A stretch of 64,000 nt of DNA from a virus, in IMG/VR virus record IMGVR_UViG_3300036985_002546, positions 1 to 64,000 of that record; one strand, written 5' to 3'. The notes beneath the pieces were generated by a model. It was not told the origin of the DNA. It was given only the letters and a program-made list of their open reading frames with translations, and made no database searches. The position numbers and the translations under genes are program-made. Shown here in pieces: positions 1 through 64,000 of the stretch (positions within the stretch are counted from its first letter, which is position 1; each line of letters begins with the position of its first letter).

Positions 1-1011
1 AGCTGCCGAGAATTGAACCCACGTAAGTTGATTGGTTCCAATGATATCGATAGGTGCGTTTGTCGTGCAAACCCAACCAGTATCCATGTAGACAGAACCG
101 TCTTCTACGAATACGAATGCATGGCCACTGTGTGCTCCAGTAGCAAAGTCTACTGGACGAGTCCAAGTACTTGCTTGTATAACCCAAATACCGTTATCTA
201 CACCCGTTTGACCAGTGTAGGTAAAGCTTGCCGTTTCAGTAACACCCGTAGCGTTAGCGAAAATAATATCGGTTGCACTGATACGGGAGAAGATCGTGAA
301 TGTACCATCGTTGCCTGGGTTAGTGGAACCAGCTACAACAATTTTCATTCCCGCAGCCGTAGCAGGGAAAGTGCCCCCAGCATCAGTTAATCGTACGTCA
401 GTGCTTGCGTAGGTGAAGCTAGATGTTTCAGTAACACCAGTAGCGTTAGCAAACGTAACGCTTGTAGCATCTACGTATGACACGATAACGAACGTACCGT
501 CGTTACCAGGGTTAGTAGCCCCAGCAATCGTAAGACGCTTACCTACGTCATTAGCTGTGAATGCGCCAGCTGAATCTACTAGCGTAACAGTACCTGTTGC
601 GAAAGTTAGACTGTCACCTGTACCACCTACTAGCACATTAACGCTGTCACCAGTTCCGGAAAATGGAACGGCTGATTGTGCAGATAGTAATACACGGTCA
701 CCAGCGATAAGTGAAACGCTGTCAACAGACTGCGGACCACTTAGGCTAGCTACGTTGCTTACAGCAACTGCTTTTACTGGATTTTTTACTGCAAGACCTT
801 GTGCTACTGCATCAACGTAGTTCTTATTGACTGCGTCAGTGCCAGCTCCTGGTGTATCAGGAAGGTTAACTACGCGTACGTTACCAGCATCTAAGCCAGT
901 ACCCGCTACGCCGCTAACTGTAATTTTACCGAGTGAAATATCATCTGAAGACGACTGCTCGGTGGCGAAGCCTTCAGTTTGATCCATATACAAGAATTTA
1001 CGCGTTGCCAT
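1..1011 (-). CDS. Tail fibre protein (C-terminus beyond window)
   Basis: An open frame runs from ATG at 1011 to the window edge (337 codons, no stop), so the C-terminus is missing. Two strong AAGGAG sites lie just upstream. The protein carries a module common in distal tail fibres: GLAVKNPV near residue 70, a GDRVLL segment, then NGIWVI, FVEDG and DTGWV. Two tandem copies of a roughly 60-residue unit (NPGNDGTF, FANATGVTE, SFTY) are inserted between GDRVLL and NGIWVI. The role is probably receptor binding or fibre shaft. It is separated from the gene upstream by a terminator, so it has its own transcript or relies on read-through. Confidence 0.8.
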   Translation of the reverse strand, partial: MATRKFLYMDQTEGFATEQSSSDDISLGKITVSGVAGTGLDAGNVRVVNLPDTPGAGTDAVNKNYVDAVAQGLAVKNPVKAVAVSNVASLSGPQSVDSVSLIAGDRVLLSAQSAVPFSGTGDSVNVLVGGTGDSLTFATGTVTLVDSAGAFTANDVGKRLTIAGATNPGNDGTFVIVSYVDATSVTFANATGVTETSSFTYASTDVRLTDAGGTFPATAAGMKIVVAGSTNPGNDGTFTIFSRISATDIIFANATGVTETASFTYTGQTGVDNGIWVIQASTWTRPVDFATGAHSGHAFVFVEDGSVYMDTGWVCTTNAPIDIIGTNQLTWVQFSAA

Positions 1012-1130
1012 GGTTATACTCCTTGTTGTACTCCTTGTGGTTTAACAGTCCGTATGTGTATAGAATACCATTAACACTCCTATTGTATAGTAATTTGTTC
1101 TGAGTGGCAACTTATAGACACAACAACAAA

Positions 1131-1162
1131 AAAGGAGTGTAGGATAATACCTACACTCCTTT
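1131..1162 (-). terminator. Rho-independent terminator
   Basis: A perfect 13-bp inverted repeat (AAAGGAGTGTAGG against its complement) encloses a 6-nt loop. On the minus strand it is followed at once by a T-rich run. It lies directly after the stop of the 1185-1616 gene and before the tail-fibre gene starting at 1011. Confidence 0.85.
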
Positions 1163-1184
1163 AATCTAGGCTAAGTTAAGTAAG

Positions 1185-1616
1185 TTATTGTGTTATTTTT
1201 ACCGGTTCGTCCTGCTTGGTGTCACTGCTAAACACGAATATTGAACCTGTATTGTCATCAATAGAACACTCACGTAAATCTTGTTGTATTGCTGTAGATA
1301 CTTCGTCTTGTATTTGTTTGTATTCATTAGCAGCAGCTGATAGTGAACTTAATAAAGAGTCTCGACCAAGTAACCAACTGCGAAACGCTATGTTTTCTGT
1401 TTTACTTAAAAAGTTATCTATATCTCGTTGTAATAATTGTATTTGTGCACGTATACGTTCTACTGTAGCTTGACCAGCTTTCCATTTATAGAATAGTTCA
1501 CCGGATAATTGAAGACATCCTTGTTCGTTAATATACTTTGCGTCAATCTTAGGTTTTTCTGGAACAGTCTTTGGTTGTACTTCAGTTTGTGTTTTGGTCT
1601 TTAATTTCCTTGCCAT
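1185..1616 (-). CDS. Hypothetical protein, coiled-coil-like
   Basis: 143 aa, not recognised. The ATG at 1616 has an AGGAGG site 9 nt upstream, inside the end of the Xre-like gene it overlaps (35 nt). The N-terminus is basic and Lys/Thr/Pro-rich. Residues about 45-110 are rich in Gln, Glu and Leu and look helical or coiled-coil. No cysteine pairs, signal peptide or membrane segment are visible. It is the last gene before the terminator at 1131-1162, in a unit with the Xre-like protein. A regulatory partner is possible but is inference only. Confidence 0.65.
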   Translation of the reverse strand: MARKLKTKTQTEVQPKTVPEKPKIDAKYINEQGCLQLSGELFYKWKAGQATVERIRAQIQLLQRDIDNFLSKTENIAFRSWLLGRDSLLSSLSAAANEYKQIQDEVSTAIQQDLRECSIDDNTGSIFVFSSDTKQDEPVKITQ

Positions 1617-1812
1617 TGTCGAAGTCCTCCTCTTGTGTTCGTTTCTTTATTAGTTGGTCTATAGCTGTATCAAGTGCTACAGCAGTGTCTTTCATGGGAT
1701 ATACTTCTCCATTTTCGATACGAAGAAGTTCTCGTATGCATATACCAGATTTGTCGGCTAAATCTTTTTGTTTTATATTAAAAATATTTCGTAATAGTTT
1801 AAGATGCTTCAC
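1582..1812 (-). CDS. Xre/Cro-family HTH regulator
   Basis: 76 aa. The first 55 residues fit a lambda-repressor-type helix-turn-helix: LRNIFNIKQKDLADKSGI, then LLRIENGEVYP and ALDTAIDQLI. The tail is acidic (EEDFDNGKEIKD) and has no enzymatic domain. Proteins of this size bind DNA as dimers and control phage early or late promoters. It sits between a virion-type protein and a 143-aa unknown, just before a terminator. Its target is not visible. The family call is firm; the role in this phage is inferred. Confidence 0.85.
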   Translation of the reverse strand: MKHLKLLRNIFNIKQKDLADKSGICIRELLRIENGEVYPMKDTAVALDTAIDQLIKKRTQEEDFDNGKEIKDQNTN

Positions 1813-1818
1813 GTTATT

Positions 1819-2298
1819 TTATCCAGTTCTTGAGATTAACACAAAATTAGGAACCAACAATAGTTGGTCTGCGGATAACGCATGTCCTATAACTTGTATT
1901 AGTACGTGTTCACCACTAGGTGGACTCGGTAATGTTGCAGTAGCGTAAGAATTTGAACCAATAAAATATCGTTTTTGTGGTGTTAAAGATCCTATACCTA
2001 AAATGGAAGACGGCACCACACCAGGACCTACATGTATTAAACATGTAGTATCTGAATACTTAGATATAATCAACCCCAGAGCTGGCATTTTACTGTTAAC
2101 AGTAGGGTCTACTTTTTGTACTTGTGGAAGCTCTCCTACAGACGGGCCCGATACACTTACAAAGTGTCCTACTAGCTCATTTACTGTACATCCTGCATCA
2201 AAATATCGTCCTAACGAAAAGTCTGACTCAGTTTCTGGAGCCAGGTCAATACCGGCACGACGTATTTGATCAAGACGGATTAACGAACGTGGCGACAA
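1819..2298 (-). CDS. Probable virion surface or decoration protein
   Basis: 159 aa. No ATG is available near the 5' end. A TTG at 2298 preceded by AAAGGAAAGG gives the longest frame and is the likely start. The C-terminal two thirds (VSGPSVGE, MPALGLIISK, CLIHVGPGVV, GLTP-type turn, QVIGHALSADQLLLVPN) has the small beta-rich pattern of phage decoration or fibre-tip domains, where a value passes through 'time or position' turns and ends in an IG.A...LL..PN strand. I infer a virion surface role. No specific family name can be proved from the sequence alone. Confidence 0.6.
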   Translation of the reverse strand: MSPRSLIRLDQIRRAGIDLAPETESDFSLGRYFDAGCTVNELVGHFVSVSGPSVGELPQVQKVDPTVNSKMPALGLIISKYSDTTCLIHVGPGVVPSSILGIGSLTPQKRYFIGSNSYATATLPSPPSGEHVLIQVIGHALSADQLLLVPNFVLISRTG

Positions 2299-2333
2299 CC
2301 TTTCCTTTCTAATTTACAATCTAAAATCATAGT

Positions 2334-3815
2334 TTAACTTGAAGAAATCATGAAACATTCTTCATTTTTATATGTTTTTAGTCTTGATAATGAGTGCTTT
2401 GTTAACCATTTGTGACAAAAGTTAGCAAAGTCTACAACGAGTAGTCTCTTTTTGTCTTTTCCACTACGCAGTCCTCTACCTACCCTTTGAAGTAATCTAA
2501 TTTTTGATTTACCTCCTGCTGCAAGAATTAAGACATCTATGCAAGGTACGTCAACTCCTTCGTCAAGGATTGAAGTAGCAATTAAGATTCGGATCACACC
2601 TTCTTTAAATAATTTCAAAGTTTGTTCTCTAGTCTCTGAATCTTCTTTTCCGGTAATATAAAATACGGTGTTACCAAGTGTTGCGCTATGTCCACAAGAA
2701 GTCAAGAGACTTTCTATTATAGAACCGTGTTTTATCTGTTCAACTAGTATAAGTACTTGATATCCCTGATTAACGCACTCTATGGCTTTTTTTACAACCA
2801 TATTATTTAAGTGTGGATTTTCCACTACACCACGCTTTTGCACTTCAGTCCAACTACAATTACTGGAAAGTACGGGATCTGTTATTTTAATCATCTCTAC
2901 TTCAGGAGGAACAGAAATACCACGTTCTACCAGAAGTTTATTAGATACTTCATAAATAACGGGACCTGTTTGTGCTAACAATCTAAGATCAGCACCATCA
3001 CTACGGTCTAAAGGCGTACCAGACATACCAAACCTGTAGTGTGCAGGTATTTTACTTACAACATCGTAGAAAGTATCACTGCTAGAATGATGACACTCAT
3101 CAATTATAAGTACTTGCCACTTGTTTAACATAAATTTAACGGATTCAGTACTTAACCTATTTCCCAAACTATCTGGTGTAGCAATTGTAACCCATTTACC
3201 AATAGTAAAATTACCGTCTCCAATAATTCCTATCTCTTCTAGAGGTATTTGTAGTAACTTAGAAAATACGTTAGCTGTTTGGTGTACAAGAATGATTCGT
3301 TCTACAAGAAATAACGTGGGTAGTCCTAAGTACTTAACTACTGCACACGACATGTAGGTCTTTCCAGAATTTGTAGAACATTTGAGTACACCCTGATGGT
3401 TATCAATCATAGCTTGTGCTACATTTAGCTGATAATCGTATATTCCTTTCCCAAATTCTATGCCGGGTAGGTCAAAACTATCTTTTTTAATCGGTAAGTT
3501 ATAATTCTTACGGTTATCTACAACCGTTATATTTCCTGAAGGTGCGTGCTTTTTTAGAGCGTCTATTACTAGATGTGTTAGTCCTGCTGGAATAGAGAGA
3601 TTGTGAAGGTTAAAAAAATGTTTTTTCCCATCCCATCTATGACTTTTAAAAGCAGGAGAAAACTGATAGCCTTCCACGTAATAGGAAGTTGCGTTTCTAA
3701 CTACCTTAAGAGGAAATTTACCGTGAAGAGTTGCCATATTACCTTCAATAGTAATTTGACATTCCACTTCACCTGGTGGTAAAGGTTGCTTTATTATGGA
3801 AGAGTAATTTACCAC
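2334..3815 (-). CDS. UvsW-like SF2 DEAD/DEAH helicase
   Basis: 493 aa with SF2 helicase motifs in order: Walker A at about 145-153 (CSTNSGKTY), DECHH at about 239-243, SGTPLDR at about 265-271, and motif VI QRVGRGLR. The first ~120 residues match the N-terminal substrate-recognition region seen in T4 UvsW-type enzymes. Such helicases branch-migrate and unwind recombination or R-loop intermediates in phage replication and repair. The start is GTG at 3815 with only a weak ribosome site. The DnaA-like gene lies just upstream. The helicase class is certain; the UvsW subtype is likely from length and layout. Confidence 0.88.
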   Translation of the reverse strand: MVNYSSIIKQPLPPGEVECQITIEGNMATLHGKFPLKVVRNATSYYVEGYQFSPAFKSHRWDGKKHFFNLHNLSIPAGLTHLVIDALKKHAPSGNITVVDNRKNYNLPIKKDSFDLPGIEFGKGIYDYQLNVAQAMIDNHQGVLKCSTNSGKTYMSCAVVKYLGLPTLFLVERIILVHQTANVFSKLLQIPLEEIGIIGDGNFTIGKWVTIATPDSLGNRLSTESVKFMLNKWQVLIIDECHHSSSDTFYDVVSKIPAHYRFGMSGTPLDRSDGADLRLLAQTGPVIYEVSNKLLVERGISVPPEVEMIKITDPVLSSNCSWTEVQKRGVVENPHLNNMVVKKAIECVNQGYQVLILVEQIKHGSIIESLLTSCGHSATLGNTVFYITGKEDSETREQTLKLFKEGVIRILIATSILDEGVDVPCIDVLILAAGGKSKIRLLQRVGRGLRSGKDKKRLLVVDFANFCHKWLTKHSLSRLKTYKNEECFMISSS

Positions 3816-3835
3816 AATAGTAAAGACTTCTTAAC

Positions 3836-4306
3836 TTACTTAACCTTTTCTTCTTTAAGAACTTGGTCAAAGTGTGGTTCAGCAGCCAAATAATGTTTTA
3901 CTTTAACATGACACAAGCAAGTACACTCTTTGGTAACATCCTCCACAGTTACAATCCTATTGTTTTCTTCAGATTGAAGTTTTGCTAATAGTTTTCGTGC
4001 TCTACAGATACTACGCCACACAGCATTACGATTTCTGTGAAGATATATACCTATATCTCTTAGAGAGTAACCGTGTACATCTAAACGGCGAGCTAATTCT
4101 CCTCTAGCAATCACAGCTTTTTTATGAACCTTCCTGCTTCTGGTTAGCAACCATTTAGGATGAATATTAAAATCTTTAACAACTTCAGCCATGACATCAT
4201 CTGGAATTACGGAGGGTCTAACTTTTGCGGACCGACCAGTCCCAACGACAACCAATTTGGTACGGTCCATTGGTAGACAGTTCCTATGTTTTTCAGTTTT
4301 TGCCAT
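3836..4306 (-). CDS. DnaA domain-IV-like DNA-binding protein
   Basis: 156 aa. Residues about 35-110 resemble the C-terminal DNA-binding domain of DnaA: a helix VVKDFNIHPKWLLTRSRK, then AVIARGELARRL, YSLRDIGIYLHRNRNAVW and RSICRARKLL. There is no AAA+ ATPase part, so this is a stand-alone binding domain. A CTCLCH cluster follows. It could act as a replication or transcription factor, or block host DnaA boxes; this is inference. The start could be ATG 4306 or the internal ATG 12 codons later; the longer form overlaps the upstream gene by 100 nt. Confidence 0.65.
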   Translation of the reverse strand: MAKTEKHRNCLPMDRTKLVVVGTGRSAKVRPSVIPDDVMAEVVKDFNIHPKWLLTRSRKVHKKAVIARGELARRLDVHGYSLRDIGIYLHRNRNAVWRSICRARKLLAKLQSEENNRIVTVEDVTKECTCLCHVKVKHYLAAEPHFDQVLKEEKVK

Positions 4307-4656
4307 GCTGACCTGTTGAAAGTAATAAGTCTGGGTTCCTCTAATTCACGGTTAAAAATAGCTGAACGGTATGAGTTTGCTTTGTCTCGATAGGTATAAT
4401 ACAACAACAACACATCTGTGTCTAAAAAATTATCAAACAAGTACTTTACGCGACGTGCTAATGTATCCATACAGGTTTGATTTTTTGGACACGAACTAGC
4501 TAGACATTGTAAAGGAAAAAGTTGAGTAGACTTTTCTATTAAAAACATACACTCTGGGTATACATACTCTAGTTTAATAAACATTACAGCTCTACCAGAA
4601 GTTTTTCCGGTAATTTTCAAAATAAAAGCCGTATTTGAAATGAGACTCATGTCCAT
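4207..4656 (-). CDS. Hypothetical protein
   Basis: 149 aa, not recognised. It has mixed alpha/beta composition with two cysteine pairs in the middle (a CLASSCPKNQTC stretch near residue 55). Its last 33 codons overlap the start of the DnaA-like gene in another frame, which is long for this genome. The real end of coding could therefore be disputed, or the downstream gene may start at its second Met. The start ATG 4656 lacks a clear Shine-Dalgarno site; ATG two codons later is equally possible. Confidence 0.55.
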   Translation of the reverse strand: MDMSLISNTAFILKITGKTSGRAVMFIKLEYVYPECMFLIEKSTQLFPLQCLASSCPKNQTCMDTLARRVKYLFDNFLDTDVLLLYYTYRDKANSYRSAIFNRELEEPRLITFNRSAWQKLKNIGTVYQWTVPNWLSLGLVGPQKLDPP

Positions 4657-4706
4657 AGTAAGACATCAGTGTAGCATGTCTTCTATCGGACTTAAATAAC
4701 TTTGTA

Positions 4707-5258
4707 CTAAGAAATTCTTAAAAGTTCGTTCGCTGACTGGATATCACCACCAATTAGATGGTCTTGATGACTTATTGCATTTAATATATTGCGATATGTT
4801 GAACCTGGTCGTAAGTCCCACTGTTGTGGTCGTGTGGATAATACGTTGTCTAACTTTGTTCGTTGTCCATGAAATCTCATTGACGCAGTACCTGTAGATA
4901 GTTGAACATTGTATATTGATCTAATTGTAGGGTCTATCGCACAAAAATAGTCCACACCTTCTCCCAAATGTGACACAACTAAAAATACTTGTAATGTAAA
5001 ATTTTCTGTTCCGGAACGAACTTCTAGAACATTTACAGGTTGCTCTGTAGATACAACCGGATAAATTGTAAACGTACTTGTGTTTTTTAGTTTTGTGTCA
5101 TTTCTCATGGGTTTCGTGAATACTAGTTCTATTAAATCTGTAGCCCACACGTTGACATCCAATAAACTAACGGTATCGTTAGGACCTGGTTCTGGTGAAG
5201 GTATTCCTCCACCCCAAAAATCTGATCCCCAATGTTCTGAACCCCAACCGGTACTCAC
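4707..5258 (-). CDS. Tail-tip structural protein, paralogue of the next gene upstream
   Basis: 183 aa. It starts at GTG 5258, which overlaps the TGA of the upstream gene (GTGA), typical translational coupling. The N-terminus is a Gly/Trp repeat (GWGSEHWGSDFWGG). The rest aligns with the C-terminal half of the 5255-6109 protein: an LLDV/VELL strand, IYNV/AYNV, a QRTKLD/RRTKMD motif, and an ending ILNAISHQDHLIGG against VLQSVSQSDERIGG. The two probably arose by duplication of a tail or fibre domain. The location is inferred from neighbours. Confidence 0.7.
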   Translation of the reverse strand: MSTGWGSEHWGSDFWGGGIPSPEPGPNDTVSLLDVNVWATDLIELVFTKPMRNDTKLKNTSTFTIYPVVSTEQPVNVLEVRSGTENFTLQVFLVVSHLGEGVDYFCAIDPTIRSIYNVQLSTGTASMRFHGQRTKLDNVLSTRPQQWDLRPGSTYRNILNAISHQDHLIGGDIQSANELLRIS

Positions 5259-6109
5259 AATGCACCTAGTGAATCACTACGAGTTCCACCAATTCTCTCA
5301 TCAGATTGAGAGACAGATTGGAGTACCCAACGCAACATGCTATTGGGTGTAGTGTTGTAAATATTTGGTATTCGCTGTAATTGTGCGTCCATTTTAGTTC
5401 TTCTATCTTGAAATTGAAATACAGCGGGTAGTGTAGGACTAGTTCGATCTATATATGATACCGTAGGAGATACTGTTACGTTGTATGCGGACCCTAGTGT
5501 TGGATCTGTAAACACGAGTATGACCTTGTTGGTAATTAAATCTGTTCCGGTAAACACATCTGTTATCGTAACTAGATTTCCTGTGGTAGTGGGTGCTACA
5601 GTATATGTACTACCGTCTTTCAGAATATCGTTGTTTATTAAGTAATTTCCAAATGTTAACAACACACTGTTATGTGTTAGAAGCTCTACATCGCTTAAGT
5701 TTACTGCAACAGGAACAACAACAGATCCGACAATAGATAACGTGTGTGATTTAAAATATGGGCTGTTAGATCCTGTATAAAAAGCACATACCTTTAAATA
5801 TCGGATTGAACTACCAAATAATGCAGTCGGATCTAGCGTTCCCTCGTCTGTTTCAAAAAATCCATCCGGTCCTGGTGTGATAGTTTTTTCTACAACTAAA
5901 GTTCCCAAAGTATCTGTAGGATCATCACCTACAACTACAGCTATTCGTAGTGAATTTTCTACCATATTTGACACTCTACCTACTACAGAGAGTGTCCATT
6001 GGTCACCATCAGGTATTTGATCTGCTGCAAAGGCGTAATACTTTACAACAGTAGACGTAGACGGTCTTAAGTCTTCGTGCGTAAAAGCTATAGATAAAAT
6101 AGAACTCAT
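5255..6109 (-). CDS. Tail-tip structural protein
   Basis: 284 aa, beta-rich. The N-terminal ~120 residues resemble a carbohydrate- or virion-binding beta-sandwich (HTLSIVGSVV at its end). The C-terminal ~150 residues are shared with the 4707-5258 protein, including RRTKMDAQL and SQSDERIGG. The ATG at 6109 overlaps the stop of the upstream gene. With the genes on either side it forms a tightly packed trio at the end of the fibre region, so I infer a tail-fibre or baseplate-periphery component. It is not assigned to a named family. Confidence 0.7.
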   Translation of the reverse strand: MSSILSIAFTHEDLRPSTSTVVKYYAFAADQIPDGDQWTLSVVGRVSNMVENSLRIAVVVGDDPTDTLGTLVVEKTITPGPDGFFETDEGTLDPTALFGSSIRYLKVCAFYTGSNSPYFKSHTLSIVGSVVVPVAVNLSDVELLTHNSVLLTFGNYLINNDILKDGSTYTVAPTTTGNLVTITDVFTGTDLITNKVILVFTDPTLGSAYNVTVSPTVSYIDRTSPTLPAVFQFQDRRTKMDAQLQRIPNIYNTTPNSMLRWVLQSVSQSDERIGGTRSDSLGAL

Positions 6110-6900
6110 GCGTCACAAATGATTATAGATAAATGTGCAAACGAAGAACCGTAACTAGCGCCTGGTTGGAATGTGGCTTTAATTGGTTGTATTCCAGTTG
6201 GTCTTGTTATATTACCTACAGCTCCACCTAGTATTCCGTCTGAAGTGTAACCTATACTATTAAAGGTGCATGCAATAGTTCCATCTATTGTATTCCAAGT
6301 TCCACCTATTCTAACATTGTGTACCATTGTGGGTACGAATACAGATCCATGACTACGTCCAGCATAACCAACATTTATAGTAGATGAAGTTAATTTAGAT
6401 AAGTTATATACCCACTCTTTAGACAACACTTCAGAAGTAGTGGTAACGATAATTCTAGGAAACCAATTTAGTATAATTCCATTGCTTGATGAATCTGGAA
6501 TTATTTCAACAATAAGTGATTTAACCGAAGCATTTACTGATGTTCCACTTATTTTCTGTACGGAAAATTGTAAGTAAGACACATTAGTAGGTTTGGTTAT
6601 ATCTGCTGACTCTACATTTACTAGTTCAGCTCCTGTCGTATCTACTGATACTACTTCCGTACCGTCTGGTGTAGTACCAGAAGCTGGAGTTCCACCTATG
6701 CGCACACGATAGCGAACAGTACCTCCTGTGGTTTCAAATGACCCAACAACTCTAACGCGAAAAGACGTTCCAGGTACTGCGGTCCATGGTACTGCACACC
6801 AGGCAGTATTGCCTGTACTATCAGAAGGAGATACTGTTTCGTCTGATGTGGTTAGCGTAGATGGTGTAGCACCACTTAGCCCTAGTGCAAAAATTCCCAT
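6106..6900 (-). CDS. Putative tail fibre protein
   Basis: 264 aa, Ser/Thr/Gly-rich and beta-sheet-like throughout. The N-terminus MGIFALGLSGATPS and an early domain with VRIGG repeats and SFRVRVVGSF suggest a jelly-roll type fold. It has no catalytic motif or membrane segment. It directly follows the adhesin array and is coupled by a 4-nt overlap to the next gene. Its C-terminal half holds VRIGGTWN and IGYTSDGILGG. A virion surface role is inferred from composition and context. Confidence 0.65.
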   Translation of the reverse strand: MGIFALGLSGATPSTLTTSDETVSPSDSTGNTAWCAVPWTAVPGTSFRVRVVGSFETTGGTVRYRVRIGGTPASGTTPDGTEVVSVDTTGAELVNVESADITKPTNVSYLQFSVQKISGTSVNASVKSLIVEIIPDSSSNGIILNWFPRIIVTTTSEVLSKEWVYNLSKLTSSTINVGYAGRSHGSVFVPTMVHNVRIGGTWNTIDGTIACTFNSIGYTSDGILGGAVGNITRPTGIQPIKATFQPGASYGSSFAHLSIIICDA

Positions 6901-6920
6901 TCAAGTTTATTCCTCATACA

Positions 6921-7931
6921 TTACCCAGTGATGACGGGGCTACTACCATTCCACGGGAAAATAAAATGACCTATTTGTACCCAGTTAAATGGTAATCCTG
7001 CTGAGTCGTAGCTTGTTGATGAGCTGGCCAAGCCAGTTACGCCGTGTGTTGCGCTACCGTAGTATAAATCATATGGATTCCCGAAATATCCACGTGCGTA
7101 AGGAGTTTCACTCCAAAGATAAATAGGACAGAATGGCCACTCTTTTAATACATCATGTGCAACCTTCCCGCCTAGTTGTCTTCCAAATGATGTACTAACA
7201 TACCCAAGAGAACCCATATAAAAATTACCTGTCGTGGTACTATGGCGAAAATACACAAATGATGATTGATCTTGGTAAACATAATATTCTAATCCAGTAT
7301 TTGTAGTACCCGAAGCAATGGCAGAGAAGTAAGCGTTTGTTCCAGTCCAACCAGGTACTGCGTTATTTACTGCATCAAACATCCATAATGCTGTATGATA
7401 ACCACCAGTACACAATATCACACGGGTACATTTTCCGTCTGTGCTTTGCATACAATGTACTTGACACAAAGAATTTGTGGCTCCAAAAGCCCAGTTAGCA
7501 TTATTTAACGAAACAATTTCATCTGTTGCCGTCGGTCTAGCCGTAGTACTTCCGTTGGTACCCCCATTAGCCGTCCCAAATCCATTTACAGGAGACACTA
7601 CAACAGTAGCTAGATACGTACTTGCATTGCTTAAATCAATACAAATAGAAAAATTTGTATTCAATCCTGCTTGTTTTAAAACTATCCATGAATGAGCTGA
7701 ACCACCAGTATTCCAAACTAAGTTGGCAGCTGTACTCCATCTATCAGTTCCGTCCATACCTGAAGTTGAACTATTACTAGAACCTACCACAGACCACGGT
7801 AGTGTACTAAAACCAATAAGAGAACTTTTGATTTTAAACATTACAGCTTTCATGGTATCCGCTAGCGTAGCACCATATTGTGCTGAGTTAACGTTAAATT
7901 GCCATACTTTTGATTTAGCTGGTGCAGGCAT
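6921..7931 (-). CDS. Array protein A4: ~330-aa adhesin-like paralogue
   Basis: 336 aa, the last A-type member of the tandem array. Landmarks shared with its paralogues are MPAPAKSK.WQFNVNS at the start, PWSVVGSSNSS, SGMDGTDRW, HSWIVLKQ, NGFGTANGGTNGS, ARPTATDE, HCMQSTDG and a Trp/Pro ending (FPWNGSS). A-type members are marked by a WPF motif and a final PWNG/PWDG. The protein is likely a virion surface or receptor-binding subunit, from position between tailspike and tail-tip genes. An AAGGA site lies 6 nt before ATG 7931. The B4 gene ends 9 nt upstream. Confidence 0.8.
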   Translation of the reverse strand: MPAPAKSKVWQFNVNSAQYGATLADTMKAVMFKIKSSLIGFSTLPWSVVGSSNSSTSGMDGTDRWSTAANLVWNTGGSAHSWIVLKQAGLNTNFSICIDLSNASTYLATVVVSPVNGFGTANGGTNGSTTARPTATDEIVSLNNANWAFGATNSLCQVHCMQSTDGKCTRVILCTGGYHTALWMFDAVNNAVPGWTGTNAYFSAIASGTTNTGLEYYVYQDQSSFVYFRHSTTTGNFYMGSLGYVSTSFGRQLGGKVAHDVLKEWPFCPIYLWSETPYARGYFGNPYDLYYGSATHGVTGLASSSTSYDSAGLPFNWVQIGHFIFPWNGSSPVITG

Positions 7932-7940
7932 GATTAATCC

Positions 7941-8927
7941 TTATAGCATGTTTGTAGAACCGTCCCAAGGCAAAATTAAGTCATTAGTATAAACCCATTC
8001 TTTTGAAGGTGTAGAATCAAATTGGACACCACGCATCAATCCAGGATCCCCAAAGTACATATCATAAGTTTCTCCCCAGATACCTCGTAATGGTGGCAAA
8101 TCACAAATATAAACTATCGGCCAATACTCTCGTACTCCTGTTAAATCGTTTACTAATTGACCTGTACCTCTTTCAATTATTGAACTTGAAACTACAAATG
8201 GTGTAGCCATGTACAATAAACCGGAAGTTAATGACGAACTTGGTTTAAAATTTAACCTTGCTGTATCGTTCCAATCTTGTACCCGCGCTCCAGAAGTTGT
8301 GGTAGATGATGAAGCTCTAAAACCCATAACCCAAGGAGTTGTCCAACCAGATATTGCGTTCTTTGGTTTATCAGCAATTAAAACAGTAACTGGATAGAGA
8401 TTGTTGGTAACCAGTACACGAGTACAAGCACCATCAGTACTTTGCATGCAGTGTACGCGGTATAATTGGGTAGAGGATAAATTGTCACCCCACACGGTAT
8501 TACTTAGAACCACGATCTCATCTGTAGCTGTAGGTCTAGCAGAAGTACTACCATTGGTACCTCCGTTGGCAGTACCAAATCCATTAGCTGGTGATAGTAC
8601 AATAGTCATGTTTACAGATGATGCATTACTTAAATCAAAGCATAGCTCAAATTTAGTAGCTAACCCTGTTTGACGTAAAACAATCCACGAATGAGCACCG
8701 GTTCCCCACACTAAATTTGTGGAAGTGCTCCAACGGTCTGTACCATCCATACTAGATGCAGAGCTATTGGAACTACCAGAAACCGTCCACGGTAGTGTGC
8801 TAAATCCTATTAAAGATGTTTTAATTTGCAGCATAGTTTGCTGCGTATCAGCTAAAACAGTACCACTAGCTCCTTTAGTATTGTTTACTGAATATTGCCA
8901 TGTTTTATCTTTTGTAGGAAGTGCCAT
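7941..8927 (-). CDS. Array protein B4: ~330-aa adhesin-like paralogue
   Basis: 328 aa, B-type. It keeps the shared core (SSNSSASSMDGTDRW, HSWIVLRQTG, NGFGTANGGTNGS, HCMQSTDG). B-type features are a Lys-Gly N-terminal stretch (NNTKGASGT), the segment KPKNAISGW and a GETYDMYFGDPG turn near the C-terminus. GGAG precedes ATG 8927 by 5 nt. It is the closest relative of B1 (16187-17173): both end with LILPWDG-type strands after a SxxEWVY motif. Function is inferred only from the array. Confidence 0.8.
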   Translation of the reverse strand: MALPTKDKTWQYSVNNTKGASGTVLADTQQTMLQIKTSLIGFSTLPWTVSGSSNSSASSMDGTDRWSTSTNLVWGTGAHSWIVLRQTGLATKFELCFDLSNASSVNMTIVLSPANGFGTANGGTNGSTSARPTATDEIVVLSNTVWGDNLSSTQLYRVHCMQSTDGACTRVLVTNNLYPVTVLIADKPKNAISGWTTPWVMGFRASSSTTTSGARVQDWNDTARLNFKPSSSLTSGLLYMATPFVVSSSIIERGTGQLVNDLTGVREYWPIVYICDLPPLRGIWGETYDMYFGDPGLMRGVQFDSTPSKEWVYTNDLILPWDGSTNML

Positions 8928-8948
8928 AAGTACTCCAATTAAACTTTG

Positions 8949-9233
8949 TTAGCTAATCCGTTTTGATACAATTACGTTCGATAGTGATCCTGGTCCTGTG
9001 TAAATTAGACCTGTGTAATCAACAAATGATGCAGTCCAGTAAACTGTAGTAGATAAAGTATTATCAAAACCTCTCATACGATATATACGTTTACCTGTTG
9101 CACCAGCTGTTGATCCGCTTAATGCTCCTGTGGTTTCTTTCTCAGAAACACTTGTATAGCTACTACTAGAACCGCTTACAACAGCTCCACTTGTGTTTAT
9201 CTGACCAGCTAACAATTCAACAGCTATAGACAT
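8949..9233 (-). CDS. Array protein S3: ~95-aa beta-rich paralogue
   Basis: 94 aa, third copy of the small S protein. The C-terminal half is conserved in all three copies: YRMRGFDNTL, VYWTASFVD, YTGPGSLSNV. This resembles a fibronectin-III-like or short fibre repeat, but I cannot place it in a family. Only a weak AAAGAA precedes ATG 9233. It lies 6 nt downstream of A3, as S2 does for A2 and S1 for A1. That order is one of the marks of the repeated cassette. Confidence 0.75.
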   Translation of the reverse strand: MSIAVELLAGQINTSGAVVSGSSSSYTSVSEKETTGALSGSTAGATGKRIYRMRGFDNTLSTTVYWTASFVDYTGLIYTGPGSLSNVIVSKRIS

Positions 9234-9239
9234 TGTTCT

Positions 9240-10241
9240 TTATCCCATTCGTTTGATACTCGAACCGTCCCACGGAACTATAAGTGTTCCAAACTGTGCC
9301 CAAGACAGTGCTGAACCCGACATATAATAATCCATTGGAATCGTATTACTGTTAGCGTTAGTACCCCAATATAGATCATAAGCTGTACCAAATAAACCTA
9401 AGACGCTTGTACTCGTACTTGCGAGTGTGATAGCAAAGAATGGCCATTCACCGCTTAAATCATGTGAAACTAGACCACCTGCGTGTTTTCCGAAAACAGA
9501 AGACACACAACCTGGTGTAGCAAAATAGAATAAACCAGCTGTTGTGCTGTGCTTAAAGTTTACGTTAGCGTTTGTATTGTTATAATACGTATAATCTAAC
9601 TGAGTTGCGGTAGAGTTTCCAATACCTTTAACCGAAAAATAAGCTTTTGTTCCTGTCCAACCAGACAATGCATTATTTGCATAATCAAACATGAACAACG
9701 ACACCGGATACCCGTTAGCGCAGATAATTACTCGTGTACACTTACCATCTGTGCTTTGCATACAATGTACTATACATGGCGTGTTATTTGCAGATCCAGT
9801 AATCCAATCTCCACCGTTCAGTATAACCATTTCATCTGTGGCCGTAGGTCTAGCAGCCGTACTCCCATCAGTACCACCATTTACAGTACCAAAGCCGTTC
9901 ACGGGAGAAACAACGACTGTAAGTAAATGTGTGTTGACGTTAGCACAGTCAAAACAAATTTCACATTTTGCAGCTAACCCTGTTTGACGTAAGACTATCC
10001 AAGAGTGTGGGTTTCCCGCACTGTTCCATTGCAGGTTAGTGGATGTCCATCTATCTGTTCCGTCCATACCAGAGGCAGAACTGTTAGAACTTCCAGACAC
10101 TGTCCACGGAGTAGACCCAAATCCCTTTAGTTTATCCTTAATATAATTGAGTATTCGTATACGTGAAGTATCGTAGTTTGCTCCACGCTGGAGTGAGTTA
10201 AGATTAAACTGCCAAGTTTTTACTTTAGATGGTGCTGGCAT
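9240..10241 (-). CDS. Array protein A3: ~330-aa adhesin-like paralogue
   Basis: 333 aa, A-type. It begins MPAPSKVKTWQFNLNS and keeps SGMDGTDRW, HSWIVLRQTG, NGFGTVNGG, ARPTATDE and HCMQSTDGKC. Divergence from A4 is greatest in two stretches: residues about 10-45 and the C-terminal half after the HCMQSTDG block, as expected if the core is a scaffold and the rest is exposed. ATG 10241 has only a weak GAG site. The closest matching ending is A2 (IVPWDGSS.K.MG against ILPWDGSSLKKLG). Confidence 0.8.
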   Translation of the reverse strand: MPAPSKVKTWQFNLNSLQRGANYDTSRIRILNYIKDKLKGFGSTPWTVSGSSNSSASGMDGTDRWTSTNLQWNSAGNPHSWIVLRQTGLAAKCEICFDCANVNTHLLTVVVSPVNGFGTVNGGTDGSTAARPTATDEMVILNGGDWITGSANNTPCIVHCMQSTDGKCTRVIICANGYPVSLFMFDYANNALSGWTGTKAYFSVKGIGNSTATQLDYTYYNNTNANVNFKHSTTAGLFYFATPGCVSSVFGKHAGGLVSHDLSGEWPFFAITLASTSTSVLGLFGTAYDLYWGTNANSNTIPMDYYMSGSALSWAQFGTLIVPWDGSSIKRMG

Positions 10242-10265
10242 TGTGTTTACTCATATTATAACGGA

Positions 10266-11261
10266 CTACCACCAAATCGTTGAATTAATATATGTCCAAA
10301 AGTCTTTTACATATGTCCATTTAGTATTATCTGTAGCAGTTGTAGGTAAGGTTATACCAGGATCACCAAAATATAAATCATGTAATTCTCCCCAAACACC
10401 ACGTGTTCCGACAGTATTGCTTATTAAAGTAATAGGATTAAAAGCTCTATTGGATGAGACTGAATTTGCGTTTTGTCCAGCAGTAGTTTCCATCCAAGTA
10501 GTGGTATTAACAAATGCTGCACCCATAAATAAGTTACCTATAGGTGAAGTCGTTGTTGGTTGAAAATATAACAATGCTGTATCGTTCCAATCTAAGATTC
10601 TAGCTGACGATGTAGAAGTTCCACCAGAACCTTTAATACCTGCGATCCATGGAGTAGTCCAACTTGATAGTGGATTTTTAGGTACAGCAAAAATAACAGT
10701 TGTAACCGGGTAGTTGTTAGTAATTACGTGCGTATGTGTACAAGTACCATCAGTACTTAGTGAAACACACACTTTATAACCATATGTGCTAAACGTACCA
10801 GGGTTATCATTCCATACAACGTTATTATGAATGATTATTTCGTCAGTAGCTGTCGGTCTAGCAGATGTACTACCGTCAGTACCCCCGTTAACTGTCCCAA
10901 ATCCGTTATTTGGAGACACAACAACAGTCATAATACTGCTGTTAGAGTTACTTAAATCAAAACATACCTCAAACTTTGTCGCTATGGTGGGTTGACGTAG
11001 TACAATCCACGAATGAGCACCAGTACCCCAAATTAAATCTACGTAATTGGGCCATCTGTCTGTACTATCCATACCTGACGCAGAACTACTTGAACTACCA
11101 GATACCGTCCATGGATTTGTTGGGGAGGTTTCTTGCCCACGAAAAGCACGTTTGACAAGCCACAATATCGCTTGGTTATCTGTAAGTTTGCTGCCATTAG
11201 GACCTATTTGACCTTGGTTGGCTACACTTTGCCAAGTTTTTGTTGTAGATGGTGATGCCAT
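10266..11261 (-). CDS. Array protein B3: ~330-aa adhesin-like paralogue
   Basis: 331 aa, B-type. It starts MASPSTTKTWQ and has a longer loop with PNGSKLTDNQ. The core is conserved (SGMDSTDRW, HSWIVLRQ, NGFGTVNGGTDGS). The usual HCMQSTDG is changed to VCVSLSTDG, a feature partly shared with B2, which has also lost it. It ends with GVWGELHDLYFGDPG and no PWDG. The start ATG 11261 is 25 nt after no gene on its own: the S2 gene ends 3 nt upstream, so it is probably read by coupled translation. Confidence 0.78.
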   Translation of the reverse strand: MASPSTTKTWQSVANQGQIGPNGSKLTDNQAILWLVKRAFRGQETSPTNPWTVSGSSSSSASGMDSTDRWPNYVDLIWGTGAHSWIVLRQPTIATKFEVCFDLSNSNSSIMTVVVSPNNGFGTVNGGTDGSTSARPTATDEIIIHNNVVWNDNPGTFSTYGYKVCVSLSTDGTCTHTHVITNNYPVTTVIFAVPKNPLSSWTTPWIAGIKGSGGTSTSSARILDWNDTALLYFQPTTTSPIGNLFMGAAFVNTTTWMETTAGQNANSVSSNRAFNPITLISNTVGTRGVWGELHDLYFGDPGITLPTTATDNTKWTYVKDFWTYINSTIWW

Positions 11262-11264
11262 GTA

Positions 11265-11552
11265 TTAACTCAGTATGTGTACAATTGTTATATTTGTTAA
11301 TGGTCCTGGTCCTGTGTATTGCGCACCAGTACTATCTACTGACGTGGCTGTCCAGTATACCGTTGTAGTAAGTGTAGTATCATAACCACGCATTCTATAG
11401 TTATTTGTAGGTGTTACTAACGCTGTACCACTAAATGCTGCTGTGATTTTATTGTTGGGTTGAGGTAGTAATTCACCCGATACTCCTGCCAAAGCAGTAA
11501 GTGAAGTAGTCAGTTGACCTGCAACAATGTTATCAATAGCAAATGTCGCCAT
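11265..11552 (-). CDS. Array protein S2: ~95-aa beta-rich paralogue
   Basis: 95 aa, second S copy. YRMRGYDTTL, VYWTATSVDSTG and YTGPGPLTN are nearly the same as in S1 (YRMRGYDTTL, VYWLAVTID, YTGPGPLSN). The N-terminal half is freely diverged and rich in Ala, Thr and Ser. It is flanked by A2 upstream (4 nt) and B3 downstream (3 nt), so it marks the junction between two cassettes. The start ATG 11552 follows an AGG with 7-nt spacing. Confidence 0.75.
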   Translation of the reverse strand: MATFAIDNIVAGQLTTSLTALAGVSGELLPQPNNKITAAFSGTALVTPTNNYRMRGYDTTLTTTVYWTATSVDSTGAQYTGPGPLTNITIVHILS

Positions 11553-11555
11553 GTG

Positions 11556-12527
11556 TTAACCTAGTTTCTTTAGCGAAGATCCATCCCACGGAAGAATAAG
11601 GTCACCAAATTGTGTCCACGTGTATCCAGGATAGTCTACTTTACCCTGGAAGTTCTCACTACCCCAGTATAAATCATATGGAGTACCAAAGATCCCGCAT
11701 CCATTAGTTCCGTTCCCAGCTAGACTTATAGGCATAAACGGCCACTCATTAGTAAAACTTGCAGTTTTACTACCACCTGGATTACGCCCGTAGGGTGCTG
11801 ACGAATAACCCAAAGTAGCTAACCACACAGGAATATAAAAGGAATTTGCTTTTACAATTAAGTTTGCATTTTCGTTAAGTGTGGGGTAAGAAACAGCATT
11901 TCCAAGTTGAGAATATACACCAAACAATAGCCTTGGTGTATTCCAACCAGTTATTGCATTCTTTGGTGTATCAAATACCAATATATTGATAGGATACCCG
12001 TTAGAACAAACAATTACTCTAGTACACGTACCGTCAGTACTTTGCATACAGTGTACTACGTATGCTGGTGATGCGTCACTACCACCCCAAGATGTACCAG
12101 GAAGTGTGTACGAGTCAGTTGCTGTAGGTCTAGCAGTAGTACTACCGTTGGTGCCTCCGTTTGCTGTACCAAAGCCGTTTACAGGAGAAATTAAAAAGGT
12201 AGCTGTGTATGAAGAACTAGCTGAGTTACAATCAATGCACACTTCAAATTTAGTATTTAGTCCTGTCTGACGTAAAACGATCCATGAATGAGCACTACCA
12301 TCGTTGTTATGTAATATTTTTGTGTAGTCAGTCCATCTATCAGTTCCATCCATACCTGATGTAGCACCATCTGAAGATCCTGAAATTGTCCAAGGGTTAG
12401 TTCCGAATCCTTTTAATGCGTTTTTAATTTGTAATGCCATTAAGTTTAGTCTATAAACTGGCGTAGAATCATAACATATGGCGTTTACATTGAATTGCCA
12501 GGTTTTAGATCTTGATGGGACACTCAT
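11556..12527 (-). CDS. Array protein A2: ~330-aa adhesin-like paralogue
   Basis: 323 aa, A-type, the shortest member. It begins MSVPSRSKTWQFNVNA. The core is SGMDGTDRW, HSWIVLRQTG, NGFGTANGGTNGS, ARPTATDS (Glu changed to Ser) and VVHCMQSTDG. In the middle it carries KNAITGW, normally a B-type feature, so it may be a recombinant between the two types. The C-terminus returns to A-type (EWPFMPISL, YTWTQFGDLILPWDG). AAAGG precedes the start at longer spacing. The B2 gene ends 18 nt upstream. Confidence 0.8.
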   Translation of the reverse strand: MSVPSRSKTWQFNVNAICYDSTPVYRLNLMALQIKNALKGFGTNPWTISGSSDGATSGMDGTDRWTDYTKILHNNDGSAHSWIVLRQTGLNTKFEVCIDCNSASSSYTATFLISPVNGFGTANGGTNGSTTARPTATDSYTLPGTSWGGSDASPAYVVHCMQSTDGTCTRVIVCSNGYPINILVFDTPKNAITGWNTPRLLFGVYSQLGNAVSYPTLNENANLIVKANSFYIPVWLATLGYSSAPYGRNPGGSKTASFTNEWPFMPISLAGNGTNGCGIFGTPYDLYWGSENFQGKVDYPGYTWTQFGDLILPWDGSSLKKLG

Positions 12528-12545
12528 GTTAATTAGACCTTTTAT

Positions 12546-13559
12546 TTACCGCCAAACTTGTGAGGGCATAACAAACATCATTAAGTCAATAAACATAAAG
12601 GACGAAGAATCTGTAGGTATATCTCCATGTCCTGCAAAATTGTCTGTAAAATATAAATCGTACACCTCACCCCACACACCATTTGTACCTGCTGTATCAC
12701 TAATTAATGCAATAGGATAAATAGTGTAGTTTCCGCTAATTTTATTTGAATTTGGACTTATACTATAGTAGGCGTCAAAGAGTCCTCTAGTTCCTGTAAA
12801 TGTTGTAGCCATAAACAACTTGCCTACAGGAGAGGTAGTTGTGGGTTTAAAAAATAGTTTATCGTACCTATTATAATGATTATACGTATCATACTGATTT
12901 TTTAGTACACCCGAACCAGGTGATAAGGATGATGTTATTCCTGCTATCCATGGATTTGTCCAAGAGGATATAGGATTCTGTGGTTTTTCAATAAAAAACG
13001 CCATTACAGCACACGTGGCATATGTGTACGATGTAGTTAGGAATATACGCACACAATCCAAGGTATCAGTACACACAGCGTTAATATAATAGCCAGATGT
13101 ATTATAAAAACTACCGATATTATCAGCCCAAGTAGCATTATTTACCACTACAATTTCATCTGTAGCTGTAGGTCTAGCAGAAGTACTTCCATCGGTACCA
13201 CCATTTGCAGTACCAAAACCGTTATTAGGTGAAATTACTATTGTAATAGTACTACAGGTAGTACTACTGACTAAATCAAAACATATCTCAAATTTACTTG
13301 TTATAGCTGTTTGACGTCGAACGATCCAGGAATGTGCTCCGGTACCCCACACTAAATTAGTGTAAGTAGACCAACGATTGCTTCCGTCCATACCTGACGT
13401 AGAGCTGTTAGAACTACCAGAGCACGTCCACCCGCTGTCTGATAACGCACTACTAATCTCAAAGATTACTTTTTGACCATTACTTAGCGCATCAGTACCT
13501 TTAATATTATTGGTAGTACCTCTACGGATCCAATTTTTACTTAACGATGGTGATGCCAT
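12546..13559 (-). CDS. Array protein B2: ~330-aa adhesin-like paralogue
   Basis: 337 aa, the most diverged B-type member. It begins MASPSLSKNWIRRG. The core is SGMDGSNRW, HSWIVRRQ, NGFGTANGGTDGS, ARPTATDE, but the Cys block is replaced by INAVCTDTLDC. An insertion with Tyr/Asn-rich sequence (NQYDTYNHYNRYD) lies near residue 225. The ending GVWGEVYDLYFTDN is B-type. No Shine-Dalgarno site is visible before ATG 13559; the U2 gene ends 11 nt upstream, so coupling is possible. Confidence 0.78.
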   Translation of the reverse strand: MASPSLSKNWIRRGTTNNIKGTDALSNGQKVIFEISSALSDSGWTCSGSSNSSTSGMDGSNRWSTYTNLVWGTGAHSWIVRRQTAITSKFEICFDLVSSTTCSTITIVISPNNGFGTANGGTDGSTSARPTATDEIVVVNNATWADNIGSFYNTSGYYINAVCTDTLDCVRIFLTTSYTYATCAVMAFFIEKPQNPISSWTNPWIAGITSSLSPGSGVLKNQYDTYNHYNRYDKLFFKPTTTSPVGKLFMATTFTGTRGLFDAYYSISPNSNKISGNYTIYPIALISDTAGTNGVWGEVYDLYFTDNFAGHGDIPTDSSSFMFIDLMMFVMPSQVWR

Positions 13560-13570
13560 AAAAAATTTTA

Positions 13571-13783
13571 TTAATCTATATAATTAGGAGTCAAGAATTG
13601 AAGACCATCTGCTGTTTGAGTGCCTATTAGCGTAATTTCATACACACTGCGATAGATCGCATCAGGTAAATTTATGTCACGCCATGCTTCAAATTTACTT
13701 TGAGCTTGTTCTGGGCTCTCTGCACGAACCATCGTGCAATTCATAGATAAATCACGAACCGAATAAATATTGTATGTTTCCAT
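13571..13783 (-). CDS. Array protein U2: intact ~70-aa paralogue
   Basis: 70 aa. The pattern is NIYSVRD, MVRAESPEQAQSKFEAW, LPDAIYRSVYEITLIG, ending LTPNYID. The ATG at 13783 directly follows the stop of T2, so it is read by coupled translation. It is the intact relative of the start-less copy at 17183-17383 (shared VRAE, KSKFEEW, ANLPDA, CRSV-type and LITPVYLD-type blocks). The compact alpha/beta form and short length suggest a chaperone or cap rather than a fibre, but that is a guess. Confidence 0.75.
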   Translation of the reverse strand: METYNIYSVRDLSMNCTMVRAESPEQAQSKFEAWRDINLPDAIYRSVYEITLIGTQTADGLQFLTPNYID

Positions 13784-14770
13784 TTAGTTCACCGTGTGTG
13801 TGATTTGTATGTAAGATCCACCCAATTCAACAGAATCAGCTGGATTTGATGGACTTGTAACCCAAACTTCTACTTGATACACTTTGGAAGACGTTTTTAT
13901 ATTTCCTGAACTGCTTCCTATAGTAAGAGCTGCGTCAGAGAATGCTGGTGTAGTGCTTGTAAATGTTAACGTAGCTACAGTTTCTGAATCTGTTACATTA
14001 GTCAATCTAACGTTACCTGTAGCCGTGTACCCGATAGCAGCTACAGCTCTAAACCTCATAGTTTTGGTAGTTCCAGTGATGCTATAATCAGATGGATTCA
14101 GTTCAAATTGGTGTACGATAAGGTGTGTATCACTGTTGTACGACGTACTAGATCCACACGACAATGGAATAGTTACCTTGTCACCTGTTGCACCAATTCC
14201 ACCGCTAGCGGTGGAAGCTATAGTTAAAGTTTCATCAGCACCAGCACTACCTTTAGTTAAGGTAACGTTAGTACCAGCTACTAGTTTTCCTAAAAGATAT
14301 CCAGGAGTTGTGTCTCCAGACGAGACAGTAGATTTTGCTTTAGCTGAATTTAACGTTCCGAGAGTAGAATCTGATTGACGCATAAACATCGTCATATCAG
14401 GTTGCCACCCCTTAATATTTCCACCTGCGTTATACTCCAGTTTTTCATCATATCCTGGAATACGTGCGCCAGTAGTTGCTAATGGCACAGCTATAACAAC
14501 TACGGAGGTGTCAGAACCGTTTACTATACATCTTACACGGTATGAACCAGTGTGTGATGGTGAGAAGGTTGCTGTTGGTGTTGATGCACCGCTTAAAGAT
14601 GATGTTGAACCAGTAGGAATATCTACTAAAGTCCATGCATACGCTGCACCACTGTTACCAGGTTCAGTGTCTGTTAAAGTAATAGTTTCATAGAGCACTA
14701 AGTCATTACGGCCTACACCAGTTACATCACCGGACGTACTGCCGCTACTTTTAATTATCGGTGTCGCCAT
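13784..14770 (-). CDS. Array protein T2: PKD/Ig-like fibre protein
   Basis: 328 aa. Residues 1-95 look like a PKD or Ig-like bead: DLVLYETITLTD, YAWTLVDIPTGS, LSGASTPTATFSP, GSYRVRCIVNG. The middle has YNAGGNIKGWQPDMTMFMRQ and a LVAGTNVTLTKGSAG motif typical of fibre shafts. The last ~130 residues form another beta domain ending SYIQITHTVN. T1 (18576-19691) has the same three parts plus a ~40-residue insertion. The 110-nt gap upstream (14771-14881) holds no gene; AGGAA lies 11 nt before ATG 14770. Confidence 0.78.
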   Translation of the reverse strand: MATPIIKSSGSTSGDVTGVGRNDLVLYETITLTDTEPGNSGAAYAWTLVDIPTGSTSSLSGASTPTATFSPSHTGSYRVRCIVNGSDTSVVVIAVPLATTGARIPGYDEKLEYNAGGNIKGWQPDMTMFMRQSDSTLGTLNSAKAKSTVSSGDTTPGYLLGKLVAGTNVTLTKGSAGADETLTIASTASGGIGATGDKVTIPLSCGSSTSYNSDTHLIVHQFELNPSDYSITGTTKTMRFRAVAAIGYTATGNVRLTNVTDSETVATLTFTSTTPAFSDAALTIGSSSGNIKTSSKVYQVEVWVTSPSNPADSVELGGSYIQITHTVN

Positions 14771-14881
14771 GTGTATTTTATTTCCTGTTAGTTGGTTGTG
14801 GCGATTTCAAAGATACTTTGTAATATACTAGTAAATAGTACACCAATCGTGTTTCTTAGTCTAGAAGTAGTTCAAAGATTT

Positions 14882-15178
14882 TCAATGACCTACAACGTTA
14901 TACACCACTATATTTGATAGTGGTCCCGGTCCTGTATACTGACTGCCTGCTGTGTCAATTGTTACAGCTAGCCAGTATACATTGTACCCCAAGGTAGTAT
15001 CATATCCTCTCATTCTATACACCAGCGAACCTCCTGACCCTATGGTAGAGCCGCTTATAGCTGCTGATGATGTAGAAGATACTTGTCCGGACATAAAATC
15101 ACCACCAGCACCATCTTGCACGCCACCAAATGTTGCGTCTATTTGGTTTGATACATAGTCACCATTAACATCGGCCAT
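14882..15178 (-). CDS. Array protein S1: ~95-aa beta-rich paralogue
   Basis: 98 aa, first S copy in the direction of transcription. It has VYRMRGYDTTLG, NVYWLAVTIDTAG, YTGPGPLSNIVVY. The N-terminus (MADVNGDYVSNQIDATFGG) is unrelated to S2 and S3. An AGGA site 6 nt before ATG 15178 is good. It is followed by the 110-nt gap before T2, the largest intergenic space inside the array, so the next cassette may have its own promoter, though no clear -35/-10 pair is seen. Confidence 0.75.
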   Translation of the reverse strand: MADVNGDYVSNQIDATFGGVQDGAGGDFMSGQVSSTSSAAISGSTIGSGGSLVYRMRGYDTTLGYNVYWLAVTIDTAGSQYTGPGPLSNIVVYNVVGH

Positions 15179-15181
15179 AGA

Positions 15182-16177
15182 TTATCCTATTCGCTGTGCA
15201 GCAGTACCATTCCATGGAAAAATCATGTTACCAAACTGTGCCCATGAAAATGGCACAGATGATAAGTCATAACTCACCATAGAGTTGGGTGTTGTAGAAC
15301 CCCAATACAGGTCATACACTGTACCCCATTGTCCTCTAAGTGTGGAAGTTTCGCACCACAGCCCCATAGGACAAAAAGGCCATTCTTTTGTTATATCTTG
15401 CACAATGATCCCACCAGGCTGTCTTGGAAATGCTGAAGATCCATATCCTGGTGTTGAGAGGTAGAAGTTGCCGTTTGTGGTATTGTGTTTAAAAAACAAT
15501 GTACTACTTGCGTCATTATAATTACCAAAAGTTAGTTGATTAGAAGCAGAACCTACACCCCAAAAACCATAAAAAGCCTTGGTTCCTGTCCATCCAGACA
15601 ACCCATTATTTACTGCATCAAAAATCATTAATGTACAAGGTACACCGCTAACACAAATAACAGCACGTGTACAAGCTCCATCAGAACTCTGCATTACGTG
15701 TACAGCTAGTGTTATGTTAGTAGCTCCGTTAACCCACCCATTTGCGTTAGATGTTGCTAGTACAGTTACCTCATCAGTAGCTGTAGGTCTAGCAGAAGTA
15801 CTACCGTTGGTTCCCCCGTTTGCTGTCCCAAATCCATTCACAGGAGAAACCACAACGTTCATAATTGAGTCGGTTGCTGAAGCTAGGTCGAAGCACACTT
15901 CAAATTTAGTGGCCACACCTGTTTGACGTAAAACAATCCATGAATGTGCACCTGAACCCCAAACTAAATTTGTATACGCACTCCATCTATCTGTACCGTC
16001 CATACTTGATGCTGAACTACTAGAACTTCCGGATACAGTCCAAGGTGTAGAACCGAATCCGATCATGGATGATTTTATTTGGTATAATACGTTTTGGTGT
16101 AGTATTAACGTACTCGTACCTGTTTGTAGGGAGTTTACGTTAAATTGCCAAGTTTTGGTTTTAGTTGGTGCGGGCAT
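15182..16177 (-). CDS. Array protein A1: ~330-aa adhesin-like paralogue
   Basis: 331 aa, A-type. It begins MPAPTKTKTWQFNVNSLQTG. The core is SSASSMDGTDRW, HSWIVLRQTG, NGFGTANGGTNGS, ARPTATDE; the Cys block reads HVMQSSDGAC. It ends FSWAQFGNMIFPWNG, closest to A4 (FNWVQIGHFIFPWNG). So the outermost members A1 and A4 look more alike at the C-terminus than A2 and A3 do. AAGGA stands 6 nt before ATG 16177, and the B1 stop is 9 nt upstream. Confidence 0.8.
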   Translation of the reverse strand: MPAPTKTKTWQFNVNSLQTGTSTLILHQNVLYQIKSSMIGFGSTPWTVSGSSSSSASSMDGTDRWSAYTNLVWGSGAHSWIVLRQTGVATKFEVCFDLASATDSIMNVVVSPVNGFGTANGGTNGSTSARPTATDEVTVLATSNANGWVNGATNITLAVHVMQSSDGACTRAVICVSGVPCTLMIFDAVNNGLSGWTGTKAFYGFWGVGSASNQLTFGNYNDASSTLFFKHNTTNGNFYLSTPGYGSSAFPRQPGGIIVQDITKEWPFCPMGLWCETSTLRGQWGTVYDLYWGSTTPNSMVSYDLSSVPFSWAQFGNMIFPWNGTAAQRIG

Positions 16178-16186
16178 AATTAGTCC

Positions 16187-17173
16187 TTACTGCATGGCAT
16201 TGGCGCCATCCCATGGAAGAATCATATCACTGACAAATACCCATTCATGTGATGGAGATGAATCAAATCCTGTACCTCTAGCCACTCCTGTAGACCCAAA
16301 ATAAAGATCATACATTTCACCCCACATACCCCTCATTCCAGTAGATTCACTAATAACTGTAATAGGGAAGAATGGCCAATTACCTGACACATCGTTGGCT
16401 ACAGTTCCTGCGGTTCTAACAGCTAATGTTTGTGTCAATACCATAGGTATAGATAGATAAGCACTTCCAACGGTTAACGTTGTTTTTGGTTGTAGTTTCA
16501 TATTAGCTGCGGTAATCCAATCAGCTATTCTTGCTCCACTGGTAGTTGCTGATGCTGATGCTTTAAATCCAACTAACCACGGAGCATCCCAACCTGTTAC
16601 TGCATTTTTTGGTCGATCTATGATCCAAACAGAAACAGGGTATAGGTTATTTGTAACTAAAATTCGTGTACATTGTCCGTCTGTACTCTGCATACAATGT
16701 ACTTTATACGATTGCCCAGAACCTGGTGCGTCATTCCACGTGGTATTACTTAAAACTACATATTCATCTGTGGCTGTAGGTCTTGCGGTAGTGCTACCAT
16801 CAGTACCACCGTTTGTGGTACCGAAACCATTTGCAGGAGAAATTACAATTGTTGCTGAGTTAGAACTTGCGTTGGCTAGGTCTATACATAATTCAAATTT
16901 AGTTGCCATTCCGGTTTGACGCATGACAATCCAGGAATGAGCACCAGAGGCCCACACTAGATTTGTATCAGCAGCCCAACGGTTACTTCCGTCCATACCA
17001 GAAGCAGAACTGTCTGAAGAGCCAGAACAGGTCCACGGTTGTGTGCCGAAGGCAGTTAAAGCAACAGGAATCTGACGCATGGCTGCCCTGTTGTCTGTAA
17101 GTAAAGTACCGGAACCGCCTTTAGCTATATTTATTGTGTGTTGCCAAGTTTTTGATTTTGTTGGTAAACCCAT
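16187..17173 (-). CDS. Array protein B1: ~330-aa adhesin-like paralogue
   Basis: 328 aa, B-type. It begins MGLPTKSKTWQHTINIAKGGSG. The core is SGMDGSNRW, HSWIVMRQTG, NGFGTTNGGTDGS, ARPTATDE, HCMQSTDGQC, then RPKNAVTGW. The ending SHEWVFVSDMILPWDG matches B4. It has the best ribosome site of the array (AAGGAG, 5-nt spacing). That site lies just after the stop of the damaged U1 gene, so B1 does not need read-through translation from U1. Confidence 0.8.
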   Translation of the reverse strand: MGLPTKSKTWQHTINIAKGGSGTLLTDNRAAMRQIPVALTAFGTQPWTCSGSSDSSASGMDGSNRWAADTNLVWASGAHSWIVMRQTGMATKFELCIDLANASSNSATIVISPANGFGTTNGGTDGSTTARPTATDEYVVLSNTTWNDAPGSGQSYKVHCMQSTDGQCTRILVTNNLYPVSVWIIDRPKNAVTGWDAPWLVGFKASASATTSGARIADWITAANMKLQPKTTLTVGSAYLSIPMVLTQTLAVRTAGTVANDVSGNWPFFPITVISESTGMRGMWGEMYDLYFGSTGVARGTGFDSSPSHEWVFVSDMILPWDGANAMQ

Positions 17174-17182
17174 TGACTCTCC

Positions 17183-17383
17183 TTAATCTAAGTAGACAGG
17201 TGTAATTAGCATTTTCTCGCTACTTGGGGGTCCTACTAACCTAACATAATCAACAGATCGACAATCAGCGTCTGGTAAGTTGGCTAGGCACCATTCTTCA
17301 AATTTACTCTTGGCACCTTCTTCGGTCTCCGCTCTAACAAATGTTAGATGTCTTGAGTTGTCAAATACTTCGTATAAATTCGT
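17183..17383 (-). pseudogene. Array gene U1: ~66-codon copy lacking a normal start (ACG in place of ATG)
   Basis: The frame from ACG 17383 encodes 66 residues colinear with U2: NLYEVFDN, VRAETEEGAKSKFEEW, LANLPDA, then YLD before TAA. In frame upstream there is no ATG, GTG or TTG before a stop that lies inside the tnpB 3' end. The codon where Met is expected is ACG. An AAGGAAGAAGGG purine stretch lies 8 nt before it, so weak ACG initiation cannot be ruled out. The frame is otherwise undamaged, so the lesion looks recent. A fragment with the original ATG remains at 18574 on the other side of the element. Confidence 0.75.
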
Positions 17384-17400
17384 GTTTCTACCCTTCTTCC

Positions 17401-18480
17401 TTATTTATTGTTGAGTATTTCTTCTGCAAGAGGCAGAACACTCTGCCCAAGTTTGAGTATATTCAAGGAAGAGTTTGTATCTCTGTCGTGTATTGTATTA
17501 CAATTTGAACATACCCATTCTCTTATTCCAAGACCTGCGATACCTTTCGGCCTCGACTCAGGTAGAGTACCACAAGTCGAACAGGTTTGGGTTGTAAATT
17601 TTTCGTTGACAATTTTGAAATAAGCTTGATGCCTACTGGCTTTATACTCAAGCATAGTTCTAAACTTGTACCAACTTGAATTCATTACACTTTTAGCTAA
17701 GTGTGTCTTTGCAAGTTTGGTAGAGTTTACATTGCCTACGATTATTGTTTTGTTTTCTGCTGCTATTTTATGACTAGCTTTGTGTAAGAAATCCTTTCGT
17801 ATATTTTTAATTTTAGCGTGTATTGCTTTTACTCTTTTTTTATTGTGTGCTCTTTGTGCTACAGCTAATTTCTCTTCGTATTTGTAGTAAGTCTTTGGAT
17901 TCTCTATCTTTTCTCCGGTAGACAAGGTAGCGAGTGTCTTTAATCCTAGGTCTATACCTACTTCACCTGTACCTGTAGGTAAATTAGGTACATCTACATA
18001 CAAACATACATACCACTTACCTTGTGAATCCTCTACAAAACTACCTCCAGTAACTTTGTTTGGAATAGGTCTACGTTTAATTCCAAATAACTTAAAGATA
18101 TTACCTAGATAGGATATAGAGTCTGTACCTACTTGTCTAGACTGTTCTTGGAAAGGAATCCAACCTAGAGATTTCTTGGATCCAAAACTAACTCTAAATT
18201 TAGGACATTTCTTGTGTTGATTTCTACTCTGTACAAATTGTTTGCATATACATTTAGATGTCTGTGCGTGTATTCCTAATTCTTTCGAGGTACCTTTTGT
18301 TAGAGATCCTAAATCAAAAAAACTAAGCCAATGTGTATTAGATCCTTGCTTATACAACAATTGTGTTTTCTTTTGTGTAGCTACACAAAAATTCCACACC
18401 TGATTTACAGAAAAAGACATACGTGACAAGATATTAATCTTGTTTTTGTCCTTAATTCTATATTTATAAGTAAGAATCAT
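17401..18480 (-). CDS. tnpB: TnpB (IS200/IS605-type RNA-guided nuclease family)
   Basis: 359 aa. RuvC-I is GIDLGLKTLA with D177. The canonical RuvC-II Glu position is a Gly (IIVGNVN, G249). A Glu 44 residues later (E293 in VNEKFTTQTC) could replace it, as reported for a TnpB/Fanzor subgroup with a rearranged site. The zinc ribbon has C300, C303, C324 and C327, and RuvC-III is HDRDTNSSLN (D334). The N-terminal lobe is shorter than usual. TnpB binds an omega RNA made from the element's 3' end and cuts matching DNA; the activity here is not proved. No tnpA is present. Confidence 0.92.
   Translation of the reverse strand: MILTYKYRIKDKNKINILSRMSFSVNQVWNFCVATQKKTQLLYKQGSNTHWLSFFDLGSLTKGTSKELGIHAQTSKCICKQFVQSRNQHKKCPKFRVSFGSKKSLGWIPFQEQSRQVGTDSISYLGNIFKLFGIKRRPIPNKVTGGSFVEDSQGKWYVCLYVDVPNLPTGTGEVGIDLGLKTLATLSTGEKIENPKTYYKYEEKLAVAQRAHNKKRVKAIHAKIKNIRKDFLHKASHKIAAENKTIIVGNVNSTKLAKTHLAKSVMNSSWYKFRTMLEYKASRHQAYFKIVNEKFTTQTCSTCGTLPESRPKGIAGLGIREWVCSNCNTIHDRDTNSSLNILKLGQSVLPLAEEILNNK
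17419..17448 (-). repeat. 30-bp motif, tnpB copy (hairpin-forming)
   Basis: This lies in the last codons of tnpB and encodes GQSVLPLAEE. It contains a perfect 6-bp hairpin (GGCAGA, loop GTGT, TCTGCC). It matches 63788-63817 at 28 of 30 bases, in the same reading phase (GQSVMPLVEE). In this family the 3' end of tnpB doubles as the omega-RNA scaffold, so this may be RNA structure as well as protein code. Confidence 0.75.
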
Positions 18481-18532
18481 AGTTATGACTAATATATTAA
18501 AACAGTATTAATAACGCAGTGTTTACTATACC

Positions 18533-18574
18533 TTAATTTTCAAAATTTAAACTTACTAGAGCATATAAATTCAT
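18533..18574 (-). pseudogene. 5' fragment of U1 (start codon side)
   Basis: ATG 18574 lies one base after the stop of T1, where U2 starts after T2. It reads M-N-L-Y and then leaves the U sequence, stopping after 13 residues. The other half of U1 resumes N-L-Y-E at 17380 beyond tnpB. Together they show where the insertion fell. Confidence 0.65.
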
Positions 18575-18575
18575 G

Positions 18576-19691
18576 TTAATTTACCGTATTAATGATGCGT
18601 ATTTCAGCAACACCCAACTCTATAGAATCTAAAGATGATGCTGGACTGTTGACCCATATGTGTACTTCATAGAATTTGGAGGAATTTTTTAAATTACCTG
18701 AACTACTTCCTATTGTTAGAGTAGAACTTTGTATGCTTAGTGTTGTAGAGCTGAAAGTTAAAGTAGCTACCGTTTCTGAATCTGACACGTTTATTAATCT
18801 TACATTTCCGGTTATTCCACTGTTACCCATTAAACCTGTAGCCCTAAACACAGCTGACATAGTCGTGCCTGCCACAGTAAAATCACTTGGATTAACTTCT
18901 ATCACACCGACTATTAGGTGTGTATCTGAGTAATAACTTTTATTTATTCCGCATAAAATAGGATTAATTAATTTATTAGTCGACGCACCAATACCACCTG
19001 CTGTGGAAGCTATAGTTAGTGTTTGATCTGTACCTGGAGTACTAGGTGTTAACGTTATATTAGTACCAGCTGCTAGCTTTCCGTAAAGATATCCTAGAGT
19101 TGTGTCACTGGATGATACAGTTGCCAGACCATCAGAGGAAATTTTTATATTTTCGTTAAAACCTGCATTCTGTTTAGTTAACGTTACTCCATCACCCTCA
19201 ACTAATTTATCCCAAAGAAATCCAGATGTTGTGTCATTTGTAGTAATTTTTACTTTATTAGTTCCTACAGTAACTGTAGACAATGCAGCGTCAGTTTGAC
19301 GCATAAATAACGTTTGATCTGTATGCCATCCTTTAGTATTACCATCACCATCATATTGCGTTAATTCGTTATACGCCGGAATCCTTGCGGTAGTATAACT
19401 TAATGCAACGGCAATGATTTCCTCAGACGAAGAAATTCCGTTTACTAAACAATTAACTCTGTAAGATCCCGTAACATCAGGAGAAAATGTCGCGGTAGGT
19501 GTTGATGCTCCTGATAATGAAGCGGTAGAAGTAACTGGAGTATCTAAGAACGTCCAAATGTAGGTAGCGCCTACATTGGCTGTTTCGGCATCTGTAAGTG
19601 TTACTGTTTCTCCAATAATAAGATCTTTTCTGCCGTGTCCAGTGATAGTACCAGAACTAGAACCAGTACTTCTTATTATCGGTGTAGCCAT
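18576..19691 (-). CDS. Array protein T1: PKD/Ig-like fibre protein
   Basis: 371 aa, first member of the array. It has an N-terminal PKD-like bead (DLIIGETVTLTD, YIWTFLDTP, LSGASTPTATFSP, GSYRVNCLVNG), a YDGDGNTKGWHTDQTLFMRQ segment, two copies of a shaft motif (LVEGDGVTLTK and LAAGTNITLTP, one more than T2), and a C-terminal beta domain (LTIGSSSGNLKNSSKFYEV). The 14-bp space to the tailspike gene suggests cotranscription with it. A virion fibre role is inferred. Confidence 0.78.
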   Translation of the reverse strand: MATPIIRSTGSSSGTITGHGRKDLIIGETVTLTDAETANVGATYIWTFLDTPVTSTASLSGASTPTATFSPDVTGSYRVNCLVNGISSSEEIIAVALSYTTARIPAYNELTQYDGDGNTKGWHTDQTLFMRQTDAALSTVTVGTNKVKITTNDTTSGFLWDKLVEGDGVTLTKQNAGFNENIKISSDGLATVSSSDTTLGYLYGKLAAGTNITLTPSTPGTDQTLTIASTAGGIGASTNKLINPILCGINKSYYSDTHLIVGVIEVNPSDFTVAGTTMSAVFRATGLMGNSGITGNVRLINVSDSETVATLTFSSTTLSIQSSTLTIGSSSGNLKNSSKFYEVHIWVNSPASSLDSIELGVAEIRIINTVN

Positions 19692-19706
19692 GGAATTATC
19701 TCTAAA

Positions 19707-22700
19707 TTAGATGTGTATGTGTGCTCTAAAGTTTAATCCGATATCCGAATATCCGGTAGGTGCCGCAAATGGATTTCCACCTTCTGTGTCTGTGGTAGCT
19801 TGTGTTCCAGAATCTGCTAAAAATGTCCCGTTCCTTTCTATGGCAAATCCGTCTCCGCTAGTCCAAGTTGCACCACTAACCACAGAGCAGACATTGGCGT
19901 ATATTATACTGTGTGATGAACCCCATGTAGTAGGTACTCTAATTCCGTGTGCATATACCCTGTTAGTAGATGCATCTGCACCCCAGTAGCACACGTTACC
20001 TATAATTGATCCTACGACGTACTCTGGACCGCTAGAAGAGGGTACCTGTGATGCATCAATACAACAAGCGTCAGAGTTAGTATAACCTTTATAGATTACT
20101 GTATTTCCATTTATGTTAAACCACTTTTTATTTACAATAATGCCTGCATTGCTAGCAGCATTACCACTGATTAATATAGAATTTCCTGTAATAAAGTTAC
20201 TTATACCTGCAACATTAATACCTTGGTGTGGTGCATCTATGAAATTACCTTTTACAGTTACTTGAGGAGTTAGGGCAATAGTCACACCTGTTACGGTTAC
20301 AGCAACTGCGCTAGTATAACTTAATGATATGTTGTTATCATTAATTAGTGTTGACGATAACTCATCGGTAGCAAGAACGTTAACACCCGTTTTTCCTGTA
20401 TTTATTAAATTTCCTAATATGGAACAGTTCGATATAGAACCTACTGTATTGATTATTGAAACTGCATTACAGTACGGGTTATTAGAATCAATACTGTTGT
20501 TTTTGATAGTAATCATATCCACTAATGACGCAGCTGTTAATAAACCTATACCGTGTACTACAACACCATACGGTGACGTGATACCCTTGATTTGGTTATT
20601 ACTTATAGTTATGCTTGTGCTATTTGTATCTAAATTTAAGAGTAAACTACTGATCCCAGTAGCTGTTGCACTAGTGTTACCGATAGTATGTATTTGGTTG
20701 TTGTTTTCTGTGATATTTATTAGCTCTCCCGTCAAGAAAATACCACTACAAGTACTATTAGTAGTTCCTAAACCTGAAGTACCTAAATGATCTATTTGGT
20801 TGTTAGATACACTAAGTTCATTACATGTATCTGCATAGATACCATAACAAGTAGAATCTACGCCACTAGAGGTTGGATTGATGTTAGTGATTAAATTGTT
20901 CGATATAGAAACTCGCTCTACTTCTTGTAATTCAATTCCACATGCGTTAGTTGTACCCCATACAGTGTCTAATTGGTTGTTACTGATTATTGTATCAGTT
21001 ACAGATGGAGCACTTATAAGAGAAATGCCTTTTGAGTTAGCAGCAGAAGTTTTTAATGAGTTAATATTGTTGCTACTAATCTCAGTCTTTGTGCATGTAC
21101 TTTCAATTAAAATTCCAGTTAGATTAACACCGAGTGTTGTGGTGGCTCCTATAGAATTGTTTGTGATGTTTGTTTTGGATATATAACTGGATGAAGTTCC
21201 ATAAATACTGTTTACACAGTCTGTTATCGTGTTGTTTGCTACAGTACAAGCAGTACTACCATCCAGAATAATACCTTGAGCAGTAGTACTGGATGCCCCA
21301 GCTTTACAGATTATGGTATTTCCTAACACATCACAGTTTGTTGGTTCGTTGTATAAATAAATACCAGTAGATGTGCCGCCTAAATACACGATATTATTTT
21401 GTATTCTACATGTATCGGCTTTAGGCATCAATAGGGCATTTACAAACGGAACACCACCACTAAACGGATAGATAAACGTACAGTCTTCAATAGAAATACT
21501 TTGGGCACCACCTGTAGCATCGGTACTGTTGATATACACTGCATGGTCTATAGCAGTACCAGTACTTGTAGAGCCAAAAATACAATTTCTAAGAGATACG
21601 TTAGAAGCTACTCCTGCTTTTACAATACAGTCTGATGCGCTTACACCTGTTGATTGTGTAAACTTTACGTTGTCAAATACACAGTCTATTAGTGCTGTAA
21701 CGTTAATTGGTTGTGTAGTCGAACCAATTACAACCTGACTAAAAGTTGAACTAGTGTTAAGATTTCCGCCTATACCACCTAAATCACAGTTATATGCGTT
21801 TATTTTACCAGTTCCGATAAAACACGCTGTTAGCGTGCTATAAGATACAGGTGCCCACATTATATTTTCTATTGTTAAGGATGTGGTTCGCGTTAGAGTA
21901 GCGGAAGAATGTGCAGGATTTACAATTGTTCTATTGCGTGATTCACCAACGATATGAATTGGTACTGTTGCTGTTAAACCTGTAGTTAAACTGTAGGTAC
22001 CGTCTTTTATGTAGAGCGTTCCTCCACCCCTTGTGTTTAGGTAAGCTACAGCGTTTGTAAACGCTGTATTAACAGATACTGCGTTGGTATTAAAATCACC
22101 GAATGTGTTAACACCATCACCTATAGAAACAGATACGCTTCTAGACGGGATAACACCACTGGATGGTGAATAGTATCTATTATTAGTTGTAAATGGACCA
22201 AGAGGTGGTGCAGTGTTGCCTAGTGTGGTGTTTTGTGACGCACCAAATTTTAGCTCTCTAATCTGACTTGATAGGTGGTCAATATAGTTTTTAAGTGATT
22301 TAAGTTCAGTATCTGTACGAGTGTCTCCTACATCATTAGGATCTAGTCCGAGTAAATAACCTGTATTTTCATCCCCTGAAAAGAAGTGTGTTCGTTGGTC
22401 TAGTGATCCAGTTCCCTGTGTAGTAAGAAATACTGAACCAGTAACAGAGCAGCGGCTACCAATTGGGTGTGTGTTGCCTGGTGAGGAACCTAGTGTTAGA
22501 ATACCATTTTCCTGATCGTTAGTACTTATTGTGACTGTCTCTGCAAGTCCCGTGCCAGGAGAGAGAACTAATGAAAAAGAATCTACGGGTAATTCTCTGG
22601 AGTTGGTAACATAGATCTTAGAACTTGACGGTGTAACGGCTTGCAGTAGTACGGAACTTATAGAGTGTGTAGTTCCTGTTATTACACCACCAGCTACTAT

Positions 22701-23225
22701 GACTTTAGCTACCGGTATTTTAAGTGAATTTGGGTTTGTGTCAAGTTCAAACCCAGATGTAGAGATAGGGCTAACAATCTGCCAATCCGGAGTTATCCTG
22801 GTAGAAACGTTGTCGTTAACTTCCCTACCTTTTGGTCTCGCGTCACCCGATGGATCAGAACCGTTGGAATATGTAGGATCCCAAAAACCTCTCGAATCAG
22901 AATCTGAAGCTGTTTGGGTATAAATAACTTCTACGTAATAAGTATTATTTGACGTAAAGGTTATATCCCGTTTTGCTGCAAAATCGTCTTCATTATTGAT
23001 TATTTGACCGTCTCTGTCAAATGCTACACCGTTATAAACTGTGATCCATTTAGTCGCTGCGTCAGTTACTTGAACTCTAAAACCATCTAGTACTACAGGT
23101 TTATTATCAAGTATAGTGCGTTCAGCTAAATGTTTTTGTCCATCTACAGACAAACCTACAGTTTGTTGTGTTAAGTCCGTAATATCTATACGAAGATTAG
23201 GGGATAAATTTACTTGTTTAGGCAT
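19707..23225 (-). CDS. Tailspike with right-handed parallel beta-helix
   Basis: 1172 aa. Residues 1-~330 form an attachment region (LDGFRVQVTD, HFFSGDENTGYLLG, LKSLKNYIDHLSSQIREL helix). At about 370-430 is the pectate-lyase-type entry GDGVNTFGDFN and GGGTLYIKDGTYSL. The next ~650 residues are a long series of beta-helix rungs with Asn ladders (SISNN, TISNNQI, SVSNNQI, TIKNNSI). It ends in a compact domain with DIGLNFRAHIHI. Such proteins bind or cleave surface polysaccharide. No catalytic acids can be assigned by eye, so enzymatic activity is open. Confidence 0.85.
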   Translation of the reverse strand: MPKQVNLSPNLRIDITDLTQQTVGLSVDGQKHLAERTILDNKPVVLDGFRVQVTDAATKWITVYNGVAFDRDGQIINNEDDFAAKRDITFTSNNTYYVEVIYTQTASDSDSRGFWDPTYSNGSDPSGDARPKGREVNDNVSTRITPDWQIVSPISTSGFELDTNPNSLKIPVAKVIVAGGVITGTTHSISSVLLQAVTPSSSKIYVTNSRELPVDSFSLVLSPGTGLAETVTISTNDQENGILTLGSSPGNTHPIGSRCSVTGSVFLTTQGTGSLDQRTHFFSGDENTGYLLGLDPNDVGDTRTDTELKSLKNYIDHLSSQIRELKFGASQNTTLGNTAPPLGPFTTNNRYYSPSSGVIPSRSVSVSIGDGVNTFGDFNTNAVSVNTAFTNAVAYLNTRGGGTLYIKDGTYSLTTGLTATVPIHIVGESRNRTIVNPAHSSATLTRTTSLTIENIMWAPVSYSTLTACFIGTGKINAYNCDLGGIGGNLNTSSTFSQVVIGSTTQPINVTALIDCVFDNVKFTQSTGVSASDCIVKAGVASNVSLRNCIFGSTSTGTAIDHAVYINSTDATGGAQSISIEDCTFIYPFSGGVPFVNALLMPKADTCRIQNNIVYLGGTSTGIYLYNEPTNCDVLGNTIICKAGASSTTAQGIILDGSTACTVANNTITDCVNSIYGTSSSYISKTNITNNSIGATTTLGVNLTGILIESTCTKTEISSNNINSLKTSAANSKGISLISAPSVTDTIISNNQLDTVWGTTNACGIELQEVERVSISNNLITNINPTSSGVDSTCYGIYADTCNELSVSNNQIDHLGTSGLGTTNSTCSGIFLTGELINITENNNQIHTIGNTSATATGISSLLLNLDTNSTSITISNNQIKGITSPYGVVVHGIGLLTAASLVDMITIKNNSIDSNNPYCNAVSIINTVGSISNCSILGNLINTGKTGVNVLATDELSSTLINDNNISLSYTSAVAVTVTGVTIALTPQVTVKGNFIDAPHQGINVAGISNFITGNSILISGNAASNAGIIVNKKWFNINGNTVIYKGYTNSDACCIDASQVPSSSGPEYVVGSIIGNVCYWGADASTNRVYAHGIRVPTTWGSSHSIIYANVCSVVSGATWTSGDGFAIERNGTFLADSGTQATTDTEGGNPFAAPTGYSDIGLNFRAHIHI

Positions 23226-25682
23226 TTATAATCCAACTGGTTGATCGTTAATAAACACTTTGACTCCTGCCGCTCTAATTAACTTTATTAAGTTCGCAAA
23301 AATCTTTACAGGTTCTGGTGACATGTGAAATCCGTAACCCGTCCCGTCATCAGCAGGAAGACACAAACCTGGACTGTAAATAATAGATTCACCAATATCA
23401 TGTAGCGTATCAAAGATTATATCATCCGTAAATGTAAAACTCGTAGTTCCTTTATCATTATACGGCACTGTAATTGGATCACCACTGTGATACTCAACAT
23501 ATTGTCCGTCAGAAAACGAACCAACTAATGGACTTTGTAGCGTTAGTTGTTTAAGAGTTGTGTCATTGTCTGTTACCAGTGCGTATTCTTGCTGAGGTAT
23601 TCCTTGTCCAACGGTTATTTGGTAAGGATATCCGGTAGTTGGAAAAGCACTGGTACTGTCAAATTCTAAAATTGAAGAAGAAATTACTGTAGAAATCTTT
23701 TGACGAACATTAGGTCTACCTGACCCAAAATTCAGCCAAATTACACCCGATGAAGGAAAACTTGAGGCGGACACTACATCTACTGTATTTACTATTTTTT
23801 CAATTTTTGCGTTGACAGCATGTGATAACAATAATGGTTCCGTAGTTATAACGTCATGCACCAATTCTACAGGTTCACCTGAACTGTGTGTAATTGTAGG
23901 TGTAGTATACATAGTTAACGATCCAGGGGAACCTACAACAACTGAAAGTACTTTTAGTATTTCTTCGTTCGCATTGCCTCTATCAATTATTACGTTATAG
24001 CCACAAGGAGCACCACTGATTGGACTCCGTGGAAATAAAGATGTACTCGCACAATTCACTACACTACCTGCTACAGATGTTACAGTTGTAACTGTAGCTA
24101 CTTTCGTAGCGGTAAAGGTAGCTCTAACAGGTTCGTCTATCTCAGAATTTCTACCAACTTTTACGTTATAAAATGGAGATGGTGTGGGCCACAAAGAAAT
24201 ATCGTCTACTTCTATGCACGTCTGTGTAGGTGTTGCAGCTACTTGAATAATAGCCGCAGGTGGAATTCGTGAAGCTAGGGTAGTACTAACCATAGATCTA
24301 CCATACTGCGTAGTGTCATAGAGATATGGTCCAGACCACTCAGGTGAAGAATTTATACTACCACCAGAAGTTCTTAAATTTCCTTTTTCTAATGAAGTTC
24401 CTAAATATGAAACTGGTATAGAAGCAACAGGATCACCTGATGTAACATCAGCAGGTAATCCATTTGTTAGTTTAAAGTGTGTAGCATCAACTATATGTAA
24501 ATATTGAACAGTGTGTACTCCGTCTATTAATAACGCACCAGTACCTTCCCTAAAACTAGAAGTTGATGTTACTTGTATTACCGTGTCTCCTGTTGTTCCG
24601 TTAGCTGTTAAGGTAGTGGAAACAGCAGCTGGTGATGTAGCGTGTAAGAATGATGCGTCAGTTAAACGATTAACGATACTCTCTGGTGTAAGATAAATTT
24701 TGACACGACGTGGTTCTGGTTGTGTAATACTCCAGTTTTTACCTCGTTGAATAATGTTCAGCGTAGAGACAACAGAACCTGGAGTTACTAGTTCGACTGA
24801 TTCTCCCACGGAATGAATGTCAACTGTAGGCCAATTAAGGTTTAAAACTGAGTTGATAACATCGTTTGATATAAATTCAACTACTTCTTCAGTCACACCA
24901 GCAGAATTTAACCTAACAAATCCAGAGGTACCAAATACCCTCGTTTTGTTAGCATCTAACTGTATAAACATACTTTTTGCTGGACTATCCTCATTTACAT
25001 AGGTCCTAATAAATCCCTTGGATTTTGAGCCAATGTGCTCTTTTGTAGTTACGTTTTGTAAAGTTAAAACACCAGTTCCTCTGTTGTTGTTAGTAACAAC
25101 TAGTAATTCTTCGTTTTTCTCACCCTGATCTATAATTATTGCATAAGGGTATCCAGAATTTGGTAACTCTGTTGTATTGTAGAGTGTTAACGTTCCAGAT
25201 CCAACCGACGCCGTTACCTTTAAATAATTAAATGCCGAAACTACAACCGTGTGTGCATTAGCTAGTTTCGAGTCTAAGTATATGTAATTATTAGATAAGT
25301 CTCTATACCCAAAATCTAAGGTTTCTTCTGACGTAAGACCAGGATCTATAGTTATAGTTCCTATCTGCAATAGATTTTCGCTGTTTGTAGTCTGGAGTAT
25401 CTGGTCATCTGATAGAGAATTTAATGATAAGTGTGCAATTCTACTTTTTTGTGGACCTGCAACAACTTCTAATGCACGATAAAAAATGTTTTCAATTAGT
25501 TTTGGTTGTAACGCAATAGACTTAACAAAAGCTCTCCACTCATCATCAGCCCCACTAATAACAGGTCTATTTAACCCTAAATTTGCTGACGTAACATTTA
25601 AATAGATATCATCAGCTGTATCTAAAAACAGCTGATCCCTCATCTCACGAATAGCGCTTTGTTTCTTATCGTTGGCTCCCAT
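23226..25682 (-). CDS. Baseplate-associated protein
   Basis: 818 aa. It starts MGANDKKQSAIREMRDQLFLDTADD, followed by DDEWRAFVKSIALQPKLIENIFYRALEVV, a helical N-terminal part. The body has at least four repeats of a hairpin found also in the J-type protein next door, with SSxFPTTGYPYxI(T/R)I and GEKNEELLVVTNNN type sequences. The C-terminus is a helical KIFANLIKLIRAAGV segment. It lies between the J-type protein and tailspike, so I infer a baseplate wedge or an adaptor that holds the spike. Not assigned to a named T4 protein. Confidence 0.7.
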   Translation of the reverse strand: MGANDKKQSAIREMRDQLFLDTADDIYLNVTSANLGLNRPVISGADDEWRAFVKSIALQPKLIENIFYRALEVVAGPQKSRIAHLSLNSLSDDQILQTTNSENLLQIGTITIDPGLTSEETLDFGYRDLSNNYIYLDSKLANAHTVVVSAFNYLKVTASVGSGTLTLYNTTELPNSGYPYAIIIDQGEKNEELLVVTNNNRGTGVLTLQNVTTKEHIGSKSKGFIRTYVNEDSPAKSMFIQLDANKTRVFGTSGFVRLNSAGVTEEVVEFISNDVINSVLNLNWPTVDIHSVGESVELVTPGSVVSTLNIIQRGKNWSITQPEPRRVKIYLTPESIVNRLTDASFLHATSPAAVSTTLTANGTTGDTVIQVTSTSSFREGTGALLIDGVHTVQYLHIVDATHFKLTNGLPADVTSGDPVASIPVSYLGTSLEKGNLRTSGGSINSSPEWSGPYLYDTTQYGRSMVSTTLASRIPPAAIIQVAATPTQTCIEVDDISLWPTPSPFYNVKVGRNSEIDEPVRATFTATKVATVTTVTSVAGSVVNCASTSLFPRSPISGAPCGYNVIIDRGNANEEILKVLSVVVGSPGSLTMYTTPTITHSSGEPVELVHDVITTEPLLLSHAVNAKIEKIVNTVDVVSASSFPSSGVIWLNFGSGRPNVRQKISTVISSSILEFDSTSAFPTTGYPYQITVGQGIPQQEYALVTDNDTTLKQLTLQSPLVGSFSDGQYVEYHSGDPITVPYNDKGTTSFTFTDDIIFDTLHDIGESIIYSPGLCLPADDGTGYGFHMSPEPVKIFANLIKLIRAAGVKVFINDQPVGL

Positions 25683-25689
25683 GGTATCC

Positions 25690-27528
25690 TTAATTTACTG
25701 TAACTAATGAATTACCTAATGCGTCAACAGCTCTAGGAAGTTCGTTTTCAAGAACAACTAAGTTTGACGCTGGAAAGACTACAGAAACATCTTTTACACC
25801 TGTTACTTGCATACATCGTCTAATGATTTCTGCAACTATAACATCTTGCCCAATACCAAGGGAATTTATATATCCCTCAATAGATTCTTTAACGCTAGAC
25901 ACTAGATTAATTTCCTGATATCCAGACATTGCTGAAATAGCTATACGTACAGTAATGCGTCTAATAATGGGTGTTTCTACAACTACATGAACGCCTTTTG
26001 CAGCAATTCCAGGGTAATTCACTTGATCGTTAGGGTCTCCTGATAGTACTTTTTGTACTGTAGCGATAAGTCCTGTGTAGTATGTGTAGTTCGCTACAAC
26101 CATAGAACCCACAGCCAAGCCCGTTGCAAATTCCACATCTCCAGTACCACGGTCTACTCTATAGTGAGTACCTTCTGTTTGGAGTTGTACCCCAGCTAGT
26201 GTTCTAACCCATATCTTCAATGAGCCTCTCACTACAGGAATACCTGTTAAGCGGAATCTACGTTCTCCTAATTCTGTGGATTCAGATAGTACGTCAACAA
26301 ATACTACTTCGTCGCTGCTGTTGTGTGTGTTTGCTAGTGCGTCAACTAAAGTTATTTCATTTGGAGGTGCTGTACTATAATCTATAGCTGAATATTGTAC
26401 AATCTCTGTTTGTGCATCATCGTCTGGTGAAACTAAAATATATCCTTCACTTGGAAATGTCGATACTCCCACTGCTTGTATCGCTAGGGATGTGTAGGAA
26501 TCTAATGACGCAATTGGCAGAGTAACGGAGTCTGGTGCAAAACCTGTGCCATCATCTACGTACACAAGAACTTCATCCGGATCAAACAGCTCAATAATGC
26601 TAGCGGTTTGCACCTTTTGTTCTGTAACGGGATCTGTAACACCTAGAGCTGCTTCAGTTAATGCTACTGTATTTCCCTTAGATAAACTCTGAATATGTTG
26701 GTAACCCCTGTCTCTAAAATCAGCATCGGTCTCAAGGTCTCTTCCGCCTGATATAGGGTTGGGGTTAGAGACTAGAGCACCGTCAAAGGCAGGAGATGAT
26801 GCAAATTTTGTAATTTTTTGTGAGCCAACGTTACCTATAGTACCAGGAGTTTCACACTTAACTCGTATAGGTGTGGAGTAGTAGTTACCTGCAATAATCG
26901 TGCCATTTGTTGTAGATACAAAGGTAATGGCTGGGTTTGTTCCCGTTGCTTGTACTTGGACTCTAATACCGGTCCCTAATTGTATGTCGGTTCCGGAAAC
27001 TAAGGTTACTCTCACGTTCCCCATTTCGGAGATATCGTATTCCTGCGTTAACGCTAAACTTAGTGTCAATTCACCGGTGGCCGTGTCATTAGCTGTGATT
27101 GTAGTATCTAATACTTTTATTGTTCCTTCTCCTATTCGTATCGTCGCAGGAAATCCAGTAGTAGGGAATTTAGAGGAATCTTCAACAAGAATACTTGTTG
27201 CCCCTAAATTTGCTGTAAACGATAGAAGCGAGGATGGTTGATTATCATTTGCAACATACACTACTCCAGAAGACGGAGAAGCTTGTAGTGGCCTTAGATT
27301 GTACTCCTTTAACCTGTCATATAGGTCTTGACCAGATGCAGTAGAGATGTTGAAAGAATCCAGTAACTGTGCCATTTGGTAATACTGTTCATCATCTTCT
27401 AGAGCAGCCGCTTCTACCATGGTGCGTATAACAGATCCAATTTGGAAATCAGTTAAATTAGTCTGCATGCGGATAAAATTCCACATGTCATCTCTAATTT
27501 GTGTGAACGTTCGTGGAGTAAAAGCCAT
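25690..27528 (-). CDS. Baseplate J-like protein (gpJ/gp6 family)
   Basis: 612 aa. The N-terminus TFTQIRDDMWNFIRMQTNLTDFQIGSV (read in parts) and AAALEDDEQYYQMAQLL, then ASGQDLYDRLKEYNL, match the start of baseplate_J proteins. The core has TPGTIGNVGS, GGRDLETDADFRDR and LSKGNTVALTEAALGV. The C-terminus has VHVVVETPIIRRITVRIAI and VIVAEIIRRCMQVTGVKDV. J-like proteins form the inner ring of the baseplate wedge in contractile tails. An insertion with SSKFPTTGFPATIRIGEG is shared with the 818-aa neighbour. Confidence 0.9.
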   Translation of the reverse strand: MAFTPRTFTQIRDDMWNFIRMQTNLTDFQIGSVIRTMVEAAALEDDEQYYQMAQLLDSFNISTASGQDLYDRLKEYNLRPLQASPSSGVVYVANDNQPSSLLSFTANLGATSILVEDSSKFPTTGFPATIRIGEGTIKVLDTTITANDTATGELTLSLALTQEYDISEMGNVRVTLVSGTDIQLGTGIRVQVQATGTNPAITFVSTTNGTIIAGNYYSTPIRVKCETPGTIGNVGSQKITKFASSPAFDGALVSNPNPISGGRDLETDADFRDRGYQHIQSLSKGNTVALTEAALGVTDPVTEQKVQTASIIELFDPDEVLVYVDDGTGFAPDSVTLPIASLDSYTSLAIQAVGVSTFPSEGYILVSPDDDAQTEIVQYSAIDYSTAPPNEITLVDALANTHNSSDEVVFVDVLSESTELGERRFRLTGIPVVRGSLKIWVRTLAGVQLQTEGTHYRVDRGTGDVEFATGLAVGSMVVANYTYYTGLIATVQKVLSGDPNDQVNYPGIAAKGVHVVVETPIIRRITVRIAISAMSGYQEINLVSSVKESIEGYINSLGIGQDVIVAEIIRRCMQVTGVKDVSVVFPASNLVVLENELPRAVDALGNSLVTVN

Positions 27529-27532
27529 CTAA

Positions 27533-29374
27533 TTATCTCCTAGTGTCGAAATTTACAGCTAATGATTGATTGACATCAGCTATAGTTAAGTTTGCTGTAA
27601 CAGACAGGACATTTCCATTTAAATCAAATGCTAATTTATTAATCGCATTAATTCTTTCGTCTGAAAGAAGACTATTTCTTACATTGATTTGCCAACCTAC
27701 AAGTGTTCTAATTTTCATTTTAGATCCAATTGGTGCTTGTACTCCGTATGTAGGGTGAAGTGGTAGACTTCCTTGTTCAGTAGAAAATCGTAGTTCAATG
27801 GCTTGTTTTATATTAGATAATCCTTCCGTAATATCTAAATCTCCACCATTACTAACCCCTAAATCCAACAAAACAGTTCCACTTAGTTCTGTGTAAGAAA
27901 TTAGTTTTACATCTCTTCCTAATCTAGCTACTAGAGGATCTACTACCAATAAATCTGGTGCTATGGATGAATCTGCCGATGTTGATGCGGAGGGATATAG
28001 TATTGGGTCTAGTGGTCTTAGAACTGTTCGACCATCTCCTGTAGGATCTACATAAGGAGGAGATAATCTGTTTGCAATTACTAATTCTTTCCAACGCGAA
28101 GCATCACCTAGTAGTCTATAAGCTAAACTATAAATATTATCGTTGCCAGAGATAGTAGCTACGCGTTTTGCGTTGCTGACAACAGTGTTAAGTACGTTAG
28201 TTGGATCCTTACTTTTTCGAGGGAATTGATTACCTAGCGCAGGATCACTGTATGGGTACCGTCTTCTAGCAATTACGGACGTATCTTGATCTGTGTATAA
28301 TTCGTCAATATTAAATATTTGCGTTAAGGATTTAGCGAATTCTTTGGCGGAATGGCTGACGGTACAAGTTGCTGTAAGAGTGTTTGCATTAATTGGACGT
28401 GGTGTAGTTCCGTAACCTCTTGCTGCATAATCCAAATCTTGCAATTCAGCAAAAAATTCGTATGAGGTTTTTGATAATAAAGAAACACTAGATCTTGGCA
28501 TACCTAGTATTCGAGTGGCGCCTGTAATGACATTGGTAACTGCGTTTAATACATCTGTACCGTTTGTAAGAAATCTGTTAACCGTTACTTGAGCTTTTGT
28601 ACTCAGTTTATCCATATTATTTTTCATATCAGTGATAGATTTGGATAAACGCTTTGATGACTCACTAAGACGTTCGTTAAATCGAGCTACACCAGTTAAC
28701 TCTTTGTGAGAATCTTGATTATCCTTGTGTGCTTTATCGACAAATTCTAACCTTCTAATCGTTCGCAATTGAATTTCATAGTTAAACGTAATTGGAGATG
28801 ATGCATCACGAGGTGTTCTAAAAGACAAAGGTTCTACTTGGTAGAACTCACCTTCTTTACCATTCTGCCATACCATTTTGTATTTATAAGCTAGATTAGG
28901 ATCTCTCTTAATATCCATGTAGTTACGAAATAAATTTCGTAAATTCATAAAATCATCAAAGCCTGTGGTATCTCCTTCTTTGTATGATGCACCATTAGCA
29001 GTAGGACGTACTCCGGTGGTTCCACGAATAGTAATGGTTTTGTATAAACTTCCTTGGTGTTCTATAAATTGGCTACCATCTTGTGTTGGTTGTATGTTTA
29101 CTGCAACAGGTTCATCCATATCAATGCTTTTTGGATTTACAGTAAAAATATACTCTAGTTTAGAGAAGGTTTCTGAATCAGATGGAGTACTGTCAAGACT
29201 GGTAGAACTCATAGGCATAATGGCTAATGCATAAAGATTATTCGCTCTTCCTGGTGTTGAGATAGACCAGTTTTTTCTTAGGTCATCTGACACACTCGTA
29301 GTTGTGGATTGCCCTTGTAACTGTGTAGGGATTAGTTCAAAACCTTTTTGAGAGTTTAGGTTATCTGTTGTCAT
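27533..29374 (-). CDS. LysM plus gp25-like baseplate fusion protein
   Basis: 613 aa. The N-terminal third has FTVNPKSIDMDEPV and ITIRGTTGVRPT, as in baseplate proteins that join tube and hub. A LysM-like unit follows at about 410-455 (ATISGNDNIYSLAYRLLGDA, WKELVIANRL), as in T4 gp53. The last ~115 residues match the gp25/W family (GLSNIKQAIELRFSTEQGSL, LHPTYGVQ, RNSLLSDERI). So two wedge components that are separate in T4 are one chain here. It lies directly upstream of the J-type protein, as expected. Confidence 0.85.
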   Translation of the reverse strand: MTTDNLNSQKGFELIPTQLQGQSTTTSVSDDLRKNWSISTPGRANNLYALAIMPMSSTSLDSTPSDSETFSKLEYIFTVNPKSIDMDEPVAVNIQPTQDGSQFIEHQGSLYKTITIRGTTGVRPTANGASYKEGDTTGFDDFMNLRNLFRNYMDIKRDPNLAYKYKMVWQNGKEGEFYQVEPLSFRTPRDASSPITFNYEIQLRTIRRLEFVDKAHKDNQDSHKELTGVARFNERLSESSKRLSKSITDMKNNMDKLSTKAQVTVNRFLTNGTDVLNAVTNVITGATRILGMPRSSVSLLSKTSYEFFAELQDLDYAARGYGTTPRPINANTLTATCTVSHSAKEFAKSLTQIFNIDELYTDQDTSVIARRRYPYSDPALGNQFPRKSKDPTNVLNTVVSNAKRVATISGNDNIYSLAYRLLGDASRWKELVIANRLSPPYVDPTGDGRTVLRPLDPILYPSASTSADSSIAPDLLVVDPLVARLGRDVKLISYTELSGTVLLDLGVSNGGDLDITEGLSNIKQAIELRFSTEQGSLPLHPTYGVQAPIGSKMKIRTLVGWQINVRNSLLSDERINAINKLAFDLNGNVLSVTANLTIADVNQSLAVNFDTRR

Positions 29375-29376
29375 GA

Positions 29377-29898
29377 TTATACCAACTTACCTACTATGCT
29401 TGGTGGTGTAGCTGTAACTACAGTTTGTGTGTATGTGTCAAACAGTGTTGCATGTTGTTCCGCGGCTTCAACAGCAGTTATACCCGGAAGGGGTATTGTC
29501 ATATTACTAATCCACGTAGTTTCTAATGCACTGCTTAGTACTGTAGTACCAGCACTACTGTCTGTAACAGTAGAGGAATCAGTAAACAGCATACCAATCC
29601 AAAATGTTCCTAATGCGGAACCAACTCCGTTTGCAACTGAAGCTATATCTGTAGCTTGAAATGCTAATGTCAATAATCCGGATAATGCTGTTTCCGCTAA
29701 GTCTATCGAAGTCTGTATAGGTGTACCTCCACCAGGAGGCGTTGGTGTTGCATCTTTTGCATAGTTTGTGTATACTTTTGCCCACTTTTGACCAGCTTCC
29801 ACTACATCCTTTGGCCAGGTATAATTACCTTGGTCGTCTAGTGGTTTACCTTCAAACAACTCTAATAAAGCATCTTTTAGTGCAGTTTTATTCAGCAT
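29377..29898 (-). CDS. Putative baseplate protein, unrecognised
   Basis: 173 aa. It opens with a helical segment (LKDALLELFEGKP, AGQKWAKVYTNYAKD), then a Pro/Gly linker (TPPGGGTP) and an Ala/Thr/Ser-rich part. The middle (LSGLLTLAFQATDIA, GSALGTFWIGMLF) is hydrophobic but not a clear membrane helix. The ATG at 29898 overlaps the stop of the spike gene by one base. Its place between spike and LysM-gp25 suggests a baseplate hub or assembly factor. Confidence 0.65.
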   Translation of the reverse strand: MLNKTALKDALLELFEGKPLDDQGNYTWPKDVVEAGQKWAKVYTNYAKDATPTPPGGGTPIQTSIDLAETALSGLLTLAFQATDIASVANGVGSALGTFWIGMLFTDSSTVTDSSAGTTVLSSALETTWISNMTIPLPGITAVEAAEQHATLFDTYTQTVVTATPPSIVGKLV

Positions 29899-30947
29899 TA
29901 TGCTTTATCTTTCTTTACAAATACAAACTGTGAAAGATGATTTTGTAATTCTAACTTCATACTTCCAAAAACATCAATATTTAATGGAACACTTGAAGTT
30001 CCTAACGGAGTAGATACAGTTATCAGCATTATATTGGTAATTAACTTATCTAAAAATGTATTCAGCAAATCACCCAGCACAGCGTGTTGATCTGCATCCA
30101 TACCCAGCTTAATATCGCCTTGTGGGGTGGATACGTTAACATTACCACGTTGTGCGGTTAAATTTACCTCTTCTCCAGCACAAGCAGATACAGATGTTTG
30201 TGTAAGCTTTAATGACGTATTAGAAGTATTTCTAGATTGAGGTTGTTCATTTGGTCCCCAAAGGAACTCAGGTTCGTTTGGATCTCCTTTAACAAAAGGA
30301 TTAAAGTTAACCTCAAACTCCCTTTCAGGTTTCATAGAAACCCGAATGTCCCCTCCTACGGCTTCAGGTTTACGTGTATTACCTGAAGTTTTTGGTCTAT
30401 TGGCTTCTTGTGTATCAACTAGTATTGAACCCTTACTTGTTGTAACTACTCTAGTACCTTGAAATCGTTTAGCAAATCTACGACCTTCGGTAACTATTGC
30501 TGCATCGGTTTTATTCGCTGGGTGTGGCCACCACGTTACCATAAAAGGTGACGCTATGTTTCCTCCGATAAAGTCCACAACGCACCAATCACCATTGTAT
30601 CTAGTAGGATTCGTCTCCTTTTCAGTTTCGGCATCATCAATTGTACCCGTAGTGCCTCTCGGTAACTCTTCTTCATAGTTATCAAAACCTGTAGATCCAC
30701 TTGGGGTTATTGTGACATTATCAATAATCCACGGACTATCTGAACCGTCGTTAACAACTAATACACGTGCTTGTGCGTGTGACCCAAAGCCATCTCTAGC
30801 ATTAGAACTTGATGTATTGTGTGGATCGTTGGATTTGAATACATTCAGCACTACACCCAACACAGGGTAGGTCACATTCATATGACCGTAATCACTAGCG
30901 TTGAAATTTAGGCCACTAGGTATTACAGTTCCGTCAATCGTTCTCAT
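29898..30947 (-). CDS. Baseplate spike protein (gpV/gp5-like)
   Basis: 349 aa. The N-terminal region has YPVLGVVLNVF, HAQARVLVVND and the OB-fold-like stretch GDWCVVDFIGGN, ASPFMVTWWP. The middle (KGSILVDTQEA, GGDIRVSMKP) and C-terminus (EEVNLTAQRGNVNVSTPQGD, IKLGMD) form short beta repeats like the needle of gpV-type spikes. The ending is a helix then a beta strand. It overlaps the hub gene by one base. In contractile tails the spike sits below the hub and pierces the outer membrane. Confidence 0.78.
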   Translation of the reverse strand: MRTIDGTVIPSGLNFNASDYGHMNVTYPVLGVVLNVFKSNDPHNTSSSNARDGFGSHAQARVLVVNDGSDSPWIIDNVTITPSGSTGFDNYEEELPRGTTGTIDDAETEKETNPTRYNGDWCVVDFIGGNIASPFMVTWWPHPANKTDAAIVTEGRRFAKRFQGTRVVTTSKGSILVDTQEANRPKTSGNTRKPEAVGGDIRVSMKPEREFEVNFNPFVKGDPNEPEFLWGPNEQPQSRNTSNTSLKLTQTSVSACAGEEVNLTAQRGNVNVSTPQGDIKLGMDADQHAVLGDLLNTFLDKLITNIMLITVSTPLGTSSVPLNIDVFGSMKLELQNHLSQFVFVKKDKA

Positions 30948-33700
30948 TATAAAGTCACCTTAGAATTAGGATCTGATGATAGTCCTACTTCTTGTTCAGC
31001 ACGTGGGTAATTTTGTACCCAGTTATCGCAGTAACTTTGAGCGTTAGGACTAATCACTCTAGGATCAAACCCTTGTTTTGCTGCATCATTCCAAGTTTTA
31101 CTTCCACTACGCCAACCTACATATGCTAAACGAAGATGTTGATCTAGGGGTAATGGGTTTGGTTTACCATTGAGTGATTTGTTGATGGTAGTGAGACGTT
31201 GTCGCATTATCTCTGTTCCTAGCATGATATTAGTGTTTGGGTCATATAGGTCTTCAACACTAACCCCATATTTTGCCATTCTCTGATACTCTGACAACGC
31301 ATTAATCTGCATCAATCCATGACTTTGTTCATTGGACGAAATATTAGGTGGTGGGCTAATTTGTCCATTACTTTCAATTAAAATAGTATTTATCACCCAG
31401 ACTAAATCTAGTTTTCTCGCTAAAGCCCACTTTCGTGCTATCTCTAGTACTTCTTTAGTAATGTGTCCCCCTTTACCTTTACTCTTGGTTGGCTTTTGCT
31501 TGGCTACAAGTTTAGGCGGTTGTGGTGCATCTGGAATATCAGCTTTTACACCATCTGGAATAGTTGACTTTCCGTTATAAGCTAACTCGTAACCTACGTT
31601 AGAATTATTACTTACCAAACGCATCATTTCATCAGTTTCAATAGATGCTGTATTACTAGGACCGTTTGTACCCACATAGGCCATAGTATCATATACTCTA
31701 AACGCTTGTGCAAGTCGTCCAGTACTAGTTCTATTTCCACTTTTATTTCTAATTAATGTTTTACCTTGTGTAAAGAACATAGGGTATACATAGGACAAAT
31801 ACGGATCATTTCGTTGTCCGCGAGACACTTCTACCGTAGTCTGTAGTATACCTGCGTTAGATCCTGCTGTATACTGCCACGTATGATTTACTGAATCAAC
31901 ATAGTAACTTTCATGTCTACTTTCCCAATCCAATCTATACCCTACACGTATCTCAGGCATACCACGTAAAGTAATGGTTCCATTTAAGTATTCCACATTA
32001 TGCTGATACCAATGGTCTAGTAGCAGTGTCCACCGAGCTAAATTTTTACGAGGAAATGCGAAATCAGCATCTCCAGGATACACTGCAAACTCAGTTGGTA
32101 TTTCCTTAGTTCTCAAACCATGACGTGCTATAGAAATCTGATTAACGATGGGAGAAAAACTAGATAACATTTCTCTCCAATACGTCTCTTGAACTCCTGG
32201 AATACGTGCAAATATTTGGTGCAAGTTAAATACATGCTCATCACTACGTCCAAGCTTAACGTTGGAGACGTCACCGTTATCAATTTTAACAATATCAATA
32301 TGTTTGATAGGTTTTTGTGACTTATCAAACCTATTTTTCATAGGGTGTAGTGGCTGTTTATACTCGTAAGTTTTTCGTCCTGATTGGTTACTTGGTGTAG
32401 CAAAAACTGGGCCAAGTAATATTAAACTAGAAGTATTAGACTCTATTGGATTCGAGTTTGCACTAGAAACTAAACCACCCAAATCTATTGACTCTACAAC
32501 AGAGTAGGGATATTCTCTAAAAATTACAGAAGGTTGGTACTGGACTGCTGGAACGGTAATGCCAAACTCGCCCATACCGTTGGTGTTTATACCTAATTCG
32601 TCTGGTTCCGTAGAATAGGAATCACAATCAGCTAAACCACCACCAGGACCAATAGGTCTTAAATCGAAGATTAATTCATTGATAGTCTCGTGTGCGTGGC
32701 CATACAGATACTGGGCTAGCGTAGGATTAGCCATGGTCCACATAGCTTCGTTGGTTCTGTAACCATCAATAGCTAGGTGTTCTATAAAATCTAGATTTAA
32801 AAGGTCAAATAAACCTGTAGGTGATGTAGGATCTGCTGATCTCTTAATTAGAGTTCTTAGTGCGTACAAGTCAGCGTTACCAGATAAATCTAACGCAGCT
32901 GCGTATTGCTCTTGATTTACTACTGATTGAGAATCTTCAGCTTTCTCTTTTTGTTCAGTAAGTTTGTTTACGTACTTAAATAATGCGTCAATTTCCTGAT
33001 CAATTATAGTGGGATCCATTCCTAATGACGCAATAAGTTTTCTTACGTTATCAGGTAACTGATCTTTAGCTTGCTGAATTTTATCTTGACGTTTTGTTAA
33101 TAAAAATGCGCGTCTAGATGCTGCGTAACTCGTTGGTAAATTCCACTGTTGTGCAAAACCTAGGATAATTTGTAGACAATTTCGTAGAAAATCTGCTGGA
33201 GAACCTGAAATCTGCATACCCGCTTGTCGTAACGCAGTACCAAAACCAGACGACTGTCCAATAATAGCGGTTCCTTTGTAGAGATTAATTAAATCATCTA
33301 GTTTGGAACGCATCATATCATTAAAATACAAGCTAGTTTTTTCAATAGCTTTTTGGAAGTCAGAACCTATAACAATGTAGCGTGTAATCATACCTCCGTT
33401 GCTATCCACAGATTCACTACGCTCGATTCTATCAATATATCCGAACATTGTTCGAACGAACCCACGCTTCCCATCACCTGGATCGAAATAAATGTTAACT
33501 ACATCATCCGGAGACAACAATCCCATGTAGTTCTGTGTTGGGATTAAGTGTACTTGAAACTTACCACTACTTTTTATAGACTTACTTGTAGTAACTTGTA
33601 CTACATCTTTTGTTAAATCCACCATACCGTAGACGTGTGAGTCTACGCGAACAATAACACGTGTATGTTGGTATTCAGTTTTAGGCGCGGTTAAAGGCAT
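30947..33700 (-). CDS. Tail hub protein with C-terminal lytic transglycosylase
   Basis: 917 aa. The N-terminal ~150 residues (VIVRVDSHVYGMVDLT, YMGLLSPDDVVNIYFDPGDG) fit hub proteins of the gp27/D type. The middle is helical with a KLTEQKEKAED stretch. After a Lys/Gly linker (KPTKSKGKGGH) the last ~160 residues form an SLT-type transglycosylase: ARKWALARKLDLVWVINTIL, catalytic Glu in LIESNG, SHGLMQINAL, LGTEIMRQRL, LAYVGW. This enzyme would open peptidoglycan during DNA entry. It lies right after the tape measure. Confidence 0.87.
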   Translation of the reverse strand: MPLTAPKTEYQHTRVIVRVDSHVYGMVDLTKDVVQVTTSKSIKSSGKFQVHLIPTQNYMGLLSPDDVVNIYFDPGDGKRGFVRTMFGYIDRIERSESVDSNGGMITRYIVIGSDFQKAIEKTSLYFNDMMRSKLDDLINLYKGTAIIGQSSGFGTALRQAGMQISGSPADFLRNCLQIILGFAQQWNLPTSYAASRRAFLLTKRQDKIQQAKDQLPDNVRKLIASLGMDPTIIDQEIDALFKYVNKLTEQKEKAEDSQSVVNQEQYAAALDLSGNADLYALRTLIKRSADPTSPTGLFDLLNLDFIEHLAIDGYRTNEAMWTMANPTLAQYLYGHAHETINELIFDLRPIGPGGGLADCDSYSTEPDELGINTNGMGEFGITVPAVQYQPSVIFREYPYSVVESIDLGGLVSSANSNPIESNTSSLILLGPVFATPSNQSGRKTYEYKQPLHPMKNRFDKSQKPIKHIDIVKIDNGDVSNVKLGRSDEHVFNLHQIFARIPGVQETYWREMLSSFSPIVNQISIARHGLRTKEIPTEFAVYPGDADFAFPRKNLARWTLLLDHWYQHNVEYLNGTITLRGMPEIRVGYRLDWESRHESYYVDSVNHTWQYTAGSNAGILQTTVEVSRGQRNDPYLSYVYPMFFTQGKTLIRNKSGNRTSTGRLAQAFRVYDTMAYVGTNGPSNTASIETDEMMRLVSNNSNVGYELAYNGKSTIPDGVKADIPDAPQPPKLVAKQKPTKSKGKGGHITKEVLEIARKWALARKLDLVWVINTILIESNGQISPPPNISSNEQSHGLMQINALSEYQRMAKYGVSVEDLYDPNTNIMLGTEIMRQRLTTINKSLNGKPNPLPLDQHLRLAYVGWRSGSKTWNDAAKQGFDPRVISPNAQSYCDNWVQNYPRAEQEVGLSSDPNSKVTL

Positions 33701-33705
33701 ATGTA

Positions 33706-35775
33706 TTATTGACGTCCTGGTTGATTTTTAGTCCAAGGATTCTTGTTTCGATAAGGAACAGACCCCATATTAACACCTGCATTTAATCCAACACCTACTG
33801 CATGATACACTAGGTTAGGATCCATGTTTGATGATTCTGGTACACTAGTCATATTACCACTAAAGGAACCAACAGCTGATGTTAAATCTTCCAGAGTTTT
33901 TTGTAGTTTAGTCAAATCTGATTCAACACTTTGAAATCGTTTAGCTTTTGTTGTAGCCTGAGTAACTTCTTCCGGAGTAAACTCTGTTCTAGGTCCTTGT
34001 AGAGGCCCTAGATAACTACGTGCAGAACGAGCTACATCATTATCTCGTTGTATAGCAGCTAGTTGTTCTGGATTTAAATTACCAGGATTATCTGTTACTA
34101 GCTTTCTTCTCTTGCTTTCTAGTCTATCAAGAGCTTCAGTGTCTCCAATTCTTAAAGCTACAGCTTCTTGCTTCTTGTAGTGTTCTAATCGTCGTTGAAC
34201 TAACTCTTCGTTAGGACCACCCCTAGCCCCAACAAACTTAAGAATGCCGTCAAGAATATCTTCTTGTACGTCAGTCATATATTCAAACATAGGAGCAGCA
34301 TCTTCACCTAACATGAAACTGCGGTCAAACTTTTGTGCCATTTTTTCTAGGTGTGTACCGGAATCCACCATAGCTTGTCTAGCTTTTTGTTCTAATGTTC
34401 CTTGATTATCCTCAATTACTTTTAATAGTTGCTTTTCAGTTTCTTCTGAAGCATCCCCACTTTCATAGATTTTCTGCAACAAGTCACCCTGTTGCATAGT
34501 AAACCCACCCTGCTGTCGTAGCATCAAAGACCGTACACCTTTTTGCTCAAAACCCGCACCTGGAGCTATTGTGTATAGGTTTTTCATTACTTGACGGAAT
34601 TTATCTATTGCGTCTGTGCCTTTTTTACCTCCAAATAAACCCTCACCCATTTCGTATTCAGATTTCATGTAACTCTTTGTAGAACCTGGTAAACCATACC
34701 CAGTAGCTAGCATACGCATCAAAGACTTACCCTCTTCACCACCGCCAGGATTTCGAACCATCTCGTCAAATGTATCTAATAAGTTAGTTGCTCGTTCGCC
34801 TTTAGCTCCTGTAAATCCAGCTTTGTTAAACAGTGCAGCAAGATTACCAATACCCTCCAAATTGACGTCACCAGCCATATATTTGACTTGTTTTTGAGCT
34901 AGCTGGTCAACACCTTTCATAAATTCTGGTGCTAGAGCTTTAGGTAACGTAGATGCGATTGCTGCTGCGTGTAATTTAGCTATAGCTTTTTCGCCAGTAT
35001 CGGTTTCTCCTTGTTGCTGACCAAACTGATAGCCACTTAGACGTAATGTCTTCATAAGTTCGGCTACATCGCTCTCATTCATGCCGGTAGCACGTGTACC
35101 TGTCATCAATGCGCGGGTAGCGTTAGTACCTGTAACTCTAGCTGCGATATCTTGTAAATCAGCGCGATCTTGGATGTTGTAGCCAAGATTAGCACCTTCA
35201 CCTGTTTCCACAGCTCTATTACGTAAATTCCCTAACCCTAAACCAATTGATTTTCCAAATGATTTTTGCGTAGCTAAAAAGGTTTCATATCCTCTAGACA
35301 AACCACCCATGGCCATACCAGCGCCTGCACCAGCCAACAGTCCTAGTATGGGACCACCAATTTTACCAATTGCACCAAGACCACTAAATAAACCTCCTCC
35401 ACCACCTCCACCTCCTCCAGTAGCCCCTCCACCACCCCCTCTACCACCAGACAAAGCTTTTGAAATTCTCTGTATTAGAGGTACTTGCCGTGTTTGTTCC
35501 TTAGTGATTACTTTTGCAGCATCTGATTGTTTTTTTAGTTCTTTAGATATATGAGTTTGTGCTTTTTGAGCTTTAAGTATATCCGGTAGATTTTCTGAGT
35601 AGCCATTACCTAGAATGTCATTCTGCGTCTTAAGTTCTTTTGCTTGTCGTACACGTCGTTTATGTTGTCTATCTTCAATAGTAACAGTTCTACCCGCAGC
35701 TTTTTCTAACTCATTAATAGCACGACGTATTTCAGAAATATCTGCATTAACTTTAAGCTTGAATTGCGACTCCAT
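33706..35775 (-). CDS. Tail tape measure protein
   Basis: 689 aa. The helical, charged N-terminus (DISEIRRAINELEKAAGR) is followed by a Gly-rich linker at ~110-140 and a hydrophobic segment (GPILGLLAGAGAGMAMGG) that could cross the host membrane at infection. The rest is long helix with few cysteines. Length is modest, so a tail of roughly 100 nm would be expected by the usual 1.5 angstrom per residue. Its identity comes from composition and from lying right after the two chaperone frames, with the hub next. Confidence 0.85.
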   Translation of the reverse strand: MESQFKLKVNADISEIRRAINELEKAAGRTVTIEDRQHKRRVRQAKELKTQNDILGNGYSENLPDILKAQKAQTHISKELKKQSDAAKVITKEQTRQVPLIQRISKALSGGRGGGGGATGGGGGGGGGLFSGLGAIGKIGGPILGLLAGAGAGMAMGGLSRGYETFLATQKSFGKSIGLGLGNLRNRAVETGEGANLGYNIQDRADLQDIAARVTGTNATRALMTGTRATGMNESDVAELMKTLRLSGYQFGQQQGETDTGEKAIAKLHAAAIASTLPKALAPEFMKGVDQLAQKQVKYMAGDVNLEGIGNLAALFNKAGFTGAKGERATNLLDTFDEMVRNPGGGEEGKSLMRMLATGYGLPGSTKSYMKSEYEMGEGLFGGKKGTDAIDKFRQVMKNLYTIAPGAGFEQKGVRSLMLRQQGGFTMQQGDLLQKIYESGDASEETEKQLLKVIEDNQGTLEQKARQAMVDSGTHLEKMAQKFDRSFMLGEDAAPMFEYMTDVQEDILDGILKFVGARGGPNEELVQRRLEHYKKQEAVALRIGDTEALDRLESKRRKLVTDNPGNLNPEQLAAIQRDNDVARSARSYLGPLQGPRTEFTPEEVTQATTKAKRFQSVESDLTKLQKTLEDLTSAVGSFSGNMTSVPESSNMDPNLVYHAVGVGLNAGVNMGSVPYRNKNPWTKNQPGRQ

Positions 35776-35776
35776 G

Positions 35777-36238
35777 TTATGTACCTAATATATCTATCCA
35801 TTCATCAGATTTTTTGGATGATGCAGAAGTTCCTAACGTACTTAGGATTTTTTGTTTTTCTTTACCTAGCTTTTTTTCGATATTATTCTTTTCTTTTTCA
35901 GCAGGAGACATACCTTCTGTTAAGTCTGGAGTAAGACCAGCTGACAGCTCGGCTTCCCATTTATCAATCAAAGGATCTCCTGTGTCAGAAAACACATAAT
36001 CTCCGTTATTAGCCAGTACTTTTCGTGCTTCTATTGGATTTTCTATGTAGTAATCTTCGTAAAACTCAACAAGTAAGTCTGAGATTGTAGAATTTTGTGC
36101 AGCAGCGTCAGTCCAAGGAAGCTTGTACTTCTTTACCCACCACAGCCTTAAGGACGTTTCCAGCGTCTGTTCCCTGAGATTTTTCGCTGCTGTTTTGCGC
36201 GCCCACGCCACCAGATCCGTTAGTTCCTCCTCCTCCAC
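35777..36238 (-). CDS. Tail assembly chaperone, downstream (T-like) frame
   Basis: 153-aa frame that overlaps the upstream chaperone by 131 nt and lies in the +1 (equally -2) frame relative to it. Its nominal start is a GTG without a ribosome site (it lies inside AAAAGTGGAGG). A stop in this frame occurs 9 codons before that GTG. As with lambda GT and Mu 41/42, it is probably made only as a C-terminal extension after programmed frameshifting. The helical sequence (TLETSLRLWWVKKY, LLVEFYEDYY, EKEKNNIEKKLGKEKQ) would bind the tape measure, whose gene begins 1 nt later. Confidence 0.82.
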   Translation of the reverse strand: MEEEELTDLVAWARKTAAKNLREQTLETSLRLWWVKKYKLPWTDAAAQNSTISDLLVEFYEDYYIENPIEARKVLANNGDYVFSDTGDPLIDKWEAELSAGLTPDLTEGMSPAEKEKNNIEKKLGKEKQKILSTLGTSASSKKSDEWIDILGT

Positions 36239-36611
36239 TTTTAAGACGAAGCTCGTGGTTTACCACTCGCTCGTATACCTCCCGCACTAACTGCATGTCA
36301 TTCAGATTATTGAAATCAAACCACATTGGTTTCTGAATTAAAACAAGCTCCAAATGAGCTAACATTGTGTTGGTAAATTCAGTGTCTGCGGTAATACCTT
36401 GTCCTGTAGGTTCACCAGCATCGTCTCTAACACAATGCATGCCACCACACCGCTGAGAAACATTTACGCCTAATTTAGCCTTATCGTTTACTGTTAAACG
36501 TTTTGCAGTAAATTGACCTTCTAACATCTGACCAGTATCTTGATCTTTATACTGAAAGTTAAATGTTATTAAGTTGTGCGGTGCGATTGGAACTTGACTT
36601 TTAATGTTCAT
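36108..36611 (-). CDS. Tail assembly chaperone, upstream (G-like) frame
   Basis: 167 aa. Typical content for this position: FNFQYKDQDTGQMLEGQF, LTVNDKAKLGV, LAHLELVLIQKPMWFDF, LVREVYERVVNHELRL. The last ~50 residues are Gly/Ser-rich (SGGGGTNGSGGVG) and are the part replaced when ribosomes shift frame. Slip-prone runs in the overlap are CTT-AAA-A before GTG (+1) and GAA-AAA-T (-2). The ratio of short to long product usually sets tape-measure assembly. It follows the tube gene by 30 nt. Confidence 0.83.
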   Translation of the reverse strand: MNIKSQVPIAPHNLITFNFQYKDQDTGQMLEGQFTAKRLTVNDKAKLGVNVSQRCGGMHCVRDDAGEPTGQGITADTEFTNTMLAHLELVLIQKPMWFDFNNLNDMQLVREVYERVVNHELRLKSGGGGTNGSGGVGAQNSSEKSQGTDAGNVLKAVVGKEVQASLD

Positions 36612-36641
36612 TTCTTAGTCCTCACTTGTTTGTTGTTTTAC

Positions 36642-37079
36642 TTACCCGTTAACAGGTGCGTCAGATTCATCCATCATTTTGATTGTTACGAAGTTGACAT
36701 TCTCTGACACGATGCCACGTGCTGTAATGTCAAAACTGTGTTCTTGTGCTTTGCAGTTTAGGAAGTTTGCCATGGTCTCACCGGTCATACGATCTTGTAC
36801 AGAGCAGGTTAAATCACCTGATGTTAAGATCGTATCCATGTTGTTACGCGGGAAAATGGATTGTTTCTTTAAGGAATTCCCTATGATGCGAAAGATTTGT
36901 GCAGCAAGAGTAGCCCGATACGCAACTGGAACGAATTCTTTTACTTGAAGTAAATCGAGTACTTCAACAGGTTCGTAGTCAATTGATTCGGAACCATTTA
37001 CACCAGATGCATACCCAATTTCGTTTTGGTTGATTTTAAAAATTGCTCGTGCGCCAGAAAAAACAGGTGTGGAAGCCAT
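36642..37079 (-). CDS. Tail tube protein
   Basis: 145 aa. It has the layout of gp19/FII-type tubes: GARAIFKINQNEIGYASGVN, SIDYEPVEVLD, VKEFVPVAYRATLAAQIFRI, TCSVQDRMTGETMANF, a final strand VNFVTIKMMDES. It has a strong AAGGAG site 8 nt before ATG 37079 and C-ending codons, as expected for an abundant virion protein. The 159-nt leader upstream contains hairpins and probably its own promoter. Confidence 0.9.
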   Translation of the reverse strand: MASTPVFSGARAIFKINQNEIGYASGVNGSESIDYEPVEVLDLLQVKEFVPVAYRATLAAQIFRIIGNSLKKQSIFPRNNMDTILTSGDLTCSVQDRMTGETMANFLNCKAQEHSFDITARGIVSENVNFVTIKMMDESDAPVNG

Positions 37080-37157
37080 ACTACAATCTCCTTGTATTTA
37101 TGCGTTAATGGAGTGTTCTCAACACAACGCCTTGAGTTGGCTTATAGTATTAAAACG

Positions 37158-37177
37158 GTATAGAACACCTTCTATAC
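37158..37177. other. Palindrome in the tail tube leader
   Basis: GTATAGAA, 4-nt spacer, TTCTATAC: an 8-bp perfect inverted repeat without a T-run. A second imperfect inverted repeat lies nearby at about 37183-37209. It could be an operator or an RNA hairpin; it is not a terminator. AT-rich -10-like sequence (TACTATAAG) follows in the direction of the tube gene. Confidence 0.5.
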
Positions 37178-37238
37178 TGTTATGAGTCATTCTACTTAGA
37201 ATAGACTACTAATAATTTAACGTAGTATTGCGTATAAG

Positions 37239-37589
37239 TCAATACTTCCTAGACCACCAATTAGTAAAAGGTTGGTCATATTGATAAATAACTGTAGATT
37301 TAGTCTCAACGTTTAATTTAGTGTTTGGTATAGTAATTGCACTTAAAAATTTTTTTAGTTCCACATAAACCATTGACGCAGACTTAAAATCCTCAACGTT
37401 CCCACCATGATCGGGATGCAATTCTTGTGCCAACTTTTTCCAATTCTTATTTATACGCTCTTTTAATTCACATAAATAAAGTGTAGCTAATTCAAATGAT
37501 ATAGCTGTTAGGATACAATCTATATCATCATTGGAAAATCCTAGTTTACTACACCAAACTTCTTGTTCTTTGTTTTTAAGTTTAAACAT
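37239..37589 (-). CDS. J-domain (DnaJ-like) protein
   Basis: 116 aa. The key block is NWKKLAQELHPDHGG followed by FKSASMVYVELKKFL: helix II, the HPD motif and helix III of a J domain. The N-terminus adds a helical part (DDIDCILTAISFELATLYL). No Gly/Phe, zinc or C-terminal substrate domains exist, so it would only recruit and stimulate a DnaK partner. It stands between the sheath group and the tube gene. No Shine-Dalgarno site precedes ATG 37589, which begins 15 nt after a terminator hairpin, so expression may be low or linked to read-through. Confidence 0.75.
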   Translation of the reverse strand: MFKLKNKEQEVWCSKLGFSNDDIDCILTAISFELATLYLCELKERINKNWKKLAQELHPDHGGNVEDFKSASMVYVELKKFLSAITIPNTKLNVETKSTVIYQYDQPFTNWWSRKY

Positions 37590-37603
37590 GTTTATAAAAA
37601 GCT

Positions 37604-37632
37604 AAAGCCGCTTTGTGTTAGAAAGCGGCTTT
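37604..37632 (-). terminator. Rho-independent terminator
   Basis: An 11-bp perfect stem (AAAGCCGCTTT) with a 7-nt loop. On the minus strand AGCTTTTTAT follows. It closes the transcript of the triple-repeat protein (37672-38736) and so separates sheath-group from tube-group transcription. Confidence 0.85.
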
Positions 37633-37671
37633 GTTACTCCTTCTACGTGTGGTAGATGAGCTATACTATTA

Positions 37672-38736
37672 TTATGATGCAGTTACTGAATTGAGGCTGA
37701 GAATCATCCAACCAGAAGCGGTCCATTGAAGAACTGCACAATCATTAGCAGCATCAAATGCTAGTGAAGTGTAACCAAGAGCTGTAGCTGGTGTAACAGT
37801 ACCTGCTGGTGTATTAATTGCCGCAGTACAGGAAATTACCTTAACTTGTCCTACTGTAGAACCGTTTGCGAGCGAGTATGCTTTTGTACCGTCTATGGTG
37901 ATAAGAGTAGTTTTCTTAACAACAGAACAAACACCTGAAGCTACTGTTTCGATACCTGTGTCGTATGTTACCTGTGTGTTGAAAGCGGAGACTACAGCAG
38001 CATTAGCTGTGGTAGTCGTGTTGTCCATCATAATTCTAACCCAAGCAGTACCATTCCACTCTAGAGTAGCTGCATCACCTACAGTGTTAAATACGATAGT
38101 TGAAAAACCGAGTGCGTTGGCGGGTGTAAGCGTACCAACAGGGGTACTTGCGGCTACTGTACAAACGAGAATTTTCTTCTGTCCTACTGCGGTTCCGTCA
38201 GCTAGTGTGTAAGCTTGTGTTCCGGTTACAGATAACTGTGTAGTTTGTTTGGTGATAGAGCAAGCGCCAGAAGTAGTGGTTTCGATAGCAACATCATAAG
38301 CAGCTTGGGTATTGAAAGCGGCAACTACAGCAGCATTAGCTGTGGTAGTTGTGTTGTCCATTACTTTACGTTCCCATGCTGTACCGTTCCAAACAAAAGT
38401 TACAGCGTCACCAACTGTATTAAACACTACAGTAGAAAAACCTAGTGCGTGAGCTGGAGTTAGCGTACCTACAGGAGTACTTGCTGCTACAGAACAAACA
38501 AATACTTTTTCCTGACCTACAGAGGTACCGTCTGCTAGCGTATACCCTTTTGTCCCAGTTACAGATAACTGGGTAATTCGTTTGGTGATAGAGCATGCGC
38601 CAGTAGTTACAGTCTCTAATCCTGCGTCATATATAGCTTTTGCTTCAAAAGCAGCGTTGTTAGCTAAGGCGTTAGGCATATCATCTAAAACGTCTGCTTC
38701 TTCTGGACTTAACAATGCTTTTAATGGATCAAACAT
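37672..38736 (-). CDS. Virion protein with three tandem ~110-aa repeats
   Basis: 354 aa. After a 40-residue head (LLSPEEADVLDDMPNAL) it has three repeats, each with CSITK/CSVVK, TQLSVTGT.AYTLADG, VGQ.K.(L/F)VC, TPVGTLTPA.ALGF, FNTVGDA and W.GTAW, joined by MDNTTTTANAAVV.AFNTQ linkers. Repeats 1 and 2 are closer to each other than to 3. The fold is beta-rich. A strong AAAGGAG site (7-nt spacing) and the position after the sheath suggest an abundant tail or capsid decoration protein. No name can be given. Confidence 0.8.
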   Translation of the reverse strand: MFDPLKALLSPEEADVLDDMPNALANNAAFEAKAIYDAGLETVTTGACSITKRITQLSVTGTKGYTLADGTSVGQEKVFVCSVAASTPVGTLTPAHALGFSTVVFNTVGDAVTFVWNGTAWERKVMDNTTTTANAAVVAAFNTQAAYDVAIETTTSGACSITKQTTQLSVTGTQAYTLADGTAVGQKKILVCTVAASTPVGTLTPANALGFSTIVFNTVGDAATLEWNGTAWVRIMMDNTTTTANAAVVSAFNTQVTYDTGIETVASGVCSVVKKTTLITIDGTKAYSLANGSTVGQVKVISCTAAINTPAGTVTPATALGYTSLAFDAANDCAVLQWTASGWMILSLNSVTAS

Positions 38737-38767
38737 ATGAATTCTCCTTTAATTTTCTTGTGTTAAC

Positions 38768-41107
38768 TTACGCTGTTAGGTGAGGAATTTGGAGTGAAAT
38801 ATCGTTTAAAGTAAAACAAATACCGGGCGTTGGGAAAATTTCTACACGAATAGTTGCAACGTTTCCATCAATGAAAATTCTCAAACTCCTATACCCAGGT
38901 AAAGTTACTGATAGCGTTTCAGGATCAAGAGATTGTGTAATAATCCCTTGGTTAAGATAACTATCCATTTTAGCTACTACGAAATCACGAATGCTAGCTG
39001 CTGTTGCCGGTTTAGCTTTTAGACCTGTAAATTGGTCTTCAATGCTTTGGCGTAAATCATATGCTATGTAACGAATTTCTTCACGAATATTACCGTCCAT
39101 AAAACAAATGTTATCATCTTTGATGTAAGTAGTAAGGTCTCTTACCCACCGAATACCAGCAGGAGCAGATTCAGCAAACATGACGCCACCAGCAATAAGC
39201 TTATTGATTGAAGTTCGGTCCGTTGGTGCCCAGCTGGTATCTTGTGTGAACTGACTAGTTTTAATAAACTTGAAGGTAAGAGGATCACCCACTTCGTTAG
39301 TTCCTGCACGCATACTTGCAGCTGCTACAGCTGATGCCCACTCAGGCATAAGCTTGAGTGTATTTTCGGCGCCAGCAAACATCATTTTCTGTGGGAATAG
39401 CTGAACATCTGTGTCATTTAATGCTTTAGCTTGGACTAGTACTTGTGTAAGAGTACCTTGCATACCTACATATCCGCCCATCTCGTTCTTACCCATACCG
39501 CGACCAAGTTGGACGTGTGACGAAAGTTGTGCTGCTATAGTAGCAAAATCTACCTTAGACGTAACCATACCATCACCTGTCATATCTGCACTGACAAGAG
39601 GTACACAGTGATTACCGCGTTCTTGAATTAGTGCATCAAATCCGTTTTGGAAGTTAGTGTTTATACTAATACCACGCGTACCGCCTAATAGAAACACAGG
39701 AACATCTCTTACTAGTGTTGAGTCTCCGCCAGTAACATTAGGTAATTGACTACCTTCAGTAGCGGCTGTAGTAGCTTTTGTAGCAGTAGCTAGCGTAGAA
39801 AAATTATTAATCCAATCAACAACAACTTGTAAATCCCGTCTGAATGTTCCATGTGTACTAGGAGAATATTCTGCATCAAATCGGCAATTTACAGCAGTAT
39901 TTCTAGTTCCAAAATCAAACGATGACATTAGTGTTGTATCTGGATTAACCCCATTTGGTGTGGTAGCAATCCAGTTTGTATTTGCATTGATGTATGTAAC
40001 TAACTCCCTGAGTGTGGTTACTTGTATTGTAGCGAACGTTAAATCTAAGTTATCAGTAGTAGATGCAGGAGTACTGGTAACTGAAGAAGTAATTTTTGTT
40101 GCTAAGCCATTAGCACCAACAATTGTAGCTGTTGCAGCCGAAACATTTATAATTTCTGCCGAAGTAGCAGAGGCTTGCTGTTGTGTTGTGAGTGTGTGAC
40201 CTGTAGCCAAGACTACAGCAGTAGGATCAGCGGTATCGTGTGACGCAATTAGTCTTTGTATACCGTTGTTAAATCTAATTATTTTTGCATCCCAAGCGTT
40301 AGCAGAAGGAGCACTAGCTGGATTTACAACAAGATGAAGACCGTCTGTCCACGAAACTACAGGACCAGAAGCAAGAACTGGACCACCATCATAACGTAAG
40401 TTTAAAAATGAATCTCCACCAAGAACACCGGACTGTTCTACGGTGTCTTCAAACGCAAGAGTTACAACAGAACCACTACCACTACTCTCAAATTCTACTG
40501 AGATTTGGTTTGTGTGGGATCCGTAATCTTTGCTAGTTAGTGAAAGCTGATTATTAAGAATTTTTACTGCGGTAGGAGAAACTGGCGCTGATGGAAATCC
40601 TGGATCGACTGTTACTGTGGTAGCAGTGTTGCTTAGAATGCGTCGTTTTACATCACTAATTAAAAGCCACCTACCTGCGTGTTGATTTATGGTTAACCCG
40701 CCCGTAGTTAGCTGAATAACTGTAGTTGTAGACGAGGGCGAAGCCGCCGTCGTGTCGGATACTAATGTATCAGAATCTACTCCAGAAAGTTTAATACCTG
40801 ACCGTGTAGAGTTATTAGTTTTGTAAGCTAACACTCTAGATGCGCCACCAGGTACACGTGTATCTCCGCTAGCTGAAAATGCTACTTTAATAGCGTCAGC
40901 TAATGGACCAGATCTAAAAAGCGATTTAGCAAGAGATGGATCATCAATTTGCTGTACAACACCAGGTTCACCACCCTCTGCTTCACCGATAAGTTGTATA
41001 ATACCTGTAGGTGATGCGTTAATAGGAAGTGTACCGTCTGTGTTGATTCTAGTAAGGCCCCCTGGTTTGTACTGGGTCTGGCCACCAAAAGTTACTGAAC
41101 GTGCCAT
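38768..41107 (-). CDS. Contractile tail sheath protein
   Basis: 779 aa. The N-terminal part has GGLTRINTD, GIIQLIGEAEGGEPG and SLFRSGPLADAIKVAF, typical of sheath domain I. The C-terminal part has DNICFMDGNIREEIRYIAYDLRQSIEDQ (in parts) and MDSYLNQGIITQS, LEFTLPGYRSL-like sequence and a final strand IFPTPGICFTLNDISLQI, the pattern that inserts into neighbouring subunits. It has an AAGGAG site. The protein establishes myovirus morphology and contracts during DNA injection. Confidence 0.92.
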   Translation of the reverse strand: MARSVTFGGQTQYKPGGLTRINTDGTLPINASPTGIIQLIGEAEGGEPGVVQQIDDPSLAKSLFRSGPLADAIKVAFSASGDTRVPGGASRVLAYKTNNSTRSGIKLSGVDSDTLVSDTTAASPSSTTTVIQLTTGGLTINQHAGRWLLISDVKRRILSNTATTVTVDPGFPSAPVSPTAVKILNNQLSLTSKDYGSHTNQISVEFESSGSGSVVTLAFEDTVEQSGVLGGDSFLNLRYDGGPVLASGPVVSWTDGLHLVVNPASAPSANAWDAKIIRFNNGIQRLIASHDTADPTAVVLATGHTLTTQQQASATSAEIINVSAATATIVGANGLATKITSSVTSTPASTTDNLDLTFATIQVTTLRELVTYINANTNWIATTPNGVNPDTTLMSSFDFGTRNTAVNCRFDAEYSPSTHGTFRRDLQVVVDWINNFSTLATATKATTAATEGSQLPNVTGGDSTLVRDVPVFLLGGTRGISINTNFQNGFDALIQERGNHCVPLVSADMTGDGMVTSKVDFATIAAQLSSHVQLGRGMGKNEMGGYVGMQGTLTQVLVQAKALNDTDVQLFPQKMMFAGAENTLKLMPEWASAVAAASMRAGTNEVGDPLTFKFIKTSQFTQDTSWAPTDRTSINKLIAGGVMFAESAPAGIRWVRDLTTYIKDDNICFMDGNIREEIRYIAYDLRQSIEDQFTGLKAKPATAASIRDFVVAKMDSYLNQGIITQSLDPETLSVTLPGYRSLRIFIDGNVATIRVEIFPTPGICFTLNDISLQIPHLTA

Positions 41108-41147
41108 TTGTTTTATTCTCCTTAGTGTTTTTTATAGGCGGTCAGTG

Positions 41148-41345
41148 TCAGTATGCCTTGAAAAGATTATCCCAGTCAGCTTTTGTTCGCTTTCCGAGAA
41201 AAGTGTTACGTAGATACGTAAGCATACCAGCTTTATGATGAATTGGTTTACCTGTAGTAGCAAACCAGCGATCGAACGACATTAAAGATGTCTTCTTTGT
41301 ATTATCTTCTGTTTTACTGTTTTCTAATTCTAATTGATCCGACAT
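41148..41345 (-). CDS. Small hypothetical protein
   Basis: 65 aa from ATG 41345, which overlaps the stop of the upstream gene (TAATG). A longer in-frame start exists but would overlap that gene further. The N-terminus is acidic and polar (QLELENSKTEDNTKK), the rest is basic and aromatic (FDRWFATTGKPIHHKAG, LGKRTKADWDNLF). It is the last gene before the sheath. A small neck or sheath-assembly factor is possible, on position alone. Confidence 0.65.
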   Translation of the reverse strand: MSDQLELENSKTEDNTKKTSLMSFDRWFATTGKPIHHKAGMLTYLRNTFLGKRTKADWDNLFKAY

Positions 41346-42352
41346 TATTGTACCTGTGTATTTGACACTACCGTTAATATTCCATTTTGACAACTAGATT
41401 CTAACACAAGATTAAAGCTTGTGGCGTACTCTGGTTGAATATAAATACTGAATGGATATTGGAAACTTACTTCTATAGCACGCATATATGCAAAATCTGG
41501 ATAGTATTCTTTTCTTGGTGTAAAATCAGAAGCACTGAGCCTCATGTTAATTATACCTTGACTCTCCAGAAATATCCTAGACATTGTTAGAATACTTTTA
41601 ACAATTGTGGATAGGTACACTGTAATTTCTGGATTTTTATCAACTACTTGTAGTTGATACGTTGTGTTATAGTAACTTCCTTTACTTTCAACAAACTGAG
41701 ATGTTTGATTCGGGTATAAAGACCTAGGCTCTCCTACAATTTCTTTTTCTTCACTTCTTATAACAAAAATAGAAGTGCTATCCGGAACAACATTCCAGTT
41801 AGGAGTAACCATTAACGTATCGCGACTATTTGTAGTGATTTTACGTTGTTGGCCTACACCCTTACCACCTACAATGTGTACTGTGTAGTTTTTTATCCTA
41901 TATTGGTCTATATTCCACGTAACTGATGGCAGTGAGATGGTGTTTAGTGTACCGTGATCCGCTTGAGCTGGACCGTAAACACATAAACCTTCTCCAGACA
42001 TAGAAGAAACACTTGCTGCACCGTGTATAATACCCCCACCTAAAACTTCCTCTGAAAAGTCATCGAACCCCATTCCGTCAGGAACCTCTCCGGTCGCCAT
42101 GTGATCTCCCAGAAATGCCTGTGACTCACTTTCAGATTTTAAAAGTATAATAATTGCAGGTACTTTGGTAGCTTCACGCGGATAGTTAATGTCTATCCAA
42201 ATCATATTTTGTTCAAAATACTCTCGCATTTGCGTAGCAGAATCTCTGTCCAAATTCCTAAACAATTGCTCTAAGTACTTAGGATTATTCCTAAAAGTTT
42301 CAATTCCTTTTACGACTACCGTACGAAGTATTAATTCTGGGTTAATAGACAC
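41345..42352 (-). CDS. Neck or tail-completion protein
   Basis: 335 aa. The pattern begins with helices (ILRTVVVKGIETFRNNPKYL, QLFRNLDRD), then NMIWIDINYP and VPAIIILLKSESE, a mid Gly-rich part (EVLGGGIIHGAAS), and a C-terminal QLQVVDKNPEITVYL and MRAIEVSFQYPFSIYI. Head-tail connector proteins just before the sheath usually have this mixed fold. The exact counterpart is not identified. It follows the 42355-42702 gene after 2 nt. Confidence 0.65.
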   Translation of the reverse strand: MSINPELILRTVVVKGIETFRNNPKYLEQLFRNLDRDSATQMREYFEQNMIWIDINYPREATKVPAIIILLKSESESQAFLGDHMATGEVPDGMGFDDFSEEVLGGGIIHGAASVSSMSGEGLCVYGPAQADHGTLNTISLPSVTWNIDQYRIKNYTVHIVGGKGVGQQRKITTNSRDTLMVTPNWNVVPDSTSIFVIRSEEKEIVGEPRSLYPNQTSQFVESKGSYYNTTYQLQVVDKNPEITVYLSTIVKSILTMSRIFLESQGIINMRLSASDFTPRKEYYPDFAYMRAIEVSFQYPFSIYIQPEYATSFNLVLESSCQNGILTVVSNTQVQ

Positions 42353-42354
42353 AG

Positions 42355-42702
42355 TTACACCTCACTGTCAAAAGCTGATTTAAAGGCTGCATCAATGAGA
42401 TTGTCAGAATTGTTTTTAATGTTTTCAATAGGATTTGCTGATTGTGTTCGGTCTACAGAGTTTATCGTGTGTATTGCTGGTTTCCAGCCATCAATACTCA
42501 TTGTAACCCCATCCGATTCTATTGTAACGTGAAGATTTTCCATATACGTGTTAGTATCGGATTCTGAACTTTGATCTTTAGAATCTATATAATACTGCGT
42601 TAAATTTTGTTGTAAATTTTTAAATGCAGTCGTTTGTGCTCTTTCAAGTACTTCGCTAGGAGATTTACCGGGTACTGGTACTAATTTTAGTTTAAAAGCC
42701 AT
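42355..42702 (-). CDS. Hypothetical neck-region protein
   Basis: 115 aa when started at ATG 42702, one base after the stop of the upstream gene; a longer frame back to 42741 would overlap that gene by 38 nt and is less likely. It has a basic start (AFKLKLVPVPGKSP), a helix (ERAQTTAFKNLQQNLTQYY), then LHVTIESDGVTMSIDGW and a helical end. Compact size and location suggest a tail terminator or connector. This is not proved. Confidence 0.65.
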   Translation of the reverse strand: MAFKLKLVPVPGKSPSEVLERAQTTAFKNLQQNLTQYYIDSKDQSSESDTNTYMENLHVTIESDGVTMSIDGWKPAIHTINSVDRTQSANPIENIKNNSDNLIDAAFKSAFDSEV

Positions 42703-42703
42703 A

Positions 42704-43498
42704 TTAGCACGGAACCCTACCAGATAGCGGTTGTCTGTCATCTTCAGTTACAAACGGACTTTCATTTATGTTAGCTATGTGTCGTTTTCGTAACATTAAT
42801 AACTGACCTAAATCTGTTTCTCCTCTATCAGTTCTTTCTTGTGGAGGAGCCCATACAATCCACTCTAGGAATGCTGTATATTTTAGTACGTATTTAGTAC
42901 CAACGGCTGGTTTATTTCCAACCCAATTGATTAATTTTCCTGGTCCTAATGTAAAATCTGACCCATCATGGTATTTAACTCTATTTTCATCTTCACACCA
43001 CAAACCGTGTTGTGGTTCATACCAAACGCGGTCTTCATTAGGATTTATGAACTTAGCAAATCGTGCGTTGGTGGATAAATGAGCAGCTCCACGAACTATC
43101 GTTTGACCGTCATCTAACGGAGTATCCCAGAGTTGTGTTATTCTATCGTTTGCTGAAACGCGTCTAGGAGTGTTGGAACCAAAAGCTCCAGGTAATAGAG
43201 AAAATTGTATGTCACCAACTTGAACAATACCCACGTCAACAGGATTGGCTTGTTGGCGCATTGAGGTAGCCAATCCCAGAACTATTACGGGATCTCTATA
43301 CAACCAGCCATCACCACCACAATTAGGACAATCTGGTAATCTTCGTTGGAATTTTCCACCCTGTAACATGTTTGCTGCTGGGTCAGACGTCCTACATTTT
43401 GGACACGCTAGTGCCATTTCATGAACCATGCGTGTGCCTCGATCTCCAAAAAGACCTTCTTGTAATCCAGGAAAAAAATCTAGTCCAAGGCGCTCCAT
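42704..43498 (-). CDS. Neck-region protein with zinc-ribbon motif
   Basis: 264 aa. CPKC and CPNC pairs near residues 32-61 form a likely zinc site, with GGDGWLYRDP after it. The remainder is beta-rich: VQVGDIQFSLLPG, FINPNEDRVWYEPQHGLW, YVLKYTAFLEWIVW. Zinc-ribbon proteins of this size occur in neck modules of other large phages, but I cannot give a specific name. It lies 5 nt after the 578-aa protein. Confidence 0.65.
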   Translation of the reverse strand: MERLGLDFFPGLQEGLFGDRGTRMVHEMALACPKCRTSDPAANMLQGGKFQRRLPDCPNCGGDGWLYRDPVIVLGLATSMRQQANPVDVGIVQVGDIQFSLLPGAFGSNTPRRVSANDRITQLWDTPLDDGQTIVRGAAHLSTNARFAKFINPNEDRVWYEPQHGLWCEDENRVKYHDGSDFTLGPGKLINWVGNKPAVGTKYVLKYTAFLEWIVWAPPQERTDRGETDLGQLLMLRKRHIANINESPFVTEDDRQPLSGRVPC

Positions 43499-43503
43499 AA
43501 AGT

Positions 43504-45240
43504 TTACACCACAATCATATTTGGACCACGGAATGCACCGCGTAGTAGAACTATGTTCTTATCAATCCAATCCTTATACTCTGTAACAGCCATACCGTAG
43601 GTACCAGCTTGTGCTGACTGAATATATGAAACAGACTCTGAAATTCCATCTCTATGTATCGAAGAACTAGTAATTCCTGGTCTATAAGCCATACCAGCTA
43701 GTGTTAGTATCTGTATTGCTGCTTTTTTAGCTACAAGTTCTAATAGAACCGGTGGTACTTCCCTGTGACCTACAAGTGCTGTAAAATTCCAAAAATTAGG
43801 TAATGGTACTTGACCTTGTAAACTTTGCATCAACATTAAACCAATAAAGTTAAATACGGTTTCTTGATTGAAAGGAACTAACTCTACGAATCCTGATTTT
43901 TCGTGCGCTTCCACCCATTCTAATGCAACGTCTAAAATTCTGGTATTTGATAACTTTCCGTATAATTCATCAAATCTAATTATTGGAATATATGGAAATT
44001 TGAAATTAATCCAGTGTCCGGCTGAGGGAATATAGTATGCCAAAGAATCAACTACTACGTCCCATGTTGCGTTAATTAATTGGGGAATATCGCTGTCTAT
44101 AGGATAAGCCAGCACATCAGGATCTACTTCAGTTGTAATCACTGTAGGTTCTATGAATACAGATAGCGCGCTATCTTCTAGCCACGAAATCGACTCATCT
44201 ATAGCCCGTCGCATAGTCTCAGTATCAAGAGGCTTTTTAGCTATCAATAAGTCTTCTGCACGACTCTGTGCTGGCATTAGAGACAAAGCCGGAACACGTA
44301 CTTGAATACAATTATTTGTGTTTCCTTGACGTAGTGTATAAGTTTTTTTACCTTCTGTTAAAACAACAGCAGGACCACCACACCAAGTGAGAAAGCGAGT
44401 AATATTCGCGACATCAAATTTCCCTAATAAACCCAAGGTTGTAGTAGCTGTACCTGCTGGGTCTATAAGCAGTGATATTAATCCTCCAGTAATTCTTACT
44501 TTATTGGATTCAGCTACTGAGGTAACACCATAACTAGATAAACTGGACGAAATAACTGCGGCTACTTCTAACGCTGTAGCAGCAGAAATACTAACAAATT
44601 GACTAGTTAAAAATGTAACAGTTAACGGATCTCCGTTATCTAATCTTAAAATTAGTGTCTGTCCATTGGACAAAGCAAATGTCTGTGATGTTACACCTAA
44701 TACTGTAGGGACGTGATCTCCTGCAAAGTTATAGGATAAAGGATACCAACCTGTAGGGTGCCCTTGTGAAACACTAGACACGACAGTACCAGAAACAGCA
44801 CTTGGTTGTTCTTGTACAGTTAAAACATCAGCAGCTAACCCGTGAGCCCCAAACATGAAATCTGTTTTTAATCTTTCTACGGAAACTAATGAAACTCTAA
44901 AATCTTCACTATCCGCAGTCAAATTAGGATTAGAAACTGATGTAGCACGCAGAAAGTAATTACCTCTACGTACTTTTGAAACTGCTTCTTCATCTACTAT
45001 ATCAGGTAAATAGAACTCTAATTGATAAGCTTGGGCTAAAGATGCAGGAATTGTGAAGGTTTTTGTTGCAACTAACTCATCTCTGTTTCGTCTGGCTTTT
45101 ATTAATGTAACACTTATTTGTTCGTTGGTAAGGTTAGTTCCCGTAGGTGTAATCGTAGAGATTACAGTATTACGCTCTGATTCAAAACGACTGTATTCTT
45201 CTTGGTCTACAGTAATCGAAAGCGTAAGTGGGGCGCTCAT
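43504..45240 (-). CDS. Large neck/connector structural protein
   Basis: 578 aa. Part 1 (~1-120) is an Ig-like domain (LTLSITVDQEEYSRF, NYFLRATSVSNPNL). Part 2 (~170-290) has beta strands with GQTLILRLDNGDPLTVTF, as in fibre-like adaptors. Part 3 (~330-578) is alpha/beta with AIDESISWLEDSALSVFIEP, IPQLINATWDVVVDSLAYYIP and LLELVAKKAAIQILTLAG, resembling adaptor proteins near the portal. It may join head to tail. Function is inferred from location. Confidence 0.65.
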   Translation of the reverse strand: MSAPLTLSITVDQEEYSRFESERNTVISTITPTGTNLTNEQISVTLIKARRNRDELVATKTFTIPASLAQAYQLEFYLPDIVDEEAVSKVRRGNYFLRATSVSNPNLTADSEDFRVSLVSVERLKTDFMFGAHGLAADVLTVQEQPSAVSGTVVSSVSQGHPTGWYPLSYNFAGDHVPTVLGVTSQTFALSNGQTLILRLDNGDPLTVTFLTSQFVSISAATALEVAAVISSSLSSYGVTSVAESNKVRITGGLISLLIDPAGTATTTLGLLGKFDVANITRFLTWCGGPAVVLTEGKKTYTLRQGNTNNCIQVRVPALSLMPAQSRAEDLLIAKKPLDTETMRRAIDESISWLEDSALSVFIEPTVITTEVDPDVLAYPIDSDIPQLINATWDVVVDSLAYYIPSAGHWINFKFPYIPIIRFDELYGKLSNTRILDVALEWVEAHEKSGFVELVPFNQETVFNFIGLMLMQSLQGQVPLPNFWNFTALVGHREVPPVLLELVAKKAAIQILTLAGMAYRPGITSSSIHRDGISESVSYIQSAQAGTYGMAVTEYKDWIDKNIVLLRGAFRGPNMIVV

Positions 45241-45843
45241 TTAAATAACACCGGTAAACAAGTTAGCTGAAGACTGGTTTGGAACCACCAATCTACGTCT
45301 AAATTCCACAGACGGAATAAAGATTTCTACATCAGCTAATCTAACTAAAGACAAGAAAAACTGACCATTAGCGTCAGTCATGGTGGCAATTGGTATTTGT
45401 AATAGTGCTGCCTGTGATCCTTCTATAGAAGGTAATCCTATTACTTGAGCGGAAACAGAGATGTTGGCTTGTGGTACTCCGGTTGCATCTACTACATGAC
45501 CCCAAAGTACACACGTTTCAAAGGTTACACTCGTTCCAGGTATAATTCCACCACTAGCAGCTACTGTAGCAGTAGTGATTATCGTATCAATATCAGCTCC
45601 ATCTACCATCACAGAAATCGGACCAACTACACTTAAATCACTTGTAGTTAAGTCTATCTCATACGCACCGCTTCCAATTTCTCTGAAATTTCCAGCAGTT
45701 AGAGTTTTTGTAGCAAAAACTCCACTGTATTTTCTAATGCTACACCCTACATCACTATAAACTAGTCCTGTAACAGCTGTGTTGTTGTACGACAGTAATA
45801 CAACTAGGGACCCGGCTGTGTTTTGAGTAAACACCTGTGCCAT
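45241..45843 (-). CDS. Structural protein with carboxypeptidase-regulatory-like bead
   Basis: 200 aa. The N-terminal half is beta-rich (GSLVVLLSYNNTAVTG). The C-terminal half has WGHVVDATGVPQANISVSA, TMTDANGQFFLSL, EIFIPS, the pattern of a CarboxypepD_reg/transthyretin-like bead often found on virion surfaces. It starts ATG 45843, 2 nt after the stop of the 89-aa gene and ends at the start of the 578-aa gene. A capsid or neck decoration role is likely. Confidence 0.68.
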   Translation of the reverse strand: MAQVFTQNTAGSLVVLLSYNNTAVTGLVYSDVGCSIRKYSGVFATKTLTAGNFREIGSGAYEIDLTTSDLSVVGPISVMVDGADIDTIITTATVAASGGIIPGTSVTFETCVLWGHVVDATGVPQANISVSAQVIGLPSIEGSQAALLQIPIATMTDANGQFFLSLVRLADVEIFIPSVEFRRRLVVPNQSSANLFTGVI

Positions 45844-45845
45844 GG

Positions 45846-46115
45846 TTAACCCTCAAAGAATAAAGCGGAGTATGTAGTTCCAGAGTCTGATTTCAACCAA
45901 ATATAATGGAATTTTATATCTTCTGCAAACTCTTTTGCTGTACCAACAGGAAACCAATTTGTTCCATTGTTGAAGGAGATGTCAAGGGAGTTGGAACCTG
46001 TATTAAGGAGTTTAACTCGAAACCCAATACCACGTTTAATATCGATCTTTACAGGTGTTGCAGTAAGAGTACCTTCGTAGTGCGTAGCACGTAATGACGC
46101 CGGAATTGCAGGCAT
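45846..46115 (-). CDS. Small beta-rich virion protein
   Basis: 89 aa. The pattern is VKIDIKRGIGFRVKLLN, SLDISFNNGTNWFPVG, IKFHYIWLKSDSGTTYS, that is, four or five beta strands like a small jelly-roll or fibre bead. An AGGAGG site 5 nt before ATG 46115 is strong. The hairpin at 46140-46164 separates it from the gene upstream, so it may start a new transcript that includes the neck genes. Confidence 0.7.
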   Translation of the reverse strand: MPAIPASLRATHYEGTLTATPVKIDIKRGIGFRVKLLNTGSNSLDISFNNGTNWFPVGTAKEFAEDIKFHYIWLKSDSGTTYSALFFEG

Positions 46116-46139
46116 ATCGCCTCCTATATAACGAACAAT

Positions 46140-46164
46140 AGCGTAGAACTTAACGTTCTACGCT
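46140..46164. terminator. Hairpin, possible weak terminator
   Basis: A 10-bp perfect stem (AGCGTAGAAC) with a 5-nt loop follows the stop of the 46171-46377 gene. After it on the minus strand comes ATTGTTCG, only a weak T-run. It may act as a terminator with read-through or protect the transcript end. Confidence 0.55.
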
Positions 46165-46170
46165 TATAAA

Positions 46171-46377
46171 TTATTGCTGTGGATCGGGAAGTTCGATGGA
46201 TGTTACAATTTGCTCTAAAGTCTGTAGTGCGGTAATAAGATTACCAACTGTAGCTGTACTAGAATCTAGTGCAGCAACAACGGCAACCATCTCATTCCAC
46301 TGTTTACGAACTTCTTGAGAAACACGAGACGAGGTATCATCAATTATTTTCTTAGAAAGTGGGGTAATTGCGGCCAT
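46171..46377 (-). CDS. Small helical protein
   Basis: 68 aa, fully helical in appearance: LSKKIIDDTSSRVSQEV, WNEMVAVVAALDSS, NLITALQTLEQIVTSI. No cysteine and no membrane segment. It is 3 nt after the 205-aa gene and is followed by a hairpin. Short helical virion proteins of this kind occur as capsid or neck fillers. I do not recognise it. Confidence 0.65.
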   Translation of the reverse strand: MAAITPLSKKIIDDTSSRVSQEVRKQWNEMVAVVAALDSSTATVGNLITALQTLEQIVTSIELPDPQQ

Positions 46378-46380
46378 TTA

Positions 46381-46998
46381 TTATTCTCCTGTGTTTTTTG
46401 TAGACGTAGCTAGCTCTGCGCGTATATCCTCTACAAGGTTAGTATTTTTTGTAGTATTAAGCAATGCTTTTTTATTTTTACGGGACATCTTTTTCTGACC
46501 TTCAGCAGTATCTGGCTCAACCCTATAGGGAAGATTAATCTCCGGTTGTTCAATTCTAGTGTTATCACTAGGTACTACTGGTAGGGAACTTCTAGGTAAT
46601 TCTTGGGCTTTTGCAGGTTCCACACTCTGAGTAGGAGGTACACTTACATCCTTCTGTGTAGGAATAGTTCCGTCCTTATCGAGTTCCGTTATTCCGTTCA
46701 TTTTAACCAACTGTTCAAAGTCTTCGATACACGTAGCCCTATAAGTATTTTTAAAAGTACAAATACCTTTAGCATCAAAATTAAATACTGTATTACCAAT
46801 AACAGTTTGACGATTAGCGAATCTAGGACAATACGCTTTTCTCACTTTTTTACTCTCCTTACCTACTGGAGTAGGTTGCGTTAAAGGTAGAAGTGCTAAT
46901 AAACTCTCTAAACTTTGAGACGGTGTGTTATTTACAACTTCTGCTTTACGTTGTTCTCTTGCAGTGCGTTGATGTTCATCTTCTGAAGGCAATGGCAT
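46381..46998 (-). CDS. Hypothetical protein with Cys/Phe core
   Basis: 205 aa. The ends are polar and disordered-looking (EDEHQRTAREQRKAE; KKMSRKNKKALLNTTKN). The centre (~65-110) has AYCPRFANRQTVIGN, VFNFDAKGICTFKN, CIEDFEQLVKMNGI, perhaps a small zinc or head-binding domain. A Pro-rich part follows. It is the first gene after a 34-nt gap that contains a weak inverted repeat of ACACAC type. Function unknown. Confidence 0.65.
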   Translation of the reverse strand: MPLPSEDEHQRTAREQRKAEVVNNTPSQSLESLLALLPLTQPTPVGKESKKVRKAYCPRFANRQTVIGNTVFNFDAKGICTFKNTYRATCIEDFEQLVKMNGITELDKDGTIPTQKDVSVPPTQSVEPAKAQELPRSSLPVVPSDNTRIEQPEINLPYRVEPDTAEGQKKMSRKNKKALLNTTKNTNLVEDIRAELATSTKNTGE

Positions 46999-47032
46999 GT
47001 TGGTAGTTTAACACACCTAAGTTGTGTGTGTA

Positions 47033-47479
47033 CTAGTAATTTTCAAATGACGGAGTTTCACAGTTTTCTACAGCCCAACGCATCCAAAACTCAAACCAAA
47101 TTAATCTTGCTAAATCATAGTCATAGGTTTTCTCATCGTCTGACCAACCTGGTGGTAGCGTTGCTGTGTTTTTATAAAGTTGTAGTGCGTTAAATACGGC
47201 ATCTACGTCTTCTTTAGTTACAGGAAGACAGTTAGGATGTTTTTCAGTAAATTTACCTAGAATGTGCTTGGTATTGGTTTTTTTAAGAAAACCTTCCCAA
47301 CCCGTATATGAAGGATATCTAGAATTGGACATTCCACAATTTGAACACCCAGGAAATATAGGAGCACTATCTAACGTTTGATTCTCTACTCTAATTAGTA
47401 GAGGTAGTTCTTCTGAGTGCTCTATCTCGTTAATTACTGCATTACCAATTCGTAATGTGTATCCCATGACTAAAAACAC
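47033..47479 (-). CDS. Conserved-looking hypothetical protein
   Basis: 148 aa from GTG 47479, or 144 aa from ATG 47467; neither has a good ribosome site, and both overlap or touch the end of the small membrane protein upstream, so translation is probably coupled. It has PGCSNCGMSNSRYPSY (possible metal site), EKHPNCLPVTKEDVDAVF and a Trp-rich end (LIWFEFWMRWAVENC). It reads like a globular enzyme-sized domain, but I do not recognise it. Confidence 0.68.
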   Translation of the reverse strand: MFLVMGYTLRIGNAVINEIEHSEELPLLIRVENQTLDSAPIFPGCSNCGMSNSRYPSYTGWEGFLKKTNTKHILGKFTEKHPNCLPVTKEDVDAVFNALQLYKNTATLPPGWSDDEKTYDYDLARLIWFEFWMRWAVENCETPSFENY

Positions 47480-47592
47480 ACAGCAATACTAATAGCTGCC
47501 AAAGTTACTAGAAAACTTAGCGCCCAAATACGTAATTTCCTAGTACGACGTTGACTTAGTTGTTCCCATTCCAAATACCAATCTTTGTTCAT
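47470..47592 (-). CDS. Small single-span membrane protein
   Basis: 40 aa, below the usual length cut-off. ATG 47592 has AGGAG 8 nt upstream. Residues 1-21 are charged (WYLEWEQLSQRRTRKLR) and residues 22-40 form one hydrophobic segment (IWALSFLVTLAAISIAVCF). The positive charges before it suggest the N-terminus stays in the cytoplasm. It could be a holin-like or superinfection-exclusion peptide, but nothing proves it. Confidence 0.7.
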   Translation of the reverse strand: MNKDWYLEWEQLSQRRTRKLRIWALSFLVTLAAISIAVCF

Positions 47593-47639
47593 GTCCGTTT
47601 GCTCCTACGAATCAATTTAGAAGTTTTATTAGTCATAAC

Positions 47640-48011
47640 TTAATTGCACACAAATGAATCATATAGATAACTATTAAATGCATCTTTCATTTCAGTTTCA
47701 GGATGATTATAGATAAATGTGGCTGCGGTACGCATATCCATTACAGATGATTCTCTACGCATTTCTGCTTCAATTTCAAGGTCTGAAAGACTACTCCAGC
47801 CACCATACAGTTCATAAGTATCAAAAAAGTAGTGATAATAGAAAAATTTACTGTCAGGTAGTTGGGCTAATATATGTACAGAACCTCCATGACCATCATA
47901 ATCATCCTCATCCTCATAACTGTCTTCATAAATGATTTCAGCATCTTTAATGATTTTTCCTAAAATGTCTCCGTATGTACACTTGGATGCTACAGTATCA
48001 CAATATCGCAT
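47640..48011 (-). CDS. Acidic hypothetical protein under the duplicated leader (copy 1)
   Basis: 123 aa. It has a strongly acidic Asp/Glu/Tyr run (EDSYEDEDDYDGHGG) and aromatic FFYYHYFFDTYELYGGW. Such sequences occur in DNA mimics and host-takeover proteins, but this is suggestion only. ATG 48011 is the end of a 78-bp leader that also precedes the 93-aa gene. No AAGGAG site is present; the sequence before ATG is AAAGAAGAACCCCA in both genes. Confidence 0.7.
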   Translation of the reverse strand: MRYCDTVASKCTYGDILGKIIKDAEIIYEDSYEDEDDYDGHGGSVHILAQLPDSKFFYYHYFFDTYELYGGWSSLSDLEIEAEMRRESSVMDMRTAATFIYNHPETEMKDAFNSYLYDSFVCN

Positions 48012-48086
48012 TGGGGTTCTTCTTTCTAAAGTTTATGGTCTAGGTATATAGCAGGTTACTTGGAAATTGAATCTACGGACTCCGGA
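48009..48086 (-). repeat. 78-bp duplicated leader, copy 1
   Basis: It matches 48366-48443 at 76 of 78 bases, from the start codon to the stop of the gene upstream. It includes a TATATA box and an unusual ribosome region. It probably carries a promoter and 5' leader that drive the 123-aa gene. Confidence 0.85.
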
Positions 48087-48368
48087 TCATCCTTCAACAC
48101 ATGAACAACTAATTAGCTGACCACAGCAGTTTGGACATCTTTCGACGTCGCACCCTGGTACGTGATATTCACCTAAAATAGCACAACAGTCATGACAAGG
48201 TAAGTTATTATGTTCTTCACCATACTTAATATGTTCTTCACCATACTTAATACGAGGTAGTTCAACATCATCAATCTTTATAGTTGTTATAAGTTGTGCT
48301 TTACGAAGTCTATTAGGCCAATTGGGTGACACTTCATAACCACGAAATATAATCAATTTTTTGGACAT
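48087..48368 (-). CDS. Small Cys-rich protein under the duplicated leader (copy 2)
   Basis: 93 aa. The N-terminus (KKLIIFRGYEVSPNW) leads to a beta hairpin. Residues 40-53 hold a direct duplication (IKYGEEH twice, from a 21-bp DNA repeat at about 48209-48252). The C-terminus has nine cysteines (CHDCCAIL, CDVERCPNCCGQ, CSC) and two histidines, so it likely binds zinc. It has the same leader as the 123-aa gene but an unrelated protein sequence. Function unknown. Confidence 0.7.
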   Translation of the reverse strand: MSKKLIIFRGYEVSPNWPNRLRKAQLITTIKIDDVELPRIKYGEEHIKYGEEHNNLPCHDCCAILGEYHVPGCDVERCPNCCGQLISCSCVEG

Positions 48369-48443
48369 TGGGGTTCTTCTTTCTAAAGTTTAAGGTCTAG
48401 GTATATAGCAGGTTACTCGGAAATTGAATCTACGGACTCCGGA
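48366..48443 (-). repeat. 78-bp duplicated leader, copy 2
   Basis: Upstream copy of the repeat at 48009-48086, differing at two positions (one in the ribosome-proximal part, one near the TATATA box side). It lies just below the capsid terminator at 48466-48500, so a promoter here would start a new transcript. Confidence 0.85.
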
Positions 48444-48465
48444 GGGTCGTAGTTTTAGTAAAAAA

Positions 48466-48500
48466 AGGCTAGAAGAAAGCTTATCACCTTCTTCTAGCCT
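48466..48500 (-). terminator. Strong rho-independent terminator after the capsid gene
   Basis: A 12-bp perfect stem (AGGCTAGAAGAA), an 11-nt loop, then TTTTTTTA on the minus strand. It is 64 nt past the stop of the major capsid gene and ends the protease-scaffold-capsid transcript. Confidence 0.92.
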
Positions 48501-48563
48501 GTCAATTCAAGTCTACTAGTCTAATGGATGATTCTTCTCTTAGAGGAGAATCAATTTACCTAG

Positions 48564-50006
48564 TTAGCGAGTAAGAGATCCAATGTTTACGTAGCGTAAC
48601 CATTTCCGTGCGGCGAACAGGATCGGGGTCCCATACAGTAGGATCATCCAGCGGAAGGCAGGACCCATTACAGCAAGGTCCATACGTAACATCGGTAGTA
48701 ACTGACGGAAGGTTAATACCGATGGAGTCATTTCACCCATGTAAGCAATCGAGGTGAAGGGGAGGAGGAAGTTTACATCGTGGAATGCTGTGGTTCCCGA
48801 TGGTGCTTGCGATGCAGCAGGTAGTTGACCTACGAGGGAGAACTTCGAAAGATCAGAACCTACAGCCGAACTTCCTGCACGTGCAACCGTGCGGTAGACA
48901 CGGAAGAACTCTGGAGGATATGTGCCGATTGTGCCTGCGTTGGTGATTGTTAAGTCAATCCGACGATATGCATTCTTCTCAGACTGAGTGATGTCTTGGC
49001 TGGAGCCAATTAGTACAGGAGCGGACTCACCAAAGCGGTTAGCTGCGGTGACTGCGTAAGCGTAGTTATTGGTACCAGTGAATCCACCTTTGTTGAAGTT
49101 ACCGTTGGTAACGCCAGTATTTACAGTGGATGCAACGCTAGCCGGTGTGGCAGGTGCGTTAGCGGAGGTAGCAGCGGCGTGAGGAGAAGGAAGTGCCTTT
49201 AGGAATACGTTTGGATTTAACTCCATTACGCCTGCTTGTGTCATTACGGAATTGACAGAGAGACCGACCATTCCGTTCTGAGGAGCAGGAAGACTGATAC
49301 GCTCTTTGGGATAGAAACCCTTTACTAGGTCTGAGTTGTTGCGATTGCCGAGCCAGAGATCTGTTGGATAAGCAAAGTTATCCACGAGCTTCTGGGCGCC
49401 TTCCTCGATGTCAGCTTCTTGAAGAGCTTCACCTTCTAGATCAATGAAGTTCGAAGGATCGATTAGTGCGTCAAGACCGTTCCATTGTTGTGCTTCACCG
49501 CTGTAAGCGAGCGAGGCATCGCCTTGGAATAGAGACTTTTCAATGCGCTCTAGGAGCCAAAGAATACCGTTCTGATTCTCAAGTGCGATTACATCTCCGT
49601 GTGCTGGGTGCACAACGGTCATGGGGTGGTCAACTTCTCGTGTGGTACCAATGTACTTGATTAGTGCGGTCCGACGTGCATAGTTACTGTCCTGTGCAGG
49701 AGGTAATTCACCAGGCATTAGGAATGCCGAGGAATCCGAACCGTAATCAATTAATTGGGTGTACTCTTCGTTGGTGCTGAATGCTGGAGACTTGGGAATC
49801 TTCTTCCACATTTTGATGTGGTGCGCCGAGTAAGTTACGACCTTCAACGAACCTTCTAGTGATTGTACGCGTAAAGCGGAACCACCAGTCTGATTCACGA
49901 TGTCATAGCCAGGCGTAAGGGCTTTGGCTAGTTCCTGTACATCTGTAGAGGTACCAGTACCAAATCCATTAAGAGTCCCACCATTGTAATTCTGGAGACC
50001 GATCAT
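48564..50006 (-). CDS. Major capsid protein
   Basis: 480 aa from ATG 50006, which has AAGGAG 7 nt upstream; a longer in-frame extension to 50063 has no ribosome site. Content fits an HK97-fold capsid: LVNQTGGSALRVQSLEG-like N-arm, HPMTVVHPAHGDVIALE, ERIEKSLFQGDASLAYSG, LVDNFAYPTDLWLGNRN, then a C-terminal MRMDLAVMGPAFRWMILLYGTP-type axial part. Residues ~295-420 look like an inserted Ig/Fn3-like domain (NNYAYAVTAANRFGESAP, FFRVYRTVARAG). Codon use is richer in G and C than in most neighbours, as for a highly expressed gene. Confidence 0.9.
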   Translation of the reverse strand: MIGLQNYNGGTLNGFGTGTSTDVQELAKALTPGYDIVNQTGGSALRVQSLEGSLKVVTYSAHHIKMWKKIPKSPAFSTNEEYTQLIDYGSDSSAFLMPGELPPAQDSNYARRTALIKYIGTTREVDHPMTVVHPAHGDVIALENQNGILWLLERIEKSLFQGDASLAYSGEAQQWNGLDALIDPSNFIDLEGEALQEADIEEGAQKLVDNFAYPTDLWLGNRNNSDLVKGFYPKERISLPAPQNGMVGLSVNSVMTQAGVMELNPNVFLKALPSPHAAATSANAPATPASVASTVNTGVTNGNFNKGGFTGTNNYAYAVTAANRFGESAPVLIGSSQDITQSEKNAYRRIDLTITNAGTIGTYPPEFFRVYRTVARAGSSAVGSDLSKFSLVGQLPAASQAPSGTTAFHDVNFLLPFTSIAYMGEMTPSVLTFRQLLPMLRMDLAVMGPAFRWMILLYGTPILFAARKWLRYVNIGSLTR

Positions 50007-50034
50007 TTGTATACTCCTTTTTCTTTTAGTGGGG

Positions 50035-51084
50035 TTACTTGCCCGCCACAGCGGCTTGGACAAGAGCTAGTGTTGATGGCGAAATGTCGCCACCTGTTTC
50101 ATATTTAACTACATCGAGAGGATGAAGTTTATTGCTCTTTACTAGGTCACACATTACGTCTACGATTTGGCTCTTAGCCATGCTCTCAGTAGATAGGTCT
50201 AGACCACCAGGTCCAAAACTCTTATTCATTACTTGAAGACGGCTCTTAGGCGCGCCTACAGGAGATGAAACTTCCTGAATTTGAGCTTGCGAGGTGCCTG
50301 CAATGTGCTGACCGATACCAGCAACGGCTTCAGCAATCGACTTCGAGAACTCACCTTGATTAGAGGCAAATCCTTGAAGAGCGTTTTCTAGACGCTCGAT
50401 ACGATTGAATACTGGAGCTAGCGACTTGTTGACCTTAGCAACTACACCAGCCTCTACACCAGCAAGACCCTCACCAATGGCGCGAGTAACCTCAAAGAGG
50501 ATAGGCGACATTTCAATACCTTTACGTAGATTGGTAGAATTATTTACTGCGTTAGTAAAAGATTTCTTAGCGTCAGTGCCATCACCATCTAGATCTTCAT
50601 CTGTCGTATCTTTGTTTGGATTCGTTTCCGGAACTTTCTTCGAATCACTCTGAGTGCCCGAAGCAGGCGCAGGAGAGGGCTTAGTAGAAGCCTTTGCCAC
50701 GTCCTTTTCGTCTTCATCTTCATCTTCTTTTTCAAATGGAAAACCCTTTTTTACTGCCCATGCTTCAGCAGAAGTAAGCTTCTGACCCTTAGCAATCTTG
50801 TTGCCGATTAGGGTAAGAGGGTTGGTGTTCTTTACAATAGCAACTTCAGCCGGAGTAAGAGCTTTGCTCTTAGCGACTTTCGAAGCTAGTGCTTTCTTTA
50901 CACCGTTGTAGTCAGTACCATTCTCGTCGATGCCATCATCATGTTCATCGACATCTTCTTGGGATGTTCCTGCCCAAGTACCCGGATTCGAATCAGAAGG
51001 GGTAGCGAAAAGCTGGGTTTGACCAGTGCCTTTGGCTAACCGTTCGAGACGATTCAGGGAAGCAGCGAAGTCTTCAGTCTTCAT
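50035..51084 (-). CDS. Scaffold-like capsid assembly protein
   Basis: 349 aa, between protease and capsid genes. It is polar and acidic (EKEDEDEDEKD, DEHDDGIDENG), with a helical N-terminus (ASLNRLERLAKG), repeated LTPAEVAIVK/LTSAEAWAVKK units, and a helical C-terminal half (FNRIERLENALQGF). Internal scaffolds usually look like this and are cleaved by the protease just upstream. The C-terminal IVDVMCDLVKSNKL may bind capsid. GC is raised as in the capsid gene. Confidence 0.78.
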   Translation of the reverse strand: MKTEDFAASLNRLERLAKGTGQTQLFATPSDSNPGTWAGTSQEDVDEHDDGIDENGTDYNGVKKALASKVAKSKALTPAEVAIVKNTNPLTLIGNKIAKGQKLTSAEAWAVKKGFPFEKEDEDEDEKDVAKASTKPSPAPASGTQSDSKKVPETNPNKDTTDEDLDGDGTDAKKSFTNAVNNSTNLRKGIEMSPILFEVTRAIGEGLAGVEAGVVAKVNKSLAPVFNRIERLENALQGFASNQGEFSKSIAEAVAGIGQHIAGTSQAQIQEVSSPVGAPKSRLQVMNKSFGPGGLDLSTESMAKSQIVDVMCDLVKSNKLHPLDVVKYETGGDISPSTLALVQAAVAGK

Positions 51085-51093
51085 CGTGTCCTC

Positions 51094-51891
51094 CTATCGT
51101 TTTAGTTGATTTACAAAAATGGCGTTGGCAAATGCCCGCGCCATGGGAAGTGAGTAACCCTTTGATTTCACCATGAAATCAACAGCCTCACCATAATTTA
51201 CATCAGCAGACTTAAAGGTCTGTACTATCGGTTTACCCTCTAAAGATTGGGGTATTAGTAAGCTACCCATACCGTTTACCGATAAAGCTTTCTCTTCCTC
51301 TTCTAGCCGTGCTTTATTGGCTAAACCTTTTGGACAACAAGTACCTTTACACGTTGCGCTACCTGGATTTTTGCACCAAGGATTTTCATTCAAAGATTTC
51401 ATAATCTCTGCATAACTATGTGTATTTACAGGGGAAGCAGTAATTGCTATGTCCTGCAACCAGCACTTGACAATAGTATTGCCATCGCGCTTTAGAACCT
51501 TACCCTGTATAGAGAAGCCAACCTTTCGGTTTGACTTGTTCTCTTCAAGTGTCTTAAGGTGTTCCCACCAGTATTCTGCCCGTTCTTTACCCTTGTATAA
51601 GAACGCACTGATCCATAAACCGTCTGGAGTAGCTTTACAGTCTAAAGGCTCTCCAACCTTGTTCTCAGGACCATCTTTGTGATCATCATTGATATAACCG
51701 TATTTTAAGAAATACGATGTATCAATGCCTTTTTGAGTTACAACTTCACCTTGTAAATCACGATGATCCGTTGATGCAACGCCTTGAATTCTACGACGTT
51801 TGTCTGTAGATTCAGCTTTTGCAAACGATTCTATCGGTGCAAAAAATTGAAAGGTATCTGTTGTTAAGTGTGTGTGCTCTTGATGTTGCAT
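51094..51891 (-). CDS. Prohead maturation protease
   Basis: 265 aa. It has the caudoviral prohead-protease pattern: IQGVASTDHRDLQGEVV, YINDDHKDG (candidate catalytic His), and VGFSIQGKV (candidate Ser), then ITASPVNTHSYAEIMKS. A Cys-rich stretch (NPWCKNPGSATCKGTCCPKG) follows and could bind zinc. ATG 51891 has no close ribosome site. A strong GGAGG 25 nt upstream instead serves an ATG at about 51903 in another frame, which opens a ~30-codon leader frame. Confidence 0.85.
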   Translation of the reverse strand: MQHQEHTHLTTDTFQFFAPIESFAKAESTDKRRRIQGVASTDHRDLQGEVVTQKGIDTSYFLKYGYINDDHKDGPENKVGEPLDCKATPDGLWISAFLYKGKERAEYWWEHLKTLEENKSNRKVGFSIQGKVLKRDGNTIVKCWLQDIAITASPVNTHSYAEIMKSLNENPWCKNPGSATCKGTCCPKGLANKARLEEEEKALSVNGMGSLLIPQSLEGKPIVQTFKSADVNYGEAVDFMVKSKGYSLPMARAFANAIFVNQLKR

Positions 51892-51941
51892 AAAGGATGG
51901 TCATTTTCTGACCTCCCTTTACTGGAGCATCACATACTAAA

Positions 51942-51969
51942 ACAATACTAAATTCTGGGTTATTGTCAA
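51942..51969 (-). promoter_or_regulatory. Sigma70-like promoter before protease-scaffold-capsid genes
   Basis: On the minus strand TTGACA (complement of 51964-51969) and TATTGT (complement of 51942-51947) are 16 nt apart. It sits in the only 101-nt gap between the zinc-ribbon gene and the protease. It would give the capsid operon its own transcript, ended by the terminator at 48466-48500. Confidence 0.65.
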
Positions 51970-51992
51970 GACTGAAATAGAAGAAAGTTTAC

Positions 51993-52208
51993 TCATTTGT
52001 TTAAGTAAAGAGGTGGTCCAGAATCTAATGTATCATCAACCACTCTAAAGGGTAGTTGTACTTCTGCGTTACAACTTTTGCACACAGTATAAAGTAAGTT
52101 ACCTTTACGTAACCACACTTTACCGTGAATTTTTTCTTCTGAAGGAGACAATGATTTAGCTACGACTTTGTCACAATTTGGACAGAGTAGCGTTGCACAA
52201 TTAATCAC
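51993..52208 (-). CDS. Small zinc-ribbon protein
   Basis: 71 aa with two CxxC pairs: LLCPNCDKVVAKS and VCKSCNAEVQLPF, separated by a basic hairpin (IHGKVWLRKGN). This is a classic zinc ribbon with no further domain. The ATG at 52208 overlaps the stop of the 1040-aa gene by one base. It is just before the capsid promoter, so it may be a late transcription or assembly factor; that is guesswork. Confidence 0.75.
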   Translation of the reverse strand: MINCATLLCPNCDKVVAKSLSPSEEKIHGKVWLRKGNLLYTVCKSCNAEVQLPFRVVDDTLDSGPPLYLNK

Positions 52209-55200
52209 TATTGGGTTACCTCGTTATTTAGTGATTTGTACGTAGTTTCATCGACTTCAGCGTGTTCATGTATAGGATGAAAGTGTAGCCAACCAGAAAA
52301 TTCTTTTTCTTCGTATGTACGATCTGTTAAGTCCATGGATACGTGAGGTATTATGTAGGTATTAGGAACACTTTCTATTTCTTGTGGTGGCTTCTTTTTT
52401 GAATATGATTGCTGTAGCAACTCAACAACAATTGGATCTACTAACGAAGCTAAAATTAACTCTACTGTTTGGTGTGGATCTACGTCAGCAGCTAGGCCAT
52501 AACCCCATTCATGTGCTATCGTACGACACGCTCTGTCAATGGCAGTTTCAAATGCAGCACCAGCAGAAAGATAACGAATGACGTCCCTAGCAAATGTCAT
52601 TGTAGCATGATATGTCTGTATAGAATACAAACTAATTCCTTGAGATTCTACAACTCTAGATAAATAATGAGGCCCTATTCGTCTACGTAATCCATTATCG
52701 TCAGGTTTACCGTCTTTATCCTGCTTTGGTATAGCAAATAAAGGTTCGTCTTTTTGTTTTGTGCTTACTAACTCAGACAATATGGAACGAATTCGTTCAT
52801 CTACGTGTATTTTACGTGTACCTAACTGTACGACACTATCTGACACTCGTACTTCAGCTGGAGTTAGCGAGGCTAGTTCAGTTACTCGCATACGTCCTTG
52901 ATCCAACAACGCAAGACACACAGCAGTAACTTTATCCTTTATTAAATAACTGTTAAATAAATCTATATAATACTGTCTAAATGACGTAATTCTCGCGTCA
53001 AATAACGCATTTTGTTGATTTATAGCAAGTTTAGGGATTTGTTTTATGTCACTGTGTACATAAGTGTGTTTATGCTCGCCCGAGTCTGGATCTCGCCATC
53101 TAGCTGCCCATAAGTTCTTAGGATCAAATTTATTATAATTTTGATTCCATTCTATTGTTGAAGGATCTTGTGCCGCTGGTGCTCTAGAAAGTTTTTTACC
53201 TTCTGGTGTGAAATACTCTGGATTTTGATCTATAGAAGGTTCAGATGGGTGAACTTTAGCCTCTCCATGAGCTGAATGCCTATCAGCGTGCCCAGTTGGT
53301 GCGTTAGTGTATCGTATAAAGTTATTGGCTTGGTCTTTGTAATAGTGCTTTGGATGGTCTTCATCACCTTCCATGTGGCTGTAGGTGTGAGACGGATCTA
53401 CGTTTTTATCCCGAGTTAGGATACCTAACGCTGCTTTACTTAATTCCCACTCCGCATAAGCTAGTTGAGCTAATTCCAAAGATTTCCCAAAATCAGGTTC
53501 TACGAAGTGTTCTCCGTGTTTCTGAGAATGCATTATCTGTTTAAGTTGCTGAATTGCAGCATTTTGTTGTTCTTTTGGAACACTATTTACAATTTGATTG
53601 ATATAGCCTGCATATTGATCAGCGTGTCCAGACGCTAAACCAGGAGATCTACTAGACCAATCCTCAAGTGAACCTATTTGTGCATCTGCCCATCGTTCGA
53701 TTGGTGTTTGAGCTTGAGAAGAACCCGCAAGAGTTGGTGTTTCTTCTCCAGACATTAGAGCTTCTTCTGGATTTAATAGGTGGGCCCTACCTTCAGATGC
53801 CTGAGAGATTAGATTAGGGTCATCTAGACGATTATAACCTTCTCCTGTTCTAGACATTACGTCCACAGGTGTTCCTAATGCTTCAGATATTAGTTCACCT
53901 TGTGGATTTTCATCATTCTTTTCTGTATTAGGTATGTACGTAGCGCGTCGCATATACTGAAATAACTCACCACCCGCTCCAGCAATTAAACCTCCGAATG
54001 ACTTGTGTTTGTATGGATCAAACCGGTCAATTGCTCTTGATATAGCTTTATAGGCAGGTGAATTTTCATCTGATAAACCGATTACTTGTGGTATTTTATA
54101 CCCTTCGGATTCTAGTTTCGGATCATATCCTACCTGTGGTGGTAGTGTAGGACCTGTGCCTATTAGCCGAGACATCCAGTATTGCTGTTGTTCTGGATTT
54201 TTTCCTAAAATAGGACTCTTTGATACTGCTTGCTTGGCCATTTTAACAATATAGGGCCAATACTGTTTAGCAACATCGTCAACAATATTTCTACGTTCTT
54301 CTGGACTTACATTTAACTCAACTCTAGTACGCTTAAAAGTTCTAACACGTCCAGTTTTGTCTGTAACAACACTAACTTCTTCTTTTGGTCTCCATTGCTT
54401 ACCACCAGTGCCTATAGCATTGCGTCGTATGCGATCTTCAAAAGAACCTGGAGTGATGTGAAATGCTTCTGAAGCAGCGCTTTTATCGGCTTCAGATTCG
54501 TTAGTACTTTCTGTAGGGGTACTCTGAACCGGTTCAATAGGCTGAGATTGTCCTTCAGGAGTATTTATAACAGTTGGAGTATCTGGTGTAAGTTCTACAG
54601 AACCAGCAGACTCAATTTGTGTAGGAGTTTCAGGTGGAGTTCCTCCAGATAGACGCAACTCATCAGATAATTGTGTCTGTACGTATCTCTGTGCTAATTC
54701 CCTACTTTGTTTTTTTAGTATAGGAGCGTCAGGATTTTGTAAGTCAGTTACTTTCCACCTAAGTTTGTCTGGTGGTACTAATCCATCTTTTGTAATAGTC
54801 CCTACAATTGGTGAAATCGTATAACGTGCTTTACCGTCTAAACCTGGATAAGCTTCTGAATGACTCGATATAGCGTACCAAGCTTCAAAGTGTCCTTTAC
54901 TCTTTGCGTGAAAAAGTACTGTTTTGTTGTCTGGATTAAAGACATCAAATTCTGTTTCACCTTTTTTGTTCTTTACGGGATGAATTTCTAGGTCTGGACC
55001 ACCTTGCATGGGGTGTGTAATGGGAATTTTAGAACCTGCAGTTAACGCGGTGTTCATCCCGTGTTCGTAGTCGGACTTAGCCTGTTCTTCTGGATTTTCT
55101 GTTGTTGGAGCCGTCTCCGGTACATCCATAGAGTGTTCACGGGATAAATCTGTATATGCAGGTTGTTGTCCAGATCCGTGAGCAGCAGATGGCATCTGTG

Positions 55201-55330
55201 TGTATTGGTATACCCACCTTTCACCATTCCACTTTCGAGAGATGTATTTGCCACCTCTTGGTGGTCCCATGGGTTGTGCAGATTTTTGCAGTATTCCACT
55301 TTGTGGAAAGAGAATATCTAAAAAGTCCAA
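52208..55330 (-). CDS. 1040-aa chimeric virion-region protein: sigma-region-2-like and topoisomerase-IB-like segments
   Basis: TTG start 55330 with GGAGG 7 nt upstream. Residues 21-42 hold GPPRGGKYISRKW, a motif also in the 520-aa protein. Residues 235-290 are Pro/Thr-rich. Residues ~350-525 resemble sigma70 region 2 and after: AYKAISRAIDRFDPYKHKSF, LFQYMRRA, then LGTPVDV, NPEEAL. Residues ~708-980 resemble topoisomerase IB: LWAARWRDPD, HTYVHSDIKQIPK, LALLDQGRMRVTELASL, IQTYHATMTFA. The second catalytic Arg of topo IB appears as Gln (Q905), so activity is doubtful. Both fold calls are by eye. Confidence 0.65.
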   Translation of the reverse strand: MDFLDILFPQSGILQKSAQPMGPPRGGKYISRKWNGERWVYQYTQMPSAAHGSGQQPAYTDLSREHSMDVPETAPTTENPEEQAKSDYEHGMNTALTAGSKIPITHPMQGGPDLEIHPVKNKKGETEFDVFNPDNKTVLFHAKSKGHFEAWYAISSHSEAYPGLDGKARYTISPIVGTITKDGLVPPDKLRWKVTDLQNPDAPILKKQSRELAQRYVQTQLSDELRLSGGTPPETPTQIESAGSVELTPDTPTVINTPEGQSQPIEPVQSTPTESTNESEADKSAASEAFHITPGSFEDRIRRNAIGTGGKQWRPKEEVSVVTDKTGRVRTFKRTRVELNVSPEERRNIVDDVAKQYWPYIVKMAKQAVSKSPILGKNPEQQQYWMSRLIGTGPTLPPQVGYDPKLESEGYKIPQVIGLSDENSPAYKAISRAIDRFDPYKHKSFGGLIAGAGGELFQYMRRATYIPNTEKNDENPQGELISEALGTPVDVMSRTGEGYNRLDDPNLISQASEGRAHLLNPEEALMSGEETPTLAGSSQAQTPIERWADAQIGSLEDWSSRSPGLASGHADQYAGYINQIVNSVPKEQQNAAIQQLKQIMHSQKHGEHFVEPDFGKSLELAQLAYAEWELSKAALGILTRDKNVDPSHTYSHMEGDEDHPKHYYKDQANNFIRYTNAPTGHADRHSAHGEAKVHPSEPSIDQNPEYFTPEGKKLSRAPAAQDPSTIEWNQNYNKFDPKNLWAARWRDPDSGEHKHTYVHSDIKQIPKLAINQQNALFDARITSFRQYYIDLFNSYLIKDKVTAVCLALLDQGRMRVTELASLTPAEVRVSDSVVQLGTRKIHVDERIRSILSELVSTKQKDEPLFAIPKQDKDGKPDDNGLRRRIGPHYLSRVVESQGISLYSIQTYHATMTFARDVIRYLSAGAAFETAIDRACRTIAHEWGYGLAADVDPHQTVELILASLVDPIVVELLQQSYSKKKPPQEIESVPNTYIIPHVSMDLTDRTYEEKEFSGWLHFHPIHEHAEVDETTYKSLNNEVTQ

Positions 55331-55332
55331 AA

Positions 55333-55644
55333 TTAGTCCTCCGTTACACGGTAGGTTTTAACGCCTGATTGTGTTGATTCTGTGAGGAATCCGGCGTTGA
55401 CAAGTTGTTTAAGGATCCGTCCGTTGATTCCAAATTTGGCGCATTCCCAGTAAGTTCGGGGTTTTGTTCCGAAATTGGATAACCATTGTTGGAGTCGTTC
55501 GGTTGCTCCAGTTCCATATCTTCTTGCAAAGGTAGTATGTTTTGAGCTACCCCTAACAAATCCCGTTGATCCATCAGGAATCCTATTATCTCTTCCCGTG
55601 CTGATTCTGGTGTTTGTCCTTGGAAGTTGCATCCGGGTCCCCAT
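55333..55644 (-). CDS. Winged-helix-like protein encoded out of frame in the InPase gene
   Basis: 103 aa in a different frame from the InPase-domain protein for 300 nt. Its last ~55 residues read as a compact winged helix: ATERLQQWLSNFG, YWECAKFGINGRILKQLVNA, GFLTES, VKTYRVTED. It ends 3 nt before the next gene. The N-terminal part is basic and less ordered. It could start at ATG 55644, arise by frameshift from the larger gene, or be chance. The good domain shape argues against chance. Confidence 0.5.
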   Translation of the reverse strand: MGTRMQLPRTNTRISTGRDNRIPDGSTGFVRGSSKHTTFARRYGTGATERLQQWLSNFGTKPRTYWECAKFGINGRILKQLVNAGFLTESTQSGVKTYRVTED

Positions 55645-56660
55645 ATCTCACTAGCAATTTGCATTAATTCTGCGTCTTTAGAGTCTCCAATTCTACTCAA
55701 TATAGCACGAACACCGTCAAACGTCTCTACATCTATTGGAGGTGGTCCCATCATACCAGGGAACATAGACATACCAGGCATACCGGGCATAAAAGCCTTC
55801 TTAACTGCACGTGTTTTAGGTCCGTCTGAAGCTATCATACGCTTAAAGGCGTCTATAGTAGTCTCAGTCATTTCACCGAAAAACTTAGGAGTATCATAAT
55901 GTTCCAGATATGCAGCTTTAGCTTCTCTAGGAGAAATAAATCCAAGCATAACCTTATCTTCGTCATACTGCGTAAACTTTGGCGCTTTTAGTTGGTGAAT
56001 AACAAACACCTTATTAGACTCGTCATCGGTACCAACATAAACGTCTATGCTATCACCATCATTACCTTCAGTACGTTTAATGAACCCATAAGGATAGTTC
56101 ATTTTAGTTTTTCTCGTGGTTCTAGTTCCTGGGTCGTACCAGTGTCTATACTCACCCTTATCAGTTTCTATACCGATAGAAAAACCTTGGAATTGTATAG
56201 TTCGTTTTACTTTTCCATTACTTTTTAGGGCTTTCCACACTAAATCTGTAGTTTGTCTAACTTCAAAACAATCAAAATGTTCAGAAACAAACGACTTATC
56301 TACCGCTTCAATTTGCTTTAGTTTGGTGTAGTATTCAGCATCTTCTTTTAGATGGTCTACAGCAATCTGTTGAGCAACTTTAGGATCATTAGTATGTTCT
56401 AACTCGTGCTCTGTGCCAGTTTTTAATTCTTTTTTATCAAAATCTTCTGCTGGACCTTTTAACTTTTTTATTTCCTGCTGTTTACTAGACCAAAGAATAC
56501 AGTGTCCTTTAGTAGACACCTTAGCATCTTGTTGTCCGTCACTCAGTAAATTACAAGTTTCAATTTCTGACCTAAAATTAACGCAAGTATCACAAACTTC
56601 TTCAGAAGTTGTGTATAGAACTTGTGTAGGTGTAGGCCGTTTAGTAAGAAGATCCGCCAT
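55344..56660 (-). CDS. InPase-domain phage protein
   Basis: 438 aa from ATG 56660 (AGGAA 8 nt upstream); a start 5 codons earlier has no ribosome site. The N-terminus has CDTCVNFRS and CNLLSDG, possibly metal-binding. Residues ~170-285 match the phage InPase (inorganic-pyrophosphatase-like) domain: NYPYGFIKRTEGNDGDSIDV, VFVIHQL, DEDKVMLGFISPREAKAAYL, KRMIASDGP. A Met/Pro/Gly-rich linker (MPGMPGMSMFPGMMGPPP) follows, then ILSRIGDSKDAELMQIAS and a polar tail that shares its DNA with the winged-helix frame. Function in head assembly is inferred. Confidence 0.8.
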   Translation of the reverse strand: MADLLTKRPTPTQVLYTTSEEVCDTCVNFRSEIETCNLLSDGQQDAKVSTKGHCILWSSKQQEIKKLKGPAEDFDKKELKTGTEHELEHTNDPKVAQQIAVDHLKEDAEYYTKLKQIEAVDKSFVSEHFDCFEVRQTTDLVWKALKSNGKVKRTIQFQGFSIGIETDKGEYRHWYDPGTRTTRKTKMNYPYGFIKRTEGNDGDSIDVYVGTDDESNKVFVIHQLKAPKFTQYDEDKVMLGFISPREAKAAYLEHYDTPKFFGEMTETTIDAFKRMIASDGPKTRAVKKAFMPGMPGMSMFPGMMGPPPIDVETFDGVRAILSRIGDSKDAELMQIASEIWGPGCNFQGQTPESAREEIIGFLMDQRDLLGVAQNILPLQEDMELEQPNDSNNGYPISEQNPELTGNAPNLESTDGSLNNLSTPDSSQNQHNQALKPTV

Positions 56661-56970
56661 CGGAGAGTTCCTCATCTAACCACGATCCAAGTCCATCGTT
56701 TGGTTCTGTTGGTATAGAAGAGGATTGTATTCCTTTGGCTCTCATAAAGTCTAACAGTGACTGAAGTTGTTGTGGACAACCAAGTTCTTGTGCTTCCTGT
56801 ACTAACTCTTCTAATTCCTTAACCGGCATTTCTTCTAAGTCAGTAGGATCATACACAGAATCACCAATCATAGGAGGATCTACAGAGTCATCTATAAGTC
56901 CATCAACTCCGTATTGAAGCTGAACGTGTTCTGGTGATAATGGCATGATTTGCCCGAATAATAGTCCCAT
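56641..56970 (-). CDS. Acidic helical hypothetical protein
   Basis: 109 aa, acidic (pI clearly low by composition). It has DLEEMPVKELEELVQEAQEL, CPQQLQSLLDFMRAKG and a polar end (LGSWLDEELSDGG). The last 20 nt overlap the InPase gene start and contain its ribosome site, so the two are coupled. ATG 56970 follows AAAAGGAATATAA. A scaffold or capsid-associated role fits the region, with no direct evidence. Confidence 0.68.
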   Translation of the reverse strand: MGLLFGQIMPLSPEHVQLQYGVDGLIDDSVDPPMIGDSVYDPTDLEEMPVKELEELVQEAQELGCPQQLQSLLDFMRAKGIQSSSIPTEPNDGLGSWLDEELSDGGSSY

Positions 56971-56982
56971 TTATATTCCTTT

Positions 56983-58545
56983 TTATTGTTGCATTAAACC
57001 TAAAAATTGGTTCATATTGTCTTGTTGTGGACGTTGCTTAATAACTGAGGGTTCAATTGCTGTCTGTTGTGATCCTGCGTTAGTAGGTGGTGCGTTAATT
57101 CCTATATTTTTTGGTGGAGTCGAGAAGGTCTCAAGCTGTTTTGTAGAAGAACCGGATGAAGGCATTTGGGGTGGCGACGTCATGGCTGCTTGAGGAGGAG
57201 CCGGTTTTTGTAACATTCCTGGAATAGGACCTTGACGATCTGCACCAGAAGGTAATCCTACTGGAGGTTTATTCTGAAATGGAGTCATTTGTGGTACTGG
57301 TTTAGGTGCTGCTAATGCAGGAGGAGCACCAGGACCTGTACCTGGAGGTGTTGAAGCTAGAGACGTACTAGTACTGTCTGGTTTACTAAAAATACCCATT
57401 GCTTGTGGTCCAATACCACCTACACCTTGTTGCATGTTTTGAGGAGAACCAAACCCTTGACGACCACCTTGTGGTTCGTTAGAACGCGGTACTTCACCAC
57501 GTTGCGCTACTTGCTCTGAAACACGAGCCATAGGACTCATGACATCCTTTGCTAGCTCACGATGTATCTGTGCGTGTTGTGCATGCATAGGATCTTCCTG
57601 TGCGTGTTCATCGTGTAGATTCGCAGCTGCTTCGTGATCATCTTTACCGAAATCTTTATGTTCCGGGTGGAATGGATCGTTGTGTACAGTCAAACCGTTT
57701 GGAGTGAATCCTAACGGAGGTTGTTGTGGCTGTTGCTGTTCTTGAGAAGCGGATGTGTTATTAGGGATTTCGCTCTCGCCTGGTTGTTTGTTAGGTGTAG
57801 ACTGTTGTTGCTGTTGTAGCGGAACTTTTGGTACACCAAAGTTCTTAAGAATATCAATAGCTTGTCTAAAACTCTTGTTATATGTGGGGGCGCTAAAGTT
57901 TTGATTAGACCCGTGTGCGTGTGTTGGGTAGTGTTGTTTCCCTGTAGAAGTGATGGTATACTTTCCACCGCGTGGACCAATACCTTGTTTTGCTGCATTA
58001 AGTTGTTGTTCTTGTCCTGGAGTTGTTCCACCTAATGGCGTTATTGGTGGTGGTCCGGAAATCAAAGGAGATGCCGACGAAGCAGCATGGATAGCAGCTA
58101 ATACTTCCGCAGAGTGTGGATCTATAACTTTACTTTGCTGAGACGTTGGAGCCTGTTGATCACTATGCCCATCACCTAATTGTCCTGCATCCATGAGCAG
58201 CGAATCATATACTCTGCTATCAGACACAACATCACCAAATAGCGGTTGATCATTTGGATTTGATTCTTGTTGAATTAAATCCTGCATAGATGTGTCTGGG
58301 TTAGCTTGGTTAGGTTGTTTATTTTGTGCGTGATTTAGAAATAAATTTGGACCTGGATCTTTAGGAGCCTTTAGTTGAGAAGGTTGTCCTTGAAAAGATC
58401 CTGGTCTAGTTATCGGAGGTGGTTGTGATGCTTGTCTGTATGGAGAACCTTGTGTTGGAGCAGGTTGATTTGGTAAAACTGGGATAGTGGATTGGGGTAA
58501 TGCTTTATCTACCCAGTTACATGGTTTTCGACTTCCGTGGTCCAT
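56983..58545 (-). CDS. Pro/Gln-rich virion protein with GPRGGKY motif
   Basis: 520 aa, low complexity (Pro, Gln, Gly, Ser), with no transmembrane part. One ordered island at ~188-240: IGPRGGKYTITSTGKQHYPT, YNKSFRQAIDILKNFGVPKV. GPRGGKY recurs in the 1040-aa protein. A His-rich charged stretch (HDEHAQEDPMHAQHAQIHRE) follows. ATG 58545 overlaps the stop of the homing endonuclease (TAATG), with GGAG 7 nt upstream inside the endonuclease's last codons, so the insertion kept this gene's ribosome site. Confidence 0.75.
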   Translation of the reverse strand: MDHGSRKPCNWVDKALPQSTIPVLPNQPAPTQGSPYRQASQPPPITRPGSFQGQPSQLKAPKDPGPNLFLNHAQNKQPNQANPDTSMQDLIQQESNPNDQPLFGDVVSDSRVYDSLLMDAGQLGDGHSDQQAPTSQQSKVIDPHSAEVLAAIHAASSASPLISGPPPITPLGGTTPGQEQQLNAAKQGIGPRGGKYTITSTGKQHYPTHAHGSNQNFSAPTYNKSFRQAIDILKNFGVPKVPLQQQQQSTPNKQPGESEIPNNTSASQEQQQPQQPPLGFTPNGLTVHNDPFHPEHKDFGKDDHEAAANLHDEHAQEDPMHAQHAQIHRELAKDVMSPMARVSEQVAQRGEVPRSNEPQGGRQGFGSPQNMQQGVGGIGPQAMGIFSKPDSTSTSLASTPPGTGPGAPPALAAPKPVPQMTPFQNKPPVGLPSGADRQGPIPGMLQKPAPPQAAMTSPPQMPSSGSSTKQLETFSTPPKNIGINAPPTNAGSQQTAIEPSVIKQRPQQDNMNQFLGLMQQ

Positions 58546-59273
58546 TAGCCTACTCCATTTAATGTGCTTGACCGTCCTTCAACAGACCCACCTAGACAAA
58601 CATATGACGTCAAAATGTTGTTTGCAATTTGTTTTTTTCTGTCCAAGGAAACCTCCGTAGTTTCATATAATATACGTATTATAGTTAATGCTTGTGTACC
58701 CTCAATAGAAAAATTAAATATATTTTTTCTAGGACGAACAGTAGCTTCTGTATAAACAATACCTTTAATAAACATTCTAAATTGAGCTAACAAATCATGT
58801 GAACCATATAGCTTAAGAACAGGGTAACCCCTAGTATGCATAAATATAGTGCCGTTTCCATCAATAACACCACGCCAAAAGTCACTACTACACACTACAG
58901 AATCCGATGCTTTAGCAACCATACTTTTTCTAGGAACCACCCCGTATAGGGCTAGGTCATTCACTAATTTTGAACTCCTAACATGTATACTACACCTATT
59001 TCCTGTGCCTAATGTAGTAACACGCCTATAATGCCTTATTTTATGTTTAGACCCTAAAAATGTCTTGAATTTAATTAGATGGTCTGTATCTATGTCACTA
59101 AGACATAGGGATATTGTTGGTGCCCCTACTGAGTAATTAACGCACCCATCTGCCATTAAAAAACCAATCCAGTAACAAGATTCAGGTGTTAATGAACTAA
59201 ATGCATCGTCCTTTAACGGAAAACGACTACGCCAAGCAGATGTGTTACAGCCTTGTGGCTGACCTGTCAACAA
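58545..59273 (-). CDS. LAGLIDADG homing endonuclease
   Basis: 242 aa with two LAGLIDADG motifs: WIGFLMADG at 35-43 and FWRGVIDGNGT at 133-143, so a pseudo-dimeric monomer. Start is TTG 59273 with AGGAGG 5 nt upstream; that site lies within the codons for GLGGS of the gene it has split. No ATG lies upstream of the first motif. Its last 16 residues (LGGSVEGRSSTLNGVG) resemble the end of the split gene (LGGSIVDRSATRL), so they are probably the displaced original C-terminus. No intein splicing blocks are present. Confidence 0.88.
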   Translation of the reverse strand: MLTGQPQGCNTSAWRSRFPLKDDAFSSLTPESCYWIGFLMADGCVNYSVGAPTISLCLSDIDTDHLIKFKTFLGSKHKIRHYRRVTTLGTGNRCSIHVRSSKLVNDLALYGVVPRKSMVAKASDSVVCSSDFWRGVIDGNGTIFMHTRGYPVLKLYGSHDLLAQFRMFIKGIVYTEATVRPRKNIFNFSIEGTQALTIIRILYETTEVSLDRKKQIANNILTSYVCLGGSVEGRSSTLNGVG

Positions 59274-59718
59274 TTGAGCCTCCTAATCCGGCGTTATAAT
59301 TTAATTCTTCCTTCATTTGAGCTTCTACAATTGCACGTACTTTATTTTTTTCAGTATCTGAGAACTGCGTTAAAATGTTGGCTTGCATTGGTTCCATGAT
59401 TTTAAATTTATCAGGAAACACTACAGATATTAGTGCCATTTCTGTAGGTAATAGAGAGTTAGGATACTGCATTTTATGTATAGCGTCAATAATTATGTTC
59501 TTCGCCCACTGGTAGTCTAGTGTACCATCTGGGTATCTACGAATCACTGACATTGCGTGTGTAGTAGGTCTGTCGTCAGACCACAGTGTTTTGTATTGTG
59601 GCGTGAAAACTTGATGTGGCGCAAATGACTCATACGAAGGATTTATTTGAGCACCAGTAGCTTTGACTAAATTTGGTTGCTGAAGATGAAGAGGTATTCT
59701 AGAACCGTGATCACTCAT
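59245..59718 (-). CDS. Virion-region protein with C-terminus altered by the endonuclease insertion
   Basis: 157 aa. It has GSRIPLHLQQPNLVKA, an ordered part DYQWAKNIIIDAIHKM, LPTEMALISVVFPDKFKIM, and FSDTEKNKVRAIVEAQMKEE. The shared MSDHGSR/MDHGSRK start links it to the 520-aa protein. After GLGGS it runs nine residues into endonuclease DNA and stops. The missing part appears to remain at 58548-58600, fused to the endonuclease. The protein may tolerate the new tail. Confidence 0.72.
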   Translation of the reverse strand: MSDHGSRIPLHLQQPNLVKATGAQINPSYESFAPHQVFTPQYKTLWSDDRPTTHAMSVIRRYPDGTLDYQWAKNIIIDAIHKMQYPNSLLPTEMALISVVFPDKFKIMEPMQANILTQFSDTEKNKVRAIVEAQMKEELNYNAGLGGSIVDRSATRL

Positions 59719-59721
59719 AAT

Positions 59722-59964
59722 TTATTTATCCTTTGCAATTTTGCTTTCAGGCATTTGATCTAATAAAGCTGTAACTGCGTCGTCCAACTCTTTTGATCCG
59801 GGTTTAATACCCTTATGACTTCCACCAGAAATATATTGCCCAACAGAGGGATCTCTATTAGGATTAGCTTTTAAAAACAATTCTGGATCCTCCTCCACAA
59901 TACTTTTAAGTACAAGGTCAGGAGATTCCGGAATATCTAAATAAAGTTGTGGAGTAGAACCCAT
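59722..59964 (-). CDS. Small hypothetical protein
   Basis: 80 aa. LYLDIPESPDLVLKSIVEEDP, ELFLKANPNRDPSVGQYISGG, SKELDDAVTALLDQM. The middle RDPSVGQYISGGSHKG resembles short segments in other head-region proteins here. Acidic start, lysine end. It is between the 555-aa and 157-aa genes with 3- and 9-nt gaps, so it belongs to the head operon. Function not known. Confidence 0.68.
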   Translation of the reverse strand: MGSTPQLYLDIPESPDLVLKSIVEEDPELFLKANPNRDPSVGQYISGGSHKGIKPGSKELDDAVTALLDQMPESKIAKDK

Positions 59965-59973
59965 TTTAATTCC

Positions 59974-61641
59974 TTACTTCAAGTTAGTTTTCATACCACC
60001 AAACGGATCGAATGGACTTCTCATAAACTCTTGACTGCTTCTACAAATTGGGCACACTGAGTTACTTTTGTGCAGTAATCCGTGTACAACACAAGATTTA
60101 TATGTATTGTGTGTTCTAATCTGTTCATCTTCAACTACATTGTTCAGTGTATCACGAATTGGGTCGGCAAGAGAGGTATACATGCGATTTGTTTGAGTAG
60201 TAGCTGATCTAAGTATAGCATTCGGATCATATGAATCAGACCGCAGATAAAAGGGTGTAGAAGATAATGGAACACTGTACCAAGACTTTTTGGTTGTAGG
60301 TGGTGTAGCTGTGTTGTTCTCAGGAAATGGTAGTGGTGCTTGAGGTGCTATTGGAGGTTTTTTGTATCCAAATTGCCCACCTTTACCTCTGTTAGGATTA
60401 CCTGTACCTGGTCCTCCTGGACTACCTCTACCTCGTTTTTGTGCCGACATTGGAGTAGGTGTAGCCTTTGGTGCAGCAATAGGTGTAGGTGTAGGTCTTG
60501 GAGCGGGTGTAGGAGCAGGTGCGGAAGGTCTTGGAATTACAGCAGGTTTTGGTGCTGCTTGTGGTGCTTGAGGTAGCGCAGGTCTCGGAATCTTTACCGT
60601 TTGTGGAGAATTTGCAAACTCATTTACGGTCTTAGGTGCCGTCTTAAAGTCATTTGTGGTCCTAGGTGCCGTCTTAAAGTCATTGGTGGTCTTAGGTGCG
60701 TTCGCAAAAGCATTAGAGGTAGCAGGAGCAGGTGCTGCTATAGGTTTACTTGGTGGTACAAGAGCCGGACCTATGTTACTACTATGAACTTGAGGTAATG
60801 CAGGACCAATATTTCCTCCAAAGTTTTCCGACTGAGAAGACATATCTACAGGTTTATTAGTTGGAGCTAATTTTAAATTAGCAGGCATTTTTGGTGCAGG
60901 TGGAGTTGCAGGACCTTGTGGCACTAATGGAGCTAATTTAGTTGTCGGTGGTGCACTAATAGGTGAAGCTGCTTGTGTAGATTGTTTATTCCACCCAGCT
61001 CCTGGTCCTACCGACGGAGGCGGTGGTTGTGCTGGTGCGGCAGCAGCAACCTGATCCATAAAATGTGGACCAACTGTTGGAGGAGTACTAGGTACAGACG
61101 GTTCCGATCGGGGTGGTAGAGGTATGGACTGCGGATTATACTGAACCCCTGGAACGTGTACACCCTCTTGTGGATTTAATGCTTGTTCTGCATCCTGAAC
61201 CTGCTGTTCTTTGAACGATCCTCCTCTACCCATCATACGTCCTACAGTACGTGGTGCTTGAGCAGCAGCACTAATTACTGTATTGGGTGCCTGTAGTTGA
61301 GAAGAACCGGCTTCAGAACCCATACCGTAACCAATATTGTAACCAATTCCAAGTGGATTGAAAGCGTACTGTGAGTTAGGACCTACACCTCCTACAGCCT
61401 TTTTAATTTTACTGCAAGAACAATTAAGACCTTTCCCACAACTACACTCAATACCTTCTCCTTTATTAATCAATAATTCCAGTAGTTTCAAATCTGAAGA
61501 ATTGCTTGATTTTTTAGTTTTTGCTTCGCGTTGTACATCTAGCGCAATCGCAACCGCTTGTTCCTGTGGTTTACCTGCACCTAACTCCCGTTTAATATTA
61601 GTTCCCACGGCAGAATCTTTTTTGCTGTGTATTAATGGCAT
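59974..61641 (-). CDS. Pro/Ala/Thr-rich virion protein with N-terminal basic domain and zinc motifs
   Basis: 555 aa. Residues 1-42 (MPLIHSKKDSAVGTNIKREL, GKPQEQAVAIALDVQRE) form a small basic domain found at the start of various phage head proteins. CSCGKGLNCSCSK follows at ~68-80. About 300 residues of Pro/Ala-rich linker include 10-residue repeats (APKTTNDFKT type) at ~300-345. The last ~90 residues hold YLRSDSYDPNAILR and a zinc-ribbon-like pair with CVVHG and CPICRSS. It may link DNA or portal to capsid. Not named. Confidence 0.73.
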   Translation of the reverse strand: MPLIHSKKDSAVGTNIKRELGAGKPQEQAVAIALDVQREAKTKKSSNSSDLKLLELLINKGEGIECSCGKGLNCSCSKIKKAVGGVGPNSQYAFNPLGIGYNIGYGMGSEAGSSQLQAPNTVISAAAQAPRTVGRMMGRGGSFKEQQVQDAEQALNPQEGVHVPGVQYNPQSIPLPPRSEPSVPSTPPTVGPHFMDQVAAAAPAQPPPPSVGPGAGWNKQSTQAASPISAPPTTKLAPLVPQGPATPPAPKMPANLKLAPTNKPVDMSSQSENFGGNIGPALPQVHSSNIGPALVPPSKPIAAPAPATSNAFANAPKTTNDFKTAPRTTNDFKTAPKTVNEFANSPQTVKIPRPALPQAPQAAPKPAVIPRPSAPAPTPAPRPTPTPIAAPKATPTPMSAQKRGRGSPGGPGTGNPNRGKGGQFGYKKPPIAPQAPLPFPENNTATPPTTKKSWYSVPLSSTPFYLRSDSYDPNAILRSATTQTNRMYTSLADPIRDTLNNVVEDEQIRTHNTYKSCVVHGLLHKSNSVCPICRSSQEFMRSPFDPFGGMKTNLK

Positions 61642-61651
61642 ATTGTAACCT

Positions 61652-63772
61652 TTACTGTTTATTCAGACCAGCATGGTCTGCATACTGAGTGTTTGGATCT
61701 GCACTATCCTGTTCACTAGCATCCGGTTGTGGCTGCTGTTGTGCAGATTGTTGAAGAGCTTGTTGGTATACAGGATTAAGCACAGTATCACCACCTGGTA
61801 GAGGCGGTAATCCGATAGACACGCGACCTTCATTCAGAGTCTTGTAAGATGAAATTTGCTCTACTAACATTTGATGTTTTTCAGTTTCCGATAATTCATC
61901 TAGACCTACAAACTCAAATGCAAAATGGTCGTCAATCTTGTCTATTATATTTCTATTAAGTAGTTTTGCCATAAAACGAAGTAATGGCTTTAAACCACGA
62001 TCTCTAGAGGCTTTAATTTTCCATTCTTGTGAAGATTCGAACAGCGGAGTTTGTTGTTGTCCTCCGTGCATATCAAAGTTCAATTCAGCAGGATCAATTT
62101 GATACACTGCGGTAGATAATTTTATTAAATAATCTAGCCATTTACCAAATTCCATTTCTGAATTTGATTTAGCTAAATCCACCCACTCTAAACCTTCTGT
62201 TTGTAGTATTGGTGTGGTCCAACTACTTTCCACACCTGACGCTTGAGCAGCCCATTGTCTTCTAAAACCTTCTAGTTGTTCTTGTGTAAAATTATCACCT
62301 TTTAAGTTTAAAATTCCTTTAGCTTGTGTGCCGTGGGAAAAAAACCGACGATTATATAATTCTGTGAACAAATGTGCCGTAACTACTGTTATTAATTGCT
62401 CTAATTCGCCATATCCGTAACCTTGAATATAAATATCACTCCGTGGATTACGTACACCAAATGCTAATTCATCAGAACTGTATACGTTTTCTATTTGTCC
62501 GTTTATTATTTGTACATAAGAAATAGGAGCTTTTCCACCTGATGAAGGTACTCCATATTCTCTTCCTTGGTACAGGTTAGCGAACCTAGCTGGCATGGAC
62601 GGTACAAAGCCAGATCTATCGTGGTAGCTCGCGTTTACACCTACATATCGATCATCTGCTGCAATTCTTATAGTTGATGCATCAACAGTCAAAAATTCAA
62701 ACGGAATATTTAATCGATCAGGAACAATTTCGAAACAACAGTTGTGGCTTACAAATCCGTTAGCTATATAACTGTGGTCTTCTTCCACCTCTAAGTTGAA
62801 CACAGGTAGGTTTTCTACCCACTCCTTAGATACCTTTCCTATTTTGATATAGAAATATTCATCTTGACTGTCAGTAACAGAATACTTAGGCTTCGGATAG
62901 CAGAGATAGTGGTCTTCCGTTAGATTCTCTGCATCCACCCACTCTGGTTTTATATTCTTTTCTCTATATGGGGTCAGTCTAAACCACTTTTCAGTTATTG
63001 CTAAGAACGGATGTTCTGCTGTTGCACTAATAGACTGCGAACCAGATTTTAATGTAATAAGGTCCCCAGTGTAGTTGCTGTGTTTCTTAGCCACAACAGT
63101 ACGAAGATTACCTGTGTGTGTTCGCACTACATCACCAATCTCTACACTCTCAATAGGTGTAGGCGCCCCATTAACACCCTCAACCATAGTACCCGCAGGC
63201 AAACATTGGTCAAAAAGTAGGCTGTCACGCGTCATTTTTCGTAGAAAAGTCTCAAAGTCATCGCGTTGTACATTACTGTACGGATTTCTCTCTGCTTTGC
63301 CACAACGCATAATGAAGTCTTCTAACTCTTTAATAAAGGCAACTTCAGCCGGTGTTGTAGTGTGATCAGGATCTTTATGCTTAACCACAAATCCTAGTGA
63401 TTTAGTCCATCTATATGGTTGAGCAAAAGTAGCAACTTGTGAACAACGTGTGTTAATAATTGCAGATATAATTGATAATTGACCTGCAATTCTCTTTAAA
63501 ACATCATAAGTTAGGCTAAATCTACGATCTTTATACCCAAGACTATACTGCAACGCAAGAGGATCATGCATCCATGATTTTTGCGATCTATCTGCATCTG
63601 AGTTAGGTAACTGTTTCCATGATTTTTCTAGTTCTTTACGTACTAACGCAGGAATGTGTGCAGTAGCTGATTGGGCAGCTACAACACTTTTTACTACATC
63701 TTCCATATCAAAAGAAGATGTATTTTTTGCAGTCCTACGATTTTTAGTCGTGTTTCTCTGGTTAGTTGCCAT
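61652..63772 (-). CDS. Portal protein containing a mini-intein
   Basis: 706-aa precursor; about 551 aa after intein removal. The N-extein (residues 1-189) has YSLGYKDRRFSLTYDVLKRI, INTRCSQVATFAQ and ends LLFDQ. The C-extein starts CCFEIVPDRLN and has LTVDASTIRIAADDRY, ISYVQIINGQIENVYSSDEL, YGYGELEQLITVVTAHLFTE, NFTQEQLEGFRRQWAA, the core of phage portals, ending with a Gln-rich tail. Portals form the dodecameric DNA channel at one capsid vertex. The start ATG 63772 follows the stop of the 63773-63976 frame with no gap. Confidence 0.92.
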   Translation of the reverse strand: MATNQRNTTKNRRTAKNTSSFDMEDVVKSVVAAQSATAHIPALVRKELEKSWKQLPNSDADRSQKSWMHDPLALQYSLGYKDRRFSLTYDVLKRIAGQLSIISAIINTRCSQVATFAQPYRWTKSLGFVVKHKDPDHTTTPAEVAFIKELEDFIMRCGKAERNPYSNVQRDDFETFLRKMTRDSLLFDQCLPAGTMVEGVNGAPTPIESVEIGDVVRTHTGNLRTVVAKKHSNYTGDLITLKSGSQSISATAEHPFLAITEKWFRLTPYREKNIKPEWVDAENLTEDHYLCYPKPKYSVTDSQDEYFYIKIGKVSKEWVENLPVFNLEVEEDHSYIANGFVSHNCCFEIVPDRLNIPFEFLTVDASTIRIAADDRYVGVNASYHDRSGFVPSMPARFANLYQGREYGVPSSGGKAPISYVQIINGQIENVYSSDELAFGVRNPRSDIYIQGYGYGELEQLITVVTAHLFTELYNRRFFSHGTQAKGILNLKGDNFTQEQLEGFRRQWAAQASGVESSWTTPILQTEGLEWVDLAKSNSEMEFGKWLDYLIKLSTAVYQIDPAELNFDMHGGQQQTPLFESSQEWKIKASRDRGLKPLLRFMAKLLNRNIIDKIDDHFAFEFVGLDELSETEKHQMLVEQISSYKTLNEGRVSIGLPPLPGGDTVLNPVYQQALQQSAQQQPQPDASEQDSADPNTQYADHAGLNKQ
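62741..63205 (-). other. Mini-intein (155 aa) in the portal gene
   Basis: Precursor residues 190-344. Block A is CLPAGTMVEG (C1), block B has SATAEHPFLAI (TxxH), block F is PVFNLEVEEDHSYIAN, and block G GFVSHN is followed by Cys+1. All residues needed for splicing are present, so it should be active. Only ~55 residues separate the splicing halves, so there is no endonuclease domain. It interrupts a conserved portal motif (FDQ/CFEI), as inteins usually do. Confidence 0.93.
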
Positions 63773-63976
63773 TTAACTTACCCAGCTTTCTTCTACAAGA
63801 GGCATAACACTCTGCCCGGTAGTTTCTGTCTCTACCTTATTTCTGTTTAGCGTTACATTTCTGCTACTCTTACGAGAGTTAAACAGAGAAATATTAGTAT
63901 TTAGGTTACGTTGCATAGGTTGCCTACTGGCTGAATAATCCTTTGCAATACTACCTAACACTATTGTATTAGCCAT
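63773..63976 (-). CDS. Small ORF ending in the tnpB-like 30-bp motif
   Basis: 67 aa from ATG 63976; the frame is open to TTG 63991 and on to the window edge, so it may be longer. It is Asn/Ser/Arg-rich (NLNTNISLFNSRKSSRNVTL). Its last 18 residues include GQSVMPLVEE, from DNA 28/30 identical to the tnpB 3' end. It could be a remnant of a second element, or a native gene from which tnpB picked up sequence. Stop and portal start are adjacent. Confidence 0.5.
   Translation of the reverse strand: MANTIVLGSIAKDYSASRQPMQRNLNTNISLFNSRKSSRNVTLNRNKVETETTGQSVMPLVEESWVS
63788..63817 (-). repeat. 30-bp motif, portal-side copy
   Basis: Differs from 17419-17448 at two positions. One change breaks the outer base pairs of the 6-bp hairpin next to the loop, leaving GGCA/TGCC. 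It lies 16 bp before the portal start codon. Confidence 0.72.
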
Positions 63977-64000
63977 TATTATTTTTTCCAATCCAATTAT

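What the first reader, a model, noticed from the sequence alone, without database searches (positions are those of the whole stretch)
6921..19691. Tandem multi-gene adhesin cassettes (T-U-B-A-S repeated four times)
In transcription order the genes read T1, U1, B1, A1, S1; T2, U2, B2, A2, S2; B3, A3, S3; B4, A4. This is one cassette amplified and partly trimmed, not random paralogy. It yields eight ~330-aa proteins with a strongly conserved core (NGFGT.NGG, ARPTATDE, HCMQSTDG) and diverged ends. The conserved core is also similar at DNA level, which would favour recombination between copies. A system for switching or mixing receptor-binding proteins is an attractive inference, different from a diversity-generating retroelement because no reverse transcriptase is seen.
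Basis: partly seen in the sequence, partly recalled or inferred. Interest (0 to 1): 0.92.

Follow-up and report, generated by a model that had tools for sequence, protein, structure and literature searches.

The report
Duplicated phage tail-fibre arm genes
An uncultivated contractile-tailed phage carries eight related tail-fibre building-block genes, duplicated as paired cassettes; they look like fixed, specialised parts of a host-attachment arm rather than a switching system.

Summary
The array is real. Eight tandem ~330-aa paralogues (four B-A pairs) lie with two T, two U and three S genes at 6921-19691 on the minus strand. Two corrections: a TnpB gene interrupts cassette 1, and U1 has no start codon. 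A, B and S give compatible trees, (1,((2,3),4)). That fits one T-U-B-A-S duplication followed by B-A(-S) duplication inside the second module, so cassettes 3 and 4 were probably never 'trimmed'.

A1 models confidently (pLDDT 91) and matches one solved structure far above the rest: JBD30 gp47 (Z 17.2; next 4.9). JBD30 gp47 and gp48 are same-fold neighbours forming heterodimers in pilus-binding side arms. By sequence the family matches no PHROG, Pfam or cultured phage.

Core relatives lack the family but keep the flanking genes, so this is a swappable adhesin locus. In one relative the T N-terminus is kept and everything after it replaced.

Switching is poorly supported: no reverse transcriptase, invertase or integrase was found; copies are synonymously near-saturated; in other phages each copy's closest relative is the same-position copy. 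Best model: T-anchored arms built from several different gp47/gp48-like subunits used together. The fold is shown by prediction; pairing and co-assembly are inferred.

The parts
18576..19691 (-). T1: fibre/anchor protein, 371 aa; N-terminal Ig/PKD-like domain, repeats, C-terminal beta-sandwich (by homology to T2)
   Evidence: 51% to T2; N-terminal 142 aa 51% to T of relative L091
17401..18480 (-). TnpB (IS605 OrfB type), an insertion that is not part of the cassette; flanked by near-repeat ATGAATTTATATG (18562-18574) / ACGAATTTATACG (17371-17383)
   Evidence: Pfam PF07282 and PF01385 above cut-off; phrog_506; flanks
17183..17383 (-). U1: small ORF similar to U2, without a start codon (start site interrupted by tnpB)
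   Evidence: translation; HMM E 2.3e-43 (model built on U1 and U2 themselves)
16187..17173 (-). B1: gp47/gp48-fold subunit, 328 aa (fold by homology to A1)
15182..16177 (-). A1: gp47/gp48-fold subunit, 331 aa; the protein modelled
   Evidence: AF2 pLDDT 90.7, pTM 0.91; 8rk3_K Z 17.2 over 255 residues
14882..15178 (-). S1: small conserved protein, 98 aa
   Evidence: S family directly downstream of A/B-type genes in several other phages
13784..14770 (-). T2: fibre/anchor protein, 328 aa
   Evidence: AF2 pLDDT 67.8 overall, C-terminal domain mostly >85; Z 9.9 to CBM-like folds and 8.4 to a PKD domain
13571..13783 (-). U2: small protein, 70 aa; ATG directly after the T2 stop codon
12546..13559 (-). 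B2, 337 aa
11556..12527 (-). A2, 323 aa
11265..11552 (-). S2, 95 aa
10266..11261 (-). B3, 331 aa
9240..10241 (-). A3, 333 aa
8949..9233 (-). S3, 94 aa
7941..8927 (-). B4, 328 aa
6921..7931 (-). A4, 336 aa (no S after it)
6106..6900 (-). 264-aa protein that closes the variable locus; no counterpart at this place in four syntenic relatives
19707..23225 (-). conserved upstream border: 1172-aa beta-helix tail-spike-like protein
   Evidence: phrog_2234 4e-8; homologue at the same place in L088-L091
4707..6109 (-). conserved downstream border: two related genes (4707-5258 and 5255-6109)
   Evidence: homologue at the same place in L088-L091

Best explanation
This is the adhesin locus of a contractile-tailed phage. 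It encodes two T-anchored attachment arms. T (N-terminal Ig/PKD-like anchor, C-terminal sugar-binding-type beta-sandwich) joins the baseplate. Neighbouring B and A proteins, which share the fold of JBD30 gp47, pair as heterodimeric bricks in the way gp47 and gp48 do. S is a small connector or cap for each pair. Module I is T1-U1-B1-A1-S1; module II is T2-U2 with three pairs (2, 3, 4). The four pairs arose by duplication of whole units and have diverged into fixed, specialised parts used together, not alternatives that are switched. Shown by computation: gene order, gp47-type fold (prediction), unit-wise duplication, replaceable locus, positional stability of copies in other phages. Inferred: heterodimerisation, co-assembly in one particle, receptor binding, roles of T and S.
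For: Fold: A1 model pLDDT 90.7; VIA-align Z 17.2, rmsd 3.7, 255 residues to 8rk3_K, next row Z 4.9. The numbering of 8rk3_K up to residue 318 fits gp47 (318 aa) and not gp48 (307 aa). BFVD hits I6NQT6 (332 aa) and I6NP94 (353 aa) match in length KL1_00022 and AH2 gp52, at the gp47 and gp48 positions. Pairing precedent: gp47/gp48 are neighbours with similar folds forming heterodimeric arms (PMC11445458); Lydia gp67/gp68 likewise by prediction (PMC11946847). Pairs as units: same best topology for A and B; L009 has a single T-B-A-S with B next to the window Bs (94/91) and A among the window As (97/66); in L026/L028 an X-Y pair is duplicated with a small gene between, while L043 has the pair once. 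Fixed parts: same-position reciprocal best hits in 7/7, 3/3, 3/3, 2/2 and 3/3 copies. Locus: variable between conserved 19707 and 4707 genes in four relatives; family absent from core relatives (positive control); T anchor kept 54% over 141 aa while the rest differs.
Against: No sequence-level link to gp47/gp48 (hhalign 7.9% and 0.4%; no PHROG hit). Arrays of three (L010, L040, L045, L047, L021) and single copies (L042, L017) exist, so strict pairing is not universal in the family. B was not modelled separately. No virion proteomics. The array could be several separate fibres rather than two arms.
Confidence: 0.57

Rival explanations
1. A repertoire for switching or mixing: copies recombine with each other through the conserved core and make new receptor-binding proteins.
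For: A 32-nt identical stretch over ARPTATDE between B2 and B4 and 29 nt between A1 and B4, longer than expected from codon usage (P 0.005). The flanks of the core are more diverged than the core. In L026 against L028, position 6 is far more diverged at synonymous sites (dS 1.02) than its neighbours (0.38 and 0.26), so single copies are exchanged between phages.
Against: Synonymous codons among copies are near random expectation overall. Paralogues keep position-specific identity in other phages. No reverse transcriptase, resolvase or integrase and no good inverted repeats. A and B trees agree, which frequent conversion between copies would blur. The replaced copy at L026/L028 position 6 is still the positional orthologue, so the exchange was with other phages, not with a neighbour in the array.
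Confidence: 0.12
2. Separate adhesins for different hosts: each B-A pair forms its own small fibre with its own receptor, all on one particle, without mixed arms.
For: Diverged C-terminal halves (16-47% identity). Two T anchors with the same N-terminal domain (61% identical). Phages with several different receptor-binding proteins on one particle are well known (general knowledge).
Against: Cassettes 3 and 4 have no T anchor of their own, which fits branching or stacking on the T2 module better than independent attachment.
Confidence: 0.25
3. Accessory enzymes or decoration proteins of the tail (for example surface-polymer processing) that share the fold but are not adhesins; JBD30 gp47 was itself classified as a nitrilase-superfamily hydrolase by its authors.
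For: PMC11445458.
Against: No enzyme family matches. The columns invariant over 44 relatives are W80, P131, G285 and D289, not an obvious catalytic set. The locus lies where relatives keep large fibres or a lectin-like protein.
Confidence: 0.06

Closest known systems
JBD30 tail-fibre proteins gp47/gp48 (8rk3, 8rk5; PHROG phrog_687)
   Same: Fold of the whole subunit (Z 17.2), neighbouring same-fold gene pair, baseplate-associated tail genes
   Different: No sequence similarity detectable; one pair between the tape-measure and distal-tail genes in every siphophage checked, against four pairs plus T/U/S genes downstream of the baseplate wedge genes in a sheathed-tail phage
Pseudomonas phage Lydia gp67/gp68 (Mesyanzhinovviridae)
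   Same: Two neighbouring tail-fibre proteins of one fold, proposed heterodimers (PMC11946847)
   Different: Single pair; member of phrog_687-like siphophage tails
Adhesin loci with exchangeable tips in tailed phages (general kind)
   Same: Conserved borders, conserved anchor N-terminus, variable content
   Different: The content here is an array of four paralogous pairs
Diversity-generating retroelements and invertase-switched tail fibres
   Same: Both diversify receptor-binding proteins
   Different: No reverse transcriptase, invertase or suitable inverted repeats here

Membership tests
JBD30 gp47/gp48 tail-fibre family (phrog_687) | gp47-type fold over most of the chain | tested here: met
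   Z 17.2, rmsd 3.7, 255 aligned residues, next match 4.9; BFVD hits to siphophage structural proteins whose lengths fit the gp47 and gp48 positions
JBD30 gp47/gp48 tail-fibre family (phrog_687) | Sequence similarity to the family profile | tested here: not met
   No PHROG hit up to E 1 for A1 and B1; hhalign probability 7.9% with gp47 and 0.4% with gp48 profiles
JBD30 gp47/gp48 tail-fibre family (phrog_687) | Two neighbouring genes for two paralogues of the same fold | tested here: met
   Four B-A pairs 9-24 nt apart; single B-A pair in L009
JBD30 gp47/gp48 tail-fibre family (phrog_687) | Location between tape-measure and distal-tail genes of a siphophage | tested here: not met
   Location downstream of baseplate wedge and tail-spike genes in a phage with a tail sheath
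JBD30 gp47/gp48 tail-fibre family (phrog_687) | Heterodimers stacked in a lateral arm; pilus binding | not testable with these tools
   Needs complex prediction, cryo-EM or binding assays
Diversity-generating retroelement | Reverse transcriptase gene | tested here: not met
   PF00078 has no match in the record; control genomes ring; the record may be incomplete
Invertase-switched tail fibres | Serine recombinase and inverted sites | tested here: not met
   PF00239 and PF00589 have no match in the record, which may be incomplete; only 4 weak inverted pairs of 19-30 nt
IS200/IS605 TnpB element (17401-18480) | OrfB and zinc-ribbon nuclease domains | tested here: met
   PF07282 77 bits, PF01385 65 bits, both above cut-off

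The most novel reading that the evidence does not exclude
A phage attachment arm that is an ordered hetero-polymer: several different gp47/gp48-like heterodimers, each encoded by its own cassette and holding a fixed place, with single places updated by allele exchange between phages. The same principle appears independently in unrelated uncultivated phages, some of them with very large genomes.
Probability: 0.33. Interest if true: 0.75.

Novelty: new variant of a known kind. Interest (0 to 1): 0.55.

Why it matters
The A/B proteins belong to a family absent from the tested PHROG and Pfam libraries and from 50,697 phage genome records, yet present in dozens of uncultivated phage contigs, including records of 301 and 354 kb. 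Linking it to the JBD30 arm gives it a likely function and extends that arm type beyond siphophages. The array suggests how a repeated homogeneous arm could become a mixed one by gene duplication, and it predicts directly testable copy-specific roles in host recognition.

Tried and rejected
Near-identity DNA search in phage records: no match. Protein search of A1 and of L026 position 4 in phage records: no match. Foldseek against PDB alone gave nothing significant; the JBD30 match came from the VIA-align second look. PDB sequence search with the profile: nothing. Search of bacterial and archaeal genomes: no relative found with the tight patterns used, and the wider alignment gave no usable pattern. 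Rfam scan of 5-24 kb: nothing. The large tree puts A2 outside the L009 A copy, at odds with the outgroup placing assumed in the five-taxon test; holding A1-A4 together is not rejected (p-AU 0.135), and A2 is a long branch, so I rely on the outgroup-rooted test. The row 'F1' used a guessed start in L028 and is not used. T, 818-aa-gene and single-protein A searches in viral contigs found no near relative of the array itself. T fold matches at Z 8-10 fit a common beta-sandwich and are not read as a specific family.

Full report
What is there. The window belongs to a 71.8-kb virus record of a contractile-tailed phage: portal, major head protein, tail sheath and baseplate wedge genes are recognised. 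The stretch 6921-19691 holds, in transcription order on the minus strand, T1, tnpB, a U1 remnant, B1, A1, S1, T2, U2, B2, A2, S2, B3, A3, S3, B4, A4. A and B are one family of 323-337 aa, with eight copies and no others in the record. U1 has no ATG, and a 13-bp near-repeat lies on both sides of the insertion.

How it arose. With the paralogues of L009 (a phage with a single T-B-A-S cassette) as outgroups, all 15 topologies of the four copies were compared. The best is the same for A and for B: (1,((2,3),4)). For B only the three topologies joining 2 and 3 survive the AU test. The S tree also joins S2 and S3. In the wider tree the B branch containing L009's first copy (94/91) and the A branch containing its second copy (97/66) are separate, and forcing all eight window copies into one clade is mildly rejected (p 0.038). 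So the B/A split is older than the split from L009, and the window lineage later amplified the cassette. Cassettes 2, 3 and 4 group apart from 1, and only 1 and 2 carry T and U. The simplest reading (inference) is one T-U-B-A-S duplication followed by duplications of the B-A(-S) part inside the second module.

What A and B are. They match no PHROG or Pfam family and no phage record by protein search. An AlphaFold2 model of A1 on 44 relatives is confident (pLDDT 90.7, pTM 0.91). Its one outstanding match among solved structures is chain K of the JBD30 baseplate, Z 17.2 over 255 residues, the next row being 4.9. The residue numbering (2-318) fits gp47 (318 aa), not gp48 (307 aa). Independently, the viral model library returns siphophage structural proteins whose lengths fit the gp47 and gp48 positions of KL1 and AH2. 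In JBD30, gp47 and gp48 have similar folds, form heterodimers, and three heterodimers make each lateral pilus-binding tail fibre (PMC11445458). At sequence level the link is not detectable, so I claim a shared fold and a likely shared role, not membership of phrog_687.

The locus. Relatives with 64-73% identical major head protein and 44-54% identical baseplate wedge lack the A/B family (positive control). In four of them the order baseplate - 818-aa gene - 1172-aa tail-spike-like gene - [variable] - 4707 - 4207 is kept (helicase 2334 also in three), and the variable part differs every time: almost nothing, two giant paralogous fibres, unrelated proteins, or a T gene plus a lectin-like protein. 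In the last case the first ~140 residues of T are 54% identical to T2 and the rest differs. This points to the T N-terminus as a conserved anchor and to what follows as exchangeable. T2's C-terminal domain is a carbohydrate-binding-type beta-sandwich by fold, a common fold that proves no function.

Fixed parts or switching? The core's DNA similarity is largely explained by protein constraint: identical residues use the same codon in 40-55% of cases against 40-44% expected. One 32-nt identical stretch over the ARPTATDE motif exceeds codon-redrawn simulations (P 0.005), but the simulation ignores shared ancestry; an occasional short conversion is possible. In other phages with arrays, each copy's reciprocal best hit in a related phage is the copy at the same position: 7/7 between L026 and L028, 3/3 between L010 and L040, 3/3 between L045 and L047, 2/2 between L038 and L041, and all three L021 copies. 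Within L026/L028, synonymous divergence jumps from 0.38 to 1.02 and back to 0.26 across positions 5, 6 and 7, so single positions are replaced between phages while keeping their place. No reverse transcriptase, serine recombinase or integrase was found. This favours fixed, specialised parts over a switching repertoire.

Independent recurrence. In L026 and L028 two X-Y pairs follow each other with a 78-aa gene between, while L043 has the pair once. S-like genes directly follow the A/B-type genes in L009, L010, L011, L039, L044, L045 and L047. Pair-wise amplification therefore happened more than once. Against a strict pair rule: arrays of three and single copies also exist.

Conclusion. A new variant of a known kind: a gp47/gp48-like tail-fibre arm locus amplified to four diverged pairs. 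The heterodimer and mixed-arm steps are inference and need complex prediction or structural data.

Noticed in passing
window 17371-18574: A tnpB without tnpA interrupts the start of U1 and is flanked by a 13-bp near-repeat (ATGAATTTATATG / ACGAATTTATACG), which is unusual because IS200/IS605 elements are not known to duplicate their target (general knowledge). No Rfam match around it.
   Followed up: partly
L026 and L028: Copy 6 of 7 is far more diverged at synonymous sites than copies 5 and 7, a sign of single-copy allele exchange between phages at a fixed position.
   Followed up: partly
L011:4797-11290: A second, unrelated-looking array: T, three ~410-aa paralogues, S, one A/B-type gene, S. 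The 410-aa proteins have no family match and may be remote relatives.
   Followed up: partly
G016 (record of L040), 28561-32726: Further weak A/B-family matches over about 4 kb outside the three-copy array, suggesting a second, more diverged array.
   Followed up: no
window 55344-56675: Protein with a domain shared by minor head proteins and DarB-like antirestriction proteins (phrog_4660, phrog_10089).
   Followed up: no
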